A stretch of 64,000 bases of DNA from a virus (IMGVR_UViG_3300005821_000002:32487-96486); one strand, 5' to 3'. Counted from the stretch's first letter, positions 1 to 64,000 are shown. The notes: generated by a model not told the origin, from the sequence alone. Numbers and translations: made by a program.

Positions 1-177
1 CTCTGCACACTCCCAAATTGTCCAACTCTTATTCAAATAAGGAAGCAATGGTAACAGTGCTATCGGTGGTGTCTGAAAATCATTAGGACTTCCACGCTTG
101 GCTGGTAACGCCTTCTTTTTTATATGATCCATATTTGGTACTTGAAAATGTGTTATGTGTCCTTCTTTATCAGGCAT
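1..177 (-). CDS. DNA N6-adenine methyltransferase-like protein, N-terminal fragment (runs off window)
   Basis: Open frame of 59 codons continuing past the left edge. Its ATG (177-175) overlaps the stop of the upstream gene (TAATG), so translation is probably coupled. The visible part has the pattern FQTPPIALLPLLPYL, then IWECAE, which matches the order WTPPEALEVLVPYL, then LWDCAPGSG, in the complete methyltransferase at 5776-6246. I therefore infer a paralogous SAM-dependent adenine methyltransferase cut just at motif I. The catalytic NPPF motif lies outside the window. A second ATG lies at 132 but has no ribosome-binding site. Confidence 0.6.
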   Translation of the reverse strand, partial: MPDKEGHITHFQVPNMDHIKKKALPAKRGSPNDFQTPPIALLPLLPYLNKSWTIWECAE

Positions 178-389
178 TATGGCGATGCTGGCGGTGTATA
201 ATCAAATGCCAGTCTCCTACCACTGTTTATAGTAAATACAAATCTTTGACAGTTTGGACATGTAGTTCTTTCTCTGTAATCAGGATCACCGTTGTCCAGT
301 TTATAATCATTTTTTATTTGTTCAATTTTACCACTCAATGCCGTGTCACAAAATGGACATGCCACACGGACTGAATTTGTTGATTGCAT
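177..389 (-). CDS. small zinc-ribbon protein
   Basis: About 70 residues. CPFC near residue 12 and CPNC near residue 45 form a likely treble-clef or ribbon zinc site. The start region reads GTGATG. I choose the ATG at 389 because AAGGAGA lies 7-10 bases upstream and the TGA of the preceding gene overlaps it. Single-zinc-ribbon phage proteins of this size often bind nucleic acid, but no function can be assigned. It belongs to the densely coupled string of small genes running leftward from 2254. Confidence 0.6.
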   Translation of the reverse strand: MQSTNSVRVACPFCDTALSGKIEQIKNDYKLDNGDPDYRERTTCPNCQRFVFTINSGRRLAFDYTPPASP

Positions 390-580
390 CACTTATTCTC
401 CTTTCCTTTGAGCAGGGCATCAATAATTGGGCGTAACTCATTTATTCTCTTATAGTCTCCTCGATGGTCCGAGTCCCAAACTAGCATTTCTCTAGTTTCT
501 CGTAGGTAACCTAGTAGCCTCTCATTTTCTGCTTTGAGTGCTTTGATACGTCTTTCATATGTTGCATCATATATTTCCAT
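389..580 (-). CDS. small coiled-coil protein
   Basis: 63 residues from the ATG at 580. The frame extends further upstream, but the residues before this Met would overlap the preceding gene and have no ribosome site. The body is a charged helical segment (ERRIKALKAENERLLGYL heptads) followed by a second helix. It ends DALLKGKENK, whose codons include AAGGAG and thus supply the ribosome-binding site of the next gene. The same trick recurs in several neighbours. Function unknown. Confidence 0.55.
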   Translation of the reverse strand: MEIYDATYERRIKALKAENERLLGYLRETREMLVWDSDHRGDYKRINELRPIIDALLKGKENK

Positions 581-593
581 CGCTAACCCCAAT

Positions 594-773
594 CTAAATA
601 AAATGCCCATTACAAGCGTACTGGTCATAATCTATTCTGTCTTTATAATCTTTTGGTTTTGGTGTCCACATACGTACTCTTTCTTCATCTGTACGTCCAC
701 ATAGAACACACTCAGAGATATAGATTTTATACCAGCACCCCTTACCTTTTGGATGTTTCTCCTTTTCATTCAT
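594..773 (-). CDS. small cysteine-containing protein
   Basis: About 59 residues from the ATG at 773, which follows AGGAG with 6-base spacing and overlaps the end of the upstream gene by 8 bases. Contains SECVLCGRTDEERVRMWTPK and a tyrosine-rich tail ending CNGHF. The CxxC pair and the late Cys/His could form a zinc site. No family recognised with certainty. Confidence 0.5.
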   Translation of the reverse strand: MNEKEKHPKGKGCWYKIYISECVLCGRTDEERVRMWTPKPKDYKDRIDYDQYACNGHFI

Positions 774-1071
774 CAGCATCTCCTGTCCACATACTCGCCA
801 ACCACATGCACGTTGATTGCAACAATCGAGATTCGTATTCATCAAACGTAATCAACTCTTCGTTCCATGAGTATTGAAAGTTCTTTCTGTCCCACCCATC
901 AGGATCAAGAACTTGTGGGTACGGATGCTTCTCTTGCCACTCTGCACTTGTTTTCATCACTTCCCCCTCCAGTGTGTCTTCTAAATCCTGTTCGATCCAC
1001 AGGTGTCCAAACAATGCGCCTAGCAACATCGTTGTAATCATAAGAACAATCACTATATACTCACCCACCAT
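766..1071 (-). CDS. small single-pass membrane protein
   Basis: 101 residues. The N-terminus (residues 4-25, IVIVLMITTMLLGALFG) is a clear transmembrane segment; the rest is hydrophilic and aromatic, with PYPQVLDPDGWDRKNFQYSW. An AGAGGAG site lies 4-5 bases before the ATG, within the last codons of the preceding gene. Probably inner-membrane anchored with a soluble domain. Role unknown. Confidence 0.55.
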   Translation of the reverse strand: MVGEYIVIVLMITTMLLGALFGHLWIEQDLEDTLEGEVMKTSAEWQEKHPYPQVLDPDGWDRKNFQYSWNEELITFDEYESRLLQSTCMWLASMWTGDADE

Positions 1072-1285
1072 CTTGCTCCTCTGTTGTGAGTAGGGCGGTA
1101 TCGAAACCGCAGTTACACTCTCCGTCTATTTGTAGGAATTTCCTACAGTGCCCTCGATGTTGTGCGTACGAAGCCAACCGCTTGTATCTAAAATATTCTT
1201 CCGTAACACACTCTTCTTTCAGGTCTTCTGTTATTCTTATAATTCGTTCTTTGTATCTCTTCTTACTGGGTCGAGTTATACGCAT
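1061..1285 (-). CDS. hypothetical basic protein
   Basis: 74 residues from the ATG at 1285 (GTGATG start region; the TGA of the upstream gene overlaps). GGAG lies upstream. Strongly basic N-terminus (RITRPSKKRYKERIIRI) and a late CNCGFDTALL segment. The C-terminal ALLTTEEQ is nearly identical to the tails of the genes at 1770 and 2036, and its GAGGAG codons form the ribosome site of the next gene. Function unknown. Confidence 0.5.
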   Translation of the reverse strand: MRITRPSKKRYKERIIRITEDLKEECVTEEYFRYKRLASYAQHRGHCRKFLQIDGECNCGFDTALLTTEEQDGG

Positions 1286-1518
1286 CACTCATTCTCCAGT
1301 ATGTCGGCATAGGCGCATAGGGCATTGTAAGAATGGGCATAGTCTCCAATGCCATTTATATACATGAATGTCTTTATTACTTCTGCCGATTGAGCATTGA
1401 GTAACTCGGCGGCGTTGAGCATGGCGTCGGCTTTGGTTGGTTTCAAAACAACACCGCACTCCTCGCAATGCACCTTCCCAGTTATATGTATTGCCCACTC
1501 ATGCACATGCTTAGTCAT
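1285..1518 (-). CDS. small hypothetical protein with CxxC motif
   Basis: 77 residues. HEWAIHITGKVHCEECG near the N-terminus suggests a half zinc site (HxW, CxxC); the rest is alanine-rich helix. AAGGAG lies 7 bases before the ATG. Coupled to both neighbours. Function unknown. Confidence 0.5.
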   Translation of the reverse strand: MTKHVHEWAIHITGKVHCEECGVVLKPTKADAMLNAAELLNAQSAEVIKTFMYINGIGDYAHSYNALCAYADILENE

Positions 1519-1770
1519 CTAGCCACTCCTTTGTTTTCTTCTGACGTATTTATCGGCAATCATCATTGCAAAGTTCGCAACATCGGCGGCCTCGATTACT
1601 GGGTCGTCATCGAGATCATATCCATTTAGTGCGGTGTCTAACTCGTCTACCTCTTCTCGAAGTCTCTCCAATAAATACTCAAACGAGCATGTTAGCCACC
1701 CCCCTTTGTGGTCATTTTCTTTTAGCCTTGTTTCCATTCGTTCCGCGTGTTCTATAACTGCTGGTCTCAT
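1519..1770 (-). CDS. MazG-like nucleotide pyrophosphohydrolase-type protein
   Basis: 83 residues from the ATG at 1770, preceded by AGGAGG. The order EYLLERLREEVDELDTAL, acidic loop, then EAADVANFAMMIAD matches the EExxE and ExxD helices of the all-alpha NTP pyrophosphohydrolase (MazG-like) fold. Members hydrolyse non-canonical or signalling nucleotides, and short phage versions are common. It may clean the nucleotide pool or blunt stringent signalling; that role is inference. Confidence 0.6.
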   Translation of the reverse strand: MRPAVIEHAERMETRLKENDHKGGWLTCSFEYLLERLREEVDELDTALNGYDLDDDPVIEAADVANFAMMIADKYVRRKQRSG

Positions 1771-2036
1771 CACTCATCCTCCTGTTCTGTGAGGAGGGCG
1801 TCGCCCAGTGCGTGTAGTGCAGTTGTGAATGGGTTAGGAAAATCTCCCCGTATTCCCCAGTTGTTCCACTCTACCAAAACGTCATTCGCCAACCTCTTGA
1901 GTGCGGCGTTCTCTGCTTCGAGTTTATCGAATGTATCCCATTCTAGTCCTTCTAGCTCGCCTAGTCTTTGAAATACCTTCTCTTCTCTTTTACATTTATC
2001 GCAAGAACACTGAGGTCCAAGATTTGCTTCGTGCAT
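1770..2036 (-). CDS. small coiled-coil protein with N-terminal Cys pair
   Basis: 88 residues with an AGAGGAG ribosome site. CSCDKC near residue 10 is followed by helical heptads and an ending FTTALHALGDALL. The next upstream gene (2036-2254) has the same plan: coiled coil, then FTKALEDLRNVLL. The two look like diverged tandem duplicates. Function unknown. Confidence 0.5.
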   Translation of the reverse strand: MHEANLGPQCSCDKCKREEKVFQRLGELEGLEWDTFDKLEAENAALKRLANDVLVEWNNWGIRGDFPNPFTTALHALGDALLTEQEDE

Positions 2037-2254
2037 TATTCACTCTCCTCTGTTGTGAGTAGGACATTCCTCAAGTCTTCTAATGCTTTCGTAAATGTCA
2101 ACCCAAGACCGCTTCTTCGCTTTCCATCTGACGTATACGCTATTGTGTTAGCGAAATCCCCAAATGCCTCATTCTCCCGCTTGAGTTGGACGATACTCTC
2201 TTTCAATATTTCAATTTGTTCTTCTGCTAACTTCAATCCAAATTCTGCACCCAT
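2036..2254 (-). CDS. small coiled-coil protein (paralogue of 1770-2036)
   Basis: 72 residues. Long amphipathic helix (EEQIEILKESIVQLKREN) then FTKALEDLRNVLLTTEE. AAAGGA precedes the ATG. The C-terminal codons for TTEES contain GAGGAG and act as the ribosome site for the downstream paralogue. Function unknown. Confidence 0.5.
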   Translation of the reverse strand: MGAEFGLKLAEEQIEILKESIVQLKRENEAFGDFANTIAYTSDGKRRSGLGLTFTKALEDLRNVLLTTEESE

Positions 2255-2255
2255 T

Positions 2256-3200
2256 TTACATTCCTTTCAAGATGTGAGCTATCACATCTACAGTCCAACC
2301 ATTACCTATCATCTTGTATCGTTGAGTATTAGACACACCCTCAGTATAGTTATCGGGTACTGTCTGCAATCTTTCACACTCAATCGGGTGAAACTTACGA
2401 ATACAATCTTCATCCTTCAAAACATTATAGGGTACTCCCTTGAAGAAGTTAGCAACAACGGCTGACGACTTCTCATTCCTTACATCACTATAATGTTTGA
2501 AATCCCAATGGTTTCTTCCATCCCTTACCTTCCTATCCATGTAAGCCAAAGCTTTCTCTGACAACAACAAGCTAGGAATATGCCCTCCTCCGGCTGGAGT
2601 TCTAATGGTTGGACTTTTCTTTGTAAATGTACGATGTTCTTTCTCATTGAAACCACCATACAAATTGTGCAAAGCTACCGGATAAGCGTCGTTTAGGATA
2701 ATGTCTTTCAACATTATTCCACGATCAGTAGGTTGATACGTTGGTATGTTTGTCCAGTATAATCTCTTTCTATTCTGTGCTGATACCAACGCAGAATTTA
2801 TCATGATAGGAGCTACGTGTAGAAAATCTGTAATAATATCTACATATTCTTTCTTCATGGGAACATTCTCAAGTAGAAAATACTTGGGTTCACATTCACG
2901 TAACAGACGTACAAACTCAAAGAATAATGAACTTCTAGGATCATCAAAGTTTAGTTGCTTTCCAGCAAAACTAAATCCTTGACATGGACTACCACCAATA
3001 AGTAAGTCTATCTTTGGTAAGTCCTCCCCATCTACATTTAATACATTGCCTAAATGTATAGTATCTGGATAGTTCTTACGTGCAATTTGAATAGCCCACC
3101 TATCTATCTCTGATGCTAGATAGTATTTATAGACTATACCTGCTCTTTCAAGAGCAAGTTGTCCACAACTCATACCATCAAACAGACTTAGTACATTCAT
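2256..3200 (-). CDS. dcm: C5-cytosine DNA methyltransferase
   Basis: 314 residues, a compact but complete Dcm-family enzyme. Motif I is LSLFDGMSCGQLAL (4-17), motif IV GGSPCQGFS (69-77, nucleophile Cys73), motif VI ENVP (111-114), motif VIII QNRKRLYW (142-149), motif X IGNGWTVDVIAHIL near the C-terminus. It transfers a methyl group from SAM to C5 of cytosine in duplex DNA. The target-recognition region between VIII and IX is short. No partner restriction enzyme is adjacent, so self-protection against host restriction is the likely role. Confidence 0.92.
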   Translation of the reverse strand: MNVLSLFDGMSCGQLALERAGIVYKYYLASEIDRWAIQIARKNYPDTIHLGNVLNVDGEDLPKIDLLIGGSPCQGFSFAGKQLNFDDPRSSLFFEFVRLLRECEPKYFLLENVPMKKEYVDIITDFLHVAPIMINSALVSAQNRKRLYWTNIPTYQPTDRGIMLKDIILNDAYPVALHNLYGGFNEKEHRTFTKKSPTIRTPAGGGHIPSLLLSEKALAYMDRKVRDGRNHWDFKHYSDVRNEKSSAVVANFFKGVPYNVLKDEDCIRKFHPIECERLQTVPDNYTEGVSNTQRYKMIGNGWTVDVIAHILKGM

Positions 3201-3201
3201 A

Positions 3202-3567
3202 TTAGTGTCCTAGATGTGAAGCCACGATGTTTCTTGTGATCTTCTTTATCTCCCACTTGTCCAGTTGTCTCAACAATCTTCTAAGTTTATTCCTTGCCGT
3301 ACGTAAGTGGTCGTAATTACACTGCCACTCTCCAGCAGTCTGCATCACTACTAATCTTGAGTCAGTTAGTATAATTATGTTCATCATTTTATTAATGATA
3401 GCATACTTTACTGCCTCTATCATGATAAGATACTCTGCTAAATTTGACGTACCATATCCAAATACTATTTGTTTATGAACTAATTCATTACCTTCATCAT
3501 CGAATATCTTGAATGAGCCATACGTAATATCCTTACGTTTCCCACCATCCGTTATAAATGTGTACAT
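3202..3567 (-). CDS. rnhA: ribonuclease HI-like protein
   Basis: 121 residues. ITDGG (Asp7), SNLAEY (Glu45) and LTDSRLVV (Asp69) reproduce the three core carboxylates of the RNase HI fold, followed by a basic helix (ARNKLRRLLRQL). The late acidic residue is less clear; the end is SHLGH. Likely removes RNA primers during phage replication, consistent with the primase two genes away. The start overlaps the TAA of the 55-residue upstream gene (TAATG). Confidence 0.8.
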   Translation of the reverse strand: MYTFITDGGKRKDITYGSFKIFDDEGNELVHKQIVFGYGTSNLAEYLIMIEAVKYAIINKMMNIIILTDSRLVVMQTAGEWQCNYDHLRTARNKLRRLLRQLDKWEIKKITRNIVASHLGH

Positions 3568-3734
3568 TATAATTCATCTTCAATTAGCTCAACAACGTCT
3601 TCTGCTACTTTTAGAAAATCTTCTTGTACTGAGGGGTCTAACATTTCCCACAATACCCACTCATTATAACCTTGGTTAGCCATATCATAATCATAGATAA
3701 CCTCAGCAACTGCTTCTGTTAAATGCTCAAGCAT
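3567..3734 (-). CDS. 55-residue acidic protein
   Basis: Short gene starting MLEHLTEAVAEVIYDYDMA and ending VELIEDEL. GGAGGG lies 5-6 bases before the ATG, one base after the stop of the upstream gene, and the stop overlaps the start of the RNase H gene. The tight fit and strong ribosome site argue that it is real. Mostly acidic helix; function unknown. Confidence 0.6.
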   Translation of the reverse strand: MLEHLTEAVAEVIYDYDMANQGYNEWVLWEMLDPSVQEDFLKVAEDVVELIEDEL

Positions 3735-3735
3735 A

Positions 3736-3933
3736 CTACCCTCCGAGCACGGACTCCAGCTTATCGTTTAGGAATGAAGCCAGAGCTTCCATATTATTTC
3801 TTACATCTGGATGTTCATTATAATCAAAAGTCATATCAATAGCGTCTGCTGATCCTTTGATATAAAAGCGAACACGAATCTTATCAGCAAATAACCAAGC
3901 CTTCTCAACCATATACTTCTCTACTTTAGCCAT
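3736..3933 (-). CDS. small hypothetical protein
   Basis: 65 residues from the ATG at 3933 (MAKVEKYMVEKAWLF), with GGGAG upstream and an 8-base overlap with the methyltransferase stop. The frame is open to 3981 but that extension lies inside the preceding gene. Looks like a small alpha/beta domain (KIRVRFYIKGSADAIDMTFDY). Function unknown. Confidence 0.55.
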   Translation of the reverse strand: MAKVEKYMVEKAWLFADKIRVRFYIKGSADAIDMTFDYNEHPDVRNNMEALASFLNDKLESVLGG

Positions 3934-4786
3934 TTCTTTTCTCCCATTCTTTTTTGAGTCCATAATAAGGGTTCTCTCCACGTTTCAATCTATCCATAGA
4001 CATCTGCGCCAAATTTAGGTACTCTTCGAACAATTCTATACCAATGAATTTTCTTCCTAACTTTTCTGCCTCAATCCACGTAGTTCCTGCGCCCATCATT
4101 GGATCGAGAACTGTCTCCCCCTCTTCACTATATGCACCTATTGCCCACTCAGCCAAATGTGGTTGCATAGGGGCTGGATGTGGACGACCACTAGTATCCT
4201 GCGGTAGAAACAAATAGTTATTGGGTACTTTCCCAAGTGGATTTGGCTCTACCTTCACCCGCTTATTGAACTCACCTTCCTTATCACCCTGTAAATTACT
4301 CACCTTATACTTCATACGTTCAAGTGTAGCTTCTGCATAAGACTCACGGACATTATCTCTATGAAATACTACCTCTTCTGGATTCTTAGCTATCACATAG
4401 TTATGTTCCCACATATGGGGAGGTCTATTCTTGAAAAACTTTGGTGGCCCTGATGTTTTCAGCCACGGGATTTCATCTATAATATCCAACCCAATCATGT
4501 CCAGATCATTTACTAATTGATATACTTCTCTCATTTTACGATGATTAGCATAACCTGAGCCAGTATTCCACCAAATAACCCCACTAGGTTTGATTACGTC
4601 ACGAAGTTCTGAAAGAACATCCATACACCAAATCAACCACTCAGCGGGGTCTCTAAATAATGCTTCACCACCATAATGTCGTGCATTGTAATAGGGTGGT
4701 GATGTAACAACTAAATCTATGCTATTCCTATCCAATGTTGGTAACACATCAAAAAGATTTCCTTGATATATCATGGAATCTGCCAT
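3926..4786 (-). CDS. site-specific DNA methyltransferase, beta class (N4-cytosine or N6-adenine)
   Basis: 286 residues. Catalytic motif IV TSPPYY (28-33) precedes the SAM-binding motif DPMMGAGTT (228-236), the order of beta-class amino-methyltransferases. FIGIEL after motif I fits the family. TSPPY is typical of N4-cytosine enzymes but is also found in N6-adenine ones. The start overlaps the primase end by 16 bases and has only a weak ribosome site; MIYQGN four codons later is an alternative start. Solitary: no restriction gene beside it. Confidence 0.88.
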   Translation of the reverse strand: MADSMIYQGNLFDVLPTLDRNSIDLVVTSPPYYNARHYGGEALFRDPAEWLIWCMDVLSELRDVIKPSGVIWWNTGSGYANHRKMREVYQLVNDLDMIGLDIIDEIPWLKTSGPPKFFKNRPPHMWEHNYVIAKNPEEVVFHRDNVRESYAEATLERMKYKVSNLQGDKEGEFNKRVKVEPNPLGKVPNNYLFLPQDTSGRPHPAPMQPHLAEWAIGAYSEEGETVLDPMMGAGTTWIEAEKLGRKFIGIELFEEYLNLAQMSMDRLKRGENPYYGLKKEWEKRNG

Positions 4787-5631
4787 ATGTTTACTGCCTT
4801 ATCCCTGATCGTCTCCAAAAATTCATGTTTTGTTCCTTCCTTGAAGAAGTCTGTAGTATCAAACCCGTCTGCAAAATCCCAATAGTTATATATTCTAGTT
4901 CTATCTATCCCCAAATTTTTCGCCACTCTCTCTGCTCCTCTATTACCTGCTTCGTCATTATCATACGTTACAAATACTTCCTTTATATTTATGAAGTGAT
5001 GAAGCCACTCATTATTCCACGTTCCCGCTCCACCTGTCTGACTCACTGCTGGAATATTATTCTGTCTTAACATTATAGCATCAACTGGCCCTTCTGTCAA
5101 GACCACCCAATCAGTAAATCTCAAGGTTGAAAAGTTGAATGGTAATGCTCCCATATCTACATACCATGCTTTTCTTCCTTTTGGTTTATGTCGTAGACAT
5201 TGAAAATTTCTAAAATGTCCGTCAACATAGATAGGTATCGTGTACCACTTGCCAGTGTATCCCAATCGGAAGCGTTCAACTGTTTCTTGCGTGTAACCCC
5301 GTACATCATACCAATACTCACGATACCCTTCACCACGTAGGTAGAAAACCTCCACCAAATCTGTATCTGGTGTAGCAACATTTTTCTTACGTGTGGTATA
5401 GACGACAGAAAAGAAATCGTCTTCCGAAGCAACAGCATTTTTCGCCTCTTGTACACTAAAACCCATTACTTTAACAAGCCAATCGTAAGTATTACCAAAG
5501 ATACCTCGACTATTCCAGAAAAACAACTGTCGTTGCTTGTCCACAACAAGGCTGTTATGGTCAACTGATCGCAGAAAGCGACCACGACCTTGCAACTCAT
5601 GGGTTTTGTTGATAATATTTTCTATGCTCAT
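4771..5631 (-). CDS. dnaG: DnaG-type DNA primase, Toprim domain
   Basis: 286 residues from the ATG at 5631. Toprim motifs are TEGPVDAI (Glu180) and TYDNDEAG (Asp224, Asp226). The N-terminal region (FFWNSRGIFGNTYDWLVKVMG) resembles the CHC2 zinc-domain fold, but the zinc cysteines are absent. Makes RNA primers for replication with the DnaB-type helicase encoded at 17671. A perfect sigma-70 promoter lies directly upstream and would give a leader of only a few bases. The frame also allows a TTG start at 5652, inside that promoter, which I reject. Confidence 0.85.
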   Translation of the reverse strand: MSIENIINKTHELQGRGRFLRSVDHNSLVVDKQRQLFFWNSRGIFGNTYDWLVKVMGFSVQEAKNAVASEDDFFSVVYTTRKKNVATPDTDLVEVFYLRGEGYREYWYDVRGYTQETVERFRLGYTGKWYTIPIYVDGHFRNFQCLRHKPKGRKAWYVDMGALPFNFSTLRFTDWVVLTEGPVDAIMLRQNNIPAVSQTGGAGTWNNEWLHHFINIKEVFVTYDNDEAGNRGAERVAKNLGIDRTRIYNYWDFADGFDTTDFFKEGTKHEFLETIRDKAVNIWQIP

Positions 5632-5640
5632 GTTACCTGC

Positions 5641-5669
5641 ATTATAACACAAAATAACACATTTGTCAA
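5641..5669 (-). promoter_or_regulatory. consensus sigma-70 promoter for primase and early genes
   Basis: On the minus strand: TTGACA (5669-5664), 17-base spacer, TATAAT (5646-5641). Twelve of twelve consensus positions match. Transcription would be expected to start near 5634, three bases from the primase ATG. Confidence 0.9.
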
Positions 5670-5671
5670 GT

Positions 5672-5700
5672 AAAAAAGCGAAGTCATTTAGCTTCGCTTT
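5672..5700 (-). terminator. rho-independent terminator of the tRNA operon
   Basis: A perfect 9-bp stem (AAAGCGAAG / CTTCGCTTT, 8-base loop) is followed on the minus strand by TTTTTT. It lies just after tRNA-Lys(TTT) and just before the primase promoter, separating the RNA island from the downstream operon. Confidence 0.88.
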
Positions 5701-5703
5701 AGG

Positions 5704-5776
5704 TGCTTGCAGAGGGGCTCGAACCCCCGACCTTCGGTTTAAAAGACCGTTGCTCTTCCGGCTGAGCTATGCAAGC
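5704..5776 (-). tRNA. tRNA-Lys (anticodon TTT, reads AAA)
   Basis: Cloverleaf on the minus strand: acceptor GCTTGCA/TGCAAGC, D-arm GCTC/GAGC, anticodon loop CTTTTAA, T-arm with loop TTCGAGC. The 27:43 pair is A:A. CC but not CCA is encoded. Last tRNA of the island, followed by a terminator. Its 5' base overlaps the stop of the methyltransferase gene. Confidence 0.95.
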
Positions 5777-6246
5777 TAAAAAACTAATTGAGTACCTATC
5801 TCTAGGTCCATTGTATACCAAGCGCTGTAGAACCATGGTGCCTTCTTCCCCGTAAAGTCTATTCTACGTGATGGGAAGATAACTTCCACACCACTCAACT
5901 GTGCTCTACATTCTTTTGCACCTAACTTTGTTATAGGTAGCAACATGCACCAAGGTTTTCCCAACTCATTTGCTCTACGTAGAAACTTCTTAGCTATAGA
6001 GAATGGTGGGTTGGTTACAATGATATCATAGGATGGTGGTTCATCAACAAGAAAATCTCCATCCCATTCTACTACATCGTAACCACCTGCGATAAGGTGT
6101 GCTATCAACACACCAGAACCAGGTGCACAATCCCACAGCTTTTTGTCTGTGGGTAGATACGGAACCAATACCTCCAAAGCCTCTGGAGGAGTCCATATAT
6201 CGTCGTAACTTCCTCTTTTACTGTAATCCTTCAATACTTCTAACAT
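5776..6246 (-). CDS. N6-adenine-type DNA methyltransferase
   Basis: 156 residues, small for the family. IWTPPEALEVLVPYL, then SAM motif WDCAPGSG (38-45), then catalytic TNPPF (78-82), then a short C-terminal segment. There is no obvious separate target-recognition domain. The gene fits exactly between two tRNAs: its ATG begins with the A of the encoded CCA of tRNA-Lys(CTT), and its stop overlaps the first base of tRNA-Lys(TTT). No good ribosome site is visible (GGTGG only). Paralogous to the fragment at 1-177. Confidence 0.8.
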   Translation of the reverse strand: MLEVLKDYSKRGSYDDIWTPPEALEVLVPYLPTDKKLWDCAPGSGVLIAHLIAGGYDVVEWDGDFLVDEPPSYDIIVTNPPFSIAKKFLRRANELGKPWCMLLPITKLGAKECRAQLSGVEVIFPSRRIDFTGKKAPWFYSAWYTMDLEIGTQLVF

Positions 6247-6322
6247 GGTGCCACCGGTAGGACTCGAACCTACAACCTTTGGTTTAAGAGACCACTGCTC
6301 TCACCCGTTGAGCTACGGAGGC
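6246..6322 (-). tRNA. tRNA-Lys (anticodon CTT, reads AAG)
   Basis: Acceptor GCCTCCG/CGGTGGC with one T:T mismatch, anticodon loop CTCTTAA, T-loop TTCGAGT. CCA is encoded, and its final A is also the A of the downstream methyltransferase start codon. Confidence 0.93.
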
Positions 6323-6326
6323 ATAA

Positions 6327-6415
6327 GACGGCGACGTTCCCACAACGCCTTCGTGCAACCTAAGTGAGTGGCCTACTCACAGCTACACAGTTGGATTCGA
6401 ACCAACATCTCCGTC
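6327..6415 (-). ncRNA. inter-tRNA structured spacer with T-arm-like hairpin
   Basis: 89 bases between tRNA-Val and tRNA-Lys(CTT), bracketed by a 5-bp stem GACGG/CCGTC (6327-6331 with 6411-6415). Inside are three hairpins: GTTGG/CCAAC with a 7-base TTCGAAT loop (a perfect T-arm), GTGAGT/ACTCAC, and CGTT/AACG. The T-arm comes first in transcript order, so this is not a cloverleaf. It may be a tRNA remnant or a separate small RNA. Confidence 0.4.
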
Positions 6416-6418
6416 AGG

Positions 6419-6492
6419 TGGGTCTGGCTGGGCTCGAACCAGCGACCTCTTTCTTGTAAGGAAAGCGCTCTAACCAACTGAGCTACACACCC
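6419..6492 (-). tRNA. tRNA-Val (anticodon TAC, reads GTA)
   Basis: Acceptor GGGTGTG/CAGACCC (one G:G mismatch), D-arm GCTC/GAGC, anticodon stem CTTTC/GAAAG with loop CTTACAA, T-loop TTCGAGC. One base from the zinc-ribbon gene stop. Confidence 0.94.
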
Positions 6493-6493
6493 A

Positions 6494-6685
6494 TTATCCT
6501 GTTAATCTACCTTTACCATCATTCTGATAGAAACCCTTACCCTTAAATACGACGTTAGGAGGATTGAACACTCTCCTAATACTTATTTTACCACATTCAG
6601 GGCATTTTGTCAAGCCCAAATCCAAGTGTTCTTCGGATATGAACTCATACAAACAATCTTCACATTTGTAATCATATATTCCCAT
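6494..6685 (-). CDS. FmdB-like zinc-ribbon protein
   Basis: 63 residues beginning MGIYDYKCEDCLYEF, the hallmark N-terminus of the FmdB/CxxC putative regulatory family; CEDC (8-11) and CPEC near residue 28 form the zinc site. GAGGT precedes the ATG. Members are small nucleic-acid-associated proteins of uncertain role. A promoter-like sequence for the tRNAs downstream is embedded in its codons (6585-6613). Confidence 0.75.
   Translation of the reverse strand: MGIYDYKCEDCLYEFISEEHLDLGLTKCPECGKISIRRVFNPPNVVFKGKGFYQNDGKGRLTG
6585..6613 (-). promoter_or_regulatory. near-consensus sigma-70 promoter inside the zinc-ribbon gene
   Basis: Minus strand TTGACA (6613-6608), 17-base spacer ending TGTGG, TAAAAT (6590-6585): 11 of 12 consensus positions. 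It would drive tRNA-Val and both tRNA-Lys genes. It shares the GTGG spacer end with the other promoters of this genome. Confidence 0.65.
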
Positions 6686-6698
6686 AGTTACCTCAAGG

Positions 6699-6770
6699 AG
6701 CGAGTAGGTGGATTTGAACCACCGACATTCTGCTTGGAAGGCAGACGTTCTACCACTGAACTATACCCGC
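6699..6770 (-). tRNA. tRNA-Gly (anticodon TCC, reads GGA)
   Basis: Acceptor GCGGGTA/TACTCGC, anticodon stem TCTGC/GCAGA with loop CTTCCAA, T-arm GGTGG/CCACC with loop TTCAAAT. Discriminator T followed by CC. Confidence 0.95.
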
Positions 6771-6775
6771 TAAGG

Positions 6776-6846
6776 TGGGAACACAGGGAATCGAACCCTG
6801 CTCGTCGGCTTGAAAGGCCGGTGTCCTGCCGATAGACGATGCTCCC
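6776..6846 (-). tRNA. tRNA-Glu (anticodon TTC, reads GAA)
   Basis: Acceptor GGGAGCA/TGTTCCC, anticodon loop CTTTCAA, T-loop TTCGATT. Its 5' end abuts the stop codon of the small gene upstream. CC encoded, no CCA. Confidence 0.95.
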
Positions 6847-7023
6847 TTATGAAACCATACTCTGAATGCTATCTAATAAGTCATTCAGTTCATCGTACTT
6901 GTCTATTAAACTTTCTACAGCCTCATATGCATTTTTATCATCTACTATAAAATCTACTGGTGAGCCTGGTCCATTTAATAAATCTACGATATCTTGTAGT
7001 TCTGCTTCTATACTTATACCCAT
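6847..7023 (-). CDS. small acidic protein in tRNA island
   Basis: 58 residues from the ATG at 7023. AAGGAG sits 7 bases upstream of this ATG and too close to the alternative ATG at 7029. Acidic and helical (EAELQDIVDLLN, YDELNDLLDSIQSM). The stop abuts tRNA-Glu(TTC). Function unknown. Confidence 0.6.
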   Translation of the reverse strand: MGISIEAELQDIVDLLNGPGSPVDFIVDDKNAYEAVESLIDKYDELNDLLDSIQSMVS

Positions 7024-7041
7024 AATCATACTCCTTTTAGG

Positions 7042-7113
7042 TGATTCTACGGAGATTTGAACTCCGGTCTGTACTTTGAGAGAGTACTGTCCTAACCACT
7101 AGACGATAGAACC
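7042..7113 (-). tRNA. tRNA-Glu (anticodon CTC, reads GAG)
   Basis: Acceptor GGTTCTA/TAGAATC, anticodon stem GTACT/AGTAC with loop CTCTCAA, T-arm CGGAG/CTCCG with loop TTCAAAT. Confidence 0.95.
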
Positions 7114-7117
7114 AAGG

Positions 7118-7189
7118 TAGGCCCCCCACGAATTGAACGTGGCTCCTTCCCCTTATAAGAGGGATGCTTCCCCGATCAGCTTGAGGCCC
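7118..7189 (-). tRNA. tRNA-Ile (anticodon TAT, reads ATA)
   Basis: Acceptor GGGCCTC/GGGGCCT (includes G:T pairs), anticodon stem TCCCT/GGGGA with loop CTTATAA, T-arm CCACG/CGTGG. The anticodon stem matches that of tRNA-Ile(GAT) nearby, so the two may be duplicates. Its first 14 bases overlap the end of the HNH gene. Confidence 0.93.
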
Positions 7190-7457
7190 ATCGTGTTTCA
7201 TTATTTTCTACTCGTTTTATCCAATTACAATTTGCACAAAGTAGTTGATAGTCTTCACTTTCTCCCCTACAAATTCTACGAGCTATATAATCGGAACTAT
7301 GAGCAAGTATTTCTTTACCACCGCCACCTTTTATATGATCTATCTGTAATGCTCTTGGATCGGAAAATCCACATCTTGTGCATATACCACCCAAAAGCTC
7401 TATCGCTTTCTGTCTATTTTTTCGACGGTATTCTCTACCCCATTGTTTTTTATTCAT
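7176..7457 (-). CDS. HNH endonuclease
   Basis: 93 residues from the ATG at 7457. Zinc and catalytic elements in order: ICTRCG, LQIDHIKGGG (the DH pair of the HNH core), LLCANCNWIK. It probably makes nicks or breaks as a free-standing homing-type nuclease. The ATG lies 3 bases past the CC end of tRNA-Ile(GAT) without a clear ribosome site, and the stop lies 14 bases inside tRNA-Ile(TAT). The overlap means one transcript cannot give both an intact message and that tRNA. The frame is open to 7484 inside the upstream tRNA. Confidence 0.8.
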   Translation of the reverse strand: MNKKQWGREYRRKNRQKAIELLGGICTRCGFSDPRALQIDHIKGGGGKEILAHSSDYIARRICRGESEDYQLLCANCNWIKRVENNETRWASS

Positions 7458-7460
7458 AGG

Positions 7461-7533
7461 TGGACCAAAATGGAGTCGAACCATTGGCCTTCCCCTTATC
7501 AGAGGGATGCTCTAACCACTGAGCTACTGGTCC
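7461..7533 (-). tRNA. tRNA-Ile (anticodon GAT, reads ATC)
   Basis: Acceptor GGACCAG/TTGGTCC, D-arm GCTC/GAGC, anticodon stem TCCCT/GGGGA with loop CTGATAA, T-arm with loop TTCGACT. Confidence 0.95.
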
Positions 7534-7944
7534 TTATATTACATGCCATTCAGCTTTCCTTGCTCTCTTAGCTGTCCAACATCCTCCAGACTTTATATGA
7601 TCTGAAGTGTGACAGTGATAACAGTAATCAAACTTCATTCCTTTATATCCTTCTGGATAATCTGCTACCACAATACAATGAACAATGTCAGATGCTCTAG
7701 CTATCTTTAGATTTCTCTGCTTAAAACCACCTTCCCACCGTGGTATAGCTGGAAGATAAATCTCTTTTTCCAATCCTAGTTTATTGGCCTCTTCCTCAGC
7801 CCATATATCTATACCACCAAGATGACATCCACCACTGACAAGAATATCATCAGGAGACAATAGAGAACGTATTATTTCTCTTGCCTTTGCCTCTGTTTCA
7901 GGCGTAAACTTTCTTGCCTCATGACCAACTATTCCTACTCTCAT
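7534..7944 (-). CDS. SLOG/Rossmann-type nucleotide-binding protein with Cys/His tail
   Basis: 136 residues. MRVGIVGHEARKF, then ILVSGGCHLGGIDIWAEEEA, then FKQRNLKIARASDIVHCIV match the SLOG superfamily (DUF2493/YpsA-like), which binds nucleotides or nucleotide derivatives. The C-terminus adds a likely zinc cluster (YCYHCHTSDH, GGCW). AAGGAG precedes the ATG. The stop abuts tRNA-Ile(GAT). SLOG proteins can be sensors or enzymes in phage conflict systems; the ligand is unknown here. Confidence 0.65.
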   Translation of the reverse strand: MRVGIVGHEARKFTPETEAKAREIIRSLLSPDDILVSGGCHLGGIDIWAEEEANKLGLEKEIYLPAIPRWEGGFKQRNLKIARASDIVHCIVVADYPEGYKGMKFDYCYHCHTSDHIKSGGCWTAKRARKAEWHVI

Positions 7945-7959
7945 TGTATCTCCTTAAGG

Positions 7960-8031
7960 CACGGGTACTCGGATTCGAACCAAGACCATAGGCTTAGAAC
8001 ACCTTTATGCTATCCTTTACACCATACCCGC
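7960..8031 (-). tRNA. tRNA-Arg (anticodon TCT, reads AGA)
   Basis: Acceptor GCGGGTA/TACCCGT (terminal G:T), D-stem GTGT/GCAT, anticodon loop GTTCTAA, T-loop TTCGAAT, discriminator G. Confidence 0.92.
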
Positions 8032-8036
8032 TTAGG

Positions 8037-8108
8037 TGTGTCCAGTGGGGATTGAACCCACGACCCTCTGCTCTTCAGACAGATGCTCTACCACTGAGCT
8101 ACAGACAC
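8037..8108 (-). tRNA. tRNA-Phe (anticodon GAA, reads TTC)
   Basis: Acceptor GTGTCTG/TGGACAC, anticodon stem TCTGT/GCAGA with loop CTGAAGA, T-arm GTGGG with loop TTCAATC. The linker to tRNA-Arg is only 5 bases (CCTAA). Confidence 0.94.
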
Positions 8109-8116
8109 ATAAAACC

Positions 8117-8187
8117 GAGGGCTTATGCTTATCATCTAGAATGTGACCACTCAGTTTACTGCTGGAAGTCAGACAGCAGAAGCCCTC
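8117..8187 (-). ncRNA. closed inter-tRNA structured spacer (71 nt)
   Basis: Lies between tRNA-Leu(TAA) and tRNA-Phe. Perfect 8-bp terminal stem GAGGGCTT/AAGCCCTC (8117-8124 with 8180-8187) plus an internal 6-bp hairpin CTGCTG/CAGCAG. No anticodon arm or T-arm is recognisable. The stem ends one base from the encoded CCA of tRNA-Leu. Confidence 0.45.
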
Positions 8188-8188
8188 T

Positions 8189-8274
8189 TGGTGCCAACAG
8201 CAGGGATCGAACCTGCACTCCCGAAGGAAACTGGTTTTAAGCCAGTCGTGTCTGCCAAATTCCACCATGTCGGC
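8189..8274 (-). tRNA. tRNA-Leu (anticodon TAA, reads TTA)
   Basis: Class II tRNA with long variable arm. Acceptor GCCGACA/TGTTGGC, anticodon stem ACTGG/CCAGT with loop CTTAAAA, T-loop TTCGATC. CCA is encoded. Confidence 0.95.
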
Positions 8275-8278
8275 ATAA

Positions 8279-8363
8279 GGTGAGAAGGGTTTACTCTGAG
8301 TATTCGTCTGACTATCGGACTTTCCCCTAACAGGTATAGTCTCCTGCGTAAAGCGTTCTCACC
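8279..8363 (-). ncRNA. closed inter-tRNA structured spacer (85 nt)
   Basis: Between tRNA-Met and tRNA-Leu(TAA). Terminal stem GGTGAGAA/TTCTCACC (8 bp, perfect), then nested TTTAC/GTAAA and GACTAT/ATAGTC helices, giving a long rod with internal loops. No coding frame and no tRNA arms seen. Confidence 0.45.
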
Positions 8364-8369
8364 TTAAGG

Positions 8370-8443
8370 TAGCGGGGAGGGGATTCGAACCCCTGGTTTC
8401 CAGCTTATGAGGCTAGTGACTTGGGCCGCTAGTCTACCCCGCA
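8370..8443 (-). tRNA. tRNA-Met (anticodon CAT), initiator-like features
   Basis: Anticodon stem CTAGC/GCTGG with loop CTCATAA, T-arm AGGGG/CCCCT with loop TTCGAAT. Taking TGCGGGG as the 5' strand leaves a T:T mismatch at 1:72 and an A11:T24 pair, both initiator traits, but the three G:C pairs of the initiator anticodon stem are missing. A lysidine-modified Ile tRNA is also possible. Confidence 0.85.
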
Positions 8444-8447
8444 ATGA

Positions 8448-8500
8448 TGGACACCTACATCGAACCACAAGGAGCGACCCTGCTTACGTTTCAGTGTCCA
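8448..8500 (-). ncRNA. closed inter-tRNA minimal tRNA-like spacer (53 nt)
   Basis: Between tRNA-Pro and tRNA-Met. Perfect 7-bp terminal stem TGGACAC/GTGTCCA, as long as a tRNA acceptor, with a TTCGATG stretch 10-16 bases before the 3' strand where a T-loop would sit. D and anticodon arms are missing. A shrunken tRNA remnant or a small tRNA mimic. Confidence 0.4.
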
Positions 8501-8503
8501 AGG

Positions 8504-8577
8504 TCGGAATGACAGGATTTGAACCTGTGGCCCCTCGGACCCAAACCGAGTGCTCTTCCAAGCTGAGCTACACTCCG
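8504..8577 (-). tRNA. tRNA-Pro (anticodon TGG, reads CCA)
   Basis: Acceptor CGGAGTG/CATTCCG, D-arm GCTC/GAGC, anticodon stem CTCGG/CCGAG with loop TTTGGGT, T-arm ACAGG/CCTGT. Confidence 0.95.
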
Positions 8578-8681
8578 ATGTACTTTTTTGATAGAGCAGA
8601 AAGACATAATAAAAACTGCTTGGGCCTAACTCATACAAGTCAGGGTTCCACCACTTGTTTTTTAGAGAAACAAGAAACTCA
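8578..8681 (-). other. inter-tRNA spacer with several hairpins, not end-closed
   Basis: 104 bases between tRNA-Ala and tRNA-Pro. Contains CTTGTTT/AAACAAG (7 bp), CTTG/CAAG and AGCAG/CTGCT hairpins. Unlike its neighbours, its two ends are not complementary. No coding frame supported. Confidence 0.3.
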
Positions 8682-8683
8682 GG

Positions 8684-8754
8684 TGGAGCTTCAGAGGATC
8701 GAACTCTGATAACAGCATTGCAAGTGCTGGGTAATACCGTTATACGAAAGCCCC
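8684..8754 (-). tRNA. tRNA-Ala (anticodon TGC, reads GCA)
   Basis: Acceptor GGGGCTT/AAGCTCC, anticodon stem CAGCA/TGCTG with loop CTTGCAA, T-arm CAGAG/CTCTG with loop TTCGATC. Confidence 0.95.
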
Positions 8755-8759
8755 AAAGG

Positions 8760-8841
8760 TACCGAAGGTGAGAGTCGAACTCACAAGCCCGTGGGCACTG
8801 ACTTCTAAGGCCAGCGTGTTTGCCATTTTCACCACTTCGGC
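8760..8841 (-). tRNA. tRNA-Leu (anticodon TAG, reads CTA)
   Basis: Class II with long variable arm. Acceptor GCCGAAG/CTTCGGT, anticodon stem CTGGC/GTCAG with loop CTTAGAA, T-arm GTGAG/CTCAC. Confidence 0.94.
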
Positions 8842-8844
8842 ATG

Positions 8845-8922
8845 TTGAGAACTAGGGTGCACCACGGAATCTAACCGTCTCTGCTAGGCTGTCGCCCACT
8901 AACAAGTCGTGCTAGTTCTCAA
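8845..8922 (-). ncRNA. closed inter-tRNA structured spacer (78 nt)
   Basis: Between tRNA-Tyr and tRNA-Leu(TAG). Perfect 11-bp terminal stem TTGAGAACTAG/CTAGTTCTCAA (8845-8855 with 8912-8922). Near the 3' side of the transcript is ACGG-TTAGATT-CCGT, a T-arm-like hairpin with a 7-base loop. The stem starts 4 bases from one tRNA and ends 3 from the other. Confidence 0.5.
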
Positions 8923-8924
8923 GG

Positions 8925-8996
8925 TGGATGTTAGAAGAATCGAACTTCTCTCCGTCGGTTTACAGCCGAGTGCCGTCCCCAGACGACCCAACATCC
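8925..8996 (-). tRNA. tRNA-Tyr (anticodon GTA, reads TAC), short variable loop
   Basis: Acceptor GGATGTT/AACATCC, anticodon loop CTGTAAA, T-arm AGAAG/CTTCT. The variable region is short, whereas bacterial tRNA-Tyr is normally class II with a long arm. First tRNA after the internal promoter at 9009-9037. Confidence 0.9.
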
Positions 8997-9008
8997 AATG
9001 TTTTCCTT

Positions 9009-9037
9009 ATTATATCACATATTACTAGAAATGTCAA
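9009..9037 (-). promoter_or_regulatory. consensus sigma-70 promoter inside the tRNA island
   Basis: Minus strand TTGACA (9037-9032), 17-base spacer, TATAAT (9014-9009); 12 of 12 consensus positions. Lies between the tmRNA 3' end and tRNA-Tyr, giving the left half of the island its own start. Confidence 0.9.
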
Positions 9038-9064
9038 GCCCAATATTAGTGCCATATCATTCCT

Positions 9065-9315
9065 TGGTGGAGATGGGGGGAGTTGAACCCCCGTCCAAAT
9101 AGTCTTGGTTCACATGTTACTGGCGTTCCGTTTACTGTCGGTCAGTCTTACTGGGTGTAACTAGGTGTAGCTTCTACCGCTACTGGGAGACTGAATAAAG
9201 TTTCAGCCAGACTCACTCTGCTAAAGAGTGCTGATGCTAAACTATTATCGTTTGCATTTGTGTTAGGGTGCCAGAATGCTTAGCGTCCTCTATCTGTCGA
9301 AGCCATTTCATCCCC
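9065..9315 (-). ncRNA. ssrA: transfer-messenger RNA (tmRNA)
   Basis: 251 bases, compact beside the 363-base E. coli molecule. The 5' end GGGGATGAAATGGCTTCGAC and the 3' end (GGGGGTTCAACTCCCCC, then CATCTCC-A-CCA) form the alanine-tRNA-like domain; CCA is encoded. The mRNA-like part begins GCAAACGATAATAGTTTAGC, read as A-N-D-N-S-L-A, a normal tag start. The frame then continues S-A-L-F-S without the usual stop; the first in-frame stop is 35 codons after the resume codon. tmRNA tags and releases stalled ribosomes together with SmpB, which is not encoded here. Confidence 0.93.
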
Positions 9316-9319
9316 AAGG

Positions 9320-9391
9320 AGCACCTAAGAGGATTCGAACCTCCAACTCTTGGTCCGTAGCCAAGCGGTTTATCCGTTAGCCTACAGGTGC
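9320..9391 (-). tRNA. tRNA-Arg (anticodon ACG, reads CGT family)
   Basis: Acceptor GCACCTG/TAGGTGC, anticodon stem CTTGG/CCAAG with loop CTACGGA, T-arm GGAGG with loop TTCGAAT. A34 would need host TadA to become inosine. Confidence 0.94.
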
Positions 9392-9396
9392 TTAGG

Positions 9397-9470
9397 GGCC
9401 CATGATGAGAATCGAACTCATAACCTAGCGATTACAAAACGCTTGCTCTGCCTAATTGAGCTACACGGGC
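9397..9470 (-). tRNA. tRNA-Thr (anticodon TGT, reads ACA)
   Basis: Acceptor GCCCGTG/CATGGGC, D-arm GCTC/GAGC, anticodon loop TTTGTAA with a weak T:T pair at 31:39, T-arm ATGAG/CTCAT. The discriminator appears to be C, which is unusual. Confidence 0.92.
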
Positions 9471-9475
9471 TTAGG

Positions 9476-9560
9476 CGGAATGTGTAGGATTCGAACCTAC
9501 GTGGGTGTTACCCCAACTCCCTTAGCAGGGGAGCACTTTAAACCACTCAGTCAACATTCC
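9476..9560 (-). tRNA. tRNA-Ser (anticodon GCT, reads AGC)
   Basis: Class II. Acceptor GGAATGT/ACATTCC, anticodon stem CTCCC/GGGAG with loop CTGCTAA, long variable arm, discriminator G as expected for serine. Confidence 0.95.
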
Positions 9561-9568
9561 GTAATACT

Positions 9569-9802
9569 CTATCCAGTTGAACGAACAAATGTAATTACAT
9601 TATCCGGTATATCAGCTGGATGTTCATACGATTTATTAGAGCGTGTGCGGTGAGTGAAAGGGAAGAACCCAGTGTCACTCCTACCGATACTCACTCCTCT
9701 AAACTTACCACCCTGTTGTGGATATGTACCTTCTCCCACATCAAGGTTATCTGGTGCTTTTTCTACTAGTTTTACACCACCAACAAGACTTTCTTCTGTC
9801 AT
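9569..9802 (-). CDS. hypothetical protein
   Basis: 77 residues (MTEESLVGGVKLVEKAPDNL), polar with TYPQQGGKFRGVSIG in the middle. GGTG lies about 4 bases before the ATG, and the upstream gene ends 3 bases before it. Fills the space between tRNA-Ser(GCT) and the basic-protein gene. No family recognised. Confidence 0.5.
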   Translation of the reverse strand: MTEESLVGGVKLVEKAPDNLDVGEGTYPQQGGKFRGVSIGRSDTGFFPFTHRTRSNKSYEHPADIPDNVITFVRSTG

Positions 9803-9805
9803 ATA

Positions 9806-10015
9806 TCACCAATTCTTCCAGTTACATATACTTTCCCAATGTAATAATCCTCTACGATGAGGGTCTCTCCAAGCACGACGACGAGCTTTACTCAAACGTC
9901 GTTTGTAGTAACGACCCTCTCCTCTACTACCCCATCTACAACAAATGCTTCCATTTACTACTTGAATTTTCTTACCAAACTCTTTCCATGTTCTACGGTA
10001 ATTCTCTTTATGCAT
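9806..10015 (-). CDS. small basic protein
   Basis: 69 residues from the ATG at 10015 (MHKENYRRTWKEFGKK), with GGAG 7-8 bases upstream. The frame opens at 10057 but no ribosome site supports that start. Very rich in Arg/Lys/Trp (RRLSKARRRAWRDPHRRGL), so it may bind nucleic acid. Function unknown. Confidence 0.55.
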   Translation of the reverse strand: MHKENYRRTWKEFGKKIQVVNGSICCRWGSRGEGRYYKRRLSKARRRAWRDPHRRGLLHWESICNWKNW

Positions 10016-10211
10016 GACAACTCCGTAACCAGGATTCTGTTTTATCCCTACATCCATCTATGCCACAACCACACCCTTAGCCCTGCTCACCAGCTAGGTA
10101 AATTTGTGTTGCTCCCTCGGTAGTATAACGGGTTTCCCCTTCCACCTTAAGCAGAGGAGTCCTGAGTTTCCTCTGACGGCATGAAGCCATCAGCGTAGGG
10201 TCAAGTTGTCA
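10016..10211 (-). other. non-coding stretch with stacked hairpins before tRNA-Cys
   Basis: 196 bases without a supported gene. Contains CAGAGGA/TCCTCTG (7 bp) and CTGACGGC/GCCATCAG (8 bp with one G:T), enclosed by partly complementary ACCTTAAGC and GCGTAGGGT. It resembles the structured spacers elsewhere in the island but is not cleanly end-closed. A tRNA-D-arm-like string on the plus strand near 10119 does not develop into a tRNA. Confidence 0.3.
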
Positions 10212-10286
10212 TGGAGGCAAGAGTGGGAATCGAACCCACCACTCGACGTTTTGCAGACGCCACCCTAACCAATCGGGATTCTCGCC
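10212..10286 (-). tRNA. tRNA-Cys (anticodon GCA, reads TGC)
   Basis: Acceptor GGCGAGA/TCTTGCC, anticodon stem GGCGT/ACGTC with loop CTGCAAA, T-arm GTGGG/CCCAC. CCA encoded. Abuts the stop codon of the transglycosylase gene. Confidence 0.94.
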
Positions 10287-10952
10287 CTATTCAAAGTACG
10301 GTAGCCAATAATATAATACTTTATCAGCATATACAGGCCCACCAAAGTATAAACAAACATCGGCATTCAAGCTTGTCCAACCACAATTGTATGCAGCTAA
10401 AGCTCTGTGCATATCCTTCTCAGGATTTTCTTCTTCATTGTTAATGTTAGCATTTAACATATACATGCCCTGCCAAATATTCCATCTTGGTTGCCAAAGA
10501 TATTCTTCTGCCAGTGTCCACGGCTTCACAGCTATCTGCATAAGACCGATGGTACTATACCCATCATCCGACATCTCATTTGGGTTGCAAGCACTTTCCT
10601 GAGCCATAACAGCAAGTACAATATTAGGATCAATGGGAAACTCATCATACCACCCTTCAACAAGGGGTCGATAATATTCACATAACCTTACTACAATTTC
10701 AGCTGTTACTTCTTCTCCGGTTGGTCGTGGAGTTGATGTTTTACTCGGCACAACCGTTGGTACTTTTTCTGGTGTTGGTATTGATAGTGGTTCTACTATT
10801 CGCGGCGGATACTCTGTTGAAGTTACCACCGGTGTCGGAGTTATTGTGGGAAGTTCAGGTTCAGGTATATCATTAGGTATACTATATATCCCACACATAA
10901 CGCTGATTACTAGCATAACCACAAGAAAATTCTTGCTAGATGATTTCAGCAA
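10287..10952 (-). CDS. lytic transglycosylase (SLT domain) with membrane anchor
   Basis: 221 residues. A basic N-terminus and hydrophobic segment (9-23) give a signal anchor; a Pro/Thr-rich linker follows (about 30-85); then the lysozyme-like domain with MAQESACNP (catalytic Glu), GLMQIA and ALAAYNCG. It would cleave the glycan strands of peptidoglycan from the outer side of the membrane. The first codon is TTG, chosen because AGGGGG lies 5-6 bases before it and the later ATGs fall inside the anchor. With the holin candidate at 12599 this is the probable lysis function. Confidence 0.85.
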   Translation of the reverse strand: MLKSSSKNFLVVMLVISVMCGIYSIPNDIPEPELPTITPTPVVTSTEYPPRIVEPLSIPTPEKVPTVVPSKTSTPRPTGEEVTAEIVVRLCEYYRPLVEGWYDEFPIDPNIVLAVMAQESACNPNEMSDDGYSTIGLMQIAVKPWTLAEEYLWQPRWNIWQGMYMLNANINNEEENPEKDMHRALAAYNCGWTSLNADVCLYFGGPVYADKVLYYWLPYFE

Positions 10953-10992
10953 ATATTCCCCCTATATTATATTGTCCGTACCATACCAAAGG

Positions 10993-11080
10993 CGGAGAGT
11001 GCAGGGGTCAAACCTGCAAGGCAGTTACGCTCGGCGGGTTTCAAATCCGCTGCCGTCGTCAACTATCGGCTTGACTCTCC
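10993..11080 (-). tRNA. tRNA-Ser (anticodon TGA, reads TCA)
   Basis: Class II. Acceptor GGAGAGT/ACTCTCC, anticodon stem GCGGA/CCCGC with loop TTTGAAA, long variable arm, T-arm GCAGG/CCTGC, discriminator G. Confidence 0.94.
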
Positions 11081-11086
11081 GAAATG

Positions 11087-11117
11087 TGGGGAAGTTAGGT
11101 TCCGACCTCCCTTCCCA
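11087..11117 (-). other. nested stem-loop spacer
   Basis: TGGGGAAG pairs with CTTCCCA around an inner AGGT-TCCG-ACCT hairpin, filling the 41-base gap between tRNA-Leu(CAA) and tRNA-Ser(TGA). Confidence 0.35.
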
Positions 11118-11122
11118 ATAGG

Positions 11123-11204
11123 TGCCGATAACAGGAGTCGAACCTGTACGCTGTTAGGCGGTTGCTTTTGAGGCAACTGTGTCTACCTCTTCCACCATAT
11201 CGGC
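11123..11204 (-). tRNA. tRNA-Leu (anticodon CAA, reads TTG)
   Basis: Class II. Acceptor GCCGATA/TATCGGC, anticodon stem GTTGC/GCAAC with loop CTCAAAA, T-arm ACAGG/CCTGT. Confidence 0.95.
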
Positions 11205-11298
11205 AATTGTCTTACCGTACCCATAGGCAATACTAGGCTTGTAGGCCCTATGGGTATTGCTCAATCATGAGGTATATAGTCATGAAAGAGTGCCTAGG
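11205..11298 (-). other. structured inter-tRNA spacer with competing hairpins
   Basis: 94 bases between tRNA-Asp and tRNA-Leu(CAA). ACCCATAGG (11219-11227) pairs perfectly with CCTATGGGT (11247-11255). GCAATAC and GTATTGC, sharing bases with that helix, can form a second stem. A TCATGA...TCATGA hairpin follows. The ends are not complementary. Confidence 0.35.
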
Positions 11299-11374
11299 CG
11301 GTCTTGAAGGGATTTGAACCCTCGATCTCTTGCTTGACAGGCAAGCGTGTTAGGCCGGACTACACCACAAGACC
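11299..11374 (-). tRNA. tRNA-Asp (anticodon GTC, reads GAC)
   Basis: Acceptor GGTCTTG/CAAGACC, anticodon stem CTTGC/GCAAG with loop CTGTCAA, T-arm GAGGG with loop TTCAAAT, discriminator G. Confidence 0.95.
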
Positions 11375-11378
11375 ATAA

Positions 11379-11530
11379 GATGTATCATAGCTGGTTTCCC
11401 CACCCAGCACCCGTACAAACCTGACCATTTTTCGGTTTTTTAGTCTGACCGATACAGACTTGTGACCTTTCTGAAAAGGTTGTCAGGATGAATTCTAAGC
11501 CCAAGTGTTTCAGACACTTTATGATACATC
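11379..11530 (-). ncRNA. closed multi-hairpin inter-tRNA RNA (152 nt)
   Basis: Between tRNA-His and tRNA-Asp. Perfect 11-bp terminal stem GATGTATCATA/TATGATACATC. Inside: GCTGG/CCAGC, CCTGAC/GTCAGG enclosing TCGGT/ACCGA and ACCTTT/AAAGGT, and AGTGT/ACACT. This gives a multi-way junction. No coding frame. The stem ends 2 bases from the encoded CCA of tRNA-His and 5 bases from tRNA-Asp. Confidence 0.5.
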
Positions 11531-11531
11531 A

Positions 11532-11607
11532 TGGGGTGTCCAGAGGGGTTCGAACCCTCGAATGTGGATTCACAGTCCAGTGTTTTTCCGACTAAACTAT
11601 GGACACC
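11532..11607 (-). tRNA. tRNA-His (anticodon GTG, reads CAC)
   Basis: Acceptor GTGTCCA/TGGACAC with an encoded extra G at -1 facing C73, the histidine identity pair. Anticodon loop CTGTGAA, T-arm GAGGG with loop TTCGAAC. CCA encoded. Confidence 0.95.
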
Positions 11608-11612
11608 ATGTA

Positions 11613-11776
11613 TGTACCGGTACCCCTCTTACTCACCGTATTACGATGATATAACTACCTCTGGAGACCCAGTAGGGGCAGGTAGGCGGTATTTTCTCTT
11701 CCTTATTCCTAGCTGGTCTTAATCAGAATAAGGCGTAGTCTCCCACGTTCTGTCCATGCCAGCGGACACCGGTACA
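11613..11776 (-). ncRNA. closed inter-tRNA RNA, possible pseudoknot (164 nt)
   Basis: Between tRNA-Gln(TTG) and tRNA-His. Perfect 9-bp terminal stem TGTACCGGT/ACCGGTACA. Inside, an 8-bp hairpin CCTTATTC/GAATAAGG, and crossing helices CCCCT:AGGGG (11623-11627 with 11674-11678) and CTACCT:AGGTAG (11655-11660 with 11680-11685). The crossing helices are short and may be chance. Confidence 0.45.
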
Positions 11777-11779
11777 AGG

Positions 11780-11850
11780 TAGCTAAGGGAGGATTCGAAC
11801 CGCCATCCTAGGCTTCAAAGGCCCATGTCCTGCCGTTAGACGACTTAGCT
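11780..11850 (-). tRNA. tRNA-Gln (anticodon TTG, reads CAA)
   Basis: Acceptor AGCTAAG/CTTAGCT, anticodon stem TGGGC/GCCTA with loop CTTTGAA, T-loop TTCGAAT with one C:T mismatch in the T-stem. Confidence 0.92.
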
Positions 11851-11855
11851 ATAGG

Positions 11856-11926
11856 TTGTAGAGGAAGGATTCGAACCTCCATTGACTGATTCAGAGTCAG
11901 CAGTACTGCCGTTATACTACTCTACA
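11856..11926 (-). tRNA. tRNA-Gln (anticodon CTG, reads CAG)
   Basis: Acceptor TGTAGAG/CTCTACA, anticodon stem GCTGA/TCAGT with loop CTCTGAA, T-loop TTCGAAT. Five bases from tRNA-Gln(TTG). Confidence 0.94.
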
Positions 11927-11944
11927 AGGTAAAGGCGTATTCCA

Positions 11945-12042
11945 ACCCCTTTATTCCGCCTATAAGTCCTGTCTGTATTCACAGCGTTTTCCTTGAAACT
12001 AGACCTGACTAGAATTCCAAGGACGTAAGGGGTACAGGACTT
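11945..12042 (-). ncRNA. pseudoknotted inter-tRNA RNA candidate
   Basis: Between tRNA-Trp and tRNA-Gln(CTG). AAGTCCTGT (11964-11972) pairs perfectly with ACAGGACTT (12034-12042); ACCCCTT (11945-11951) pairs perfectly with AAGGGGT (12027-12033). The order of the strands makes the helices cross, an H-type pseudoknot of 9 and 7 bp with two strands directly adjacent. A TCCTTG/CAAGGA hairpin lies in the large loop. Confidence 0.45.
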
Positions 12043-12079
12043 GGCTCATAACCTTTCCCCACTCTTTCGAGTGAGAAGG

Positions 12080-12150
12080 CACGGGATGAAGGATTCGAAC
12101 CTCCTACAGTAACGTTTTGGAGACGCACTCGCTCCCAAGCTGTATCCCGC
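12080..12150 (-). tRNA. tRNA-Trp (anticodon CCA, reads TGG)
   Basis: Acceptor GCGGGAT/ATCCCGT, anticodon loop CTCCAAA, T-loop TTCGAAT, discriminator G. The anticodon is normal, so no UGA reassignment is implied. Confidence 0.93.
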
Positions 12151-12157
12151 ATATAGG

Positions 12158-12230
12158 CAGGCAAGACAGGATTCGAACCTGTAACCTTCTCCTTAACAGG
12201 GAGTTGCTCTGCCGATTGAGCTACTCGCCT
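12158..12230 (-). tRNA. tRNA-Asn (anticodon GTT, reads AAC)
   Basis: Acceptor AGGCGAG/CTTGCCT, D-arm GCTC/GAGC, anticodon loop CTGTTAA, T-arm ACAGG/CCTGT, discriminator G. First gene of the tRNA island, 11 bases after the promoter -10 box. Confidence 0.94.
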
Positions 12231-12240
12231 ATATGTACAC

Positions 12241-12269
12241 ATTATACCACAAAATCTACACTTTGTCAA
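12241..12269 (-). promoter_or_regulatory. consensus sigma-70 promoter of the tRNA island
   Basis: Minus strand TTGACA (12269-12264), 17-base spacer ending GTGG, TATAAT (12246-12241); 12 of 12 positions. Transcription would start a few bases before tRNA-Asn. Confidence 0.92.
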
Positions 12270-12318
12270 GAGGGTTAATAGCGAACGTTCCATGACGACC
12301 AGTACTATCAACCCCCTC
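12270..12318 (-). terminator. large hairpin upstream of tRNA promoter, possible terminator
   Basis: GAGGGGGTTGATAG and CTATTAACCCTC pair over about 10 bp with a bulge and one mismatch. It sits directly against the -35 box of the tRNA promoter and after the replication genes. No T-run follows, so intrinsic termination is uncertain; it may only insulate or be a processing site. Confidence 0.4.
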
Positions 12319-12347
12319 AACACAAGTGTACTTAATTATACCTTATT

Positions 12348-12596
12348 TTACTGAACTATGTCAGTTTGGGGTGCCATTTGAAAGTCAACTCTTCCATTCA
12401 ATTTACCCTTTGAAATAATCTGAGCTTCAAAAAAGCATTTCACAAGGTAAGCGTAATTACTACTGTCAACTTTCCATACCCCATCAGTATCTTTAAAGAC
12501 ACCTATAACAAGACGTGCATTATCAGTGAGATTATTCTCACAAAAATTTACAAGGCTATCCTCATCTACATCACGATAAGTGATAGTATCATCCAT
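12348..12596 (-). CDS. hypothetical protein
   Basis: 82 residues. MDDTITYRDVDEDSLVNFCE, then RLVIGVFKDTDGVWKVDSSNYAYLVKCFF. The middle resembles part of the gene at 13939 (SILGSKNTDGMWSITAEAVF), suggesting that the two share a small beta-rich domain. Last protein gene before the tRNA promoter. Function unknown. Confidence 0.6.
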   Translation of the reverse strand: MDDTITYRDVDEDSLVNFCENNLTDNARLVIGVFKDTDGVWKVDSSNYAYLVKCFFEAQIISKGKLNGRVDFQMAPQTDIVQ

Positions 12597-12598
12597 TC

Positions 12599-12904
12599 TT
12601 AGCTAGCCTTTGGTGTAACTAGGTATGTACCCTGTGATGTCAGCACAAATGCAAAGTATGCAACAAAAGCTTCCTTCAGACCAAAAAGTGTACAGGCCCA
12701 AGGTAGATCAAACAAAAAGCTTACACAGTTAAGTCCAAATACACCAAGTACTACAACTAAACCAGAACCTAGAACAAACAATCTCTGAGTGTTATCTGGT
12801 AGAGCATTATACCAAGTGTTCAACTTTGGAAAATACTCAAGTGCTAGTGACCAGGTTGTACCTGCGAGTGCAAATGCAAAGATTTGCTCAATTGTAATTA
12901 ACAT
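12599..12904 (-). CDS. holin-like membrane protein
   Basis: 101 residues with three hydrophobic segments (about 7-22, 42-62, 76-95) separated by short polar turns, the size and topology of a class I holin. AGAGGT lies upstream. A holin would permeabilise the membrane and time lysis; here the transglycosylase 1.6 kb downstream has its own anchor. Sequence alone does not exclude another small membrane protein. Confidence 0.55.
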   Translation of the reverse strand: MLITIEQIFAFALAGTTWSLALEYFPKLNTWYNALPDNTQRLFVLGSGLVVVLGVFGLNCVSFLFDLPWACTLFGLKEAFVAYFAFVLTSQGTYLVTPKAS

Positions 12905-12907
12905 TTC

Positions 12908-13453
12908 TTATACCTCTTTTTTGATTAGATTTTCTTCTACGAACTTCCTTGCCTTTTCTTTCAATATCTGAGCAGTACTATCATTTTGTACAATTACGTT
13001 ATAATACTCATCATTTTCTGGTAATGATGTTTCACTAACATCATTATACAAAGGGCTGTTCAATAATGTATGGTATTGTCTCGGTCTACGTACTCTAACT
13101 GTAATGGTGGGCCAAAAGTGCTCTTGAAGATATAAGCCTTCATTTGGAAATCGCCAATCGTCAATAAAAACATACTCGAATTCCGCTGGATGTTGATCTA
13201 TAAATTCAACTGTATGTCTTGCCCATAGATCAATATCATATAGACGTCCAGTATTGCCAATCTCTTGCAACAGCTTTCTGCCCTTATCATCCTTCTCTCC
13301 ATCCCACCCCATAAAGAAGGCAGTATCTTTCACCATCCTTGCAAAAGGTACAATAGCAGAACTAATTTTATGATCTGCAACCAGAACATCTTGACAATAT
13401 TTAGCAAAGGTAGTTTTACCCTCTCCTGCCCTTCCCGAAACCAATGTTATCAT
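12908..13453 (-). CDS. deoxynucleoside monophosphate kinase-like protein
   Basis: 181 residues. P-loop GRAGEGKTT (7-15), then WDGEKDDKGRKLLQEIG and LWARHTVEFI, then YVFIDDWRFPNE and RVRRPR. This pattern is seen in phage dNMP kinases of the P-loop kinase fold. It would phosphorylate dNMPs from degraded host DNA to dNDPs. Overlaps the upstream gene by 4 bases. Confidence 0.7.
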   Translation of the reverse strand: MITLVSGRAGEGKTTFAKYCQDVLVADHKISSAIVPFARMVKDTAFFMGWDGEKDDKGRKLLQEIGNTGRLYDIDLWARHTVEFIDQHPAEFEYVFIDDWRFPNEGLYLQEHFWPTITVRVRRPRQYHTLLNSPLYNDVSETSLPENDEYYNVIVQNDSTAQILKEKARKFVEENLIKKEV

Positions 13454-13719
13454 ACTCTAATACCCTTCGCTGGTACTGCATCATCATCAGTGTTATCTTC
13501 TAATTCTTCACTGTCTACAATGTCACCTTGAGTCACGAAGGTAGCTGTGGCTGTTCCCTTTTCGTGAATAGCAGCCTCGATGAAACTACGTTGGTCACCA
13601 AGCCAATCAGCAACAAAATCACTGCTTGTCTTAGCAATAGCATCATCTACAGTCATCTCTTCCTCAAGGAGGTAGTCAGCCCATTCCTCAAAAGAACGGC
13701 TATAACTAGGCATACGCAT
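13450..13719 (-). CDS. hypothetical protein
   Basis: 89 residues with AGGAGG six bases before the ATG. Acidic (FEEWADYLLEEEMTVDDAI; EELEDNTDDDA). No recognised domain. Translationally coupled to the kinase gene through a 4-base overlap. Confidence 0.6.
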   Translation of the reverse strand: MRMPSYSRSFEEWADYLLEEEMTVDDAIAKTSSDFVADWLGDQRSFIEAAIHEKGTATATFVTQGDIVDSEELEDNTDDDAVPAKGIRV

Positions 13720-13729
13720 AGCTTTCCTC

Positions 13730-13939
13730 CTATTCTGTATTTGCTTGTTCTAAAATTCCACGTAATGTTTTCTGATGTATAAATCCATTAGTTACCATAA
13801 AATTTAACATGGTAATAAACCCTTCTTTACCAATAATAATTGAATCTGGTGTAGTGATAAAGAACCTAGAGTCTGTACTCTTTCGAATAACTAAAGTATT
13901 TGAACCACCTAAAGTCAATACGCTTAATTTGTTTTCCAT
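13730..13939 (-). CDS. hypothetical protein
   Basis: 69 residues, mixed alpha/beta (LSVLTLGGSNTLVIRKS). The stop of the upstream gene overlaps the ATG by one base. No domain recognised. Confidence 0.55.
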   Translation of the reverse strand: MENKLSVLTLGGSNTLVIRKSTDSRFFITTPDSIIIGKEGFITMLNFMVTNGFIHQKTLRGILEQANTE

Positions 13940-14301
13940 TACATTATCTTCCCACCCTCTATTATACCGCCTTTATCTACTTTGTGTTGATTCAACATAT
14001 AGCGTAACCGTGCCAGAATCTCCCTATTATTCAACCCTCCAGCCACACCCATCATAGCAGTAGCTAGGGCTGTATCATAATCCTGATCCATCGTAGCAAC
14101 AGGTACTGTGATTGATGCCCAATCCATACCGTTCAATGACATAGAAAAGACGGCTTCAGCAGTTATACTCCACATTCCATCAGTATTCTTAGAACCCAGA
14201 ATAGAGAAATCCACCTTATGTCCAATAATATCATCAAAATCGAACTCTTGGTCCATTATCTTGTCTAGTTCTTCCTTGTTTATATACTCGTCCTGATCCA
14301 T
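13939..14301 (-). CDS. hypothetical protein
   Basis: 120 residues from the ATG at 14301, preceded by GGAG within the exonuclease coding sequence. Contains SILGSKNTDGMWSITAEAVFSMS, similar in layout to part of the gene at 12348, and a helical C-terminus. An alternative ATG at 14316 lacks a ribosome site. Function unknown. Confidence 0.6.
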   Translation of the reverse strand: MDQDEYINKEELDKIMDQEFDFDDIIGHKVDFSILGSKNTDGMWSITAEAVFSMSLNGMDWASITVPVATMDQDYDTALATAMMGVAGGLNNREILARLRYMLNQHKVDKGGIIEGGKIM

Positions 14302-14918
14302 TTTGAGTGACTCCATAGTAGGTCATGCAACCTTTCAAGAATTATGACATCTTCTCGGTTATGGTGTAGAAGCTCTTTCATAGCCGCTGGATCACCATAC
14401 TGCGCCTTAAATAACATCTGAGGTTCAAGGTGTGTCTTACCTTCAATACCAAAGAATTTAGTAACTACCTCTAAAGATTTACGATGAGTCTTTATCTTAC
14501 TTCTTACCTTGTAAAATAAGTCCCAATGGTGAATAGTTCCAAAAGCTGGGAACACTAAACCATGATACAAAGCACGTGTCCGTACAAACGGAATGTCATA
14601 ACCAGTACCATAATATGTAACCAAAATATCTACATTCTTTAGTTCTTCCATCAACTCTTCATTAATACGCTTATCAAATTTGTAATCAAAAATTTCTTTC
14701 TTAGTGATAGCACCTTCTCTAATCTTGTTATCACCACGATACTTTATACACCATGAGAGCATCATCCCCCAATTGGCAGTAAGATCGGATGCTTCTATAT
14801 CGAAGTAAGCAATCCGTTTATCATGCCACCAATCGTCTCGTTTGATTAAACCAGTACGAAAACAATTAGGATGTGTCTTTATAGTGTGGCGATGAATACA
14901 CCTTAGTTCTTTACTCAT
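14280..14918 (-). CDS. DEDD-type 3'-5' exonuclease (RNase H-like)
   Basis: 212 residues. Exo I YFDIEASDL (Asp40, Glu42), Exo II YYGTGYDIPF, Exo III HHNREDVIILERLH fit the DEDD superfamily, closest in style to YprB/ribonuclease H-like domains. The HHNRED position suggests a departure from the usual Tyr or His four residues before the last Asp. Removes nucleotides from DNA or RNA 3' ends; probably a separate nuclease because the polymerase has its own exonuclease. Confidence 0.75.
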   Translation of the reverse strand: MSKELRCIHRHTIKTHPNCFRTGLIKRDDWWHDKRIAYFDIEASDLTANWGMMLSWCIKYRGDNKIREGAITKKEIFDYKFDKRINEELMEELKNVDILVTYYGTGYDIPFVRTRALYHGLVFPAFGTIHHWDLFYKVRSKIKTHRKSLEVVTKFFGIEGKTHLEPQMLFKAQYGDPAAMKELLHHNREDVIILERLHDLLWSHSKWIRTSI

Positions 14919-15075
14919 CTGTTGATTTTCTCCTCTTCTTTAGTTTAGTGGCGTTGACATGTTGTTTTGTATCGCCATTAGTTTTGTCTGCTAAGGCACA
15001 ATTGTTACAAATGTCAAACTCACGTCCTTCCTTTAACAGACAATTACAATTATAACAGTACTGCCTTTTATTCAT
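14911..15075 (-). CDS. small zinc-ribbon protein
   Basis: 54 residues from the ATG at 15075 with AAGGA upstream. YCYNCNCLLKEG, then DICNNCALAD, gives two CxxC knuckles; the basic tail is KLKKRRKS. Overlaps the sigma-like gene stop. Likely nucleic-acid binding. Confidence 0.55.
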   Translation of the reverse strand: MNKRQYCYNCNCLLKEGREFDICNNCALADKTNGDTKQHVNATKLKKRRKSTDE

Positions 15076-15460
15076 TTTTGTTAATCCTTGCAATTCCTTT
15101 TCTAAACATTTTCTCCATATCCTCTTCGGAGAGAGGTTCAATCCTTCCTATACGCTCAAGAAAAGCACTATCTGTTAGCTCTCCTCCTAGTATAAAAGAT
15201 ATACGATCTGTGACATCTTTAAATATCTGTGAAACTGTTAATCGGTGAATACTCAATACTCTTGCTATTTCTGAGTAACTATATCCAGCAGATACAGACC
15301 ATATGACATCATTTTCTCTTTGGGTAATGGTGTTATTCTCGACCATATCTGATATTGTTTTCTCTATTATTATAGCATTATTATATGAGTCGCTGTTGAT
15401 ATTACCCCTTTCCTTTATATAGTGTATCTGTCTTATGTATTCTCCGATAATCCAACTCAT
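15068..15460 (-). CDS. sigma-70 region 4-like / HTH transcription regulator
   Basis: 130 residues. ITQRENDVIWSVSAGYSYSE, then IARVLSIHRLTVSQIFKDV, is a typical region 4 or LuxR-type helix-turn-helix with the recognition helix near residues 70-85. No region 2 is present, so it is not a complete sigma factor. It may bind -35 elements or operators and help switch from the minus-strand to the plus-strand gene blocks; that role is inference. Confidence 0.65.
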   Translation of the reverse strand: MSWIIGEYIRQIHYIKERGNINSDSYNNAIIIEKTISDMVENNTITQRENDVIWSVSAGYSYSEIARVLSIHRLTVSQIFKDVTDRISFILGGELTDSAFLERIGRIEPLSEEDMEKMFRKGIARINKNE

Positions 15461-15461
15461 C

Positions 15462-16196
15462 TTAATATTCCAGACCTATTCCCACTTCCATCTCTCCGTA
15501 ACAAAAGTCACGATAGAAACAGTTTCTACAATTATAACCAGTAACACGATGAAAATATTCATCCTTTAAATTACTAACAACACGATCAATAGTACTTGCC
15601 AAATCATTTCTCATGTAATCATTTAATGGAACAGGAATAATATCACCAGTATTCAAATGTCCATAACAAACCGTTGGACGTTCACCATACATTTTCTCAT
15701 AAGCCCAACTGTACAGATAAAATTGAAAATCCTGTAATTGATACTTAGTTGGTCTACGAGCACCTGTCTTCCAATCATATACATTTGAACCCGATATTTT
15801 ATCAATCTTACCTAAAATAACTACGTTATTTAATGAGGTCTGTTCCCAAGGCAATTCAAAGAAAAGTTCTGTCTTCTGTGGTTCCTCGGTTGAAAATTCA
15901 GGCACAATCTTAGTGTAGTAATTACCCAACATCTTGGTGAAGCTCTTGGGAGGTTTGGGCACCTGTTTGATTTCTGCAAATTCATATTCAGGTGTCATTC
16001 TCTCTGCCCATTGAGCTACTGACCATTTTACAGCATCCTTACCATTATCGAACTCTTCAATAGCCTCATGTACAATACTACCAAACACTACATGATTGGA
16101 TAGCTTGGCTTTACCTTTATGAAACGTACGATAATAAAATCTTTTCGGACATTCCAAATAATCCTTGATTGATGAGGCACTTAGTCTAAGTTTCAT
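15462..16196 (-). CDS. Cas4/RecB-family PD-(D/E)XK nuclease with Fe-S cluster
   Basis: 244 residues. Cys16 in YLECPKRFYYR and Cys223, Cys226, Cys232 in the C-terminal NCRNCFYRDFC give the four Fe-S ligands. Catalytic elements: His43 (IVHEAIE), Asp132 (GKID), Asp141 and Lys143 (DWKTG), then a QxxxY-like helix. Likely a 5'-3' or end-processing exonuclease used in recombination or replication. No CRISPR components are present. Confidence 0.85.
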   Translation of the reverse strand: MKLRLSASSIKDYLECPKRFYYRTFHKGKAKLSNHVVFGSIVHEAIEEFDNGKDAVKWSVAQWAERMTPEYEFAEIKQVPKPPKSFTKMLGNYYTKIVPEFSTEEPQKTELFFELPWEQTSLNNVVILGKIDKISGSNVYDWKTGARRPTKYQLQDFQFYLYSWAYEKMYGERPTVCYGHLNTGDIIPVPLNDYMRNDLASTIDRVVSNLKDEYFHRVTGYNCRNCFYRDFCYGEMEVGIGLEY

Positions 16197-16570
16197 GATC
16201 CCTCGAAATAACTTCCACGAAGATTAGCACTCTCTGTTCTCCATACATCAATCATAGAACGATATACATCGAACAATAGTTCAAGCTCACGTAATCTTCC
16301 TTCATTTTCTGCTAATCTAGAGTGAAGTAATTCTAACTCCTCTCCCTGATCTTTTGTTAGTCCCAGCACATGGTAATTTGCTTTGATATATGCCATGCTG
16401 GGTGGCTTATCTGATACATAGTAAGTAGGATCAGTAGAAGCCATCTCTGTGATGTATGCTTGAAGTCTACCAAGCTTTGCCTTATCTATGGCAATAGTTC
16501 TTTTTAGAGTACCTATCTCTCCGGTGATTCCAATCATATCATCGAAATCAGGTAGTTTAACCTCGTCCAT
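16193..16570 (-). CDS. hypothetical helical protein
   Basis: 125 residues. Two long helices (TGEIGTLKRTIAIDKAKLGR; EELELLHSRLAENEGRL) suggest an antiparallel coiled coil. Overlaps the nuclease start by 4 bases. Function unknown; it may partner one of the adjacent nucleases. Confidence 0.6.
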   Translation of the reverse strand: MDEVKLPDFDDMIGITGEIGTLKRTIAIDKAKLGRLQAYITEMASTDPTYYVSDKPPSMAYIKANYHVLGLTKDQGEELELLHSRLAENEGRLRELELLFDVYRSMIDVWRTESANLRGSYFEGS

Positions 16571-16799
16571 CAGCTTGTCCTTTCCACATAGGGCTATCCA
16601 TATCGTTGTATTCTTGCATCAGTTGAGAAAATAACTCTACTGTTATAGCCGCGGACATCCCACTGTGACCTTGCTTGGCAAATGTATCAGACAGTTCCAT
16701 AATAGCTTCACCTAGCATACCATCATAATCACTATCTTCGTCAAACATTCCTAACTCAGTTAACCTCTTCTCAAATAATTTATGCCTCTCACTTACCAT
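16557..16799 (-). CDS. hypothetical protein
   Basis: 80 residues, mostly helical (HKLFEKRLTELG; AAITVELFSQLMQEYND). Overlaps both neighbours by more than 10 bases. No domain recognised. Confidence 0.55.
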   Translation of the reverse strand: MVSERHKLFEKRLTELGMFDEDSDYDGMLGEAIMELSDTFAKQGHSGMSAAITVELFSQLMQEYNDMDSPMWKGQADGRG

Positions 16800-17241
16800 C
16801 TACTTCCTCCTCTCGTAGAAACCTTTCTAAATCAAAGTATTTCTCTATATTCTGTATAACCATCTCGTATGTCTCATGTGTTAACGGTGTAGCCAAGAAA
16901 TCATTCATATGATTATATAACATATCTGCTGTAGTGTCTCTATTATACATCAAAATCGCATTAAAGTCAAGGGTCTCTTTTAGAGGCTCCACACCCCATG
17001 TGAGGGCAACCTTTCGTATTGCCTTACTCGGTATTCCAGTCATACGGTGTATAGCTGAAACGTTATAGCCTTGAGCTATGTACTTTATAATATCTATGTC
17101 TGCTCTCAGAGTTAACAGATAAGAAGGAATACGTTCCTTTAATAAGGAAGTGAATGCATCCCATAAAGATACATCATGACGGCTTTCTCTCAACCGATCC
17201 CACTCTTCCATTATAGACTCAGAGAGTACAGTTTTAGCCAT
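16789..17241 (-). CDS. HTH-containing hypothetical protein
   Basis: 150 residues. IIKYIAQGYNVSAIHRMTG, then IPSKAIRKVALTWGV, is a plausible helix-turn-helix (about 48-80). The rest is helical. Contains a promoter-like sequence in its coding region (16942-16970). May be a DNA-binding regulator; target unknown. Confidence 0.6.
   Translation of the reverse strand: MAKTVLSESIMEEWDRLRESRHDVSLWDAFTSLLKERIPSYLLTLRADIDIIKYIAQGYNVSAIHRMTGIPSKAIRKVALTWGVEPLKETLDFNAILMYNRDTTADMLYNHMNDFLATPLTHETYEMVIQNIEKYFDLERFLREEEVDGK
16942..16970 (-). promoter_or_regulatory. near-consensus promoter inside the HTH gene
   Basis: Minus strand TTGACT (16970-16965), 17-base spacer, TATAAT (16947-16942): 11 of 12 positions. 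It would serve the nuclease and sigma-like genes downstream. Confidence 0.6.
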
Positions 17242-17671
17242 TACTATTCAACCTCTCATGTAACACACGTAACTCATTATGCATCTCAGCCATCTCTGTC
17301 ATGAGTTCGTCCCACGCCTCAAAGTCAAGACATATGATGTGCTTTACACCAGTTCTTGATTTTTCAAACTTCAATACCACGGCTGGAAGTGCTCCATAGT
17401 TTTTCTCAGCTATCTCACGAATACCATCAAACCATGCTTTTTCTATTTTCATTTGCTTTCCGCCGTACCCAACTTTACACTCACCCACAATACCCTTATC
17501 CATGTGTTCATACTTACCAGAGATATCAGGCATGAGTACTGGCATATTTAATATTGTTCCAAGAGCACCAGACATAGCTATTCTACGCCACACATCTGGA
17601 AACTGCTCATTCAATAACTTTACAGAATCTCTCTCCCACCGTGTACCTTTTATTTTCTGTGGGTTAGGCAT
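17234..17671 (-). CDS. Holliday-junction-resolvase-like PD-(D/E)XK nuclease
   Basis: 145 residues. KGTRWERDSVKLLNEQFPDV, then MPDIS and GECKVGYG, reproduce the E...PD...ExK layout of archaeal Hjc-like resolvases and related phage nucleases. It would resolve branched DNA before packaging. The C-terminal helix is coiled-coil-like. Abuts the helicase gene. Confidence 0.7.
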   Translation of the reverse strand: MPNPQKIKGTRWERDSVKLLNEQFPDVWRRIAMSGALGTILNMPVLMPDISGKYEHMDKGIVGECKVGYGGKQMKIEKAWFDGIREIAEKNYGALPAVVLKFEKSRTGVKHIICLDFEAWDELMTEMAEMHNELRVLHERLNSNG

Positions 17672-18990
17672 TATACAAAACTCTCCTCATCCCAACTATC
17701 TAATTTATTATCTGTGATATTTACTGTTGGTCCATCAAATCTCAGTAACGCTATACCAGTTGGTCCATTCCTAGATTTTCTAATCAAAAATTCAAGTGTC
17801 CCTGCAGCTGGTGAGTTAGGAAAATACATCTCATCCCTATACAACCCAATCATAATGTCAGCATCCTCTTCCATATTACCACTCTGGCGTAGGTCTGACA
17901 TCCTGGGTCGCATATCCTCTCTCTTTTCAACTTCACGATTTAACTGTGACAAAATTATAATTGTTATACCCAACTCATTAGCTAATAGCTTGAACGCACG
18001 TGATGCAGCACCGAGTAAATGAACTGATTCAGTTGTTCTATCTACTATCAATTGAATGTAATCAATTCCAACTACTTTTATATCGTATAGCTGATGGTAT
18101 TTACGTATCATAGCTACTATATAATCTACACCTTGTGTAAAATTATTATCTATATAAATTGGTAATTTCTCTACAACTTTCTCAGCCCTTTGTAATGGAC
18201 CAATTTGTTCCTCACTTAAAGTACCCAAACGTATATCTTGTAATGGTACTTGACTAACTATAGATAAAATTCTCTCGTTAATATCATCAGCACTCATTTC
18301 TCTATTAAAGAGTAAGATACCGTTACCCTTCTTGGCGACATTTAATGCTGTCTTTAATAATAACGCTGATTTACCATGTCCGGGCCGAGAACCAATGTAC
18401 CACACTTCACCAGGATTAAATCCGGTTGTAAAATTATCAACTTCTCCCATTCCAGTAGAAATACCCCGTATTCCTGGGTTCTTTCTTCTTTCTAAAATCT
18501 TTAGAATAGTATCAGCAACAGTCTCACTTAATTTAGATACATCTGCTGAAGTTATACCACTCACCATGTTTTCTAACGCAGTATGAAGCTTCGAAATTGT
18601 TTCATTTACAGTACTACTATTTTCAAGTATGTCAGGTATGCTTGCATTTATTTCTAATAATCTACGTGTCTTGTAATCATTCTGTACTTGATTTACAAAC
18701 ATCGCCATATTTTTTACTGGTTGTCTTAAATCCATCAAGACGGTAAGATATGACTCACCGCCTGCTTTTTGTAATTGATTCCTATCTCTAAGCATCTGTC
18801 CAACAATAGCAGGATTTGGTTCTAATCCCTGTAATGAACATTCATGGATAACAGAATAGATAATCCTTTCTGCATCCATGTCAAACATTTCAGGTTTTAA
18901 ATCTTTTGCATAATTATAAACTTCATAACCATTAGCTAAAAAAGTACCCAATACTGCTGAACGTGGACTAAAGGTGTTGATATTCTCCAA
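17671..18990 (-). CDS. dnaB: replicative DNA helicase, DnaB family
   Basis: 439 residues. N-terminal all-helical domain (1-150), then RecA-like motor: Walker A GSRPGHGKSA (200-209), Walker B VVGIDYIQL (Asp310), then SQLNREVEKRED and a DLRQSGNMEEDAD sensor segment. Unwinds the fork 5'-3' and recruits the primase. The start codon is TTG at 18990 with GGGAG upstream; no ATG occurs before residue 35. Located after the tRNA-like element at 19024. Confidence 0.93.
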   Translation of the reverse strand: MENINTFSPRSAVLGTFLANGYEVYNYAKDLKPEMFDMDAERIIYSVIHECSLQGLEPNPAIVGQMLRDRNQLQKAGGESYLTVLMDLRQPVKNMAMFVNQVQNDYKTRRLLEINASIPDILENSSTVNETISKLHTALENMVSGITSADVSKLSETVADTILKILERRKNPGIRGISTGMGEVDNFTTGFNPGEVWYIGSRPGHGKSALLLKTALNVAKKGNGILLFNREMSADDINERILSIVSQVPLQDIRLGTLSEEQIGPLQRAEKVVEKLPIYIDNNFTQGVDYIVAMIRKYHQLYDIKVVGIDYIQLIVDRTTESVHLLGAASRAFKLLANELGITIIILSQLNREVEKREDMRPRMSDLRQSGNMEEDADIMIGLYRDEMYFPNSPAAGTLEFLIRKSRNGPTGIALLRFDGPTVNITDNKLDSWDEESFV

Positions 18991-19023
18991 TGTGTATTCT
19001 CCCTGGTATGGATTCTTTAAAGG

Positions 19024-19104
19024 TGGATGGGGAGGGATCGAACCTCGGCTTCTTCTATGCTAGCAACGTACTATAGCATCTAATAGTCACCAGACTAACC
19101 ATCC
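19024..19104 (-). tRNA. tRNA-like gene or tRNA pseudogene, anticodon undetermined
   Basis: Acceptor-like GGATGGT/CCCATCC (last pair mismatched), D-hairpin TAGTC-TGGT-GACTA, T-arm GAGG-TTCGATC-CCTC, discriminator A and CC. The middle stem ATGCTA/TAGCAT encloses an 11-base loop (TAGTACGTTGC) instead of 7, so no anticodon can be read. It lies alone between helicase and SSB genes, 6.8 kb from the tRNA island. Confidence 0.5.
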
Positions 19105-19108
19105 AAGT

Positions 19109-19132
19109 GAAAGAGGGGGCTTACGCCCCCTC
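19109..19132 (-). terminator. terminator after ssDNA-binding protein gene
   Basis: GAGGGGGC-TTAC-GCCCCCTC, an 8-bp GC-rich stem with tetraloop, followed on the minus strand by TTTC. It lies 4 bases after the SSB stop and could trim expression of downstream genes relative to SSB. Confidence 0.75.
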
Positions 19133-19135
19133 AAT

Positions 19136-19939
19136 CTAGTTAGGGAAGAGTGTTTCAATGCTGGCTTTTACTTCATCACCAACGACTGCTTCTTCTTCCA
19201 CAAGAATATCTGATTCTTCTTCATCTCTACGTTGTTCAAAAATGTCACGTAAAGAAACACCATTTACCAATTTAGTAATCTCTTCAGGAGACAGACGAAT
19301 ACCAATTGTTTCAAGTGCATACTTGTCTTCTTCAGGTACAACTACTTCATCATCGTTATTAGGATACGGAATGACATTTGTAGTCATTTTACGTCCGTGT
19401 CCTGTTGCCATAACAACGATATCATAAGCTGTCAATGGGCGAGGATTACCCGCCTCATCAGTAACCTGAGACATGATTGCGTTTAACTGAGAGAACAGCG
19501 TAGGCCCTCTCTCCATAATCTCAACTCTATCAAGAGCTTCTGGTTGAACATCTACAAGAAGTTCTCCAGTATTAGGATCATGTGAAGGAAACTGACCACC
19601 CTTAGATTGAATTACATTTCCACTAGGTGACCGTTTTACAAGTGTACGATTTAGTACGTTTACAAGGTAACGATTTTGTCTAAAAATCAGTCCTTTGATT
19701 TGTCGTGGACTTACATCAGGATTTGCTTTTATTAGTTTTTGATTATTAATACAAATTGGGCAAACATCATCACCCAAACAAAGAATACTTACCTTCTGAT
19801 TAGGAAGAAAGTGCTTCTCTGTATGCAAAGCTTTCTTGTCCAAAATCCGCAAGCGTAAAGGAACGCCTGCTTCTATCTTTACGAACTGATTTGGTTTGAA
19901 CTCTCGTCCACCCTCTTCGGGAATATCTGCGAATGACAT
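19136..19939 (-). CDS. gp32-like single-stranded DNA-binding protein
   Basis: 267 residues. Basic/aromatic N-terminus, a zinc-type cluster CLGDDVCPICINN (Cys54, Cys60, Cys63), OB-like core, and a strongly acidic C-terminal tail (EEESDILVEEEAVVGDEV). This is the arrangement of T4 gp32-type proteins. It would coat ssDNA and recruit replication proteins through the acidic tail. Followed by a strong terminator, which fits a highly expressed protein. Confidence 0.75.
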   Translation of the reverse strand: MSFADIPEEGGREFKPNQFVKIEAGVPLRLRILDKKALHTEKHFLPNQKVSILCLGDDVCPICINNQKLIKANPDVSPRQIKGLIFRQNRYLVNVLNRTLVKRSPSGNVIQSKGGQFPSHDPNTGELLVDVQPEALDRVEIMERGPTLFSQLNAIMSQVTDEAGNPRPLTAYDIVVMATGHGRKMTTNVIPYPNNDDEVVVPEEDKYALETIGIRLSPEEITKLVNGVSLRDIFEQRRDEEESDILVEEEAVVGDEVKASIETLFPN

Positions 19940-19940
19940 T

Positions 19941-20234
19941 TTATGCCTCCGTCTTACCGTTTAATAACGTTTTAATGGATTTGATCGTGTCTTGTCTAAT
20001 TTTCTCTAGTTCTTCTACTCCCCGATCCTCCGCATTCAGCGGAATATCTTCCATGATTTTCAAGTACCTGCGAAATGAAACTTCTACGCTAAGTAATTGA
20101 AGGTATTTGATTTGCCCCACCAAGTCAACATCAAACATGAGTTCCTCTGGAACCTCAACAATGATGTCATCGAATGTGATATTTTTATAATCACCTAGTG
20201 AGTATAATCTCTTTACTCCTATTTCTCTATTCAT
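19941..20234 (-). CDS. hypothetical protein
   Basis: 97 residues with AGGAG upstream. Alpha/beta start (FDDIIVEVPEELMFDVDLVG) and helical end. Sits between the RecA-like and SSB genes, so a replication accessory role is possible but unproven. Confidence 0.6.
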   Translation of the reverse strand: MNREIGVKRLYSLGDYKNITFDDIIVEVPEELMFDVDLVGQIKYLQLLSVEVSFRRYLKIMEDIPLNAEDRGVEELEKIRQDTIKSIKTLLNGKTEA

Positions 20235-20541
20235 CTTCTTCTCCTTTCCTAACCTTTAGGGCAAGTGCATACAAATATACATCAAAGAATGCGTGTTGCC
20301 ACAAATCTTTAGTTCCTTTATCCAGTATCAACGTTGCAAACATGCTTTCATATTTCTCTATAATAGGCTGTTCTATAATAGTCTCAACATTCATACTCTT
20401 TACAATCTCGTCTAGGTCCACTCCTATTACCATATTACCATCTTCATCTACATTAAACCGTGCCACCGCTGAATCTTCCTTCTCGGTTTCCGTTACTGTT
20501 ACATTACTTACCTTTATCTTCTTCTTTTTTCTTTTTGTCAT
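20227..20541 (-). CDS. hypothetical protein with basic N-terminus
   Basis: 104 residues. Starts MTKRKKKKIKV, followed by acidic and helical segments. GAGGAGG lies upstream, inside the RecA-like gene, which it overlaps by 38 bases. A consensus promoter for it lies inside the RecA-like coding sequence. Function unknown. Confidence 0.6.
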   Translation of the reverse strand: MTKRKKKKIKVSNVTVTETEKEDSAVARFNVDEDGNMVIGVDLDEIVKSMNVETIIEQPIIEKYESMFATLILDKGTKDLWQHAFFDVYLYALALKVRKGEEDE

Positions 20542-21544
20542 TTTTTGGTTTTACCTCCTCTTGTGTAATTTTCGCACCAGTTATATTATAACACATTTCT
20601 ACGATTTTGTCAAGTAGTTTCTGGTCCTTAGCTAGAGCACGTGATGTATTAGTAACTCCTGGTTTACTACCAATTGTCTCATCTTCAAAAGCAAAATAGG
20701 AACCACGATTTTTGATAACTCCCAACAGTGATGCAAAACTAATTACATCACGGTAGTAATCAACACCCTTACCATAGATAATGTTAGTTGTAGCCTGTCT
20801 AAACGGAATACCTACCTTGTTCTTTTTGATCACGAAGTTTACAAAATTACCGATTACCTTATCGTGCTCCTCAATATCCTTACTCTTGGACATGTAGATA
20901 CGCACAGATGTATAGTGCTTCAACGCATAGCCAGCAGGTGTAGTGTACCCACCAAAATAACTACCAATGTTAGCACGTACCTGATTGGTATAGATAAAAG
21001 CTATCTCCTTCTTACGTATCTCATATGCCACCTTACGTAGAAACTTTGATGTGATGCGGGGTGCAAGACCAACCTGCATCTTGTCCATACCCTTGTCAAG
21101 CTCTTCTTGTGGTGATAGTGCGGCTACCGAGTCAAATAGAATACAAGTAAAACCTCCTTCAATGCCTGCCATAGCAATTTCAAATGAAGACTCAGCACTC
21201 TGTGGTTGTACGAAAATAGGGTTGTCTTCCTTTAATAACTTACCTAGAATCTCTTCTGCATAAGCATAGTCAAGACCGTTCTCTGTATCAATATAAAGTA
21301 CCTTCTCACCTGTCAACAGTGCTTGTTTGGCTATATTTAATAGGAGAGTAGTCTTACCACCACCTTCAGGTCCATAAATTTCAGTGAAACGTCCTTTGGG
21401 TACTCCACCTATTCCTGTCGAAACATCTATAGATAAAGAGCCAGTAGAAATAGCTGGTATACCGCCTTCATATTTTCTCAATACAATATCATCACCAAAC
21501 TCATCCAATACCTTATCCAAAAAACTTTCTACTCGTTTTGCCAT
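20504..21544 (-). CDS. recA: RecA/UvsX-like recombinase
   Basis: 346 residues from the ATG at 21544, which overlaps the polymerase stop (TAATG) and follows GGAGG. Walker A GPEGGGKTT (about 58-66), LYIDTEN, ILFDSVAAL (Walker B), TNQVRANIG (loop region). The C-terminus is a lysine/glutamate tail. Forms filaments on ssDNA and drives strand exchange. The sequence near residue 315 doubles as a promoter for the next gene. Confidence 0.92.
   Translation of the reverse strand: MAKRVESFLDKVLDEFGDDIVLRKYEGGIPAISTGSLSIDVSTGIGGVPKGRFTEIYGPEGGGKTTLLLNIAKQALLTGEKVLYIDTENGLDYAYAEEILGKLLKEDNPIFVQPQSAESSFEIAMAGIEGGFTCILFDSVAALSPQEELDKGMDKMQVGLAPRITSKFLRKVAYEIRKKEIAFIYTNQVRANIGSYFGGYTTPAGYALKHYTSVRIYMSKSKDIEEHDKVIGNFVNFVIKKNKVGIPFRQATTNIIYGKGVDYYRDVISFASLLGVIKNRGSYFAFEDETIGSKPGVTNTSRALAKDQKLLDKIVEMCYNITGAKITQEEVKPKNDKKKKEEDKGK
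20585..20613 (-). promoter_or_regulatory. perfect sigma-70 promoter inside the RecA-like gene
   Basis: Minus strand TTGACA (20613-20608), 17-base spacer ending TGTGT, TATAAT (20590-20585); 12 of 12. It encodes Leu-Asp-Lys ... Cys-Tyr-Asn of the recombinase. Would drive the genes from 20541 through SSB. Confidence 0.8.
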
Positions 21545-23433
21545 TATTTCCTCCAGCAAGTGTCAACTTTAACGCTGTATTCTACAGGTACATCATTCAA
21601 AAACGGTTTTGATGCATCCGTCATACTTTGTCCAATAAACTCCACTGCTCTTTCCTCCAAATCTTCTCTAAACTCACCGTCACCTTCGTCATGTACTGTC
21701 AACAACACTCTAAACAAATCTGGAAATTCTGGGTCTATATCGAATGGATTATTCCAGAACATATTACATAGATTCAATTTAATCATATCAGCAGAACCAC
21801 CTTGAATAGCATGGTTTACACCCTGTCTTTTGGTTTTGTTTATTAACTTCATATGACCACGATGTAGTCTGTCTGGTAATGTGAAGTAACGCTTTCTACC
21901 GTATTGCGTAGTGCTATATCTACGTCCTATTACTTGGTGTCCTACCGCATCTATGAATTCTTTCAACGTAGTATACTGGTTGAAGTATCTCTCAAGATAT
22001 TTCTTACCTACATCGAGGGGCCAGCCAAAATTATATCGCAAGCCCCACTCTGTCGTACCATATACCACCGCAAAGTTCACATTCTTGGCACGATCTCGTT
22101 CCTTACCTGTAACCTTATTCATCGGTTTATCAAAAATAATTGAGGCAGTCAACTTGTGGAGGTCTTCTCCATTCTGAAATGCCTCTATCATCAAAGGCTC
22201 TCGACTAATCTCAGCAAGAATTCTCAACTCAATCTGGGAGTAGTCAGCCGTGAAAAATTTGTAACCATCCCTAGCAAGAAAACAACTGCGGTAGTCTATA
22301 CCAGATTTGATATTCTGTAGATTGGGACCACTGCTACTGAAACGACCTGTTGCAGCACCCTGCTGATCGAAGTTACCATGAATTCTACCAGTGATAGGAT
22401 TAATCTTAGTTAGAAACTCCTCACCAAACGCATGTCCTGCTTTGTAGTACTCACGATACTTAAAGAGCAAGTCAATGAAATCATGTCCAGCATACTTCTG
22501 TAATTCTTTTGCAGATGAACTTTTGGTAGGTACTCCCAAGCCTTGAAGAACATTCAACATCTGTATTGGACTGTTCAAATTGATCTGAGGCACCAACACC
22601 GATATGATTTCATCTTTCACTTTTAATAATGATAAAGCTTCTCTTTTGTACTTACGATCAAACGACTCCGTTATCCTCATATTCTCTGCTGCTTCTAAAC
22701 CATTGGTGTATTGTCCAGCAAAGTAATCAAACCTTTCCGCCAAATAACTTTCTATCTTATTATAGTATTCTTCCGACTTCTCTGCACTGTTACCAGCTAG
22801 CTCACGCCATCTCTCTGAGTTGAGGAGCATACCTTGATACTCCATCAGAGTTACCATAGGCTCAAGCCTCATTTCCAAATCCCACATCTCTTGACTTTGG
22901 TTCTTAGCTAACTTCTCACTAAGTATCTTTCTTAAAGGAAGAAGATACTTCACATCGTTAGCAGAATATACCAACTGCTCTTCAGTGAACTCAAAGTTTT
23001 CCTTTCCCACGAATTCCATACGGATATTCTTTGGTAGCCTGACATTGAAATATTTATCTATCAGACCAGCATAGCTTGGAAACTTCTTACTGACACCAGA
23101 TAACTGAAACGCTTCAGCTAGCATAGTATCAAACACATTCGAAAGCAAAATAGAAAAGTTATGATATACCATCTTAAGGTCATACTTAAGATTGTGACCG
23201 ACAACCTCTGTATCACTATCCTTTATCAGTCTAAATAAATAACGGAGAGTCTCATTCTTAACTCTCCCTACATTTATGATATATATTTCTTTCTCAGTTG
23301 ATAGCTGTACTAATAACAACCTTGCTGTATAAGGGTCCAGACCTGTAGCCTCTACGTCTAGTCCCATGACTCGACTCTCTTGAACCAGTGGTACTAGTTC
23401 TAACAAATCATGATCGTTATTAATTAAATTCAT
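21544..23433 (-). CDS. polA: DNA polymerase I family (family A) with 3'-5' exonuclease
   Basis: 629 residues. Exonuclease: GLDVEATGL (Asp26, Glu28), NLKYD (81-85), YSANDVKYL. Polymerase: motif A DYSQIELRILAE (Asp397), motif B RDRAKNVNFAVVYG (446-459), motif C VHDEG (His581, Asp582, Glu583). No 5'-nuclease domain. This is the replicative polymerase of the phage. First gene of the leftward operon; a consensus promoter lies 60 bases upstream. Confidence 0.95.
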   Translation of the reverse strand: MNLINNDHDLLELVPLVQESRVMGLDVEATGLDPYTARLLLVQLSTEKEIYIINVGRVKNETLRYLFRLIKDSDTEVVGHNLKYDLKMVYHNFSILLSNVFDTMLAEAFQLSGVSKKFPSYAGLIDKYFNVRLPKNIRMEFVGKENFEFTEEQLVYSANDVKYLLPLRKILSEKLAKNQSQEMWDLEMRLEPMVTLMEYQGMLLNSERWRELAGNSAEKSEEYYNKIESYLAERFDYFAGQYTNGLEAAENMRITESFDRKYKREALSLLKVKDEIISVLVPQINLNSPIQMLNVLQGLGVPTKSSSAKELQKYAGHDFIDLLFKYREYYKAGHAFGEEFLTKINPITGRIHGNFDQQGAATGRFSSSGPNLQNIKSGIDYRSCFLARDGYKFFTADYSQIELRILAEISREPLMIEAFQNGEDLHKLTASIIFDKPMNKVTGKERDRAKNVNFAVVYGTTEWGLRYNFGWPLDVGKKYLERYFNQYTTLKEFIDAVGHQVIGRRYSTTQYGRKRYFTLPDRLHRGHMKLINKTKRQGVNHAIQGGSADMIKLNLCNMFWNNPFDIDPEFPDLFRVLLTVHDEGDGEFREDLEERAVEFIGQSMTDASKPFLNDVPVEYSVKVDTCWRK

Positions 23434-23494
23434 TAAGTGTGTTTACCTCGTTAATTAAGCTTATTAAGTATATTTACCCTCTGCTCGCTCATAT

Positions 23495-23523
23495 ATTATA
23501 CCACACTTTTAACCATTTGTCAA
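23495..23523 (-). promoter_or_regulatory. leftward consensus promoter for replication operon
   Basis: TTGACA (23523-23518), 17-base spacer ending GTGTGG, TATAAT (23500-23495). Drives the polymerase gene. Confidence 0.92.
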
Positions 23524-23554
23524 GTACCAATTTTAAGATTGATGTGGTCCAGAC

Positions 23555-23583
23555 TTGACAAAAGTACCGAAATGTGGTATAAT
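23555..23583 (+). promoter_or_regulatory. rightward consensus promoter for plus-strand genes
   Basis: TTGACA (23555-23560), 17-base spacer ending ATGTGG, TATAAT (23578-23583). The -35 boxes of this promoter and the leftward one are 31 bases apart. Confidence 0.92.
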
Positions 23584-23601
23584 AGATACACGGAGGATAA
23601 G

Positions 23602-23793
23602 ATGACATCAGATGATAAATTGAACCTGTTCAGAAAATATTTACAACGTCGGCTATCTCACGTTAAGATGTTACTCACTGTAGCTGAGTCCGCTAATCAA
23701 GACTCGAAAGTTATAGAAATATTTCGTCTTCAACGTGATAACTTAACTGACATTATACACGATTTTGATATGCTTGTCAAGTCCGATGGCTAG
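23602..23793 (+). CDS. small hypothetical protein
   Basis: 63 residues from the ATG at 23602, which follows GGAGG. The frame opens at 23539 but that region is the promoter itself. Helical, basic (FRKYLQRRLSHVKMLLTVAE). First gene of the rightward transcript and followed at once by a terminator, so it is probably expressed as an early single-gene message. Function unknown. Confidence 0.65.
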   Translation: MTSDDKLNLFRKYLQRRLSHVKMLLTVAESANQDSKVIEIFRLQRDNLTDIIHDFDMLVKSDG

Positions 23794-23811
23794 ATTGCCA
23801 TCATTTTATTT
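23785..23811 (+). terminator. rho-independent terminator
   Basis: GATGGC-TAGATT-GCCATC followed by ATTTTATTT. It overlaps the last codons of the first rightward gene and would limit read-through into the late genes. Confidence 0.75.
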
Positions 23812-23839
23812 CCCTATAACCTAAACTTAAGAGAGTAGT

Positions 23840-24061
23840 ATGCCTAAGAAAAACAAGTGCTTTTATTGCGATAAATATTTCACTGACCCTGAGAAAGCAC
23901 GGGAATGTGAGCTTACACACGATGTCCTTTTCGTTCCGATTCTTAGAACGGATTTGAATCGACTAATAAATTTCATAGCAACTGGTGACAGAAAACTTTT
24001 GACGGAACGCCTGTCAAAGGTTTTGTTTCGTTATGTGAGAGCTTACATAGACGATGACTAA
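23840..24061 (+). CDS. C2H2-like zinc-finger protein
   Basis: 73 residues. CFYCDKYFTDPEKARECELTH near the N-terminus has a Cys pair and a spaced Cys/His pair. Basic C-terminal helix. GAGAG upstream. Possibly a small DNA-binding regulator; overlaps the next gene by 8 bases. Confidence 0.6.
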   Translation: MPKKNKCFYCDKYFTDPEKARECELTHDVLFVPILRTDLNRLINFIATGDRKLLTERLSKVLFRYVRAYIDDD

Positions 24062-24236
24062 GAAGAAAAAGAAAATAATTTGTGTATTATGTGGAAAGGT
24101 TGTAAGGAAGGATCAGAAGAAATTTATGCTGGCTGTGGAGAAACCTGTGAGGTTCGACCTAACAGTACATCGTAGATGTTTTCAGAAAAACGACGAAAAT
24201 AGCAGAAAAATAGCCATAAAACAGCATCTTACATAG
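24054..24236 (+). CDS. small zinc-knuckle protein
   Basis: 60 residues. MTKKKKKIICVLCGKVVRKD has one CxxC; VHRRCFQKND supplies a His and a Cys. Strongly basic. No ribosome site other than AGAC within the upstream gene; coupled by overlap. Function unknown. Confidence 0.5.
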   Translation: MTKKKKKIICVLCGKVVRKDQKKFMLAVEKPVRFDLTVHRRCFQKNDENSRKIAIKQHLT

Positions 24237-24265
24237 GTTTTATGGTATAATTATGGAGAGATTAG

Positions 24266-24454
24266 ATGGAAAAAGCTGAATTTAATATTGTAGAAGAAGG
24301 TGGAATTAGTGCTGTCGTAGAACTGGAAAACGATGTTGTGAAAATGATTTTATCAAACCCAAAATTACAATGCCCCAATTGTGGGGATATTGTCAGTATG
24401 AATGGGAGATGTAAAACCTGCCCCAGTTGTGGGTGGTCAACTTGTGATGTGTAG
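24266..24454 (+). CDS. small zinc-ribbon protein
   Basis: 62 residues with GGAGAG upstream. The end LQCPNCGDIVSMNGRCKTCP, then SCGWSTCDV, is a Cys-rich ribbon like the C-terminal tails of ribonucleotide reductases, but no reductase domain is present. Function unknown. Confidence 0.6.
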   Translation: MEKAEFNIVEEGGISAVVELENDVVKMILSNPKLQCPNCGDIVSMNGRCKTCPSCGWSTCDV

Positions 24455-24462
24455 GAGAGGTA

Positions 24463-25125
24463 ATGGGTGAAAAGCGGTTGGTGTTGCCAAATAAGAAAAA
24501 GATTCGAAATCTAGTTCAGTACCGTGATATGACTGACGAAGAGTTCGAAGATGCATGGGATGATATTGTCCTCGAAATTGAAGTATCTCCAGAGATGCTT
24601 GAAAAAAGGGTCAAAGAAAAATTAGACGAACTTGCCGTTGATTACGACATGGAAGACATGAAGATCAATGACATGGGACAGTTACGCTCCCTTGCCTTGG
24701 CACAACTTCAGCTGGATGACTTGGAGCAGACTGCATACGTAATAAGACAGAAGACAGACACTACATCTGTGCAGATACTTGAAAAGATCAATCGTATCCT
24801 TAGTGGATTACGGGATGATATATCCAAGATTTCATCTGACCTCCAACTCACAAGAAAAATTCGTAAACAAAGTAAAGAAAGTAGTATCATTGATGCTATT
24901 AATGATTTGAGGGGTAAGGCGAGAAAATTTTATCGTGAAAGAATGCTGTATGTATTTTGTCCCGAATGTAAAATGTTACTCGCAACACTCTGGTTGAATT
25001 ACTCCAGTGAGGAGTACAATCAGTTACAACTTAAGTGTAAAAGATGTAATAACAAATTTACTCAAGACCTTACCCCTCTTTATAAAACAGATAATAAGAA
25101 CTTAGAGGATGTGGTGTTACCATGA
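24463..25125 (+). CDS. hypothetical protein, coiled coil with C-terminal zinc ribbon
   Basis: 220 residues. Acidic N-terminus, then long helices (about 75-150) and CPEC...CKRC near the C-terminus. Position at the head of the virion gene block and helical character would allow a small-terminase or regulatory role, but there is no specific motif to prove it. Confidence 0.6.
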   Translation: MGEKRLVLPNKKKIRNLVQYRDMTDEEFEDAWDDIVLEIEVSPEMLEKRVKEKLDELAVDYDMEDMKINDMGQLRSLALAQLQLDDLEQTAYVIRQKTDTTSVQILEKINRILSGLRDDISKISSDLQLTRKIRKQSKESSIIDAINDLRGKARKFYRERMLYVFCPECKMLLATLWLNYSSEEYNQLQLKCKRCNNKFTQDLTPLYKTDNKNLEDVVLP

Positions 25126-25334
25126 TAGTAACCGACATAAATGGAAAGGAACGAAATGTAGAATCTATAAAAAAGATTTCACATGCTGCAACCGATAGTA
25201 TTACGGGTGAAGCCGTTGAAGAGACTTTTGTTGAAGTTAAGATACTTGGTAATACTCGTAATTGGGTTGAGTGGTGGCCCTTTGCTGACTTCAAAAGATT
25301 AAATCCTGAGCGTAGACCTAGATGGAAGGAATAA
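25122..25334 (+). CDS. hypothetical protein
   Basis: 70 residues, beta-rich (FVEVKILGNTRNWVEWWPFADF). The ATG overlaps the previous stop by 4 bases. Function unknown. Confidence 0.55.
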   Translation: MIVTDINGKERNVESIKKISHAATDSITGEAVEETFVEVKILGNTRNWVEWWPFADFKRLNPERRPRWKE

Positions 25335-25720
25335 ATCCAAAACCTATTCCACATCCAATAGTTATTAAAAGTGCAAAGATTAAAGAAACGCATGAATATG
25401 CACAGCTAGAGAGACTAAAGAAACTATGGACTCTATTCTTTTGTTCAGAGTGCAAATATAAGTGGAATTGTTGTGATACCTGTAAAGAAAGTGACGGATA
25501 CCTTAGATATAAAATTGAAGGGGAACATTATCCTGAATATTTTTTAGAAGATGGCAAGGGGTGTAAATTACCCCTTGAACTTAAATCTGTAACTTGCATC
25601 ACTTATATATGTAAAGAAAAAAGAGCAACAATGGATAAGACTTACTTAGATGGACTGGATGCATTAATAGAAGTGATGAGAAAGCTAGAGTTTGATTTGT
25701 ATTTGATGGAGATTAAGTAA
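25322..25720 (+). CDS. cysteine-rich hypothetical protein
   Basis: 132 residues with FFCSECKYKWNCCDTCKESD (six Cys within about 14 residues) and further Cys at CKLPLELKSVTCITYICK. Likely binds zinc. Stop overlaps the next start (TAATG). Function unknown. Confidence 0.55.
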   Translation: MEGINPKPIPHPIVIKSAKIKETHEYAQLERLKKLWTLFFCSECKYKWNCCDTCKESDGYLRYKIEGEHYPEYFLEDGKGCKLPLELKSVTCITYICKEKRATMDKTYLDGLDALIEVMRKLEFDLYLMEIK

Positions 25721-27297
25721 TGGCGATCAATGTAGACGGCACCACCAACATGACCGACGTTTCCATGTGTGACTCTACTACAGGTTGGGCTGGTGGTATG
25801 TCACAGTTTGCTCTTGATACTGGAGTTTATGTTCAAGGCACTGGTTCACTTTCTGGCTGGATAAACGCAACCACTAGTGCGACCGAATATTATGCTATTA
25901 CTTCTGTAGATATGTCTGGTGGCGACCATATTTATGTATGGATGTTTTGCTCTGGCGTAGTAGACACACAAGCTCTTGGTGGATATAGAGTTGTTTTGTA
26001 CAGTGGTGCAGATTATATTAACAATTTTGCGACTTTCTACGTTGGTGGAAACGATACTCATGGTACTGGTTGGCAATTGATGTGTGTTGATGCAAGTGCT
26101 TCTCCAGACTTGGAAACAGGAACATTTGACAATACTGATGTTATAGCTGTCGGAGTAGCTTTCAAAACACTAACTGCCGCTATCAGTAAGGGTAAAGAGT
26201 ACATCAACAACTGTTATTGGGATGCAGTTCGTTATGGAACTGGATTGATAATTACTTCTGGTGCAACGGATGATATTGACTACGAACAAATTTATGCGGT
26301 GGATAATAACAATACCTATAAGTATGGAGTTATCCAAAAAGCCTACAGTGCTTATGTGCAAACAGGAGAGCTTACGCTTGGTGGAACTGGCACAGAAACA
26401 ATAGACTTTATAATGGAAAACGATGTTATTCTTTTCCCTTCAAATGAATATGTTGATGCTGATTTCTATTCTATTTTGCCTTTGGGAAATACTACTAATC
26501 CAACGTATATTGACCTCTCTGGCTCATACCTAAAGTCAGCTGGTGCAGAAAAGTTTGTATTTGATATGTCAGGTGCAAATATTAACACTTTTGTCATGGA
26601 TGGATGTACTCTAGATAACGCAGGAGTTTGTACGTTTACTACTGGACAGACAATAACAAATAATGTTTTTGCTACTTGTGGATTAGTTACTCCAGCAGCT
26701 GCTACATTTACTGGAAACAAGATAGTAAATTCAAATGTTTCATCGGCTATGCTTTATCCAACAACGGATAACACTGCCGAATTAGAATTTATTTCTGATG
26801 GGACAGGACATGCTATTCTTATTAGTAGCACAGGAACATATACCTTTGATGAGCATACCTTCGATGGGTATGCTTCTACAGACGGTTCAACAGGAAATGA
26901 GTGTGTCTATAATAACTCAGGTGGTTCGGTAACTATAAATATTATTAATGGTGGAGATACTCCAACCATTATGAATGGTACGAGTGCTTCAACTACAGTA
27001 AATAATGCTGTTGACATTACCATTCACGTTATAGATGAGGATGGAAATAATATCGAGGATGCTCAAGTAGCGGTTTATCAAACATCAGGTGATACTGAAT
27101 TGATGAATGAAGATACATTATCAACAGGAATAGCTACGGAGACATTCAACTTTGTAAGTGATACAGCAATTTACTGGAGAGTTAGAAAGTCTAGTACAGG
27201 TTCGACAAGGTATTTTCCAAGGAATGGTACCGGAACAATAACATCTGCCGGATTTTCAGCTACAATTACTTTGGCAGAAGATACAATAATTCAATAA
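25720..27297 (+). CDS. virion structural protein, beta-helix type with C-terminal Ig-like domain
   Basis: 525 residues, low in charge and rich in Gly, Thr, Ser, Asn. Residues 1-175 look like a jelly-roll. Residues 230-400 show repeating short strands (FTTGQTITNNVFATCG) typical of a parallel beta-helix. VTIHVIDEDGN-like 430-525 resembles a carboxypeptidase-regulatory or Ig-like domain. Its end (LAEDTIIQ) resembles that of the next protein (RTEDTIVT). Probably a tail or head appendage. Confidence 0.6.
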   Translation: MAINVDGTTNMTDVSMCDSTTGWAGGMSQFALDTGVYVQGTGSLSGWINATTSATEYYAITSVDMSGGDHIYVWMFCSGVVDTQALGGYRVVLYSGADYINNFATFYVGGNDTHGTGWQLMCVDASASPDLETGTFDNTDVIAVGVAFKTLTAAISKGKEYINNCYWDAVRYGTGLIITSGATDDIDYEQIYAVDNNNTYKYGVIQKAYSAYVQTGELTLGGTGTETIDFIMENDVILFPSNEYVDADFYSILPLGNTTNPTYIDLSGSYLKSAGAEKFVFDMSGANINTFVMDGCTLDNAGVCTFTTGQTITNNVFATCGLVTPAAATFTGNKIVNSNVSSAMLYPTTDNTAELEFISDGTGHAILISSTGTYTFDEHTFDGYASTDGSTGNECVYNNSGGSVTINIINGGDTPTIMNGTSASTTVNNAVDITIHVIDEDGNNIEDAQVAVYQTSGDTELMNEDTLSTGIATETFNFVSDTAIYWRVRKSSTGSTRYFPRNGTGTITSAGFSATITLAEDTIIQ

Positions 27298-27312
27298 TTT
27301 TGGAGATAAATT

Positions 27313-29046
27313 ATGGCGGCTATAGACGTAAATGATTATACGATTGATTATATAAATAAAGTAATAAGATATGACGGTGTAGAGACTCCGCCACATCCGT
27401 TAGCAGATATGCTTTCGGTAAATGCTCTGTATTCTGAAGTAATGGATACATTTGATGAACTTGGTCAAATGGATGATACCATGCCTATGAGTGCTCAGAC
27501 TCCTACAGACTATTCTCTAATCAATGGTTGGTTCATTGATGAAATGACTATTCAAACTTTGAAGGGTGGAGCAATCACAACTATTGGTTGGACTAATATA
27601 ATTCAGATCATGGCTGTGGACGGTATTACTACTCAAGCAACTATGCCAACCGATGTTGGTAAAGTGGTTAATGATGACGCATCACCAACGGGCACACTGT
27701 TATATGCAGAAGAGATTGACGCTGATGAAGCCAAATGGTGGGTCAGAGGTACAACTCTTATTGGCGACGGGTCTACTATGACCGTTGACGGTAGCTCTGC
27801 TGATGGCGATGCTAATGGTGATTCAGAAACCGGTAATAACCTTTGGACTAACCTATATACTCTTGGTACCCTGTATGGTACACCAACTCTCTATGGTACT
27901 AGAGATGATACTAGATTATCACAGTCTGGAACTGGAACACCAGCATGGTGGGACACTGGACATATTGATATTCTAATTTTGATTAAAGAAGCTGGAGTAG
28001 AGCTTGGTGATGACCTAGAAGGTGTCCTTACCGGTTACGTACAAATCTTTGAACGTGACTGGACAGATGCTGATGGAACACTTTGGGACTGGTTCGAGGT
28101 TGACCTTGGACCTGGTGGACGACAGGCTGTGCCTTTGGCTACGTTCTCTGACTTGAACAACACTACTGCCGAAGCTACTGTAGCTACATGGACTGATGTT
28201 GTAGTTAGTGTTGCTGGACCTTATACCGAAGATATCGGTGATGGTGCTGGCGACCAGAACTATGACTACAGTATTAACTGTGGTGGTAGAGTTCTAAGCC
28301 AAGTATATGAAAGACTAAAGTATATTACTAGAGATGGTGAAACATCCCTAATTGATGCTGTTGAAGGTCAGCAATATACCGTTGTTGTGGGAGAAGAGGG
28401 AACATACGCCCCTGTAAAGTCGGCTCCGTTTGGAAGCTTTGCTGGTGGTAAACTCTTCGGTGCCCGTGGTATTTGGGTTTACAACATGGCCGGTGCTGAT
28501 GCTGAAAACTATCAGCTAATTGACAGTGCTGGTACAACTAGACAGCCACCAACACAGGCTCCTATTACAGTAGGGTCTGTTGTTGCTGGAGATAGAGTGC
28601 TTGTTGCTCTATCAATTGGCGCTGCATCAACTGTAATTGATAAGGAACAATATACTGTGTCAGGTACTATTTCAACTGGTGCAAATTACATTGATGTGAC
28701 CATTCCAATTCCAAATGACACGCCTTCATCTGGTTTCATTAGAGTTCTTGACACTGGAGTAAGTGAAGAAAGATACACATACTCTGGTTATGCAAACCAT
28801 ACTTTTGGTCTAAATACAGTTACATCGAAGGAATATGTTGGACCAACAGATACAGCTTATGTGCCCTATGTTGATAACGAAGCTATTTCAACATCAATTG
28901 TTCAATCACTGATTTATGTGGCAGATAAGAACTTGGTAGCAAGAGTAAGAAAATATGGTATTTTACCATTTGAAACTACAGCTACATTAGTAACAGGTGG
29001 GGTAACTATTACTGCTATTAGAACTGAAGATACAATTGTAACATAA
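27313..29046 (+). CDS. virion structural protein
   Basis: 577 residues, acidic and rich in Thr, Gly and Asp. No enzymatic motif. Contains TLYTLGTLYGTPTLYGTRDD, then a beta-rich body. GGAG lies before the ATG. Position between two beta-helix proteins suggests an appendage or tail component. Confidence 0.55.
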   Translation: MAAIDVNDYTIDYINKVIRYDGVETPPHPLADMLSVNALYSEVMDTFDELGQMDDTMPMSAQTPTDYSLINGWFIDEMTIQTLKGGAITTIGWTNIIQIMAVDGITTQATMPTDVGKVVNDDASPTGTLLYAEEIDADEAKWWVRGTTLIGDGSTMTVDGSSADGDANGDSETGNNLWTNLYTLGTLYGTPTLYGTRDDTRLSQSGTGTPAWWDTGHIDILILIKEAGVELGDDLEGVLTGYVQIFERDWTDADGTLWDWFEVDLGPGGRQAVPLATFSDLNNTTAEATVATWTDVVVSVAGPYTEDIGDGAGDQNYDYSINCGGRVLSQVYERLKYITRDGETSLIDAVEGQQYTVVVGEEGTYAPVKSAPFGSFAGGKLFGARGIWVYNMAGADAENYQLIDSAGTTRQPPTQAPITVGSVVAGDRVLVALSIGAASTVIDKEQYTVSGTISTGANYIDVTIPIPNDTPSSGFIRVLDTGVSEERYTYSGYANHTFGLNTVTSKEYVGPTDTAYVPYVDNEAISTSIVQSLIYVADKNLVARVRKYGILPFETTATLVTGGVTITAIRTEDTIVT

Positions 29047-29064
29047 TAATCTGAGGAGGTCGGA

Positions 29065-30408
29065 ATGGGTTTATTATTTGACGAAATCAATCAGATTATT
29101 ACAGTTGAGAGTCCTGATACAGAAATAACAATGCAGAATTTAATAAATGGTGTTCGTGATTACGAGGATAATGTTGAAGGTATGGACATCCCTAAAATTG
29201 CAAATGCGTCAGGTAAGGAAGCTTTAGGTGGTGGGACTCTTGTAGGAATAACAGTGACTTTGATTGACTGGAAACTGAAATTTGAAGATCGGGCTGGGCC
29301 CGATTATATTATCTGTAATGCTACCGGTGGAAACTTGGTAACATATGATACAGGTACGTCTTCATATATCAACCCAATCGAACCAGCCACTTACGTAACA
29401 GTGGTTATTACTGCGTCCTCATCTGCTACCTTGCAAGAGTTGAGTACGCTTCAGTATAGCTCATTTAGTGGTGGAGTTACTGTTGATGTTACCAGTATAT
29501 ATACTGGTACAGATTTTCCTGTTGGAACACCACAGGAACCGGTGAATAATTTAGCAGACGCTATGACTATCGCCACTGAAAGGGGTTTTACTCTTCTTTA
29601 CATCATTGGTGATATTACTGTTGATGCATCTGGTGATTATGAAAATATGGTGTTCATCGGAGAATCACAAACAAAGAGTGTTTTAACAATATCCGATGGA
29701 GCTAATGTAACTGGATGTGAATTTAAAGACGCAACTATACTAGGAGTGCTTGATGGAAACAGTTTAATTCAAAACTGTGTATTAAGTGACCTAGAGTATG
29801 TTTATGGGATAATAGTTGAATGTATATTAGAACCAGGCACTATAATACTAGGCGGAACAAACCCCGCTCATTTTCTGGACTGCTGGTGCGGAGACCCCGA
29901 CGACGCATGGCCAACTATAGATTGCGGTGGAAGCGGGCAGGCTTTGGCCCTTCAAAATTACAATGGAAGAATCAAGATAATCAACAAGACGGGAACCGAG
30001 CAAGTTCAGATAGCTCTGAATGCGGGCCACGTTTGGCTTGATTCAACAGTAACTAATGGAGATATTTATATTAAGGGTGTTGGAGAATTAACAGATGATA
30101 GCTCCGCTACTGTGGATGCCACCGCTCTAATATCAAATGAATCTGTAGCAAATGCAGTTTGGAATGAAGCATATGCAGATCACCAAGTAGCCGGAACCTT
30201 TGGTGCATTCTTATTGGCTACATTAGGTCTGTCTGGAGAGAATACCAAATGGTCAAGTTTGTCCCATGATGCTTACAACAACTTGACTGGTGCAACCATT
30301 ACTTCGTATACAGATGATACCTTGGTAACACCGATTAAATCATGGACGCTGACAGCTACTTACAATGATAACAGTGAGTTGACAGCATATCAAATGGTAG
30401 AAAACTAA
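29065..30408 (+). CDS. virion structural protein, beta-helix type
   Basis: 447 residues with GAGGAGG upstream. The centre (about 185-330) shows strand repeats (NMVFIGESQTKSVLTISDGA; TGCEFKDATILG; NCVLSDLEYVYG) of a right-handed beta-helix. Hydrophobic helix near residue 385. A receptor-contact or depolymerase-like role is possible, but no catalytic residues are evident. Confidence 0.6.
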   Translation: MGLLFDEINQIITVESPDTEITMQNLINGVRDYEDNVEGMDIPKIANASGKEALGGGTLVGITVTLIDWKLKFEDRAGPDYIICNATGGNLVTYDTGTSSYINPIEPATYVTVVITASSSATLQELSTLQYSSFSGGVTVDVTSIYTGTDFPVGTPQEPVNNLADAMTIATERGFTLLYIIGDITVDASGDYENMVFIGESQTKSVLTISDGANVTGCEFKDATILGVLDGNSLIQNCVLSDLEYVYGIIVECILEPGTIILGGTNPAHFLDCWCGDPDDAWPTIDCGGSGQALALQNYNGRIKIINKTGTEQVQIALNAGHVWLDSTVTNGDIYIKGVGELTDDSSATVDATALISNESVANAVWNEAYADHQVAGTFGAFLLATLGLSGENTKWSSLSHDAYNNLTGATITSYTDDTLVTPIKSWTLTATYNDNSELTAYQMVEN

Positions 30409-30602
30409 TGAGTGGAATGAGTATAGCTTCACACGGTAGAGCAGGTAAAGCATCTGGAATGTCTATAGGTTCTTTTGGTAGATTATATAGACGAATAGCC
30501 GGTGTAATACCTCCCATCGTTATAGAAGGCTTACGAGAAGTATGGAATCTTCTATCTAGAATTAATACAGTTGTTAATATTGAATCAAGGATTAACGAAT
30601 GA
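30408..30602 (+). CDS. small hypothetical protein with short internal repeat
   Basis: 64 residues. SGMSIASHGRAGKA is followed by SGMSIGSFGRLYRR, an internal repeat. ATG overlaps the previous stop. Possibly a small virion or chaperone peptide. Confidence 0.5.
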   Translation: MSGMSIASHGRAGKASGMSIGSFGRLYRRIAGVIPPIVIEGLREVWNLLSRINTVVNIESRINE

Positions 30603-30766
30603 ATCTTGATATCACATCACCTATAAATACACAGCTGGACCTTGAGTCAAAGCTTAATTTCGAATTATATCTGATGTCAACTATATATCAGAAGATACTC
30701 GATTTATTTAGCGATTTGACACTCACTTTGAATCTAACGTCTGAGTTAGAACTGGAAGAAGTATAA
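30599..30766 (+). CDS. 55-residue hypothetical protein
   Basis: Short gene starting MNLDITSPINTQLDLESKLN and ending LTSELELEEV. The start overlaps the previous stop (ATGA) and its stop overlaps the next start (TAATG), which strongly supports a real gene. Alternating polar/hydrophobic pattern. Function unknown. Confidence 0.6.
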   Translation: MNLDITSPINTQLDLESKLNFELYLMSTIYQKILDLFSDLTLTLNLTSELELEEV

Positions 30767-31080
30767 TGAGCGTGATAGAATATAAAGTTTATATAGGAGA
30801 TACCCCACTCATACGAGTAGATTGTGTGACAGATATCACAACAATTTCGGGTGCTCAAATAAATTATAGAAAACCAACAAGTGAAGATACAGGGGATTGG
30901 ACAGCTACAGTTGCCAGTGATCCTAACACCAACTTGGGTAGATATCTAGAATATCAAGCACAGATAACTGATCTTGATGAATCTGGAGACTGGAAGTTTC
31001 AAGCGTACGTCGTTTTTAATGACGGCACACGCTTCTTTGGAGAAACAGCAACACAAAGAGTTCATGCCCTGTTTGAATAA
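30766..31080 (+). CDS. beta-sandwich structural protein
   Basis: 104 residues: YKVYIGDTPLIRVDC, then NYRKPTSEDTGDW, then WKFQAYVVFNDGTRFFGE. Resembles the small beta domains of baseplate-upper or fibre-attachment proteins. Last of the appendage genes before the sugar module. Confidence 0.55.
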   Translation: MSVIEYKVYIGDTPLIRVDCVTDITTISGAQINYRKPTSEDTGDWTATVASDPNTNLGRYLEYQAQITDLDESGDWKFQAYVVFNDGTRFFGETATQRVHALFE

Positions 31081-31086
31081 GGAGTA

Positions 31087-31938
31087 ATGATGAAAAGGAT
31101 TTTAGTATTAGGTTCGAGAGGATATCTGGGAAGACATTTAGTTGAGTACTTATGGAAAAACCCAGATAACAAAGTGTATGGTATAGACAAAAATCTAGTA
31201 GACTTGAGAGATTTAGACCATTGTTTACGTCTCTTCAGACATTTAGAATGTGATGAAATCTATCAGATGGCTGCCGATTCTGGAAATATGAAATATTTAT
31301 TATCAAAAGATTATTCGTATGGAGATTCAACAGTAATAAATTTAACCATTATAAAAGCACTTAGGACACTAAATTATAAAGGAAGGCTTTTATTTCCAAG
31401 TTCATTGTATGTATATGACAGGAAAAGCAGGTACGGTATAGAGAAATTATATAACGAACAATTATATTCTGCTTCAGGATTAGATGTTAGCATAGCTAGA
31501 CTATTCAGTGTGTATGGACCAGGAGAGAAACTAAATTCTCCAGGAGAGAAAGTTACTACTGCCTTTTGTAGAAAATTTATAGAGTCAAATGGAGCTATTA
31601 CTGTAGAAGGAAATCCATCACAAGTTAGATATTTTCTTTACGTAACAGATGCTATAGAGGGATTGATTTCTCAAATGGAATTTAATATACCAGCAACACT
31701 TGACTTTGCTGGTGATGAAGAGATAACTTTTGGAAGAATGTTACGTACCCTTGGAAAGATACATGGTAAAGGACATAAGGTTAGATACACATTAGAAAAT
31801 AAAGATGAAGGTGTTATAATTCCATCAACAAAAGCTACGAAAGCAATTTTGAGTTGGCAACCTAAAGTTACTTTTGAAGACGGAATGGAAAAACTTTATA
31901 ATTGGACAGAGAAGGAGTTGTATAGTGAACTACATTGA
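31087..31938 (+). CDS. NAD-dependent epimerase/dehydratase
   Basis: 283 residues. Rossmann motif GSRGYLG (8-14), Ser/Tyr/Lys triad with SRYGIEK as the YxxxK, and RLFSVYGPGE. Extended short-chain dehydrogenase that modifies NDP-sugars (epimerisation or dehydration). ATGATG start; AAGGAG favours the second ATG. Begins a carbohydrate module of six or seven coupled genes. Confidence 0.85.
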   Translation: MMKRILVLGSRGYLGRHLVEYLWKNPDNKVYGIDKNLVDLRDLDHCLRLFRHLECDEIYQMAADSGNMKYLLSKDYSYGDSTVINLTIIKALRTLNYKGRLLFPSSLYVYDRKSRYGIEKLYNEQLYSASGLDVSIARLFSVYGPGEKLNSPGEKVTTAFCRKFIESNGAITVEGNPSQVRYFLYVTDAIEGLISQMEFNIPATLDFAGDEEITFGRMLRTLGKIHGKGHKVRYTLENKDEGVIIPSTKATKAILSWQPKVTFEDGMEKLYNWTEKELYSELH

Positions 31939-33154
31939 AAGGGATGGTTGCAGGATAGATGGGAGTAAGTTAGAAACAGTTCTGGATTTTGGTAGTCTTT
32001 ATCCATCAAATTTTGTGGATGAAAATAATTCCAGAGTGACAGTACCACTTGTGCTTTGTAAAGGGTCTGTATCAAACTTGGTACAACTAAAACATACTAT
32101 GGATAGAGATATACTTTATAGAAACTACTGGTATAGATCAGAACTTAACCCAGCTATGGTGAAATCGTTGAAAGATGTTGTTACACAAGTACAATATAAG
32201 ACGAAACTATTCGCAGGTGATATAGTTGTGGACATCGGAGCTAATGACGGAACCATGTTAGCCATGTTTCCAAAGTATGCAGTAACAGTTGGTTTTGATC
32301 CTGCAAATAATCTAAAAGGTATAGCGAGCACTCGTTGTACACATTTTATCAATGATTATTTCACAGCAGATAACTACCCACTGAAAGAGAAGGCAAAGAT
32401 AGTAACAAGTATAGCAATGTTCTATGATTTGGAAGACCCTAATACATTTGTAAAAGATGTCAAAAAGATTTTAGCTAAGAATGGAATTTGGGTAATACAG
32501 TTAACTGATCTATTGTCTATGATGAAAATAAATGCCTTCGATAATATTGTACATGAACATTTAGAATACTACTCCCTTGAAGTTCTCGGTGAGTTGATGA
32601 AGATGCATGATTTACATATCTTCGATGTGACATATAACAGTGTTAACGGTAGAAGTATAAGAGTGTACGTAGGACATGCCGGAGTTAGACTGACATCAAA
32701 TAGAGTTCTTGATGCATTTAGACGAGAGCGTGAGTACATGTCATCATTCGATAATCCGTGGATAGCCTTTACTGAGCGGGTAGAGAAGATAAAAGAGTCC
32801 GTGATGAACTTTATCCATGATGAAGTTGATAATGGAAAAATTATATATGGTATGGGAGCATCAACAAAGGGTAACACATTACTACAATACTTTGGTCTGA
32901 CGGCTAATGAAATTATTGCGATTGCAGAGGTAAACAAGGACAAATATGGATTGAAGACAGTTGGTACAGGTATACCAATTATTCCTGAAACTGAGGCTTT
33001 AGTAGTACGTCCAGATTATTTTCTAGTTTTACCGTGGCACTTCATTAATGATTTTGTGGAAAGGAATCAAGATTACTTAGATGCTGGTGGAGGTTTCATA
33101 GTTCCATGTCCAGAACCAGCGGTTATAACAAAGGATGGAAAGAAATTACTATGA
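31925..33154 (+). CDS. sugar C-methyltransferase-like SAM enzyme
   Basis: 409 residues from GTG at 31925, preceded by AAGGAG; the frame opens at 31874 inside the epimerase. SAM motif VVDIGANDGTML near residue 100, then HEHLEYYSLEVL and a C-terminal GMGASTKGNTLLQYFGL domain. This arrangement matches NDP-hexose C-methyltransferases (NovU/TylC3 type), though the N-terminal zinc cysteines are few. It would make a branched-chain sugar or a related modification. Confidence 0.75.
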   Translation: MNYIERDGCRIDGSKLETVLDFGSLYPSNFVDENNSRVTVPLVLCKGSVSNLVQLKHTMDRDILYRNYWYRSELNPAMVKSLKDVVTQVQYKTKLFAGDIVVDIGANDGTMLAMFPKYAVTVGFDPANNLKGIASTRCTHFINDYFTADNYPLKEKAKIVTSIAMFYDLEDPNTFVKDVKKILAKNGIWVIQLTDLLSMMKINAFDNIVHEHLEYYSLEVLGELMKMHDLHIFDVTYNSVNGRSIRVYVGHAGVRLTSNRVLDAFRREREYMSSFDNPWIAFTERVEKIKESVMNFIHDEVDNGKIIYGMGASTKGNTLLQYFGLTANEIIAIAEVNKDKYGLKTVGTGIPIIPETEALVVRPDYFLVLPWHFINDFVERNQDYLDAGGGFIVPCPEPAVITKDGKKLL

Positions 33155-34083
33155 GGGTTTTAGTAGTAAATCATTCAGAACAGTCTTGTGGCGTTTGGCA
33201 ATTTGGTAAGCGTTTCCATACTCTAGCAGAAAGATCAAAAAAGTTTGAGTATATTTACAGGGAAATAGATTCCTTACAACAGCTTAAAGCTACTATAGAT
33301 GAATTGAAGCCAAAGTTAATTATCTATAACTGGTATCCTGTAACAATGACATGGTTATCAGAAGAATGGGTAGCTAAGCAGATCGAATTCAAGCAGTTTT
33401 TTATCTTTCATGATGGTTTTGTAAGGAAGCATTATGATGGCTATCTATTCACAGGAGCGGGGGAGAAAGACCCAGAGGCTAGGCGGATTTATTTGGAGAA
33501 GTCATTTGTATTACCACGTCCTCTGTTTGAATATGAAAATACCTATGAAAAGAATGAAATACCACACATAGGAAGTTTTGGACTTGGTGGTTGGCATAAA
33601 GGTTTTCCGGACTTGGTTACTATGGTAACTAATACTTTTGACAAGGCTGTACTGAATATTCATATGCCAACGGCTACGTTTGGAGATGCACAAGGTATGG
33701 AGGCGAGAAAGATTGCTAACATGTGTAGGGAACTCAATACCGATCCAGATATACAACTAAATTTGACACATGATCTCCTATCAAATGAAGGTGTTCTAGA
33801 TTTCTTAGCTAAAAATGATTTGAATGCTTTTCTTTATTCTGCATCAAATGAGGGTCTCTCAAGCGTTATAGACTATGCTCTATCTGTACAAAGACCAATA
33901 GCTATTACGAATGATATGATGTTCAGACATTTTGCAAATGATGAGATCATAATTAGTGAAAATAATTCGTTGATTGATATTTTGAATAGAGGTACTAAAC
34001 CTTTAGAAAAATTTTACGAGATGTGGAACGTGGGTAGGTTTGTAGAGGAGTTGGATAATGTCATTGAATCGAATATTAACTGA
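33151..34083 (+). CDS. glycosyltransferase-like protein
   Basis: 310 residues from the ATG at 33151, overlapping the previous stop by 4 bases. MRVLVVNHSEQSCGVWQFGKRF, then IIYNWYPVTM, and the C-terminal NAFLYSASNEGLSSVIDYAL resemble a two-domain GT-B enzyme with an acidic nucleotide-sugar site (NEGLSS). Probably transfers a sugar to phage or host glycan. Confidence 0.65.
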   Translation: MRVLVVNHSEQSCGVWQFGKRFHTLAERSKKFEYIYREIDSLQQLKATIDELKPKLIIYNWYPVTMTWLSEEWVAKQIEFKQFFIFHDGFVRKHYDGYLFTGAGEKDPEARRIYLEKSFVLPRPLFEYENTYEKNEIPHIGSFGLGGWHKGFPDLVTMVTNTFDKAVLNIHMPTATFGDAQGMEARKIANMCRELNTDPDIQLNLTHDLLSNEGVLDFLAKNDLNAFLYSASNEGLSSVIDYALSVQRPIAITNDMMFRHFANDEIIISENNSLIDILNRGTKPLEKFYEMWNVGRFVEELDNVIESNIN

Positions 34084-34717
34084 TGTAGATAGGAAGAATC
34101 TTGAACCACTCATAGAGAAAATGTTTGAGCTATGTCCTGAAACCATGAGCAGAAAAATTCCACAGGCTAATGTTCAACAAGCTTTTGCATTAGATTATAT
34201 AATAAAATTACTGGCTTTTTTTGATGGTCTGAGTATGTTATGTGTAGGGTCTTTCGAGGATACTGTATCAGAATCTTTGGAACAAACGGGTTACGACGTA
34301 GTAAATATAGACCCCGCCATAAATATGGATTTGACAACATTTCGTAAGTCAACAGATCAGAAGTTCGATGTTATCTTTTCAGTTTCTGTGATAGAACATG
34401 TTAAAGACGACGAAGAATTTATAGATGATATATGCAATCTTTTGGAGGATGGAGGAATCGCTATACTAACTTGTGATTTCAAAGATGATTACAAAACTGG
34501 CGACCCCCTACCTGCCACAGATGTACGATTTTATACTAAGAAGGATTTGACAGAGCGATTACCAAAGATATTAGAAAAAAATGATTGTTCTTTATTTGAT
34601 GAACCTCACTTAGAAGAACCACCAAATTTTCTGTATCAAGGACATACATACAGCTTTGCAACATTTGTTTTTATGAAGCATTTTGTAAAGGAAAAGGATA
34701 GCAAAGATGGAAATTGA
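34058..34717 (+). CDS. SAM-dependent methyltransferase
   Basis: 219 residues. SMLCVGSFEDT as motif I, VVNIDPA as motif II, FDVIFSVSVIEHVKDDEEF as motif IV, then GGIAILTCDF. Class I fold of the small-molecule or sugar type, not of the DNA type (no NPPY). GGAG precedes the start within the previous gene. Confidence 0.75.
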   Translation: MSLNRILTDVDRKNLEPLIEKMFELCPETMSRKIPQANVQQAFALDYIIKLLAFFDGLSMLCVGSFEDTVSESLEQTGYDVVNIDPAINMDLTTFRKSTDQKFDVIFSVSVIEHVKDDEEFIDDICNLLEDGGIAILTCDFKDDYKTGDPLPATDVRFYTKKDLTERLPKILEKNDCSLFDEPHLEEPPNFLYQGHTYSFATFVFMKHFVKEKDSKDGN

Positions 34718-34937
34718 CAAAAAAAGTATAGGAGTTCTCGTTGATGAGTTGATTACTACAAGTCTGAAATGTTGGTTTGCACAAGAAGTAGTAATGAGTT
34801 CAGAAGATGAGAAAGAGTTGGCTAAAGCAGCAAAGCAAGCACAACTCATGAATGCAAGAAGAAACTCTTTAATCAGAGCTATAGATACAAGATTGGGAGA
34901 GGAAAATATTTCTCCGACAGGTAAGACGTATGGATAA
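34707..34937 (+). CDS. small helical protein of sugar module
   Basis: 76 residues. SIGVLVDELITTSLKCWFAQE recalls the start of DUF4254-type proteins found in nucleotide-sugar clusters, then a helical charged region. Overlaps both neighbours. Assignment is weak. Confidence 0.5.
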   Translation: MEIDKKSIGVLVDELITTSLKCWFAQEVVMSSEDEKELAKAAKQAQLMNARRNSLIRAIDTRLGEENISPTGKTYG

Positions 34938-35796
34938 AAAGGTTATATTTTACAATCACTTTGGGAATGGAGATATCTTTGAATCCAGAGAATTCGTGAA
35001 AGAATACATGGAGAAGATACCGGCAGATAATTATTACTATGCACATGGGAAGGACCCAAAGATTCTTGCTGACATGACAGAACTCCAGTTTATGGATGTT
35101 ACTGACACTATGAATGCAATGAAGGCAGTCCTAGTAACAGATAATGAAATCTATATCAACACTTGGATAGGAAGAGACGGAAGATATGTACTTCCAGGAA
35201 TAGGATGTGTAGTTGAAAGTCTATATTACATGCACAATGAGATACTTAGTATTTTAGGTCTTGAACCATTAAAGAAAGAAATGATAGAGTATGTCCCTAG
35301 TATAGATTATTCTTATTATGAAATAGATAAAATAGATGAATTTTTGAACAAGAACACTAATAGAAAAGTTCTTATTTCAAATGGTCCAGTACAGTCGTGT
35401 CAGGCAGAGAATTTTGATTTCACTGAACCAATAAGAATGGTAGCAGAAACATTTCTAGATATTACATTTTTGGTAACAAGCCCCGCTTATATAAAAATGG
35501 ACAATGTAGTCTATACAAGTGATCTGATACAGGCTGGGTTTGATCTGAATGAAATTTCTTATTTGAGTTTGTTCTGTGATACACACATAGGAAGAAATTC
35601 TGGACCACACGTGTTTGCACAAGTAAGAGAGAATTGGGATGATAATAATAAAATTACACTATCATTTACATATAAAAAGATAGCATCACATTTTATATAT
35701 AAACTACCAACTAATATGAGAAAGCGGTGGTCAGGAGCAACGGATGAAATTGAGGTATATAATGCTATGGCTCAAGCTATAAGGAGAGGACAATGA
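34930..35796 (+). CDS. glycosyltransferase-like protein (heptosyltransferase style)
   Basis: 288 residues. VIFYNHFGNGDIFESREFVKEY at the N-terminus and FCDTHIGRNSGPHVFAQV near residue 215 fit the GT-9-like pattern (GDxxxSR; GRNSG-P phosphate loop). Likely transfers a sugar in the same pathway as its neighbours. Confidence 0.6.
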   Translation: MDKKVIFYNHFGNGDIFESREFVKEYMEKIPADNYYYAHGKDPKILADMTELQFMDVTDTMNAMKAVLVTDNEIYINTWIGRDGRYVLPGIGCVVESLYYMHNEILSILGLEPLKKEMIEYVPSIDYSYYEIDKIDEFLNKNTNRKVLISNGPVQSCQAENFDFTEPIRMVAETFLDITFLVTSPAYIKMDNVVYTSDLIQAGFDLNEISYLSLFCDTHIGRNSGPHVFAQVRENWDDNNKITLSFTYKKIASHFIYKLPTNMRKRWSGATDEIEVYNAMAQAIRRGQ

Positions 35797-36698
35797 GTAC
35801 ACTAATAGGAATAGTTACATTTGGTAATTTCGAATTTACCAAATTAACGGTAAGGGGTATAAGAGAAACCACAAAAAATTCTTATGATTTATTTGCTGTA
35901 GTAGGTAAACCAGAAGATATAGAAACAAAAGAGTGGTTAGAAGAGGAAGGGATACCACATGTGGTACATGATTATAATTATGGATTTCCATACTCTGTAA
36001 ATGATATGTATGACTATGCGTGGAAAGAAAATGATTATGATAACTTGATAATAATTGGAAATGATGTTATACCATATCCATACGCCATAGATTCTTTAAT
36101 CGAGGTAGCTGAGACTACGGATTACGATTGGATTTGTGCTAGACAACTAGATGTTAAGACTTTAGTAAAGGTATGGCCTGAGACACAACAGTATTTTGAA
36201 GGGGGAAATTTTAAATTTGAAAGATTTGATACACGTCCTTGGGAAGTTGAGTCTGGTTACAAAAAGGAGATTGAAATTAATGGTACTCCGATGAGTGATG
36301 TCCATAATTTAGCATTATTCAAAAGAAGTGTGTTTGACAAAATAGGGTATATTGATGTGAACTTTTATCCTGCATACTATGAAGATAATGACTATGTTAG
36401 ACGTGGACTTCTCTCTGATGTGAAATCTTGTACTGTCAATAATGCAATATACTTTCACTTCTGGAGTAGAACTATTCATCAAGGTTCAGGTGGTTCGAAC
36501 CACATGTTCTTTAATCTGAATAGAAACTTCTATATAAACAAGTGGGGCGGGGATTTTTCACATGAGATATATGAAATACCATTCGACGGTAAGGAATATA
36601 CCCTAGCACCGGAACTTGTTTTACAACCTGTATTATTTCTAAAAGACAGGTCACAAGAACAAGACATAGCTAGATTTTGGAAAAGAAAAGGTAGTTAA
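35793..36698 (+). CDS. family 2-like glycosyltransferase
   Basis: 301 residues. TLIGIVTFGNFEFTKLTVRG, NLIIIGNDVIPYPYAIDSL (DxD-like region), then FYPAYYEDNDYVRRG, all characteristic of GT-A/GT-2 enzymes. Overlaps the previous gene by 4 bases and shares TAATG with the terminase. Confidence 0.8.
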   Translation: MSTLIGIVTFGNFEFTKLTVRGIRETTKNSYDLFAVVGKPEDIETKEWLEEEGIPHVVHDYNYGFPYSVNDMYDYAWKENDYDNLIIIGNDVIPYPYAIDSLIEVAETTDYDWICARQLDVKTLVKVWPETQQYFEGGNFKFERFDTRPWEVESGYKKEIEINGTPMSDVHNLALFKRSVFDKIGYIDVNFYPAYYEDNDYVRRGLLSDVKSCTVNNAIYFHFWSRTIHQGSGGSNHMFFNLNRNFYINKWGGDFSHEIYEIPFDGKEYTLAPELVLQPVLFLKDRSQEQDIARFWKRKGS

Positions 36699-38251
36699 TG
36701 GCGCTCACAGAAAAAGTAACACGGGAAGATTTGATACTGTATGAATTGATACGCCATCCAGTAATGTGTGGGGAGTTCTACAGACAGATGGATATCCCAG
36801 ACTGGAAAGAAGAAACTTGGGAATATTCTTCGTATCAAATTGAATATTTAGCTGACTTTGGAAACTATGTTTCACTGTGTTGTGGTCGTGCTGTTGGTAA
36901 GACTGTAACACTTACAGACTACATCTTATGGATTTTGCTAAATGAATTATATGGTAATGAATATATAGTTTACACAGTACCAAGTAAGGTACACCTTGAG
37001 CCTGTATTCTTCAGTCTTATCAAAGTGTTGAGAAATAATCCTTTATTACAACATTATATTCAACCCAGGGCTGGAATTAATTCATCAAACCATACTATTA
37101 AGTTGATGAATGGCGCTCAACTACTATGCCGAATTGCAGGACAAAGCGGTACTGGTGCAAATGTTATCGGTCTACATACACCAGTAATTATTCTGGATGA
37201 GGCAGGTTACTATCCTTGGGGAACTTGGATGGAGTTACAACCCGTACTAAACTCTTGGCAGGATGGGCACAAGTTGTTTGTTTCAGGTGTTCCAACAGGA
37301 TTACGAGAAAACAACGTTTTATATTACGCTGATGAAGTTGATGATAAGTTTAATCATCATAGAACATCAGCACATGAAAATCCTCGCTATACTGAGACTG
37401 ACGAACATAGAAATTTGAAACAATATGGCGGTACAGACAGCGAAGATTACATTCATTTAGTTCTTGGAAGACATGGTGCACCTACATTTGCGGTATTTGA
37501 TAGACGTCTAATGGAAGTAGATACCTACCCTGTTTACAAGGTAAAGATGAATGGAACCGAAAACAGTTATGGCGAAATGATTAATAAATTAGCGTTATTA
37601 CCTAAGATTTTGGACGACAAAGTAGACCTAAAAATCATGGGAATTGACACTGGTTATACAGAACCTACTGCAATTGTGATATTATATGAGAAGAAGGGAG
37701 TACTGAAATTCCACGCCCGTATTCAAATGACAAAAGTGGAATATCAGGTACAAGAAAAACTAATAGATTTCTTGGATACACACTTCGGCAATCCAGAGGT
37801 AATAGGTGTTGACGCTGGTAATGAACAAGGTTTAGTTCACCACCTGATGAATGATGATGCTTTCATTCACAAGAACTACAAGAAGCGAATGTATTCTGTA
37901 AAGTTTGGTTCTTGGTTAGAGCTTGGTGAGACACCTGATGGTGAGGTAATAAAGTCTAAGACAAAACCATTTTCGGTTAGTTTATTACAAGAGTATTCGA
38001 ATTCACATAAGATTGTATACTCTTCAACGGATATGGAATTAATCACCGAGATGGAGCGAATGACATATACCAAGACCCCTACAGGGGATGTGGTGTATAG
38101 AACTCTAACTCCTAGAGGTGGAAAACGAGGAGAAGACCACTTTACTGCGGCACTGCTTTGTGGAGTACTAACTTATTACATGATGATTGATGGTCGTCTG
38201 TTTTCTAAGCCACAAGTAAAATTAGCAACTGCACGGTGGGTGAGAGGATAA
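36698..38251 (+). CDS. terL: large terminase subunit
   Basis: 517 residues. ATPase: Walker A CGRAVGKT (62-69), Walker B VIILDEAG (Asp167, Glu168), coupling VSGVPTG (195-201). Nuclease (RNase H fold): GIDTGYTEP (Asp317), GVDAGNEQ, and a late GEDHFTAA acidic residue. Packages DNA into proheads and cuts concatemers. The small subunit is not identified. Confidence 0.93.
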   Translation: MALTEKVTREDLILYELIRHPVMCGEFYRQMDIPDWKEETWEYSSYQIEYLADFGNYVSLCCGRAVGKTVTLTDYILWILLNELYGNEYIVYTVPSKVHLEPVFFSLIKVLRNNPLLQHYIQPRAGINSSNHTIKLMNGAQLLCRIAGQSGTGANVIGLHTPVIILDEAGYYPWGTWMELQPVLNSWQDGHKLFVSGVPTGLRENNVLYYADEVDDKFNHHRTSAHENPRYTETDEHRNLKQYGGTDSEDYIHLVLGRHGAPTFAVFDRRLMEVDTYPVYKVKMNGTENSYGEMINKLALLPKILDDKVDLKIMGIDTGYTEPTAIVILYEKKGVLKFHARIQMTKVEYQVQEKLIDFLDTHFGNPEVIGVDAGNEQGLVHHLMNDDAFIHKNYKKRMYSVKFGSWLELGETPDGEVIKSKTKPFSVSLLQEYSNSHKIVYSSTDMELITEMERMTYTKTPTGDVVYRTLTPRGGKRGEDHFTAALLCGVLTYYMMIDGRLFSKPQVKLATARWVRG

Positions 38252-38255
38252 TAAT

Positions 38256-39758
38256 ATGGCTAATGATGAAAGTGTAAAGGATGAAAATGTAAAGGATGAA
38301 AGTGTAAAAAGACTAGCGAAAGCGTCCTTTGCAATTTATCCATCAATGACTCAAACCATGACATCAAACCCTTGGATTGGGACAGTGGACAAGCTATCTT
38401 TTGATAACCACGCTACGTATGAAAAAGTTGTTAGGGATTGTAGATTTTATTTTAGACATGACCCACTAGCATCAACGGTTATTAATAAGTTAGTGGATAT
38501 TGCAATAAATGACTTGGTTATCGAACCAGAGGGGTCTATCACGGTTACAGAACAATCAATCTTTAACTCTCTTAGTGAAGATTTGATAGATTTTCTACGA
38601 AAGGCTGCTTTTGAATATTTGATTACCGGATTGTTAGTTCCAGAAATAAAATTAACTAGAATAAATAAAGTGGCGTTGCGTGATAAATACATCAAGAGAA
38701 TTACAAGTTTACTATATCCCACAAGCATGTGGATTCGTGACTCTAAAGACATTGAAATAAAACGACCTTTGATTACTGAAAAGGAATCATATTTCTTAAA
38801 GATTCCAGAAGAAGTTGTTATCTTTCTACAAAGTGGCGGTACATATGCTGATGGTGATAAAGATATTGAACTATACAGAGAAATAGTAAAGATGTACCCT
38901 GAGTTTGTTAGAGATGTTATAGAGAGTAATAAGTACAAGATTTTATTGGAAAACCCATTGGTTATAAAAGCCATAGCATTAGCAGATAGTGCTTATCCAA
39001 TTCCTTATTTATATCCGGCTCTTGAAGCATTGAAACACAAAAGAAATCTTCGAAGAATGGATTATTCAGTAGCTGCCAGAGTTATAAGTGCTATTCTACA
39101 TGTAACTGTTGGTAACGATGATTATCCATTGACAGAAGATCAAGAGGATGTTTTGACAGCGTTGGAAGAAAAATTCAAGTGGAGAGAGAACCTTTCAGTT
39201 GATGAAATCGAAAGAGTGTTTGCATTTTTCACTAACCACACTGTAGGACTTGAATGGATATTCCCAGAAGTTGATACACTCTTGGATGATAAGAAATATG
39301 AGACAGTAAATCAGGATATATTGGTTGCGTTAGGATTTCCCAGAATTCTAATTACAGGAGAGACAGAACGCTCGTTTGCATCTGATCCACAGATTGCTAC
39401 GTTATCACCAATTCATACAATGGAGAAGATTCAGAAGAAACTACTACCCATTGCTAAGAAAGTATTTTTTGAGATGCGTCGTCATAATCGTGTGATAAGT
39501 AATGTCCCAAGAGTTTCATTCAAGCCTATCAACTTGATGAGTTTACAATTGTTCTATGATGGTCTACAGACTCTATATGAATCTGGTAACCTGTCTAGAG
39601 CATCATATACAAAATCATATGGTTTCGATTACAGAACCGAAATGTTACAACGTGCTGAGAATGAAGAATTGATTGAAGAATTAGACCTTGACCCTGTTGC
39701 ACCATCAAATGTACCAGGTGCCGGTGATCCTGGACGACCAACAGAACCACCAGAATAA
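38256..39758 (+). CDS. portal protein
   Basis: 500 residues directly after the terminase. YFRHDPLASTVINKLVDIA, then a long helical clip/stem region and a GFPRILITGETERSFASDP segment are typical of phage portals. The N-terminus has a repeated DESVKDENVKDESVK. Forms the dodecameric DNA gate at one capsid vertex. Confidence 0.82.
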   Translation: MANDESVKDENVKDESVKRLAKASFAIYPSMTQTMTSNPWIGTVDKLSFDNHATYEKVVRDCRFYFRHDPLASTVINKLVDIAINDLVIEPEGSITVTEQSIFNSLSEDLIDFLRKAAFEYLITGLLVPEIKLTRINKVALRDKYIKRITSLLYPTSMWIRDSKDIEIKRPLITEKESYFLKIPEEVVIFLQSGGTYADGDKDIELYREIVKMYPEFVRDVIESNKYKILLENPLVIKAIALADSAYPIPYLYPALEALKHKRNLRRMDYSVAARVISAILHVTVGNDDYPLTEDQEDVLTALEEKFKWRENLSVDEIERVFAFFTNHTVGLEWIFPEVDTLLDDKKYETVNQDILVALGFPRILITGETERSFASDPQIATLSPIHTMEKIQKKLLPIAKKVFFEMRRHNRVISNVPRVSFKPINLMSLQLFYDGLQTLYESGNLSRASYTKSYGFDYRTEMLQRAENEELIEELDLDPVAPSNVPGAGDPGRPTEPPE

Positions 39759-39760
39759 TA

Positions 39761-39786
39761 TCATTGGTGAAGCATTGTACCAATGA
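39761..39786 (+). other. intergenic stem-loop between portal and protease/scaffold genes
   Basis: TCATTGGT (39761-39768) pairs with ACCAATGA (39779-39786) around a 10-base loop. No T-run follows on the plus strand, so it may be an mRNA stability element rather than a terminator. Confidence 0.4.
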
Positions 39787-39833
39787 GAAAAGCTAAAAAA
39801 GGTCAAAAATGGTAAAAAGAGGGCTAAATTACG

Positions 39834-40904
39834 ATGAAAACTATCAACATAATCGCAAATGATGTACAATTAATGTTAGAGGATGAGAAATTAGGCGAAG
39901 CTGTTGCCTCAATCTCTCTGAATCCGAATGTTACTTGGCTAAAAATGGTCATTACTGATGACAAACCCAACGCCAATAACATGCGAATTCCTAAAGAGGA
40001 GTTTGCAAGTGTCATAAATACAGCAGTATATATGCCATTAAAGATGGCTATGGGTGAGATTAGTGAAGGACATGAAGAAACCTTACCGATTGGTTCTATA
40101 GCCCATCTTACCAATGAAGGAGATCACGTAATAGCTTTAGCTGCATTATGGAACAGGGAGCGTCCTGAAGATATAGAGATTCTGAAAGAACGCTATGAAA
40201 ACGGAAAGAACATTGATGTTTCGTGGGAGCTAAACTTTGACGTAACTGCTTCAGTTGAAAACGATGATGGAATTTTAGAACTAAAAAACGTAGAGATGAA
40301 TGCGGTGACAATTGTAGGACTACCCTCATATGAAGGTAGGACCGGAGTTACTGCGTTAGCATCCAAAGAAGATGAAGGAGAATCGGAAGCTATGGATACA
40401 ATTAAGCGAGAAGATCACGACAAAATCGTTAAAACCTTTGAAGAAAAAGAGAAAGATTTTGAGATAAAATTGTCTGAAGCTTCAACCCGTATTGAAGAGC
40501 TAGAGGTTGCGAATGAAGCGCTTGCATCTGCTAAGGCAGAACTTGATGAAATGAAACCCAAGTTTGATGAGCTAGAAACGTTCAAGACCGCGGCCGACGC
40601 TGTAAAAGAGCGTGAAGAGAAACTTGTTAGTATTCGTACTAAGTTTGCAGAAGCAGGCATTGAAGTAACTGATGAATACATGGAAGAGCGTGAGGAAACT
40701 CTGCTTGGCATGGAAGAAGCATCATTAGATTTCTTCATTCAGGAACTAGTTTCCTTCAAGACGAAAGAAGATGATGACGATGATGAAGCTAACGCTTCAA
40801 TAAATCTCACATCAAAGGTACCTGACTTAAAGAGAAAGTCAGAAAAAGATGTTGAGCCCGATGACATCGTAGCAGCGCTACGAGAACTAGACACAAAGAA
40901 ATAA
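39834..40904 (+). CDS. prohead protease/scaffold candidate
   Basis: 356 residues. N-terminal alpha/beta domain (1-185: MVITDDKPNANNMRIPKEEF, INTAVYMPLKMAMGE, then NVEMNAVTIVGLPSYEGR), followed by a long charged coiled coil (about 200-310) and an acidic linker (DDDDDE). This two-part layout matches phage maturation protease-scaffold proteins. Catalytic residues cannot be fixed by eye. Sits between portal and capsid, as expected. Confidence 0.65.
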   Translation: MKTINIIANDVQLMLEDEKLGEAVASISLNPNVTWLKMVITDDKPNANNMRIPKEEFASVINTAVYMPLKMAMGEISEGHEETLPIGSIAHLTNEGDHVIALAALWNRERPEDIEILKERYENGKNIDVSWELNFDVTASVENDDGILELKNVEMNAVTIVGLPSYEGRTGVTALASKEDEGESEAMDTIKREDHDKIVKTFEEKEKDFEIKLSEASTRIEELEVANEALASAKAELDEMKPKFDELETFKTAADAVKEREEKLVSIRTKFAEAGIEVTDEYMEEREETLLGMEEASLDFFIQELVSFKTKEDDDDDEANASINLTSKVPDLKRKSEKDVEPDDIVAALRELDTKK

Positions 40905-40934
40905 GCCAAAGGGTTCTTTGGAGGAAATTGAGAA

Positions 40935-41510
40935 ATGGAAATTAATAAGTATACCGACATAATGGGAGTAGTAGTTACAGAGGATATTGTCGAAGGCCGT
41001 ATGGTTGTAATGACCTCACATACTTGGGATCACAACTTCGGTTCGAAAGTTGATCTACCTGGTGTAAAACTACCAGCCGATTCAACTGAAGCCGCAATTG
41101 CTAAGTACTGTCTAACATGGCCCGTGAACAATTCCAATGCAGAAGGTCCAATCAAGATGTTTGTTCCTACTCCTAGTTTTGATTGGGCAATGAGAGCCGG
41201 TGGCTGGGATCAATCAGCTAACGTGCCTTTCAGTGCTGTCGTTCATTTGACATATCCTGGACATAAAGAAGGAGTTACAATTCCTTCTGGTTGGCAGGCG
41301 TTGGCATTTGATCGTGGTGTCTTCACTGTCCCATCCGGTGCATTTGTATATTCAGCAGACCTTGTAGCTGGTGCACCTCTGGAAGTTCTGAATACAGCAG
41401 ATGATGGAGCAAGTGAATCAGGGAAATTAGCGTATAACGCAGCCGGAACGATAGCGGTGGTTGAGAGATTCGATTCAGACGAATACTCCCTAACATTTAG
41501 GACTCTATAA
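40935..41510 (+). CDS. capsid decoration or head-stabilising protein candidate
   Basis: 191 residues, beta-rich and compact, just before the major capsid gene. GGAGG precedes the ATG, at the foot of a small CCAAAG-GGTT-CTTTGG hairpin (40906-40921). Position suggests decoration; no motif proves it. Confidence 0.55.
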   Translation: MEINKYTDIMGVVVTEDIVEGRMVVMTSHTWDHNFGSKVDLPGVKLPADSTEAAIAKYCLTWPVNNSNAEGPIKMFVPTPSFDWAMRAGGWDQSANVPFSAVVHLTYPGHKEGVTIPSGWQALAFDRGVFTVPSGAFVYSADLVAGAPLEVLNTADDGASESGKLAYNAAGTIAVVERFDSDEYSLTFRTL

Positions 41511-41529
41511 AAAATAAGGAGATAGAAAC

Positions 41530-42438
41530 ATGGATGAGAAGAAATTGGCTTCAGCCGTTGCATCTATGATGACTGATCCACTAAAGCGTGATGCTTTGGC
41601 GGAAATGATTGTGGAATTTGTTCAACCAAACCACTTAACAACGGACTTTATTTCAGGTCTGTTGAGTTCCCGCCGTCTAAAACCAGGTGATTCACTTGTG
41701 AAGAAAGTTCGAAAAGGCATCAAGGTACGCACGTTGGTACCTGGCGCTGTGCATCTAGCTAGTGAGATCACAGTTTCAGAACGTATGAACTACATTCTGG
41801 ACGGAGCAGACGTCAAAGTTACCTACAACCAGTGGGAACTTGAAAGTGGCGAGATTGGTACGATCCAAGAGATTCGTAGCGAGATGGCCGCAAAGCTCAA
41901 TGACTATTACATCAATAAGGTATACACTGCCCTTGGTTCAATTTGGAACGCTTCAAATACCCCAAGTAACTATACTTCTGTTGGTACAGCAATTGATGCT
42001 ACGTCACTCGAAACAGCCATTAATCAGATTAACCAGACAACCTCTGGTGCGAAAGCTATTGTTGGTTCACGTGCAGCCGTAACTCCGATTACGAAGTTTG
42101 GTGCATTCTGGACTGATGGTACAAACGTTGGATATGATCCAAATGATATCCAGGCTATTCGCCAGACCGGTTGGATTGGCCGTTATTACGGTGTTCCGAT
42201 TAAGGTCGTTGAACAGTCATATGACAACCCAGAAGACTACAACAAACTAGTACCCGAAGATTATATCCTTGTAATTGGTGAGGGTGTTGGTGAATTTATT
42301 ACTTACGGCGACGTGAAAACGAAGCAGTGGAGTGATATGAATCCTACGCCACCACAATGGATGCTGGAAATTTATCAGCAATTCGGTATGATTATTGATA
42401 ATGCAATGGGCATTTATATGCTCGATAATTTGTCATAA
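41530..42438 (+). CDS. major capsid protein
   Basis: 302 residues, HK97-fold type by position and composition: N-terminal helix, E-loop-like region, SEITVSERMNYILDGADVKV, central helix with EIRSEMAAKLNDYYI, and C-terminal beta strands (YILVIGEGVGEFITYGD). AGGAG precedes the ATG and a strong terminator follows, as for an abundant protein. Confidence 0.85.
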   Translation: MDEKKLASAVASMMTDPLKRDALAEMIVEFVQPNHLTTDFISGLLSSRRLKPGDSLVKKVRKGIKVRTLVPGAVHLASEITVSERMNYILDGADVKVTYNQWELESGEIGTIQEIRSEMAAKLNDYYINKVYTALGSIWNASNTPSNYTSVGTAIDATSLETAINQINQTTSGAKAIVGSRAAVTPITKFGAFWTDGTNVGYDPNDIQAIRQTGWIGRYYGVPIKVVEQSYDNPEDYNKLVPEDYILVIGEGVGEFITYGDVKTKQWSDMNPTPPQWMLEIYQQFGMIIDNAMGIYMLDNLS

Positions 42439-42450
42439 GTTTAGGTTATA

Positions 42451-42478
42451 GGGGGACGTTAACTCGTCCCCCTTATTG
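42451..42478 (+). terminator. rho-independent terminator after major capsid gene
   Basis: GGGGGACG-TTAACT-CGTCCCCC: 8-bp perfect stem with 6-base loop, then TTATTGCCTT. Thirteen bases after the capsid stop. Confidence 0.85.
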
Positions 42479-42487
42479 CCTTATAAT
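42459..42487 (+). promoter_or_regulatory. possible promoter overlapping the capsid terminator
   Basis: TTAACT (the terminator loop), 17 bases, TATAAT (42482-42487). Ten-base -10/-35 agreement is good for the -10 only (4 of 6 at -35). It could restart transcription of the connector genes. Confidence 0.4.
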
Positions 42488-42505
42488 TAAATAAAGGAGA
42501 GAGAA

Positions 42506-43030
42506 ATGTCTAACACAGATTATGATGTTTTTTCTGCTATGCAGGATGGCGAACCACTGGCAGTATATAAAAAAGGTATTTTGGGAAAGGTTCATGTTGT
42601 TACTCTTAATCCCTTCACGGAGGAAGCGGAAGGGATTATTTTAGAAGGAAATCCAGCTAAAGCTGATGAAATTGAGACACAGATTATTGAACTGTGGACA
42701 AAGAAAGCACAATTGTTTTTTGAACGTATGAATAAAAAACATATTGCGGCTGGACGATTAAGCTTGGTTCAACGAGCAACATTACCAGTAGCAACACCAT
42801 CACCCAATATTATTTCAGACGAGGAAATTGATAAATTATTAAATTCAAAATTCTTGGCACTGAAGGCACGTTTAGATAAATTTACAGACTCAGCTCCTGT
42901 ATTCAGACTTGTAAATAGAGCTAGAGAATTAGAAAAATCAGAAAAGATCATTAAACATATTGAAGAGAGAATTTCACAACTTCAACTAAAGAAGTATGAA
43001 GTACCAAGGATATCAGAAGTCGAGGAATAA
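42506..43030 (+). CDS. hypothetical head or connector protein
   Basis: 174 residues with AGGAG upstream. Beta-rich N-terminus and long helices in the second half (EKIIKHIEERISQLQLKK). First gene after the capsid terminator. Function not identified. Confidence 0.55.
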   Translation: MSNTDYDVFSAMQDGEPLAVYKKGILGKVHVVTLNPFTEEAEGIILEGNPAKADEIETQIIELWTKKAQLFFERMNKKHIAAGRLSLVQRATLPVATPSPNIISDEEIDKLLNSKFLALKARLDKFTDSAPVFRLVNRARELEKSEKIIKHIEERISQLQLKKYEVPRISEVEE

Positions 43031-43033
43031 CAA

Positions 43034-43528
43034 ATGACAACGACAGTAAATCTTTCATATATGATTCCAAGGCTTAGGCTTCATTTGGGTGATATTGATC
43101 CCGATAGTTACAGACACTTAGACGAATGGCTTAGATTATCGTTGGTTGTGAGTGTAGAAACATTACAAACGTGGTGGAACTATAAGTATTTGATTGATGA
43201 TAATAACGATGTGTACCGAAACTCTAAAATTAGGTTTTTACACTCACAGCCTCCAGTAATACAGAGGGCTGATATAAAACCAATCATTTTAATGGCAGCC
43301 ATTATAATCAAATCGGGAGATTTAGAAAACTTTTCATGGAACGTTGGAGCTTGGCGTGATGCTGAGATTTCATATTCCAATATTGAAGGAAGTCGAAGAA
43401 AAGGTGATATGTTAACAAGAGATTGGGAGGAATTGACTAGTATCCTGAAACCTCCTCAAAAGAGGCTTGCAGAGTCAACTAAAGGACATTTGCCAGGATA
43501 TGTGGGTAATCCATTTGAACACGACTAA
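43034..43528 (+). CDS. head-tail connector (adaptor) protein candidate
   Basis: 164 residues, all-helical: YMIPRLRLHLGDIDPDSYRH, SLVVSVETLQTWWNYKYL, then PIILMAAIIIKSGDLENF. The layout is typical of gp6/gp15-like adaptors that bind the portal. Position after the capsid supports this. Confidence 0.65.
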   Translation: MTTTVNLSYMIPRLRLHLGDIDPDSYRHLDEWLRLSLVVSVETLQTWWNYKYLIDDNNDVYRNSKIRFLHSQPPVIQRADIKPIILMAAIIIKSGDLENFSWNVGAWRDAEISYSNIEGSRRKGDMLTRDWEELTSILKPPQKRLAESTKGHLPGYVGNPFEHD

Positions 43529-43540
43529 CGGAGGTCTAGG

Positions 43541-44812
43541 ATGTCAGAAGGTAAGGTAAGAATACTATGGGTAAGTGATGGTGAGGCACCTACAGGTTTT
43601 TCAAGAGTGGCACATAATTTAATTGGAAATTTGAATTCTAAAAAGTATGATATTCATCATCTAGCTATAAATTATCGTGGCGATCCTCATGAAAACTGGT
43701 GGAAGTTATACCCAGCAGCAACAGGAGGAGACTTGTGGGGGTTTGGTAGATTTATTAATATGATACGGTTTATTCAACCACATGTGATCTTTTTGTTGAA
43801 TGACCCTTGGGTTCTACAACAATATTTAGCAAGCATGATTCAAGCAAAGGGAGAGCTACCTGGAATTGAAAATATTCCTGTAGTTACTTACTTTCCCGTT
43901 GATGCTAAAGAACACGATCCTACATGGTTCAGAGATTATGCAGAATTAGTAGATAAGATTTGTGTATATACAAAATGGGGTAAGGATGTAATTTTGGAGA
44001 CTGGTTCAATAAATCCAACACTGGTTGATATTTTACCACATGGAGCAAGTTCAAACTTATTCTATAAGATTCCAGATGTTACAGAAGGAAAGAAGGTACT
44101 AAAAACAGGAAGACAAGTAGCTAGAGAAGCTATCTTTCCTTTGAAGGGAAAGCCAGAATTTCTAAATTCTTTCATTGTGCTTAATGCTAATAGAAATCAA
44201 CCACGAAAGAGAATTGATATTACACTAAAAGCCTTCTCAGAATTTGCGAGAGGGAAACCTAAAAATATAAAGCTGTACCTTCACATGGGAGTGAAGGATA
44301 TGGGGTGGGATATTGTACGTCTTGCACAGAGATATGGCTTCGATGAGAGACTAGCAATTAGTTCTTCTAATCCGAGTTTACCCCACGTTCCTGATGATAG
44401 GCTAAATCTAATCTACAACGCTTGTGATGTTGGTTTACAAACAAGCATGGGAGAAGGTTGGGGCTTGACATCGTGGGAACACGCGGCTACAGGAGCACCT
44501 CAGATTGTACCTGACCATTCAGTACTGCCCGAAATTTGGGGTGATGCAGCAATGTACATACCTACAATTGCTGACCATGTTTACGAGGGCACTCATACTG
44601 TTGGCAGGGTTCCAAGTACAGATGGCTTAGTTGAAAAACTAGAAGAGGCATATCAAGATTGGAAAACCGGCGGCGAGATGTTAAAGGGTTTGGGTGAAAA
44701 AGCTATTGCCGTTACTAAGAAACCCAAATATCAATGGAAAAATATCGCCAAGAAGTTAGATAAAATATTCGATGAAGTAAAAGGTACTAATGTCAATACA
44801 CTGGCCGGATAA
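43541..44812 (+). CDS. family 4-like glycosyltransferase
   Basis: 423 residues. MSEGKVRILWVSDGEAPTGF start, NANRNQPRKRIDITLKAF (nucleotide-sugar domain), and GEGWGLTSWEHAATGAPQIV, the E(x7)E motif of GT-4 enzymes. It lies inside the connector gene block, and its end overlaps the next structural gene by 23 bases. It may glycosylate a virion protein; the acceptor is unknown. Confidence 0.85.
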   Translation: MSEGKVRILWVSDGEAPTGFSRVAHNLIGNLNSKKYDIHHLAINYRGDPHENWWKLYPAATGGDLWGFGRFINMIRFIQPHVIFLLNDPWVLQQYLASMIQAKGELPGIENIPVVTYFPVDAKEHDPTWFRDYAELVDKICVYTKWGKDVILETGSINPTLVDILPHGASSNLFYKIPDVTEGKKVLKTGRQVAREAIFPLKGKPEFLNSFIVLNANRNQPRKRIDITLKAFSEFARGKPKNIKLYLHMGVKDMGWDIVRLAQRYGFDERLAISSSNPSLPHVPDDRLNLIYNACDVGLQTSMGEGWGLTSWEHAATGAPQIVPDHSVLPEIWGDAAMYIPTIADHVYEGTHTVGRVPSTDGLVEKLEEAYQDWKTGGEMLKGLGEKAIAVTKKPKYQWKNIAKKLDKIFDEVKGTNVNTLAG

Positions 44813-45236
44813 CACGACTGATATTATAGACGATATAAGGGATGCCATTGGTAGGAATGTCACCATATACACAACAGTATCTGGTATACCATGTCCTGCT
44901 TCAGGTTGTAGCTTGGACCCTGTTACTAATTTATCGGTAAATCAATTCTGTATCACATGTAGCGGAGATTATTGGATAGATACTGCATCCGGTGTTACAG
45001 TCACTGCACACGTTCGAATGAAAAACGTAGACGTTCCTGTTTGGACTGTAGGCGGATTTATTGTAGACGGTGATGCTCAGATACAAGTGAAGTACACCGT
45101 AGCAGCAGTATCAGCCATAGAAGGTGCAGAATATTACGAGGTTGATGGAAAAGAGTTTATTCAAAAAGACTTATCATTCAGAGGAGTTCCCACTGTAAAC
45201 AGAATTGTGGTTACACTGGTAGAAAAGGAAGGTTAA
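44790..45236 (+). CDS. neck/connector-region structural protein
   Basis: 148 residues. CPASGCSLDPVTNLSVNQFC, then ITCSGDYW, suggests a Cys cluster; the rest is beta-rich (VTAHVRMKNVDVPVWTVGGF). Similar compact beta proteins act as head-closure factors. Function inferred from position only. Confidence 0.5.
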   Translation: MSIHWPDNTTDIIDDIRDAIGRNVTIYTTVSGIPCPASGCSLDPVTNLSVNQFCITCSGDYWIDTASGVTVTAHVRMKNVDVPVWTVGGFIVDGDAQIQVKYTVAAVSAIEGAEYYEVDGKEFIQKDLSFRGVPTVNRIVVTLVEKEG

Positions 45237-45237
45237 G

Positions 45238-45471
45238 ATGGATTCGGAAATTACTATTGAAGGTTTGGATATGATTGATGTTGTTCGCTTCATCAGTCGT
45301 AAGAAAGATAAATTCATCGCTATTGGACTTGCTGATTTAGAAGAAGTAATGGACAAAGATAGCAATGAATATAAATTTGTGAGGAAACTATTCTTAGATG
45401 CTTTCAACGATTACACACGATCAATTATGAGAACACTATTTGGTAACGTTGAAGGCTTAACGATGAAATAA
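45238..45471 (+). CDS. small hypothetical structural-region protein
   Basis: 77 residues, helical (FVRKLFLDAFNDYTRSIMRTL). Stop overlaps the next ATG. Function unknown. Confidence 0.5.
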   Translation: MDSEITIEGLDMIDVVRFISRKKDKFIAIGLADLEEVMDKDSNEYKFVRKLFLDAFNDYTRSIMRTLFGNVEGLTMK

Positions 45472-46268
45472 TGGTAACAAGAGAGTATACACCAACATAT
45501 ATTCCATCACTCACACATAAGTCAAGAGAGTGGGCAAGTATATTTCAAATGAGGTCAGAAGAAGCCACTAAACGATTATACCCCATAGCTCTCGGTGAGG
45601 TTTTAGATGTTATTGTAAGTATCATAGAAGAAGAACTAGAATATGCGATAAATAGTTCAAATGAGTATGATAGATATCAATGGATGTTGGGAGCACTAAA
45701 AGATAAATTAGCTGTTCCAGAGGCAATAGTATTAGACAGTAATACTGGTAGAATCTATTTACGGGGTGGTTTTGAAAATTTAGGTGGGGATTCTGGTGAT
45801 TTTTGGGATGGTGTAGAAGCTGTACGAGCTGATTTGAGAGAGGATTCTGAGAGTACAAAAGTATTATCAGCTGCTCAAAAAGCCGCTTTCTGGGCAAACA
45901 AAGTGTGGCCTAGTGATTACTACTATAGTAGAACAATGGCTGCACGACGTAGATATTGGGGAGATTTAACTCCTTGGTGGATATGGTTAGACTCTGGAAA
46001 CAGTGACTCTACATATGCTTATCCTACAAGTGGTGCAACATATTTTGTTGATAAGGCAGAGGGTCGTGCAAATGAAGTTTTTGAATTAGCGTTAGACGAA
46101 ATGGCTAATGAAGCAGAAAATATCGTTTATGAGGCAGTTGATTTGTATATATCGGACCCAGATTCATTTCAACCATTTGATGTTTTAGCATCATTCTGGG
46201 AACAAGGACGACCTTATGAAGTGTATATAACAGAAACAGGTAGAATAGGTACCCGCTTAGGACGTTAG
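45471..46268 (+). CDS. neck or tail-completion region protein
   Basis: 265 residues, helical at both ends, aromatic centre (RYWGDLTPWWIWLDSG). No enzymatic motif. Position between connector and tail-terminator genes suggests a neck role. Confidence 0.5.
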   Translation: MVTREYTPTYIPSLTHKSREWASIFQMRSEEATKRLYPIALGEVLDVIVSIIEEELEYAINSSNEYDRYQWMLGALKDKLAVPEAIVLDSNTGRIYLRGGFENLGGDSGDFWDGVEAVRADLREDSESTKVLSAAQKAAFWANKVWPSDYYYSRTMAARRRYWGDLTPWWIWLDSGNSDSTYAYPTSGATYFVDKAEGRANEVFELALDEMANEAENIVYEAVDLYISDPDSFQPFDVLASFWEQGRPYEVYITETGRIGTRLGR

Positions 46269-46277
46269 GAGAAATGA

Positions 46278-46730
46278 ATGTTTATTGAAAGACTACAAGA
46301 CCTAAGTATATTTCATTGGTTGCAGGATGATATCCTGGTTACTTATACAACGGTTAAGGTGAACGACGGCTTTCCACAAGAAGACTTACAAATTCCTTCA
46401 GTCTCGGTTGAATCACATGATATTCGTCCTAGACAAAAGGAGTTGGGTAATAGAAAAAGTAGACGACAGCGAATGTGGACTATAGAAATAATTGCGTCTA
46501 ATAAAGCCCAAAGAGATGAGCTTACGTCTATTGTTTTAGAAGACTTGGAATATGGAATTCCCGTTTATGATTATAATGAGGGTTTTCCACCATCCATTTC
46601 CCCAACGGAATTAGGGCTATTACGTCCTATAGATTGGGAAGTGAGGACGGTAAGGATTTTTCCAGACTTGGTTGAGAAGTTGTACTGGAGAAACACTATA
46701 AGATTTTTTACAGAATATAACGCAATTTAG
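46278..46730 (+). CDS. tail terminator/completion protein candidate
   Basis: 150 residues. PSVSVESHDIRPRQKELGNR, then MWTIEIIASNKAQRDELTSI and a long strand LRPIDWEVRTVRI, matches the alpha/beta plan of tail-terminator proteins that cap the tube. Directly precedes the tail-tube gene. Confidence 0.6.
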   Translation: MFIERLQDLSIFHWLQDDILVTYTTVKVNDGFPQEDLQIPSVSVESHDIRPRQKELGNRKSRRQRMWTIEIIASNKAQRDELTSIVLEDLEYGIPVYDYNEGFPPSISPTELGLLRPIDWEVRTVRIFPDLVEKLYWRNTIRFFTEYNAI

Positions 46731-46741
46731 GAGGAAGTTAG

Positions 46742-47932
46742 ATGGCTAGAAGAGTAGCAATACCATCTAAGCACGTCCAATTAAAACTAGTTGGCGAAAG
46801 GGATTCGTTAGTAATTCCAAGAATTCAGCGTTTGTCACTTAATGCAGATAGACCATCAACTGATATTGATGAGTTAGGTAACAGACTACACGCTGGAACT
46901 GTGGAAGATGTTCCTAACGTAACTGCGACATTCCAGGCGATGGATGTTGGTATCAAACTGTTCTCAATTTTGACAGGTACAGATGCCACTTCTTACCCTG
47001 CGTCAGGTGTGAGTATTTCTGAGATTGGTGAGGTAGACCTTATCGCAGCAATCAAAGATTACACAGTGGAAGATTATGTGAAATTTGCTCATGCTCGTAA
47101 ATGTACTGTTCGTGATTTTTCATTCAACTATTCAGTTGATGGAGAATCAACCGAAGAGTATACACTAATTGGTACGCAGAAACGTTGGTTCAAGAATGAT
47201 GTTGTTGTTGATAAGTTCATTACTGGAACAGATTCATTCACACTCAATGAGACACCTGTGGCATTGAAGAATGGAAATGATTGTTTGACAGTAATTATGG
47301 ATGGTGTGTATCTCGAAGAGGTTGCATCATCACCAGCAACGGGTGAATATGAAGTAACAGGTACAACCCTGTCAACTTTTGACACTCGTACAAGTCAAGT
47401 ACTAGCGATTTACCAAGCAACGCCAACAGGAACTAACTGGAGCGATGTAGACGATGACACAATGCCAGCCGCTATCCGTGGTTTAGATGTACCCGTAGTA
47501 TTACTGGCAAATGGTATTGACAGAGTACAATCAGTTACGCTGAATGGTACTTTCAATCCTGAAACAGTACGTGAAATGGGTAACCGTGATGTTGTTGGTT
47601 ATCAGTTACAAGTTCCTAGTGTGACAGGTACTATCACAGTGCTTGACACCGATACAGAACTTGTTTCTCTGTTCACAACTGGAGAATTGAACCCAGCAGA
47701 CACAGAATTTCAGGCTTCAGAGTATACAGCGTCTGGTATCAGTTTGGACATCAAGATGCAAGACCCTACTGATAAAGTAGACCCGTTTACTATTTTGAAA
47801 ACTGTATATATACCTACGATAATCGTAACAAGTGATGGGTTCACATCAAACGTGAATGCCAACGCACAACAGACATTTGATATTAAATCAGAAGATGGTG
47901 ACATTCAAGTTTTCGAAGGCGAACGTTCATAA
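46742..47932 (+). CDS. major tail tube protein
   Basis: 396 residues, beta-rich. Two similar halves (VTATFQAMDVGIKLFSIL... and VTGTITVLDTDTELVSLFTT...) suggest a duplicated tube domain. A terminator follows, as for an abundant virion protein. No sheath gene is adjacent. Confidence 0.75.
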   Translation: MARRVAIPSKHVQLKLVGERDSLVIPRIQRLSLNADRPSTDIDELGNRLHAGTVEDVPNVTATFQAMDVGIKLFSILTGTDATSYPASGVSISEIGEVDLIAAIKDYTVEDYVKFAHARKCTVRDFSFNYSVDGESTEEYTLIGTQKRWFKNDVVVDKFITGTDSFTLNETPVALKNGNDCLTVIMDGVYLEEVASSPATGEYEVTGTTLSTFDTRTSQVLAIYQATPTGTNWSDVDDDTMPAAIRGLDVPVVLLANGIDRVQSVTLNGTFNPETVREMGNRDVVGYQLQVPSVTGTITVLDTDTELVSLFTTGELNPADTEFQASEYTASGISLDIKMQDPTDKVDPFTILKTVYIPTIIVTSDGFTSNVNANAQQTFDIKSEDGDIQVFEGERS

Positions 47933-47962
47933 TTTTCTGAATACATAGCCAAAAGGGATTAC

Positions 47963-48010
47963 AAAAGGGGCTACATACAATCATTGATTGGTATGTGGTC
48001 CCTTTCCTTA
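47963..48010 (+). terminator. terminator after tail tube gene
   Basis: Imperfect long hairpin: AAAGGGGCTACATAC-AATCA pairs with TGATTGGTATGTGGTCCCTTT (one bulge, two non-Watson-Crick sites), followed by CCTTAATT. Lies 30 bases after the tail-tube stop. Confidence 0.7.
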
Positions 48011-48027
48011 ATTATAGGAGCGGAGAA

Positions 48028-48762
48028 ATGAAAAATGTAGAAAGAAATGACGTAGATATTACCAAACTTTTTAGGTACAAGACAGAAGTTGAGGTAAAGG
48101 ATGAAATGACCGGTGATAGTGGTAAGTTTTACTTACGTATTATCGGTGATGCTGATTTAAATAGAGCAAGAGTATTTGGTCTACGTAAAGCAGCACAGTT
48201 GCGAAAGGAATTAAAAGACCCAGAATCAGAAATAAGAGAAGCCTATATTACAGAGTTCACAGATGTTGTTTCAAATGAACTATTAATAGAGAGTATTCTT
48301 ATCATGAGAACTGGAGAAATGCAACGGGAAATTGTAAATATGACGGATGTTCCTGAACCTAAAGTCCCTAAGAGCACTGCACCACAGGAAAAACAAGAGG
48401 CTTTTCAATTAGAAGTAGATTCTTATGAAGAAAGATATCGTAAAGAATATGGAAAAAATGCTAAAAAAATAGAAAAGAGAGAAAGAAAAGCTTTTGAAGG
48501 TATTGATGCTACAGAGCTTTATGCACTATATGAAGGAACGGTCATTGATAGAATGTGTACAGAAGAAATGACCACAAGATACTATGAAATGTGTGTTTTC
48601 ACGGGTACATATGGTGATCCTGATTATAAAAAAAGAGCTTTTGCTGATTTTGAAGAGTTTGACAACGCATCATCTCATTTGAAAGATAGATTGATGGAAC
48701 AATACAGACACTTAGAACTTGGAATGTCAGAACTAAAAAAATTACCAGAAGCAACGGAATAG
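48028..48762 (+). CDS. tail assembly chaperone (zero-frame product)
   Basis: 244 residues from the ATG at 48028 with GGAG/GGAGAA upstream; the frame extends to 47995 inside the terminator. Helical and charged. Between tail tube and tape measure, the place of gpG. Near its end is the slippery run CTA AAA AAA TTA, which would allow -1 frameshifting into the next frame. Confidence 0.75.
   Translation: MKNVERNDVDITKLFRYKTEVEVKDEMTGDSGKFYLRIIGDADLNRARVFGLRKAAQLRKELKDPESEIREAYITEFTDVVSNELLIESILIMRTGEMQREIVNMTDVPEPKVPKSTAPQEKQEAFQLEVDSYEERYRKEYGKNAKKIEKRERKAFEGIDATELYALYEGTVIDRMCTEEMTTRYYEMCVFTGTYGDPDYKKRAFADFEEFDNASSHLKDRLMEQYRHLELGMSELKKLPEATE
48735..48741 (+). promoter_or_regulatory. programmed -1 ribosomal frameshift site
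   Basis: A-AAA-AAA in the zero frame of the chaperone gene, seven codons before its stop. Slipping back one base gives ATT-ACC-AGA... and continues without a stop into the frame ending at 49037. Confidence 0.75.
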
Positions 48763-48773
48763 CAAGTTTATGG

Positions 48774-49037
48774 ATGGTTTACAAAAATAGCCATCTTCCG
48801 TTGCATGAGGGTTTACCTCCAGTAGATGAATTACCTTGGACAATTAGTTACGTAATGAAGAAAAGAACACAAATTGATTCTTTCAACGAATTACCAAAAG
48901 AAAAGCGCCCACCAGATAGTATATTATGGTATGGGACTCCCGAAGAATTAGATATTTGGTTCGACAAAGTGCTTGATAGAAAGGAAACACCGGGCCAAGA
49001 AGTTATATTAGATATTAGAGAAGACGAAATAGGATAA
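48774..49037 (+). CDS. tail assembly chaperone, -1 frameshift extension
   Basis: The first ATG is at 48774, but no ribosome site precedes it; the frame is open back to the slippery site at 48735-48741. I therefore read it as the C-terminal part of a gpG-T-like fusion of about 335 residues. Contains LPWTISYVMKKRTQIDSF and a proline-rich middle. Ends 8 bases before the tape measure. Confidence 0.75.
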   Translation: MVYKNSHLPLHEGLPPVDELPWTISYVMKKRTQIDSFNELPKEKRPPDSILWYGTPEELDIWFDKVLDRKETPGQEVILDIREDEIG

Positions 49038-49044
49038 TATACAA

Positions 49045-52000
49045 ATGTCACCAGTCAGAGGAACAGCGGTTGCCGGAAACCAGGGCCAACGTGTACAAGC
49101 ATCTATGAGAGCGCTTGTAAAAGAGTTGCAAGCTATTGCTACTCAGGCCAATCTTACGGACGATCAATTAGAACGATTTGAACAAATATTAAATACCATA
49201 AGTGGTGCCAGTGGTCAATTTGCTCCTAAAATGGCAAAAGTAGCTTCAGCTATCAACGAGATGGCTGGGGCATTGGCGTCTGCTGGTTCTCCTAACCGTG
49301 TTACTCAAATCAATGCTGTAAGACAAGCACTATTTCAATTAGCTAAAGATTATGAAAGGGTAGGAACTGTCCAGCGTCAAATGCAAATGATTTCTGGACT
49401 ACCGCCACAAGAAAGATTAAGAGCCGGTATGGAATACCGGAGTGAATATCAAACACAAGCTGGTTATTTGCAAAAAGCTGCCATGACTGCTCAACCACAA
49501 GACTTGGCAGGTCAATCAGCAGCAGCAATACGAGATCAAATTGGTGCTAGAGCAACCGCACTACGACTTGCTGATGAAATGCAGAATAAACTTCTCCAAC
49601 AGTCTGTTGAAGAAAAGAAAATAACCATAGAAGTAGAAAGACGTGCTACCGCAGAACAACAAACTATTGTGGCTCTTCAACAAGCTGTAGAACTTCGTAG
49701 AGAGGGATTTAGACAATCACTTACTGGAAGGAGGGGTTTACAAGAACGTATGACAGAGGGAAGACCATTAGGTGTTGCTGCTGGTGAGGGCAGACTTGGG
49801 GCACTCTCTGATGAAAAGTCCATTGGACAAATTCTTCAAAAGTATCGTGGTTTTATTGGTACTGATGTTGGTGTAGAAAATCTTCGTAAAAGAATGGAAG
49901 CTCTTGGAATTACTAATGCAAGGGTAACATCTGCAACGGAGGAACTATCCACTGGTGTTAGAACGTTTGGGTTTGCTATTGATAGAAATGATGGTTCTGT
50001 AGCGAGAGCTACGGTAAGAATGGATCGTTTCGGTAACATAATGAGAGATGTTGGTACTAGATTTAGAAGTTGGTCATCTGCCATTAGTAATAACCTGATA
50101 AAAGTTGTACAATGGGGTCTAGCAACAGGTGTGGTATATGGAATTATGAGAGGGTTCCGTCAAGTACTAAAGGAAATAATTGACATAGAAAGTGAATTAG
50201 CCAATGTACAAATTGCATTAGGAAAAGGTGCTGGCGATTTAAATACAATATTCAAAGAAGCAGCAGAAGTAGCCAATCTTACAAGTTCAAGTGTAAAAGG
50301 TGTAATAGAAGGTTATACATTAGCTTACCAAGCTGCTGGTGAATTTGAAGACCCAACGTTGAGAGCAGCCGCTGCAAATAATCTATTACAAGAATCTATG
50401 ATCCTTGCAACACTTTCAGGCACAAATCAAGCTGAAGCAATGGATACACTTGTTGGTGCTTTACGTCAGACGGGTCAAGAACTTACAGACGGGCGTGAGC
50501 TATTAGATAGATGGGTAGCAGTATCCCGTGAATCTAATGTATCATTGAATACACTAGCACAAACTTATGCTATTGTAGGAGCTACAGCAAAAGGTCTTGG
50601 TCTATCATTTGAAGAATTGAACGCTCTTACAGCCACACTAGCGGAAGCAACTGGTTTATCAGCAACAGAAACTGGTAATGCTATCCGTGGTATTGTGGCT
50701 GGTTTTCAAACAGCTCAAGCTGAAAAGGTTCTGGATAAGTTTGGTATTGAAACTAGAAAGGCTACGGGAGAGCTTCGTAACTTCTGGGATTTGTTAAATG
50801 AGGTTTCATTCTTGTTGCAAAGTGGTGCTATTTCGGGAGCAGAACTTACAGAGATTGCAAACGCTATTGGTGGAGGTTATCGTCGTGGTGCTCAAGTACA
50901 AACAATTCTTGAGGGTATGTCTAGAGCACAGCAACTTGTAGGAGTGCAGATGAATGCTTCTGGAGAAGCTGCTGATGCACTTGATACAAAGATGGCAACA
51001 TTACAATCTGCAATAACTCGATTGGGAAATGCATTTACTAATCTTGCACAAGGTTTAGGAGATGAGGGTGGTTTTCTAGGTGCGTCTAGAGGAATCGTAG
51101 AAGTTCTGACACTCTTTGTGAATGTTTTAGACAGCTTAGTTTCTGGCTTGGGTAAAGCCACACCACTGTTGTTAACATTTGGTGCTGCTTGGTTAGCACT
51201 TCAAAGTGGGCAAGGGAAAGCACTGTTAGGAAGACCGGCTGGAGGACTTCTCACAGGAGCTGCAAGAGCGGTTGCACCACAAGGTTCAAATCTAATACAA
51301 GATCGTTTAGGTGGACAGTATGGATTTGCAGCCGGATATACTAGAGGTGGTGCCGCTGGTGCAATACGGGGTGGTGTACAAGCAAAATTAGGAGGAATAG
51401 ACCCTCTTTCATTAATGGCCGCAGTTGGGCCTGCATTACTTACTATAGCAGATACTATAAAAAAACCAGCCGGTGAGCAGGTAGAAGGGTATGAAAAAGC
51501 TGGTGTTCAGATCGCAGGAGGTATCGCAGGAGCACTTATTGCTGGTCCTATAGGTGCTATTCTTGGTAGTACAATCGGTGGTGCATTTGCTGACGCTGTA
51601 CTTGATGAAGACAGAGAGATTGGTGGTCGTTTAGCAGAACACTTCTTGAGAGCTTCTGAAGATGGTGATAGGGATGAGCCTAGAGCAACATTAAATGAAG
51701 AACTTACACGCTCATTACACCCTCTTGTACGATTAGGTGCTGACCTTGCTTCATTTTCAGCTCGTATAGTAGAATGGGTTGGACCAGCAAGAGGGAGTGG
51801 AATTGGTCAAACACCAGACGAAGTATTTGAATCTGAAGATGTTCTTATTGGTTTATTACAGGGTCAAATTGGTTCAGGTCTAATTCAGGGACTAATTACT
51901 GATGAACAACGAGCACAGTTTGAAGAACTTTGGGGTGAAATGATTCAGGAGGGAATAGAAGCAGGTGATATTAGTGGTCCATTCAGAAAATCGGTTCAGG

Positions 52001-53547
52001 AAGGTATACCAGAAATTGAGAGCACAGCAGAAAATGTAGTGAAGGCATTTATAGAAGAATCTCAAAGACAGTTTGTATTAGGTGATATAGATGTAAGTGA
52101 TATGTTTGGTATATCTGAACTTTCTGTTCAAACAGTAGCCCCAGCACTCTCTCAATTGAAAGAAGCGCTTTCTTTGGCGGGAGTTGATATAGGAGTTAAT
52201 GAGTTAACAGATAGTTATCTAGACTTAGATGACGCATCTAGGCAATTACTTGATACATCATCTAGGCAAGTAATTTCAGCGGCTGACCAATTAGATTATT
52301 TGAAAGACCATGTTCTAAGAACAGATGAAGTTTCAGATGCAACAGTAAAATACAACACTGCTTTAGCGAACCTTGCTGTTCTACAACAAGTGATTTCACA
52401 ACGCCAAGTACTAGCAAAAGTTGATGAACGTCCCGTTGTTGATCTTGGTAGACTAACACCACAACAAATACAACAGGTTAGAATAGAAGCTGATAGGGTA
52501 CGTGATCAGTACGCCAGCGCTTTTGCAGATGGTGATGAAGAAGGAGCAGCATTATGGATTGAGGCTATGGGTGATGTTCTTATTACTGAAGGTGAGGGTA
52601 TTGGTAAGGCATTTTGGGGTGAATTCTTTGATCAAGACCCAGAATATATCAAAACTGCAATTGAAAACTTAGGATTAGAAGATGCCATAAAGGAAGCCAC
52701 ACAATTTGGTTTACGTGACTTACGTGATCAGTTAGGAGTAGCCGACTTCCCAGCTTTGATGCGTAGATACGAACAAGTAAAAGGTACAATAACTAGTGTA
52801 TTCCCAGATTACGATGTACAAGAAGAACCACAGGGCTTGATTTTGAAGGATGGTTTTAGAACAATACATGCTGACATGACACTATTCAATCTAGCTATGC
52901 AAGATTTGATTGATGTAAATGAACAGCAATTAGAGGGTGTGTGGAACTTACCATCGGGAATGACAGCAATGGTCGCTTGGAGTTCCTTATTCTCACGTGA
53001 TATATCATCAGGAAGTTCTGCTGCATTTCCGTTTGAAATGGGAGATGGTACCGGAATAGTTGAAACAGCGGGTGGTAGAGCAACACCACCACCAAGCGGT
53101 GAAATATTCACAGATGCTAATATGACTCCTGAGTTACAAGCGTTGAAAGATAAAGTTGATAGATTGGATGCCTTAGTTGAACTTGGTGCTAGAGAAGCTG
53201 GAGTTGGAGTACAAGATTACGCAGCACTAAAAGATGACGCAGAGGTAGCACGTGGGGATTATATGGCAGCTTTTTACCAAGCTGTTAAAGAAACAAATCT
53301 TGGTGCAGGGGGAGTTGGTACAGGAGATTTAACTGCACAGGAACCAGTAACCACTGAAAGTATTGTACAGAGCTTTCAAGAAGCATTTCAATTAGAAAAT
53401 ACGATAGAACTAAATGCAAGTATTAGACTAGTAGTAGACGGTAGAACACTAGCCAGCGTTGTAAAGCAATATCTGTTTGAGGACTTAGTACAAGCCGCAG
53501 ATAGATCGCTTGGTGGTGGTAGTGGCTACGTAATAGAGGCTGAATAA
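49045..53547 (+). CDS. tail tape measure protein
   Basis: 1500 residues. Long helical N-terminal third, the TMP-like core (RFRSWSSAISNNLIKVVQWG; AGEFEDPTLRAAAANNLLQE), hydrophobic segments near residue 705 and 825-855 (GGIAGALIAGPIGAILGSTI), and an acidic C-terminus. Sets tail length and is ejected with DNA; a length near 1500 residues would imply a tail of roughly 200 nm by the usual rule. No peptidase or lysozyme motif was seen. Confidence 0.93.
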   Translation: MSPVRGTAVAGNQGQRVQASMRALVKELQAIATQANLTDDQLERFEQILNTISGASGQFAPKMAKVASAINEMAGALASAGSPNRVTQINAVRQALFQLAKDYERVGTVQRQMQMISGLPPQERLRAGMEYRSEYQTQAGYLQKAAMTAQPQDLAGQSAAAIRDQIGARATALRLADEMQNKLLQQSVEEKKITIEVERRATAEQQTIVALQQAVELRREGFRQSLTGRRGLQERMTEGRPLGVAAGEGRLGALSDEKSIGQILQKYRGFIGTDVGVENLRKRMEALGITNARVTSATEELSTGVRTFGFAIDRNDGSVARATVRMDRFGNIMRDVGTRFRSWSSAISNNLIKVVQWGLATGVVYGIMRGFRQVLKEIIDIESELANVQIALGKGAGDLNTIFKEAAEVANLTSSSVKGVIEGYTLAYQAAGEFEDPTLRAAAANNLLQESMILATLSGTNQAEAMDTLVGALRQTGQELTDGRELLDRWVAVSRESNVSLNTLAQTYAIVGATAKGLGLSFEELNALTATLAEATGLSATETGNAIRGIVAGFQTAQAEKVLDKFGIETRKATGELRNFWDLLNEVSFLLQSGAISGAELTEIANAIGGGYRRGAQVQTILEGMSRAQQLVGVQMNASGEAADALDTKMATLQSAITRLGNAFTNLAQGLGDEGGFLGASRGIVEVLTLFVNVLDSLVSGLGKATPLLLTFGAAWLALQSGQGKALLGRPAGGLLTGAARAVAPQGSNLIQDRLGGQYGFAAGYTRGGAAGAIRGGVQAKLGGIDPLSLMAAVGPALLTIADTIKKPAGEQVEGYEKAGVQIAGGIAGALIAGPIGAILGSTIGGAFADAVLDEDREIGGRLAEHFLRASEDGDRDEPRATLNEELTRSLHPLVRLGADLASFSARIVEWVGPARGSGIGQTPDEVFESEDVLIGLLQGQIGSGLIQGLITDEQRAQFEELWGEMIQEGIEAGDISGPFRKSVQEGIPEIESTAENVVKAFIEESQRQFVLGDIDVSDMFGISELSVQTVAPALSQLKEALSLAGVDIGVNELTDSYLDLDDASRQLLDTSSRQVISAADQLDYLKDHVLRTDEVSDATVKYNTALANLAVLQQVISQRQVLAKVDERPVVDLGRLTPQQIQQVRIEADRVRDQYASAFADGDEEGAALWIEAMGDVLITEGEGIGKAFWGEFFDQDPEYIKTAIENLGLEDAIKEATQFGLRDLRDQLGVADFPALMRRYEQVKGTITSVFPDYDVQEEPQGLILKDGFRTIHADMTLFNLAMQDLIDVNEQQLEGVWNLPSGMTAMVAWSSLFSRDISSGSSAAFPFEMGDGTGIVETAGGRATPPPSGEIFTDANMTPELQALKDKVDRLDALVELGAREAGVGVQDYAALKDDAEVARGDYMAAFYQAVKETNLGAGGVGTGDLTAQEPVTTESIVQSFQEAFQLENTIELNASIRLVVDGRTLASVVKQYLFEDLVQAADRSLGGGSGYVIEAE

Positions 53548-53912
53548 TGTCTTCAATTTGGAAACTAGATGGACAAGATATATACGTAGATCAGTTTAAT
53601 CAAGCTGGTAAAGGGGAATCAGCAGAACTAAACCCTTTGAACTCCACAGCTAGTATTCATCACAAGATTTTTGAAGCTGATGATGAATTACAGTTTCAAG
53701 GAACGGTGATAGGAGAAACTTATGAAGGAAATATACGGGATACCTATCTATCAGAGGTCACACTTATCAGTGATTTGGCTTCAGGTGGCTATACTGTTTA
53801 CGTCACTAATGTACAGTCCGTCAGACTCCAGTCATTTTCTCAATTTGTAGATTATGCACAAGCAGTGACCGCACCAGTTTATAGAATTACAGTGACCGCC
53901 AAGGTTGTATAA
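53547..53912 (+). CDS. tail-tip region protein
   Basis: 121 residues, beta-rich (LQFQGTVIGETYEGNIRDTY). Overlaps the tape measure stop and the next start by one base each. Position fits a small distal-tail component. Confidence 0.55.
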   Translation: MSSIWKLDGQDIYVDQFNQAGKGESAELNPLNSTASIHHKIFEADDELQFQGTVIGETYEGNIRDTYLSEVTLISDLASGGYTVYVTNVQSVRLQSFSQFVDYAQAVTAPVYRITVTAKVV

Positions 53913-54892
53913 TGGTTAAAGAGCTTACGTATAGTATAACAGGAATAGGTGCTGACGATTTAGAAGCGGTCACAGTACGTGAAGCATACAACTCTCCTTC
54001 GGCGGGTTGTGTTATCACTGCATATGATACTACACTGGGTCTAGGTGATTCTGTCTCTGTGTCTTTAGGTTATGGTGGTAGTAATACTAAGCTATTTCAA
54101 GGTTTCGTACAACAAATAGAACACAGTGTTCCAACTCATACAATAACTATAACATGTGAAGACGTTCTTACTAGAGCCGTGAACTATTTTATAGCATCGG
54201 ATGATCCAGAAAATCCACTATCTTATTCTAATATACAGTCAGAAGATTTTGTAGAAAATATATTAGCTGAAGCAGAAATAACTAACTATGAGGCAGATGT
54301 TCCAGCATCGTACACATGGGCAACAGATGCTCCTGCTGAAGTAAATCTAGTTACAGCTTGGCAAGCAGCAAGTGAAATGGCAAATATGTTAGCGTGGCAC
54401 ATCTATGCTGATAGAAATGGTAAAGTATGGTTCAATGATCGTAGACCTTATGATAGTGGTACTGACAGTGCTGATTTTACATATGACGAGACTGCTGGGA
54501 CAGATGTACTATCTCTACAATATCATAAATCAATTGAAGAATTGAGAAATCGTGTGGTTGTTTACGGTAGAGAAGGTATACAGGCTACAGCATCACAAGT
54601 AAGTCCTTACTTATACTCATCTACTTATTACAAGACTGCTGTAGTAGGACATCCATTGATACAAACACAGGATCAGGCACAGAGAACAGCGGATTTCAAC
54701 TTGGAGCTTTACAACCGTCTTACACAGGTAGTAAGTATGACAGTAGAAGGTGATCCAAGTTTAGAGGCAAGAAAGTTTGTAGATATTACTGGTAGTACTT
54801 TTACTACAGTTAGTGGATTATGGTTTATTTATTCTGTACAACACAAATTTGGTAATCAAGGTTATACAGTAGATATGCATTGTACGCAATAG
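53912..54892 (+). CDS. tail hub protein (late control D / gp27-like)
   Basis: 326 residues. SVSLGYGGSNTKLFQGFVQQ, TITCEDVLTRAVNYF, then GKVWFNDRRPYDSG, and a final LWFIYSVQHKFGNQGYTVDM, as in gpD/gp27-like hubs. Forms the ring joining tube to tip. Followed by a related hub in the next gene. Confidence 0.7.
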   Translation: MVKELTYSITGIGADDLEAVTVREAYNSPSAGCVITAYDTTLGLGDSVSVSLGYGGSNTKLFQGFVQQIEHSVPTHTITITCEDVLTRAVNYFIASDDPENPLSYSNIQSEDFVENILAEAEITNYEADVPASYTWATDAPAEVNLVTAWQAASEMANMLAWHIYADRNGKVWFNDRRPYDSGTDSADFTYDETAGTDVLSLQYHKSIEELRNRVVVYGREGIQATASQVSPYLYSSTYYKTAVVGHPLIQTQDQAQRTADFNLELYNRLTQVVSMTVEGDPSLEARKFVDITGSTFTTVSGLWFIYSVQHKFGNQGYTVDMHCTQ

Positions 54893-54899
54893 GTGAGGA

Positions 54900-57731
54900 A
54901 TGACTGTTTATAGTGATTTCATCGAAATAACAATAGATGGAACAGATGTGTCTGATTACGTTATAACGTATCAACGTAGTGAGTCTCTTTGTGAACCTGG
55001 TCAGGTATTTACATTAACAATGACCAGAAAGAAACTCGATGATACCTTTGTTAACATAGAGACTGCTGATCCTATAATCATCAAAGAGAAGTATGGTGGT
55101 TCACCAACGACAGTACTAAAGGGGTTCGTTACAAAAGTTGAAATCAATGCTGAGAGAGCACTGATGACAATTCATGGTGCGGATAAATATATTATGCTTG
55201 CAGATTACTTTATTCCAGAGCGCTTGGAAACAAGTGGACAAACGGTAGCATACTGGATAGAATATATTTGCAACGAGGCTGGCTTAGATGTTCAGTTTGA
55301 TGTCTCTCCTTATGCGGTTACGCAAGGGGCTGGAGATACAGAGGGTACTCCCCTTGGTATGCAGAGTGCATTACAATCACTGAAATTACTTGAGCGGAAA
55401 GGAACTTGTTATACTCGTTATGATTCTAGTTCAGACAAAATCTTAGTTTATAGATTAACTACTTCTCAACCAAAAGTAAATGTTAATTCTAGCAATTTAG
55501 TTACAATAGATAGATCAGTAGCAACAAAAACAACAAGAAACGTTGTGAAAGTATGGGGTGGTTATAGATATGATTGGTTAACTGGACAAGAAGTATCATA
55601 CAACGCTACCGCCAGAGCAGATATGCCTGAAATGGTAGTAGATCAAACAACTCTTATTTCTAGTCCTGAAATTAGAACATTTACATTTGCTAACATAGTA
55701 GCACAAAGAGTTCTTGCAACTACAGCGGAGTTGGATGATTTGGCTCTCTGTGAGTGTGCGGGACTTTACCCAGATGTGGAAATTGGTGATTGGATATATA
55801 TTTCAATCAGTCAAGGTGAATTTGACTACACAAGAGAGCGTCAAGTTACAAGTATAGATGTTTCTGTGGACACAAACGGAGCTAGAACTACGTTTACAGT
55901 AGGGGAAAAGTGTCCCAGGGTCTCTGTAAGCCCTCCAGTAGTGCCAATCTATGTCACAGATACTAAAACCGGCGTAGGCGTCTCCTGGGACGCAGGAGAG
56001 AGCTTCCTGCCCTCAAATACAGGGCTTACAGCATCTGGTGAACTAAGTGGTAAGAGTATTGCTGTAAATAACTACGGTAGACAGATGGTAGTGACCGTAG
56101 CTGGTCTACATAAGAGATATAGTGGGCTTTCTACATGGGTAGATGTAACAAATTTACCTGACCCAACAAATGAATCAAATGATCTAAGTCCACTAGGGGT
56201 TACGGATTTAGAAATGATGAAAGTTGTTGATGAACCTCTAAGACCTTACACATTTCATATGATTGCGTCAGGTTGTCATCCTTCAGGTTGGTTTAGAAGT
56301 TATGTCTTTACAACCGAGGATTACGGTTATAATTGGAAAACTACTCAGATGTGGGCACCTGCGATGTCCGGTAGTATATCAGCGTCAGGATATCAAGAAC
56401 ATCAATATGCTCCATCTGGTAAAGTATTCGATGTGTGGACACATGACATGACGGCATCGTTGGGAAACGCTGTAACTGTTTTAGTGTCATCACCATATGT
56501 AGAGGTAGATGAGGAAGACCCAGCTACTATTTACTTTGCTGAGTTTACATCTGGTGGTGAAGTTTGGATGGGTTATTGGGATGGTACGACTAGAAATCGA
56601 GAACAGCAAGTGACAACATCTGGTTTTATTGTAGGTGTTAAACAGTGGTCATGTCCAACTAATAGAGATATAGCATATACGGCTATTGTATCCAATGATG
56701 GTCCTACTTCTGCATATACAGGGGGACAAACATATGTATGGAAAACTATTGATGGTGGAGATAACTGGACTGAAATACACAATGAATTACTAATAGCAGA
56801 CTCGTCTTACGATTTCATTTCATCTTATACGGTTAATTTTGATACATCATCATCAGAAAGTGAAGTAAGGGTAGCATTTAATTGTTTTTATATGACTTCC
56901 ACAGTAAATGTTATTTATGCAAAAGCCAGATTTGTAAAAAGTAATCCAACAGGAAGTACAAGTTATACAGATGACACCAGTTCAAGTATAGCTTTGGAAT
57001 ATTCAGCATATATAGGCGCTGGAGAATATTTTAATAATTATAGTCACAATAATAGCTATGTGAATCAAAACTTTAACCCTGCTTGGAAAAATGCAGTTAT
57101 AGATGGTGTTACTTGGGCAGGAACAGGAGTTTATGGACAGGTTAGACGATCATCCGATAATGCATGGATAGATACACTTCAATGTGCTGTAGTGGTGAAA
57201 TTGAACTTTTCTACTGAAACAGTTACAGAATTCAATAAGACTGAAGCATTAACTGGTTCTTTAATTAGTGCGTCACCAAGAGCAGTATTGTGTTCAGCAA
57301 GAAGTACAAATGGTATATATATTTATTCAATAGGAGGTCTTGCATTAGTATCATCATCTGCTTGGACGACAGAAGGTTGGGCTTACGTAAATCCTTGGAA
57401 TGATTTTAATGGTTATGATAGTTTTTCAAAAGTTTTCATGGGATGGAAAGGAGCACCTGATTCTACATATCGTACAGTAGACACAGATGCTGATTATGAT
57501 GATACAGACTTTGTTCCATCTACAGCTGGGGGAAGTAACAGAGAAGGTGCATGTCAAGTGAATAAACAATTTGATAGTGCAATAAAGCATTGGTGTGTAA
57601 GTTCTGCATCGTTTCAAGGAGACCCGGACGGCTTTTGTTATTCAGAAGATGGTATAACTTGGACACAACACTGGGACAAGGTTCCTGATGTTTTCAATCT
57701 ATATGACTTTGCTTGGAGAACTTGGGAATAA
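54900..57731 (+). CDS. tail hub fused to Asp-box beta-propeller
   Basis: 943 residues with GTGAGGA upstream. Residues 1-345 repeat the hub plan of the preceding gene (TDVSDYVITYQRSESLCEPG; GFVTKVEINAERALMTIHGA). Residues 355-943 contain several Asp-box-like motifs (TEDYGYNWKTT, TIDGGDNWTEI, SEDGITWTQHW) of sialidase-type propellers. It may bind or cleave surface glycans. The catalytic Arg triad of true sialidases is not evident. Confidence 0.7.
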   Translation: MTVYSDFIEITIDGTDVSDYVITYQRSESLCEPGQVFTLTMTRKKLDDTFVNIETADPIIIKEKYGGSPTTVLKGFVTKVEINAERALMTIHGADKYIMLADYFIPERLETSGQTVAYWIEYICNEAGLDVQFDVSPYAVTQGAGDTEGTPLGMQSALQSLKLLERKGTCYTRYDSSSDKILVYRLTTSQPKVNVNSSNLVTIDRSVATKTTRNVVKVWGGYRYDWLTGQEVSYNATARADMPEMVVDQTTLISSPEIRTFTFANIVAQRVLATTAELDDLALCECAGLYPDVEIGDWIYISISQGEFDYTRERQVTSIDVSVDTNGARTTFTVGEKCPRVSVSPPVVPIYVTDTKTGVGVSWDAGESFLPSNTGLTASGELSGKSIAVNNYGRQMVVTVAGLHKRYSGLSTWVDVTNLPDPTNESNDLSPLGVTDLEMMKVVDEPLRPYTFHMIASGCHPSGWFRSYVFTTEDYGYNWKTTQMWAPAMSGSISASGYQEHQYAPSGKVFDVWTHDMTASLGNAVTVLVSSPYVEVDEEDPATIYFAEFTSGGEVWMGYWDGTTRNREQQVTTSGFIVGVKQWSCPTNRDIAYTAIVSNDGPTSAYTGGQTYVWKTIDGGDNWTEIHNELLIADSSYDFISSYTVNFDTSSSESEVRVAFNCFYMTSTVNVIYAKARFVKSNPTGSTSYTDDTSSSIALEYSAYIGAGEYFNNYSHNNSYVNQNFNPAWKNAVIDGVTWAGTGVYGQVRRSSDNAWIDTLQCAVVVKLNFSTETVTEFNKTEALTGSLISASPRAVLCSARSTNGIYIYSIGGLALVSSSAWTTEGWAYVNPWNDFNGYDSFSKVFMGWKGAPDSTYRTVDTDADYDDTDFVPSTAGGSNREGACQVNKQFDSAIKHWCVSSASFQGDPDGFCYSEDGITWTQHWDKVPDVFNLYDFAWRTWE

Positions 57732-58321
57732 TGGCTAGTGTATTGTGGGAAACAGACGACTCATTTGATACCATGTACATTATTTGGTCAGGGGCAGCTA
57801 CTCCTTGGCGAACTTACCTGTACGCAGATTATCAATATGTATATATATCACAAGCACCATCAATTACACGTTTGTTATTTGGAACAGCTAGTGGTATAGG
57901 AACAGCTAGTGGATGGATGGAAGAAAGAGATGTGACAAATATCTCTCCTGTTGGAGGTCATTTAGTACCATATGTATTAACACACCATCTAAATGAATGG
58001 GGAGATGCATTTTACACGGTAGCATTTGAAGCACCAACACTTATAAGTGCTTCTGGAGGGCAAGCACATCATAGTTACCACCCAGAATATACAAATAGCT
58101 GGGAAACCAAAGATCAAACATTCGGAAGAGTGGTGGACGTGGAATTTCCAAATTATTTGGAAGATTTGAGAGTATGTGTAGGAGTTTCAAATTCGGGATT
58201 TGTGAGAGTAGTACCAGTATCGCCAAGTGGTATAACGATATCTGGCTCATATTGGACAGATTGGAGTGCTATGGATAGTTCAGCAACAGTGACAGACTTA
58301 GAAGCGAGATGGATGTATTAA
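57731..58321 (+). CDS. tail-tip or fibre-associated protein
   Basis: 196 residues from the ATG at 57731 (TAATG overlap); the frame opens at 57713 inside the hub gene. Aromatic and beta-rich (TYL YADYQYVYISQAPS; SYWTDWSAMDSSATVT). Could be another propeller blade set. Function unknown. Confidence 0.55.
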   Translation: MASVLWETDDSFDTMYIIWSGAATPWRTYLYADYQYVYISQAPSITRLLFGTASGIGTASGWMEERDVTNISPVGGHLVPYVLTHHLNEWGDAFYTVAFEAPTLISASGGQAHHSYHPEYTNSWETKDQTFGRVVDVEFPNYLEDLRVCVGVSNSGFVRVVPVSPSGITISGSYWTDWSAMDSSATVTDLEARWMY

Positions 58322-58322
58322 T

Positions 58323-61300
58323 ATGCCTGTAATTCTAAACCTTGAAGATAAGATAATAAATCTAATTCGTGGAGAACGCTACAAATGGTTCACTACTGGA
58401 GTAAACCTCGGTGGTGTTACCGGTGTTAGTGGTGGTACTGGTGCGCCTATTGGTGGGTTTATTGGACAACTTATTCAGAGTAAAGTTACTTATGACACAA
58501 CAGAGAACGAAATATGGGACGTTCCTGTTAGTGGCGAATCACTTGTAACTAACTTGGATAGAATTAGGTTTAGACTTGCTGCCGTAGAAAGTGGTGGTGG
58601 TGGAACTACATTAGCTATTCTAGATGATGGTGATTGGGTAGCAAGTGGAGTAGAAACCTTAGATTTTATTGGAGCATATGATATAACATCATCTGGTACT
58701 ACAGTTATACTAACATTCTCTGGTGGTGGGGGTGGTATTACCGACTTGGAGGATTTGTCTGATGTTGTTATTACATCCGTGAGTGATAACGAAGTTCTGG
58801 CATACGACTCAGGTGGTGATTGGATAAACCAAACAGCGGCAGAAGCTGGATTATCAGAAACAGGACATACTCACGTAGAAACAGACATCACTGATTTGGA
58901 CCACGATGCAGTATCAATACAAGGAATTGGTGTTTCAAGTGTTACACCAGTATCGGGTGAGGTATTAGTATATAATAGTATTGAATGGTATCCAGACACT
59001 GTTTCGGGTGGTGGCGGCGATACTGATACAAAACAAGTAAAAGTATCTGCTGATGATACCACAGAAGGATATCTAGAAGATAAAATAGTAGCTGGGGCTA
59101 GTGTTACTGTTACTACGTTAAATGATGGTAGTGATGAGGACGTAGAAATTTCTGTGTCTGGTCTTTCTGTATTAGGACATTCACATGTTGAAGTAGACAT
59201 TACAGACTTAGAACACGACGCAGTAAAAATTCAAGGACGTACCGTAGCAGCAACTGCACCAACTGATGGGCAAGCGTTAGCGTGGAACTCTATTTCAACA
59301 GAGTGGGAACCACAAACCGTTTCTGGTAGTAGTGGAACAGGGCTTACATATTTAGTACAGTTTGAAGATTTAACATCTCAAGTTCCAGATACAGCAGATG
59401 ACTTCTGGCTATCACAAATTATGGTTAGCGGAAGTCTACAAGTACATAAGAACGGTCTGTTACAACAACCAGATAATTACTCTGAAACATCTACAAGTGG
59501 ATTCCACACAGATTTCTCACCAATAAGTGGTGATGAACTTATGGCCCAATACCTGATTACATTTTCAGGTGGTGGTGGTAGTGACCACGATTCATTAACT
59601 GTTGAAGATACTGACTCTATAAATCTTGAATTAACTGGACAAGCTCTGAGTGGGTACGTATTACCAGGTGGTGTAGACCATGACCAATTACTCAATTTTA
59701 CATCTACTGAACACTTCACAGAAGGTTCAATAGATCACGTAAATATTCAAAGTATTGGTTCTAACAGTCATGATGATCTAGATGCTCACGTAGCAAGCGG
59801 AAGTATCCACTTTACTGAGGAAAGTATTAGCCATCTTAATATTCAAGATATTGGCGATAATGCTCACTCAGCAATTGATAGCCATATTACAGACACCTCA
59901 ATTCACTTTGATGAATTGGATGAGTTGTCGGATGTAAATGCAGGAGCACCAAATGATGGAGAGGCGTTAGCGTGGAGACAATCTGCAAATGAATGGGTAG
60001 CATCTGGATTAGTGGTGGCATCACATACTCATCCAGATGAAGATGTAAAAATGAGTGTATTAGGCTCACCAACATATACTACACTTGAAGACTACTGGGA
60101 CACAGTACAAAGCGCTGGATTTATTTCTGGCGGTACTACAACTGATAATAGTGATGGAACTGTTACTGTTTCAGGTGGTACTGGTATCATCAAAACAACA
60201 GATTCTCACTTGGGAAGTAACGTATTCTTTGATTGGAGTACAGACAGTAATGTATCTCTAACTGATGATTCTACTAACTTTGTATATGTAGATTACAATG
60301 CTGGAAGCCCAACAATTTTAGCAACACCAACTTTGTCAAATATTAATTTACATACAGAAATCTTGATTAGCAGGGTGTATAGAGATGGTACTGACTTGCA
60401 TATTTGGAATGTGGGACAAAATGTTGCAGACTACGCTAAAGATGCCTGTTTGAAAGACTTTGAAGTATTCGGACCTCAAAGAGCAGAAGGTTTAGTTATT
60501 TCAGAAACGGGTACAAGAAATCTTGCTATGACAACGGGTATCTTGTATTGTGCTCACAACAGAACAACTCAATCTGCTTTAGACACTAGTGTATCTGATA
60601 CTTTTAGCTATTGGTTTAGAGATGGTGGTGTCGGTTGGACAGAACAAACAGCCCAAGCACAAATAAACAACGCTAATTATGATGATGGTGATGGTACACT
60701 AGGCTCACTTACTTCTAATAGGTATGGTGTGCATTGGGTCTACATGCTTTATGATGGAACTTTACATGTACAGTATGGTCAAGGAGATTATACACTAAAT
60801 GGAGCCACATCAGCAGATGTACCTGCTCCTCCAACATTGTTTGCTGATTTTGGTATTCTATTAGCTAAAATTGTTATTCAAGAGGGTGAGGCATCTTTTG
60901 CAGACCTTCAAACAGCTTTTGAAACCGCGTTTACAACCAATGCTACTCCAGACCACGGAGACTTGGCGGGTTTAGCAGATGATGACCATACTCAATATGC
61001 ATTAGCAGATGGTAGTCGTACATTTGATTTAGATGAACTTGAAGATACTACTATAACAACACCAGCACAGGGAGAATCATTAACTTATGATTCTGGAACA
61101 TGGGTAAATACTCTTATAAGTGGCGGTGTAAGTGGGCAGGCATATATTCTAGAAGATTTGACGGGTCAAGTACCAGATGCAGGTGATGACTTTTGGCTAG
61201 CTAATACACTTATGAGCGGTAGCCTGAGAGTTTATTACAATGGTTTAATTCAACAGCCTACAAACTACGCAGAAACATCAGCAAGTGGTTTTCACACGTA

Positions 61301-63887
61301 CTTTTCACCAGTAACTAACGACGAGTTATTTGCTCAGTATTTAGTAAATGATTTGAGTGGTTCAGCCGTAGTAGGAACAATTCAAATAGAAGAGGACGAT
61401 GCGGTAATTCAACAACGTGTAGCTGTTCTGAACTTTGAAGGAAGTGGTCTTGAAAGCGTTGTAGATGAAGGAAATAATAAGGTTACAGTCACCGTTAGTG
61501 GTGGGGGTGGTGCAGGACACGATCCAGTAACTATTGAAGACACAACTTCCTTGAACTTGGAACTTACAAATCAAGCGTTGAGTGGTTATGTACTTGAAGC
61601 GGGCGTAGACCATGATCAGCTACTAAACTTTGAAACAGATGAGCACTTTACGGAAGCATCAATTGACCACACAAACATAGCAAATATTGGTACAAACTCT
61701 CACGATGACATTGACGCTCACTTAGCTAGTGGAATTATTCACTTTACAGAGGAAAGTATAAGTCACCTGAACATTCAGGATATTGGTTCTAATTCACACT
61801 CTGCAATTGACACACACATTACCAATGAACCTTCAACGTCAATAGCTACTCATGCAGCAATAGCCGATGCTCACCAAGACCTTGTTACAGTTACTGATAC
61901 TGCCAGTTTAAATCTAGAATTAACAGGACAGGCGTTGAGCGGTTATGTGTTGGATGATAGTCACACACACATTGAAGCTAATATCACGGATTTGGACCAT
62001 GATGCTGTAAAATTACAGGGTAGAGCTATTTCTACTGCTGCTCCTGATAATAATGACTCATTAGTTTGGAACGGTAGTGTTTGGACACCAATATCAATAA
62101 GTGGTGGTAGTGGTACAGGAGAAACACTAGTTCTTGAAGATGTAACTAACCAAGTACCAGACACAGGAGATGATTTCTTTGTGGCTAACACTATGATAAG
62201 TGGTAGCTTGTCAGTCTTCTATAATGGTCTAATACAACAACCTACGAATTATGCAGAAACGTCTGCCAGCGGTTTCCACACTTACTTCTCACCTATTACT
62301 AACGATGAGCTATTTGCTCAATATTTGGTAGAAGATGTGGTTGGAAAAGCTGTTGTCGGTACAATACAGATAGAAGAAGATGATGCAGTAATTCAACAGC
62401 GTGTAGCCATACTAAATTTTGAAGGTGATGGTGTTGAAAGTGTTGTTGATGAAGGAAGTAATAAGGTAACTGTTACAATCAGTGGTGGAGGTGGGGGAGG
62501 AGTAACTGACCACGGAGCATTAACAGGGTTGGGTGATGATGATCATATTCAGTATGCACACCTGAGTCAAGATGAAACTATTCTTGGTCCTTGGAAATTC
62601 AATAGTACTTTTGAACAACGTGGCTATTACACGGATACTGCCTATACAAAGACAACAATTAGTGGTGGATTATACCATGTAACAGACAGTCAAACAGGAT
62701 TTGATAATGTTGCACAGATTAGAGGAAATCAGGTAAACATCCTTGGTAACAATGCTCAAGAACTTGCTGAATTTTCTACATCAGCTGTTGTATTCAATGA
62801 CCCTGGAAATAATGTAGACTTTAGAGTAAAATCTGTAAATTCGCCATATGCATTCATGGTTGATGCACAACTTGATAGAATATTTATGGGAAATCTTGGT
62901 GTTGACGATCATATAAGTTTTGACCCTACATCTCTCACAGGAAATAACTTTAGAATCACAACATCTGGTGTACTTACAACAAAATATCATAATTATTATG
63001 ATGGTGTAGAGGGACCAACTATTGAACTTATGCATTTACGAGGTGATGCTGTTGGACATGAACAGGGTATAGAACTTGGAGATGAACTTGGTAAACTGTC
63101 TTTCAAGGGCTATGATGATAATATTTTATATCCAGAAGCATCTAATATAACAATAACGGCCACAGAACTTTGGACTAGTACTACCATTGGAGCTAAAGTA
63201 GATTTTGTGACCACTCCTTCTGGAACTACAACTCCTCTTACTAGTTTAACATTGACTGGTACAGAAGTTGTTGTAAATGAAGATAGTAATGATATAAATT
63301 TCCGTGTTGAGAGTGATACTAACGAGAATGCATTCTTTATTGATGGTGGTACTGGAAGAGTTACTGTTGGTAAAGATAGTAATGCTGGTGCTCATTTTAC
63401 AGTTTATAATCAATCAGCATCTGCATGTCTATTATATCTTGAATCTGATATAGCGGCTGCTAGTTCTATTGTTGGTCAATTATCCTTTATAGCAGAGGAT
63501 ACCCTAGAACAGCGCCTTGCTTTTGGATATATTAGGGTTGAAACCGGTGCAAATTATGTATCACATGACCAAGGACTTATGAAGTTTTATGTGCCTGGAT
63601 ATACTGGTGGAGGTGCTGGCACAAGAGCACTTCTTATTTTAGACGGAGATGATGATGGAGGAGTTGTTATAAATGAAGATGGATTAACTCACGATTTCAG
63701 AGTAGAATCCACTGCCCAAACAGACGCATTAAAAGTAGATGCTGGTACTGGATATGTAACTATCCACAGTGCAAAAACAACTACTGGAGACCCAACACCC
63801 AACGAAGGATTAATTTATTGGAATACAGTAGATAATAAAATTCAGATGTACGCCGACGGTGCTTGGAGAACATTAGCATCGTGGTAA
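58323..63887 (+). CDS. giant repetitive tail fibre protein
   Basis: 1854 residues. Three copies of a module start near residues 353, 948 and 1276 (VPDxxDDFW...SGSL.V..NGL.QQP.NY.ETS), and two of an HDQLLNF...HFTE.SI module start near 449 and 1095. Glycine hinges (SGGGGG) separate them. The N-terminus (LNLEDKIINLIRGERYKWF) probably attaches to the tail; the C-terminus ends GLIYWNTVDNKIQMYADGAW, a common fibre tip motif. No intramolecular chaperone is clear. Confidence 0.85.
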   Translation: MPVILNLEDKIINLIRGERYKWFTTGVNLGGVTGVSGGTGAPIGGFIGQLIQSKVTYDTTENEIWDVPVSGESLVTNLDRIRFRLAAVESGGGGTTLAILDDGDWVASGVETLDFIGAYDITSSGTTVILTFSGGGGGITDLEDLSDVVITSVSDNEVLAYDSGGDWINQTAAEAGLSETGHTHVETDITDLDHDAVSIQGIGVSSVTPVSGEVLVYNSIEWYPDTVSGGGGDTDTKQVKVSADDTTEGYLEDKIVAGASVTVTTLNDGSDEDVEISVSGLSVLGHSHVEVDITDLEHDAVKIQGRTVAATAPTDGQALAWNSISTEWEPQTVSGSSGTGLTYLVQFEDLTSQVPDTADDFWLSQIMVSGSLQVHKNGLLQQPDNYSETSTSGFHTDFSPISGDELMAQYLITFSGGGGSDHDSLTVEDTDSINLELTGQALSGYVLPGGVDHDQLLNFTSTEHFTEGSIDHVNIQSIGSNSHDDLDAHVASGSIHFTEESISHLNIQDIGDNAHSAIDSHITDTSIHFDELDELSDVNAGAPNDGEALAWRQSANEWVASGLVVASHTHPDEDVKMSVLGSPTYTTLEDYWDTVQSAGFISGGTTTDNSDGTVTVSGGTGIIKTTDSHLGSNVFFDWSTDSNVSLTDDSTNFVYVDYNAGSPTILATPTLSNINLHTEILISRVYRDGTDLHIWNVGQNVADYAKDACLKDFEVFGPQRAEGLVISETGTRNLAMTTGILYCAHNRTTQSALDTSVSDTFSYWFRDGGVGWTEQTAQAQINNANYDDGDGTLGSLTSNRYGVHWVYMLYDGTLHVQYGQGDYTLNGATSADVPAPPTLFADFGILLAKIVIQEGEASFADLQTAFETAFTTNATPDHGDLAGLADDDHTQYALADGSRTFDLDELEDTTITTPAQGESLTYDSGTWVNTLISGGVSGQAYILEDLTGQVPDAGDDFWLANTLMSGSLRVYYNGLIQQPTNYAETSASGFHTYFSPVTNDELFAQYLVNDLSGSAVVGTIQIEEDDAVIQQRVAVLNFEGSGLESVVDEGNNKVTVTVSGGGGAGHDPVTIEDTTSLNLELTNQALSGYVLEAGVDHDQLLNFETDEHFTEASIDHTNIANIGTNSHDDIDAHLASGIIHFTEESISHLNIQDIGSNSHSAIDTHITNEPSTSIATHAAIADAHQDLVTVTDTASLNLELTGQALSGYVLDDSHTHIEANITDLDHDAVKLQGRAISTAAPDNNDSLVWNGSVWTPISISGGSGTGETLVLEDVTNQVPDTGDDFFVANTMISGSLSVFYNGLIQQPTNYAETSASGFHTYFSPITNDELFAQYLVEDVVGKAVVGTIQIEEDDAVIQQRVAILNFEGDGVESVVDEGSNKVTVTISGGGGGGVTDHGALTGLGDDDHIQYAHLSQDETILGPWKFNSTFEQRGYYTDTAYTKTTISGGLYHVTDSQTGFDNVAQIRGNQVNILGNNAQELAEFSTSAVVFNDPGNNVDFRVKSVNSPYAFMVDAQLDRIFMGNLGVDDHISFDPTSLTGNNFRITTSGVLTTKYHNYYDGVEGPTIELMHLRGDAVGHEQGIELGDELGKLSFKGYDDNILYPEASNITITATELWTSTTIGAKVDFVTTPSGTTTPLTSLTLTGTEVVVNEDSNDINFRVESDTNENAFFIDGGTGRVTVGKDSNAGAHFTVYNQSASACLLYLESDIAAASSIVGQLSFIAEDTLEQRLAFGYIRVETGANYVSHDQGLMKFYVPGYTGGGAGTRALLILDGDDDGGVVINEDGLTHDFRVESTAQTDALKVDAGTGYVTIHSAKTTTGDPTPNEGLIYWNTVDNKIQMYADGAWRTLASW

Positions 63888-63900
63888 GAGGAAGTGAATA

Positions 63901-64000
63901 ATGGGAGATAGTACTAGAGTAACTATAGCTAATATACAAACAGATATAGGAGAAGAGGGTAAAGCCCTTGTCTCCGATGGAGATGGTAATGTAGTACTTT
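63901..64000 (+). CDS. start of a gene cut by the window edge
   Basis: ATG at 63901 with GAGGAAG upstream; 33 codons visible (MGDSTRVTIANIQTDIGEEG, then KALVSDGDGNVVL). The downstream position implies a further tail or appendage protein. No domain can be named from the fragment. Confidence 0.6.
   Translation, partial: MGDSTRVTIANIQTDIGEEGKALVSDGDGNVVL

What the first reader, a model, noticed from the sequence alone, without database searches (positions are those of the whole stretch)
8117..11776. A family of end-closed structured RNAs between tRNAs
Spacers at 8117-8187, 8279-8363, 8448-8500, 8845-8922, 11379-11530 and 11613-11776 each begin and end with perfectly complementary arms of 7-11 bp, located 1-9 bases from the flanking tRNA ends. 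The arm sequences differ from spacer to spacer, so the pairing rather than the sequence is kept. Normal RNase P and 3' tRNA processing would cut out each spacer as a separate closed RNA of 53-164 bases. GOLLD and ROOL RNAs are known near phage tRNAs but are far larger. This may be an undescribed set of small RNAs punctuated by tRNAs.
Basis: partly seen in the sequence, partly recalled or inferred. Interest (0 to 1): 0.85.

Follow-up and report, generated by a model that had tools for sequence, protein, structure and literature searches.

The report
Helix-closed spacers in phage tRNA arrays
A phage packs 28 tRNAs into one array whose non-coding gaps are often sealed by their own matching ends, a pattern that recurs in about half of the other viral tRNA arrays checked, and the array also carries a tmRNA and what looks like the phage's own RNase P RNA, the ribozyme that matures tRNAs.

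Summary
All six spacers have perfect terminal arms (7-11 bp), each at p<=0.006 against shuffles. They are not one RNA family: no shared motif, no homologue in known phages, and none at orthologous positions in a syntenic relative. They belong to a general architectural class. Among 298 tRNA-filtered spacers from 83 viral loci, 60 have terminal stems of >=7 bp (4.5 expected from shuffles, 3.2 from swapped ends); a small bacterial control shows little of this. The closing helix starts about 1.5 nt after the upstream tRNA and stops about 5 nt before the next. The array is two polycistrons with perfect promoters, none inside the closed spacers. Related phage RNase P RNAs lie in tRNA arrays of other phages, and their helices covary. 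Best reading: tRNA-punctuated transcripts in which closing helices delimit separately excised, end-protected RNA domains. Excision, stability and function are not shown. The interiors of the six are no more folded than shuffles, so insulation alone remains a serious rival.

The parts
8117..8187 (-). closed spacer, tRNA-Leu(taa) to tRNA-Phe; 8-bp strict closing helix 8187-8180/8117-8124
   Evidence: p=0.006
8276..8366 (-). closed spacer, tRNA-Met to tRNA-Leu(taa); 11-bp helix 8366-8356/8276-8286, extends to 19 nt at 89%
   Evidence: p<0.002
8448..8500 (-). closed spacer, tRNA-Pro to tRNA-Met; 7-bp helix
   Evidence: p=0.006
8845..8922 (-). closed spacer, tRNA-Tyr to tRNA-Leu(tag); 11-bp helix
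   Evidence: p<0.002
11379..11530 (-). closed spacer, tRNA-His to tRNA-Asp; 11-bp helix; the same gap is also closed in relative L213, with unrelated sequence
11613..11776 (-). closed spacer, tRNA-Gln(ttg) to tRNA-His; 9-bp helix
   Evidence: p<0.002
10013..10213 (-). divergent RNase P RNA with a 10-bp closing helix (P1), starting at the end of tRNA-Cys
   Evidence: RF00010 58.9 bits E 2e-16, RF00373 E 8.5e-12, covarying P1/P2/P5
9065..9315 (-). tmRNA
   Evidence: RF00023 77.8 bits, gathering 47
11933..12042 (-). pseudoknot-type RNA in the tRNA-Trp to tRNA-Gln(ctg) gap: helix 12042-12034/11972-11964, ACCCCUU/AAGGGGU pairing, 3' hairpin
   Evidence: orthologous RNA in L211 12943-13046
12241..12269 (-). 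promoter of the first polycistron (TTGACA-17-TATAAT)
   Evidence: 12 of 12 matches
9009..9037 (-). promoter of the second polycistron (TTGACA-17-TATAAT), between tmRNA and tRNA-Tyr
   Evidence: 12 of 12 matches
5675..5700 (-). terminator-like hairpin after the last tRNA
5702..12230 (-). tRNA array: 27 ARAGORN tRNAs plus a missed tRNA-Ser(TGA) at 10994-11083
   Evidence: Ser(tga) called at the same place in relatives

Best explanation
The array is transcribed as two tRNA polycistrons. Between tRNAs the phage places RNA domains that fold shut with their own terminal helix. The helix starts right at the upstream tRNA's 3' end and leaves a short A/U-rich single strand before the next tRNA, so RNase P still sees an unpaired leader. 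Cleavage of the flanking tRNAs then releases each domain as a short RNA whose ends are already paired and so shielded from exonucleases. Shown: arms, positions, promoters, generality across phage arrays, and a divergent RNase P RNA in the same array with the same layout. Inferred: excision, end protection, and that at least some closed spacers are functional small RNAs. The most likely role is that of fast-evolving stable RNAs acting during infection, like the T4 species 1 and 2 RNAs.
For: Terminal stems far above chance in the window and in 298 spacers of 83 viral loci, 60 vs 4.5 or 3.2 expected, with a much weaker signal in the bacterial control. Helix hugs the upstream tRNA, median gap 1.5 vs 4 by chance, p=1e-4. 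Two polycistrons with perfect promoters and none inside the closed spacers on the transcribed strand. An RNase P RNA-like gene and a tmRNA in the same array; covarying closing helix P1, 4 of 10 pairs changed on both sides and none broken against L211. Closing helix of homologous spacers L096/L113 changes on both sides at 3 pairs while the interior is kept. Annotated small RNAs in other phage tRNA arrays: T4 rnaC/rnaD (PMC9697503), PAK_P4 sRNA1 from RNA-seq.
Against: No expression data for this phage. Interiors of the six are no more folded than shuffles (z -0.71 to +0.56; pseudoknots not modelled). No homologues of the six, so no covariation for them. The G.U versus A.C test for RNA-level selection was inconclusive (6 vs 3). 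T4 rnaD and PAK_P4 sRNA1 are not end-closed (3 bp each).
Confidence: 0.5

Rival explanations
1. Insulation only: the closing helices keep spacer RNA from pairing with the neighbouring tRNAs or from exposing single strand, and set the processing points. The released interior has no function and drifts.
For: Window interiors are at z near 0. One group of spacers (L059, L082, L113, L147) keeps the arms TATAAAAACA/TGTTTTTATA while the interior varies. Sequences turn over between syntenic relatives. Helix position depends on the flanking tRNAs.
Against: Many inter-tRNA gaps in the same array are only 2-5 nt, so a phage can simply have no spacer. Some closed spacers keep their interior (L096/L113, L110/L148). 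RNase P RNA with the same layout has a clear product.
Confidence: 0.33
2. Decayed or unusual tRNAs whose acceptor stem survives as the terminal arms.
For: Four of the six are 53-91 nt long; neighbour spacer 6323-6416 does keep a tRNA T-arm.
Against: None of the six has a T-arm or a relaxed ARAGORN hit, and Rfam finds no tRNA there up to E 5. Stems of 9-16 bp (25 cases vs 0.4 expected) exceed a 7-bp acceptor stem.
Confidence: 0.05
3. DNA-level inverted repeats: mobile palindromes, recombination scars or homing-endonuclease remnants.
For: HNH-type genes lie between tRNAs; tRNA arrays rearrange between relatives.
Against: Arm sequences differ among all six; no shared element. Ends are set by tRNA positions, with a strand-specific offset. 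No target-site duplications were seen; none were searched for systematically.
Confidence: 0.06
4. Y RNAs bound by a Ro60 protein, or pieces of GOLLD/ROOL.
For: Y RNAs are closed by pairing of their ends and can mimic tRNAs (recalled). Phage L012, which also has an RNase P-like RNA, has a weak YrlA match and its genome a TROVE gene.
Against: No TROVE gene in the window's 96-kb record; no YrlA, GOLLD or ROOL match in the six spacers.
Confidence: 0.03

Closest known systems
Phage T4 species 1 and 2 RNAs (rnaC, rnaD)
   Same: Small RNAs of unknown function directly next to a tRNA in a phage tRNA cluster, seen by Northern blot (PMC9697503)
   Different: No sequence similarity found; rnaD has no strict terminal stem (3 bp) and the 7-bp match in rnaC is only its own T-arm
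Pseudomonas phage PAK_P4 sRNA1
   Same: 103-nt RNA inside a tRNA array, annotated from RNA-seq
   Different: Not end-closed (3 bp); unrelated sequence
GOLLD and ROOL RNAs
   Same: Structured RNAs of phages and prophages, often near tRNA islands (PMC12286853)
   Different: Hundreds of bases long; no Rfam match in this window
RNase P RNA, class A and archaeal (RF00010, RF00373)
   Same: 10013-10213 has the GAGGAAA and ACAGAA cores, P1-P5 and a bulged U in P4
   Different: Below gathering scores; strongly reduced specificity domain; encoded by phages inside tRNA arrays; a P4 sequence not found in an RNase P gene among 84,980 genomes

Membership tests
One homologous RNA family made of the six spacers | shared sequence or motif | tested here: not met
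One homologous RNA family made of the six spacers | covariation of the arms in homologues | not testable with these tools
   no homologue of any of the six found
Class of end-closed spacers in phage tRNA arrays | terminal helix >=7 bp within 12 nt of both flanking tRNAs, beyond chance | tested here: met
T4 species 1/2 type stable RNAs | location beside a tRNA in a phage tRNA polycistron | tested here: met
T4 species 1/2 type stable RNAs | sequence homology to rnaC or rnaD | tested here: not met
   no match in the phages collection
T4 species 1/2 type stable RNAs | accumulates as a stable excised RNA | not testable with these tools
   needs RNA from infected cells
tRNA or pseudo-tRNA | T-arm and cloverleaf | tested here: not met
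   none of the six
Y RNA / Ro60 | Ro60 (TROVE) gene in the genome | tested here: not met
   on a record that may be incomplete
GOLLD / ROOL | match to the Rfam model | tested here: not met
RNase P RNA (10013-10213) | conserved core GAGGAAA / ACAGAA with P4 and its bulged U | tested here: met
RNase P RNA (10013-10213) | covarying P1, P2, P5 helices in homologues | tested here: met
RNase P RNA (10013-10213) | Rfam gathering score of class A (100 bits) | tested here: not met
   58.9 bits, E 2e-16; called a divergent homologue, not a class A member
RNase P RNA (10013-10213) | cleaves pre-tRNA | not testable with these tools
   needs an in vitro assay

The most novel reading that the evidence does not exclude
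Phage tRNA arrays are a general platform for making small end-sealed RNAs: tRNAs act as the cutting signals, closing helices seal the products, and some phages supply their own RNase P RNA from the same transcript, so the array helps process itself while host RNA is being destroyed.
Probability: 0.33. Interest if true: 0.9.

Novelty: new variant of a known kind. Interest (0 to 1): 0.7.

Why it matters
Spacers in phage tRNA arrays are usually treated as filler. End-closure in about half of the viral tRNA loci sampled, far above chance, means these gaps are under selection and may hold many unannotated small RNAs, in the same kind of place as T4's two unexplained stable RNAs. RNase P RNA-like genes in the tRNA arrays of several unrelated phages would extend the idea that phages replace host translation machinery to the ribozyme that matures tRNAs. 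Both points can be tested directly by RNA sequencing and in vitro cleavage.

Tried and rejected
Y RNA/Ro60: no TROVE gene in the window's record. Missed tRNAs: removed with T-arm and relaxed ARAGORN filters; a 60% ARAGORN setting flagged nearly everything and was dropped. A shared motif among closed spacers: k-mer enrichment gave only small subfamilies. Homologues of the six in known phages: none. Homologues in the array of relative L211, which has almost the same tRNA order: none for the six, one for the unlisted Trp-Gln spacer; a last collection scan found no third copy of that RNA. G.U versus A.C test for RNA-level selection: too few mismatches. Raw sense-versus-antisense folding energy: confounded by strand skew, replaced by z-scores. 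Cellular origin of the RNase P RNA through its P4 motif in 84,980 genomes: 20 hits, none an RNase P gene. Relatives through the primase-like gene or DNA polymerase patterns: none useful.

Full report
What is there. The window is part of a 96,486-bp tailed-phage record (the terminase matches PHROG 2). Its tRNA array on the - strand (5702-12230) has 27 ARAGORN tRNAs, a tRNA-Ser(TGA) that ARAGORN missed at 10994-11083, and a tmRNA. Strict stems are 8, 11, 7, 11, 11 and 9 bp against shuffle means of 3.3-3.6, each p<=0.006. The coding spacers of the same array show nothing of the kind.

More than one phage. I scanned viral contigs for two tRNA T-arms spaced so as to leave a spacer of roughly 60-90 nt, without reference to complementarity, and took every same-strand spacer of 40-260 nt in those loci and in four loci found by RNase P patterns. 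After removing spacers with a T-arm or a relaxed tRNA hit, 298 remained in 83 loci. Sixty have a terminal stem of at least 7 bp. Dinucleotide shuffles give 4.5 (maximum 9 in 40 runs); joining the 5' end of one spacer to the 3' end of another gives 3.2 (maximum 7 in 60 runs). At 9 bp or more it is 25 against 0.4. Forty-one of the 83 loci have at least one. Spacers found the same way, mostly in Gammaproteobacteria and Clostridia, give 4 of 48 against 1.6 (shuffle maximum 4); that control is small. Limits: spacers of one locus are not independent, the sample favours arrays with that T-arm and spacing, and the tRNA filter is heuristic. The excess is too large for these to explain it.

Geometry. 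The closing helix starts a median of 1.5 nt after the upstream tRNA (4 for chance stems, p=1e-4) and ends a median of 5 nt before the next tRNA (4 by chance, not significant); the gaps are mostly A and U. My inference is that the helix may abut the tRNA 3' end but should leave a short unpaired leader for RNase P.

Transcription. Perfect sigma-70 promoters lie at 12269-12241, just before the first tRNA, and at 9037-9009, between tmRNA and tRNA-Tyr; a terminator-like hairpin at 5700-5675 follows the last tRNA. No promoter-like site on the transcribed strand falls inside a closed spacer; one weak 5-bp terminator-like match (11747-11734) does, and the region's count of such matches is what shuffles give. 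The closed spacers are thus most simply made as parts of the two polycistrons.

An RNase P RNA-like gene with the same layout. At 10013-10213 a 10-bp helix closes a sequence that matches RF00010 over the full model (58.9 bits, E 2e-16, below the gathering score of 100) and RF00373 (E 8.5e-12). It begins at the end of tRNA-Cys. Two core patterns then found four more phage contigs; of the 29 hits of the second pattern, exactly the four with an upstream GAGGAAA were the ones whose loci hold tRNAs. The syntenic relative L211 has the gene right after tRNA-Cys (RF00010 47.3 bits), and L203 has a shorter candidate after tRNA-Cys that did not reach E 0.01. Helices covary: P1 between window and L211 is changed on both sides at 4 of 10 pairs with none broken; P2 is changed on both sides at 2-5 of 6 pairs in four phages; P5 appears as CUCC/GGAG, CUAC/GUAG, CAUC/GAUG and CACC/GGUG. 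P4 keeps its bulged U while reading AAC-U-CAGGA/UCCUG-GUU. That P4 pattern found no RNase P gene in 84,980 prokaryote genomes. I found no mention of phage-encoded RNase P RNA in the held library, which lacks most subscription journals.

Relatives. The terminase and an exonuclease-like protein found true relatives. L211 keeps almost the same tRNA order, but its Met-Leu, Tyr-Leu and His-Asp gaps are 2-3 nt, its Pro-Met gap is 33 nt and its Gln-His gap is coding. One unlisted spacer, Trp-Gln (window 11933-12042, L211 12943-13046), is an orthologous RNA with a shared pairing ACCCCUU/AAGGGGU and helices that differ in sequence but not in layout. L211 has its own set of three related spacers around GAUUACAUAGC with changing stems. 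In L213 the His-Asp gap is closed as in the window, with unrelated sequence. Content therefore turns over fast while the layout recurs.

Product or insulation. Without the arms, the interiors of closed spacers are only slightly more folded than shuffles on the sense strand (mean z -0.57; antisense -0.29; paired p=0.017), and the six window interiors are at z -0.71 to +0.56 (pseudoknots are not modelled). Homologous pairs point both ways: L096/L113 keep the interior while arms covary; another set keeps the arms and varies the interior. I put the product reading at 0.5 and pure insulation at 0.33.

Comparison. T4 rnaC and rnaD are the closest precedent for how this could work: small RNAs next to tRNAs, late, function unknown (PMC9697503). 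They are not homologous to these spacers and not end-closed. GOLLD and ROOL lie near phage tRNA islands (PMC12286853) but are much larger and absent here. The same T4 study reports that host tRNAs are degraded during infection while host RNase P RNA and tmRNA persist (PMC9697503); loss of host RNA is one reason why a phage might carry its own copies.

Verdict. 'Family' is wrong and 'class' is right. Function is open.

Noticed in passing
window 10013-10213 (-); L005, L012, L021, L028, L203, L211: RNase P RNA-like genes encoded by several unrelated phages inside tRNA arrays; in L012 the match ends right before a tRNA and in window and L211 it starts right after tRNA-Cys.
   Followed up: partly
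window 9806-10057 (-); L211 14214-14430: A small, very basic protein (MHKENYRRTWKEFGK...) starts at the last bases of the RNase P RNA closing helix and is conserved in L211; no Pfam or PHROG match. A possible RNA-binding partner.
   Followed up: partly
window 5702-12230: Most tRNA genes of this array end in ...CCT instead of CCA; relatives L203 and L211 look the same by eye.
   Followed up: no
window 6323-6416 (-): Spacer holding an intact tRNA T-arm but no tRNA: probably the 3' half of a lost tRNA.
   Followed up: no
L012 3688-3790; genome G002 57516-58361: Weak Y RNA (YrlA) match in the tRNA array and a TROVE (Ro60-type) gene in the same phage.
   Followed up: partly
L059, L082, L113, L147: Spacers sharing arms TATAAAAACA.../...TGTTTTTATA with unrelated interiors.
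   Followed up: no
L064 3762, L069 2135, L147 8916, L151 6075: Closed spacers of four contigs with CAGCAA just after the 5' arm: a possible small family.
   Followed up: no
L211 15164-15249, 15324-15401, 15901-15992: Three related spacers in one array with the motif GAUUACAUAGC and stems that change together.
   Followed up: partly
L013 3626-5627 (same genome, outside the window): About 2 kb without ORFs of 80 aa or more; no Rfam match.
   Followed up: no
L021 9612-9801 (-): Weak group I intron match (32 bits, below gathering) inside a phage tRNA array.
   Followed up: no
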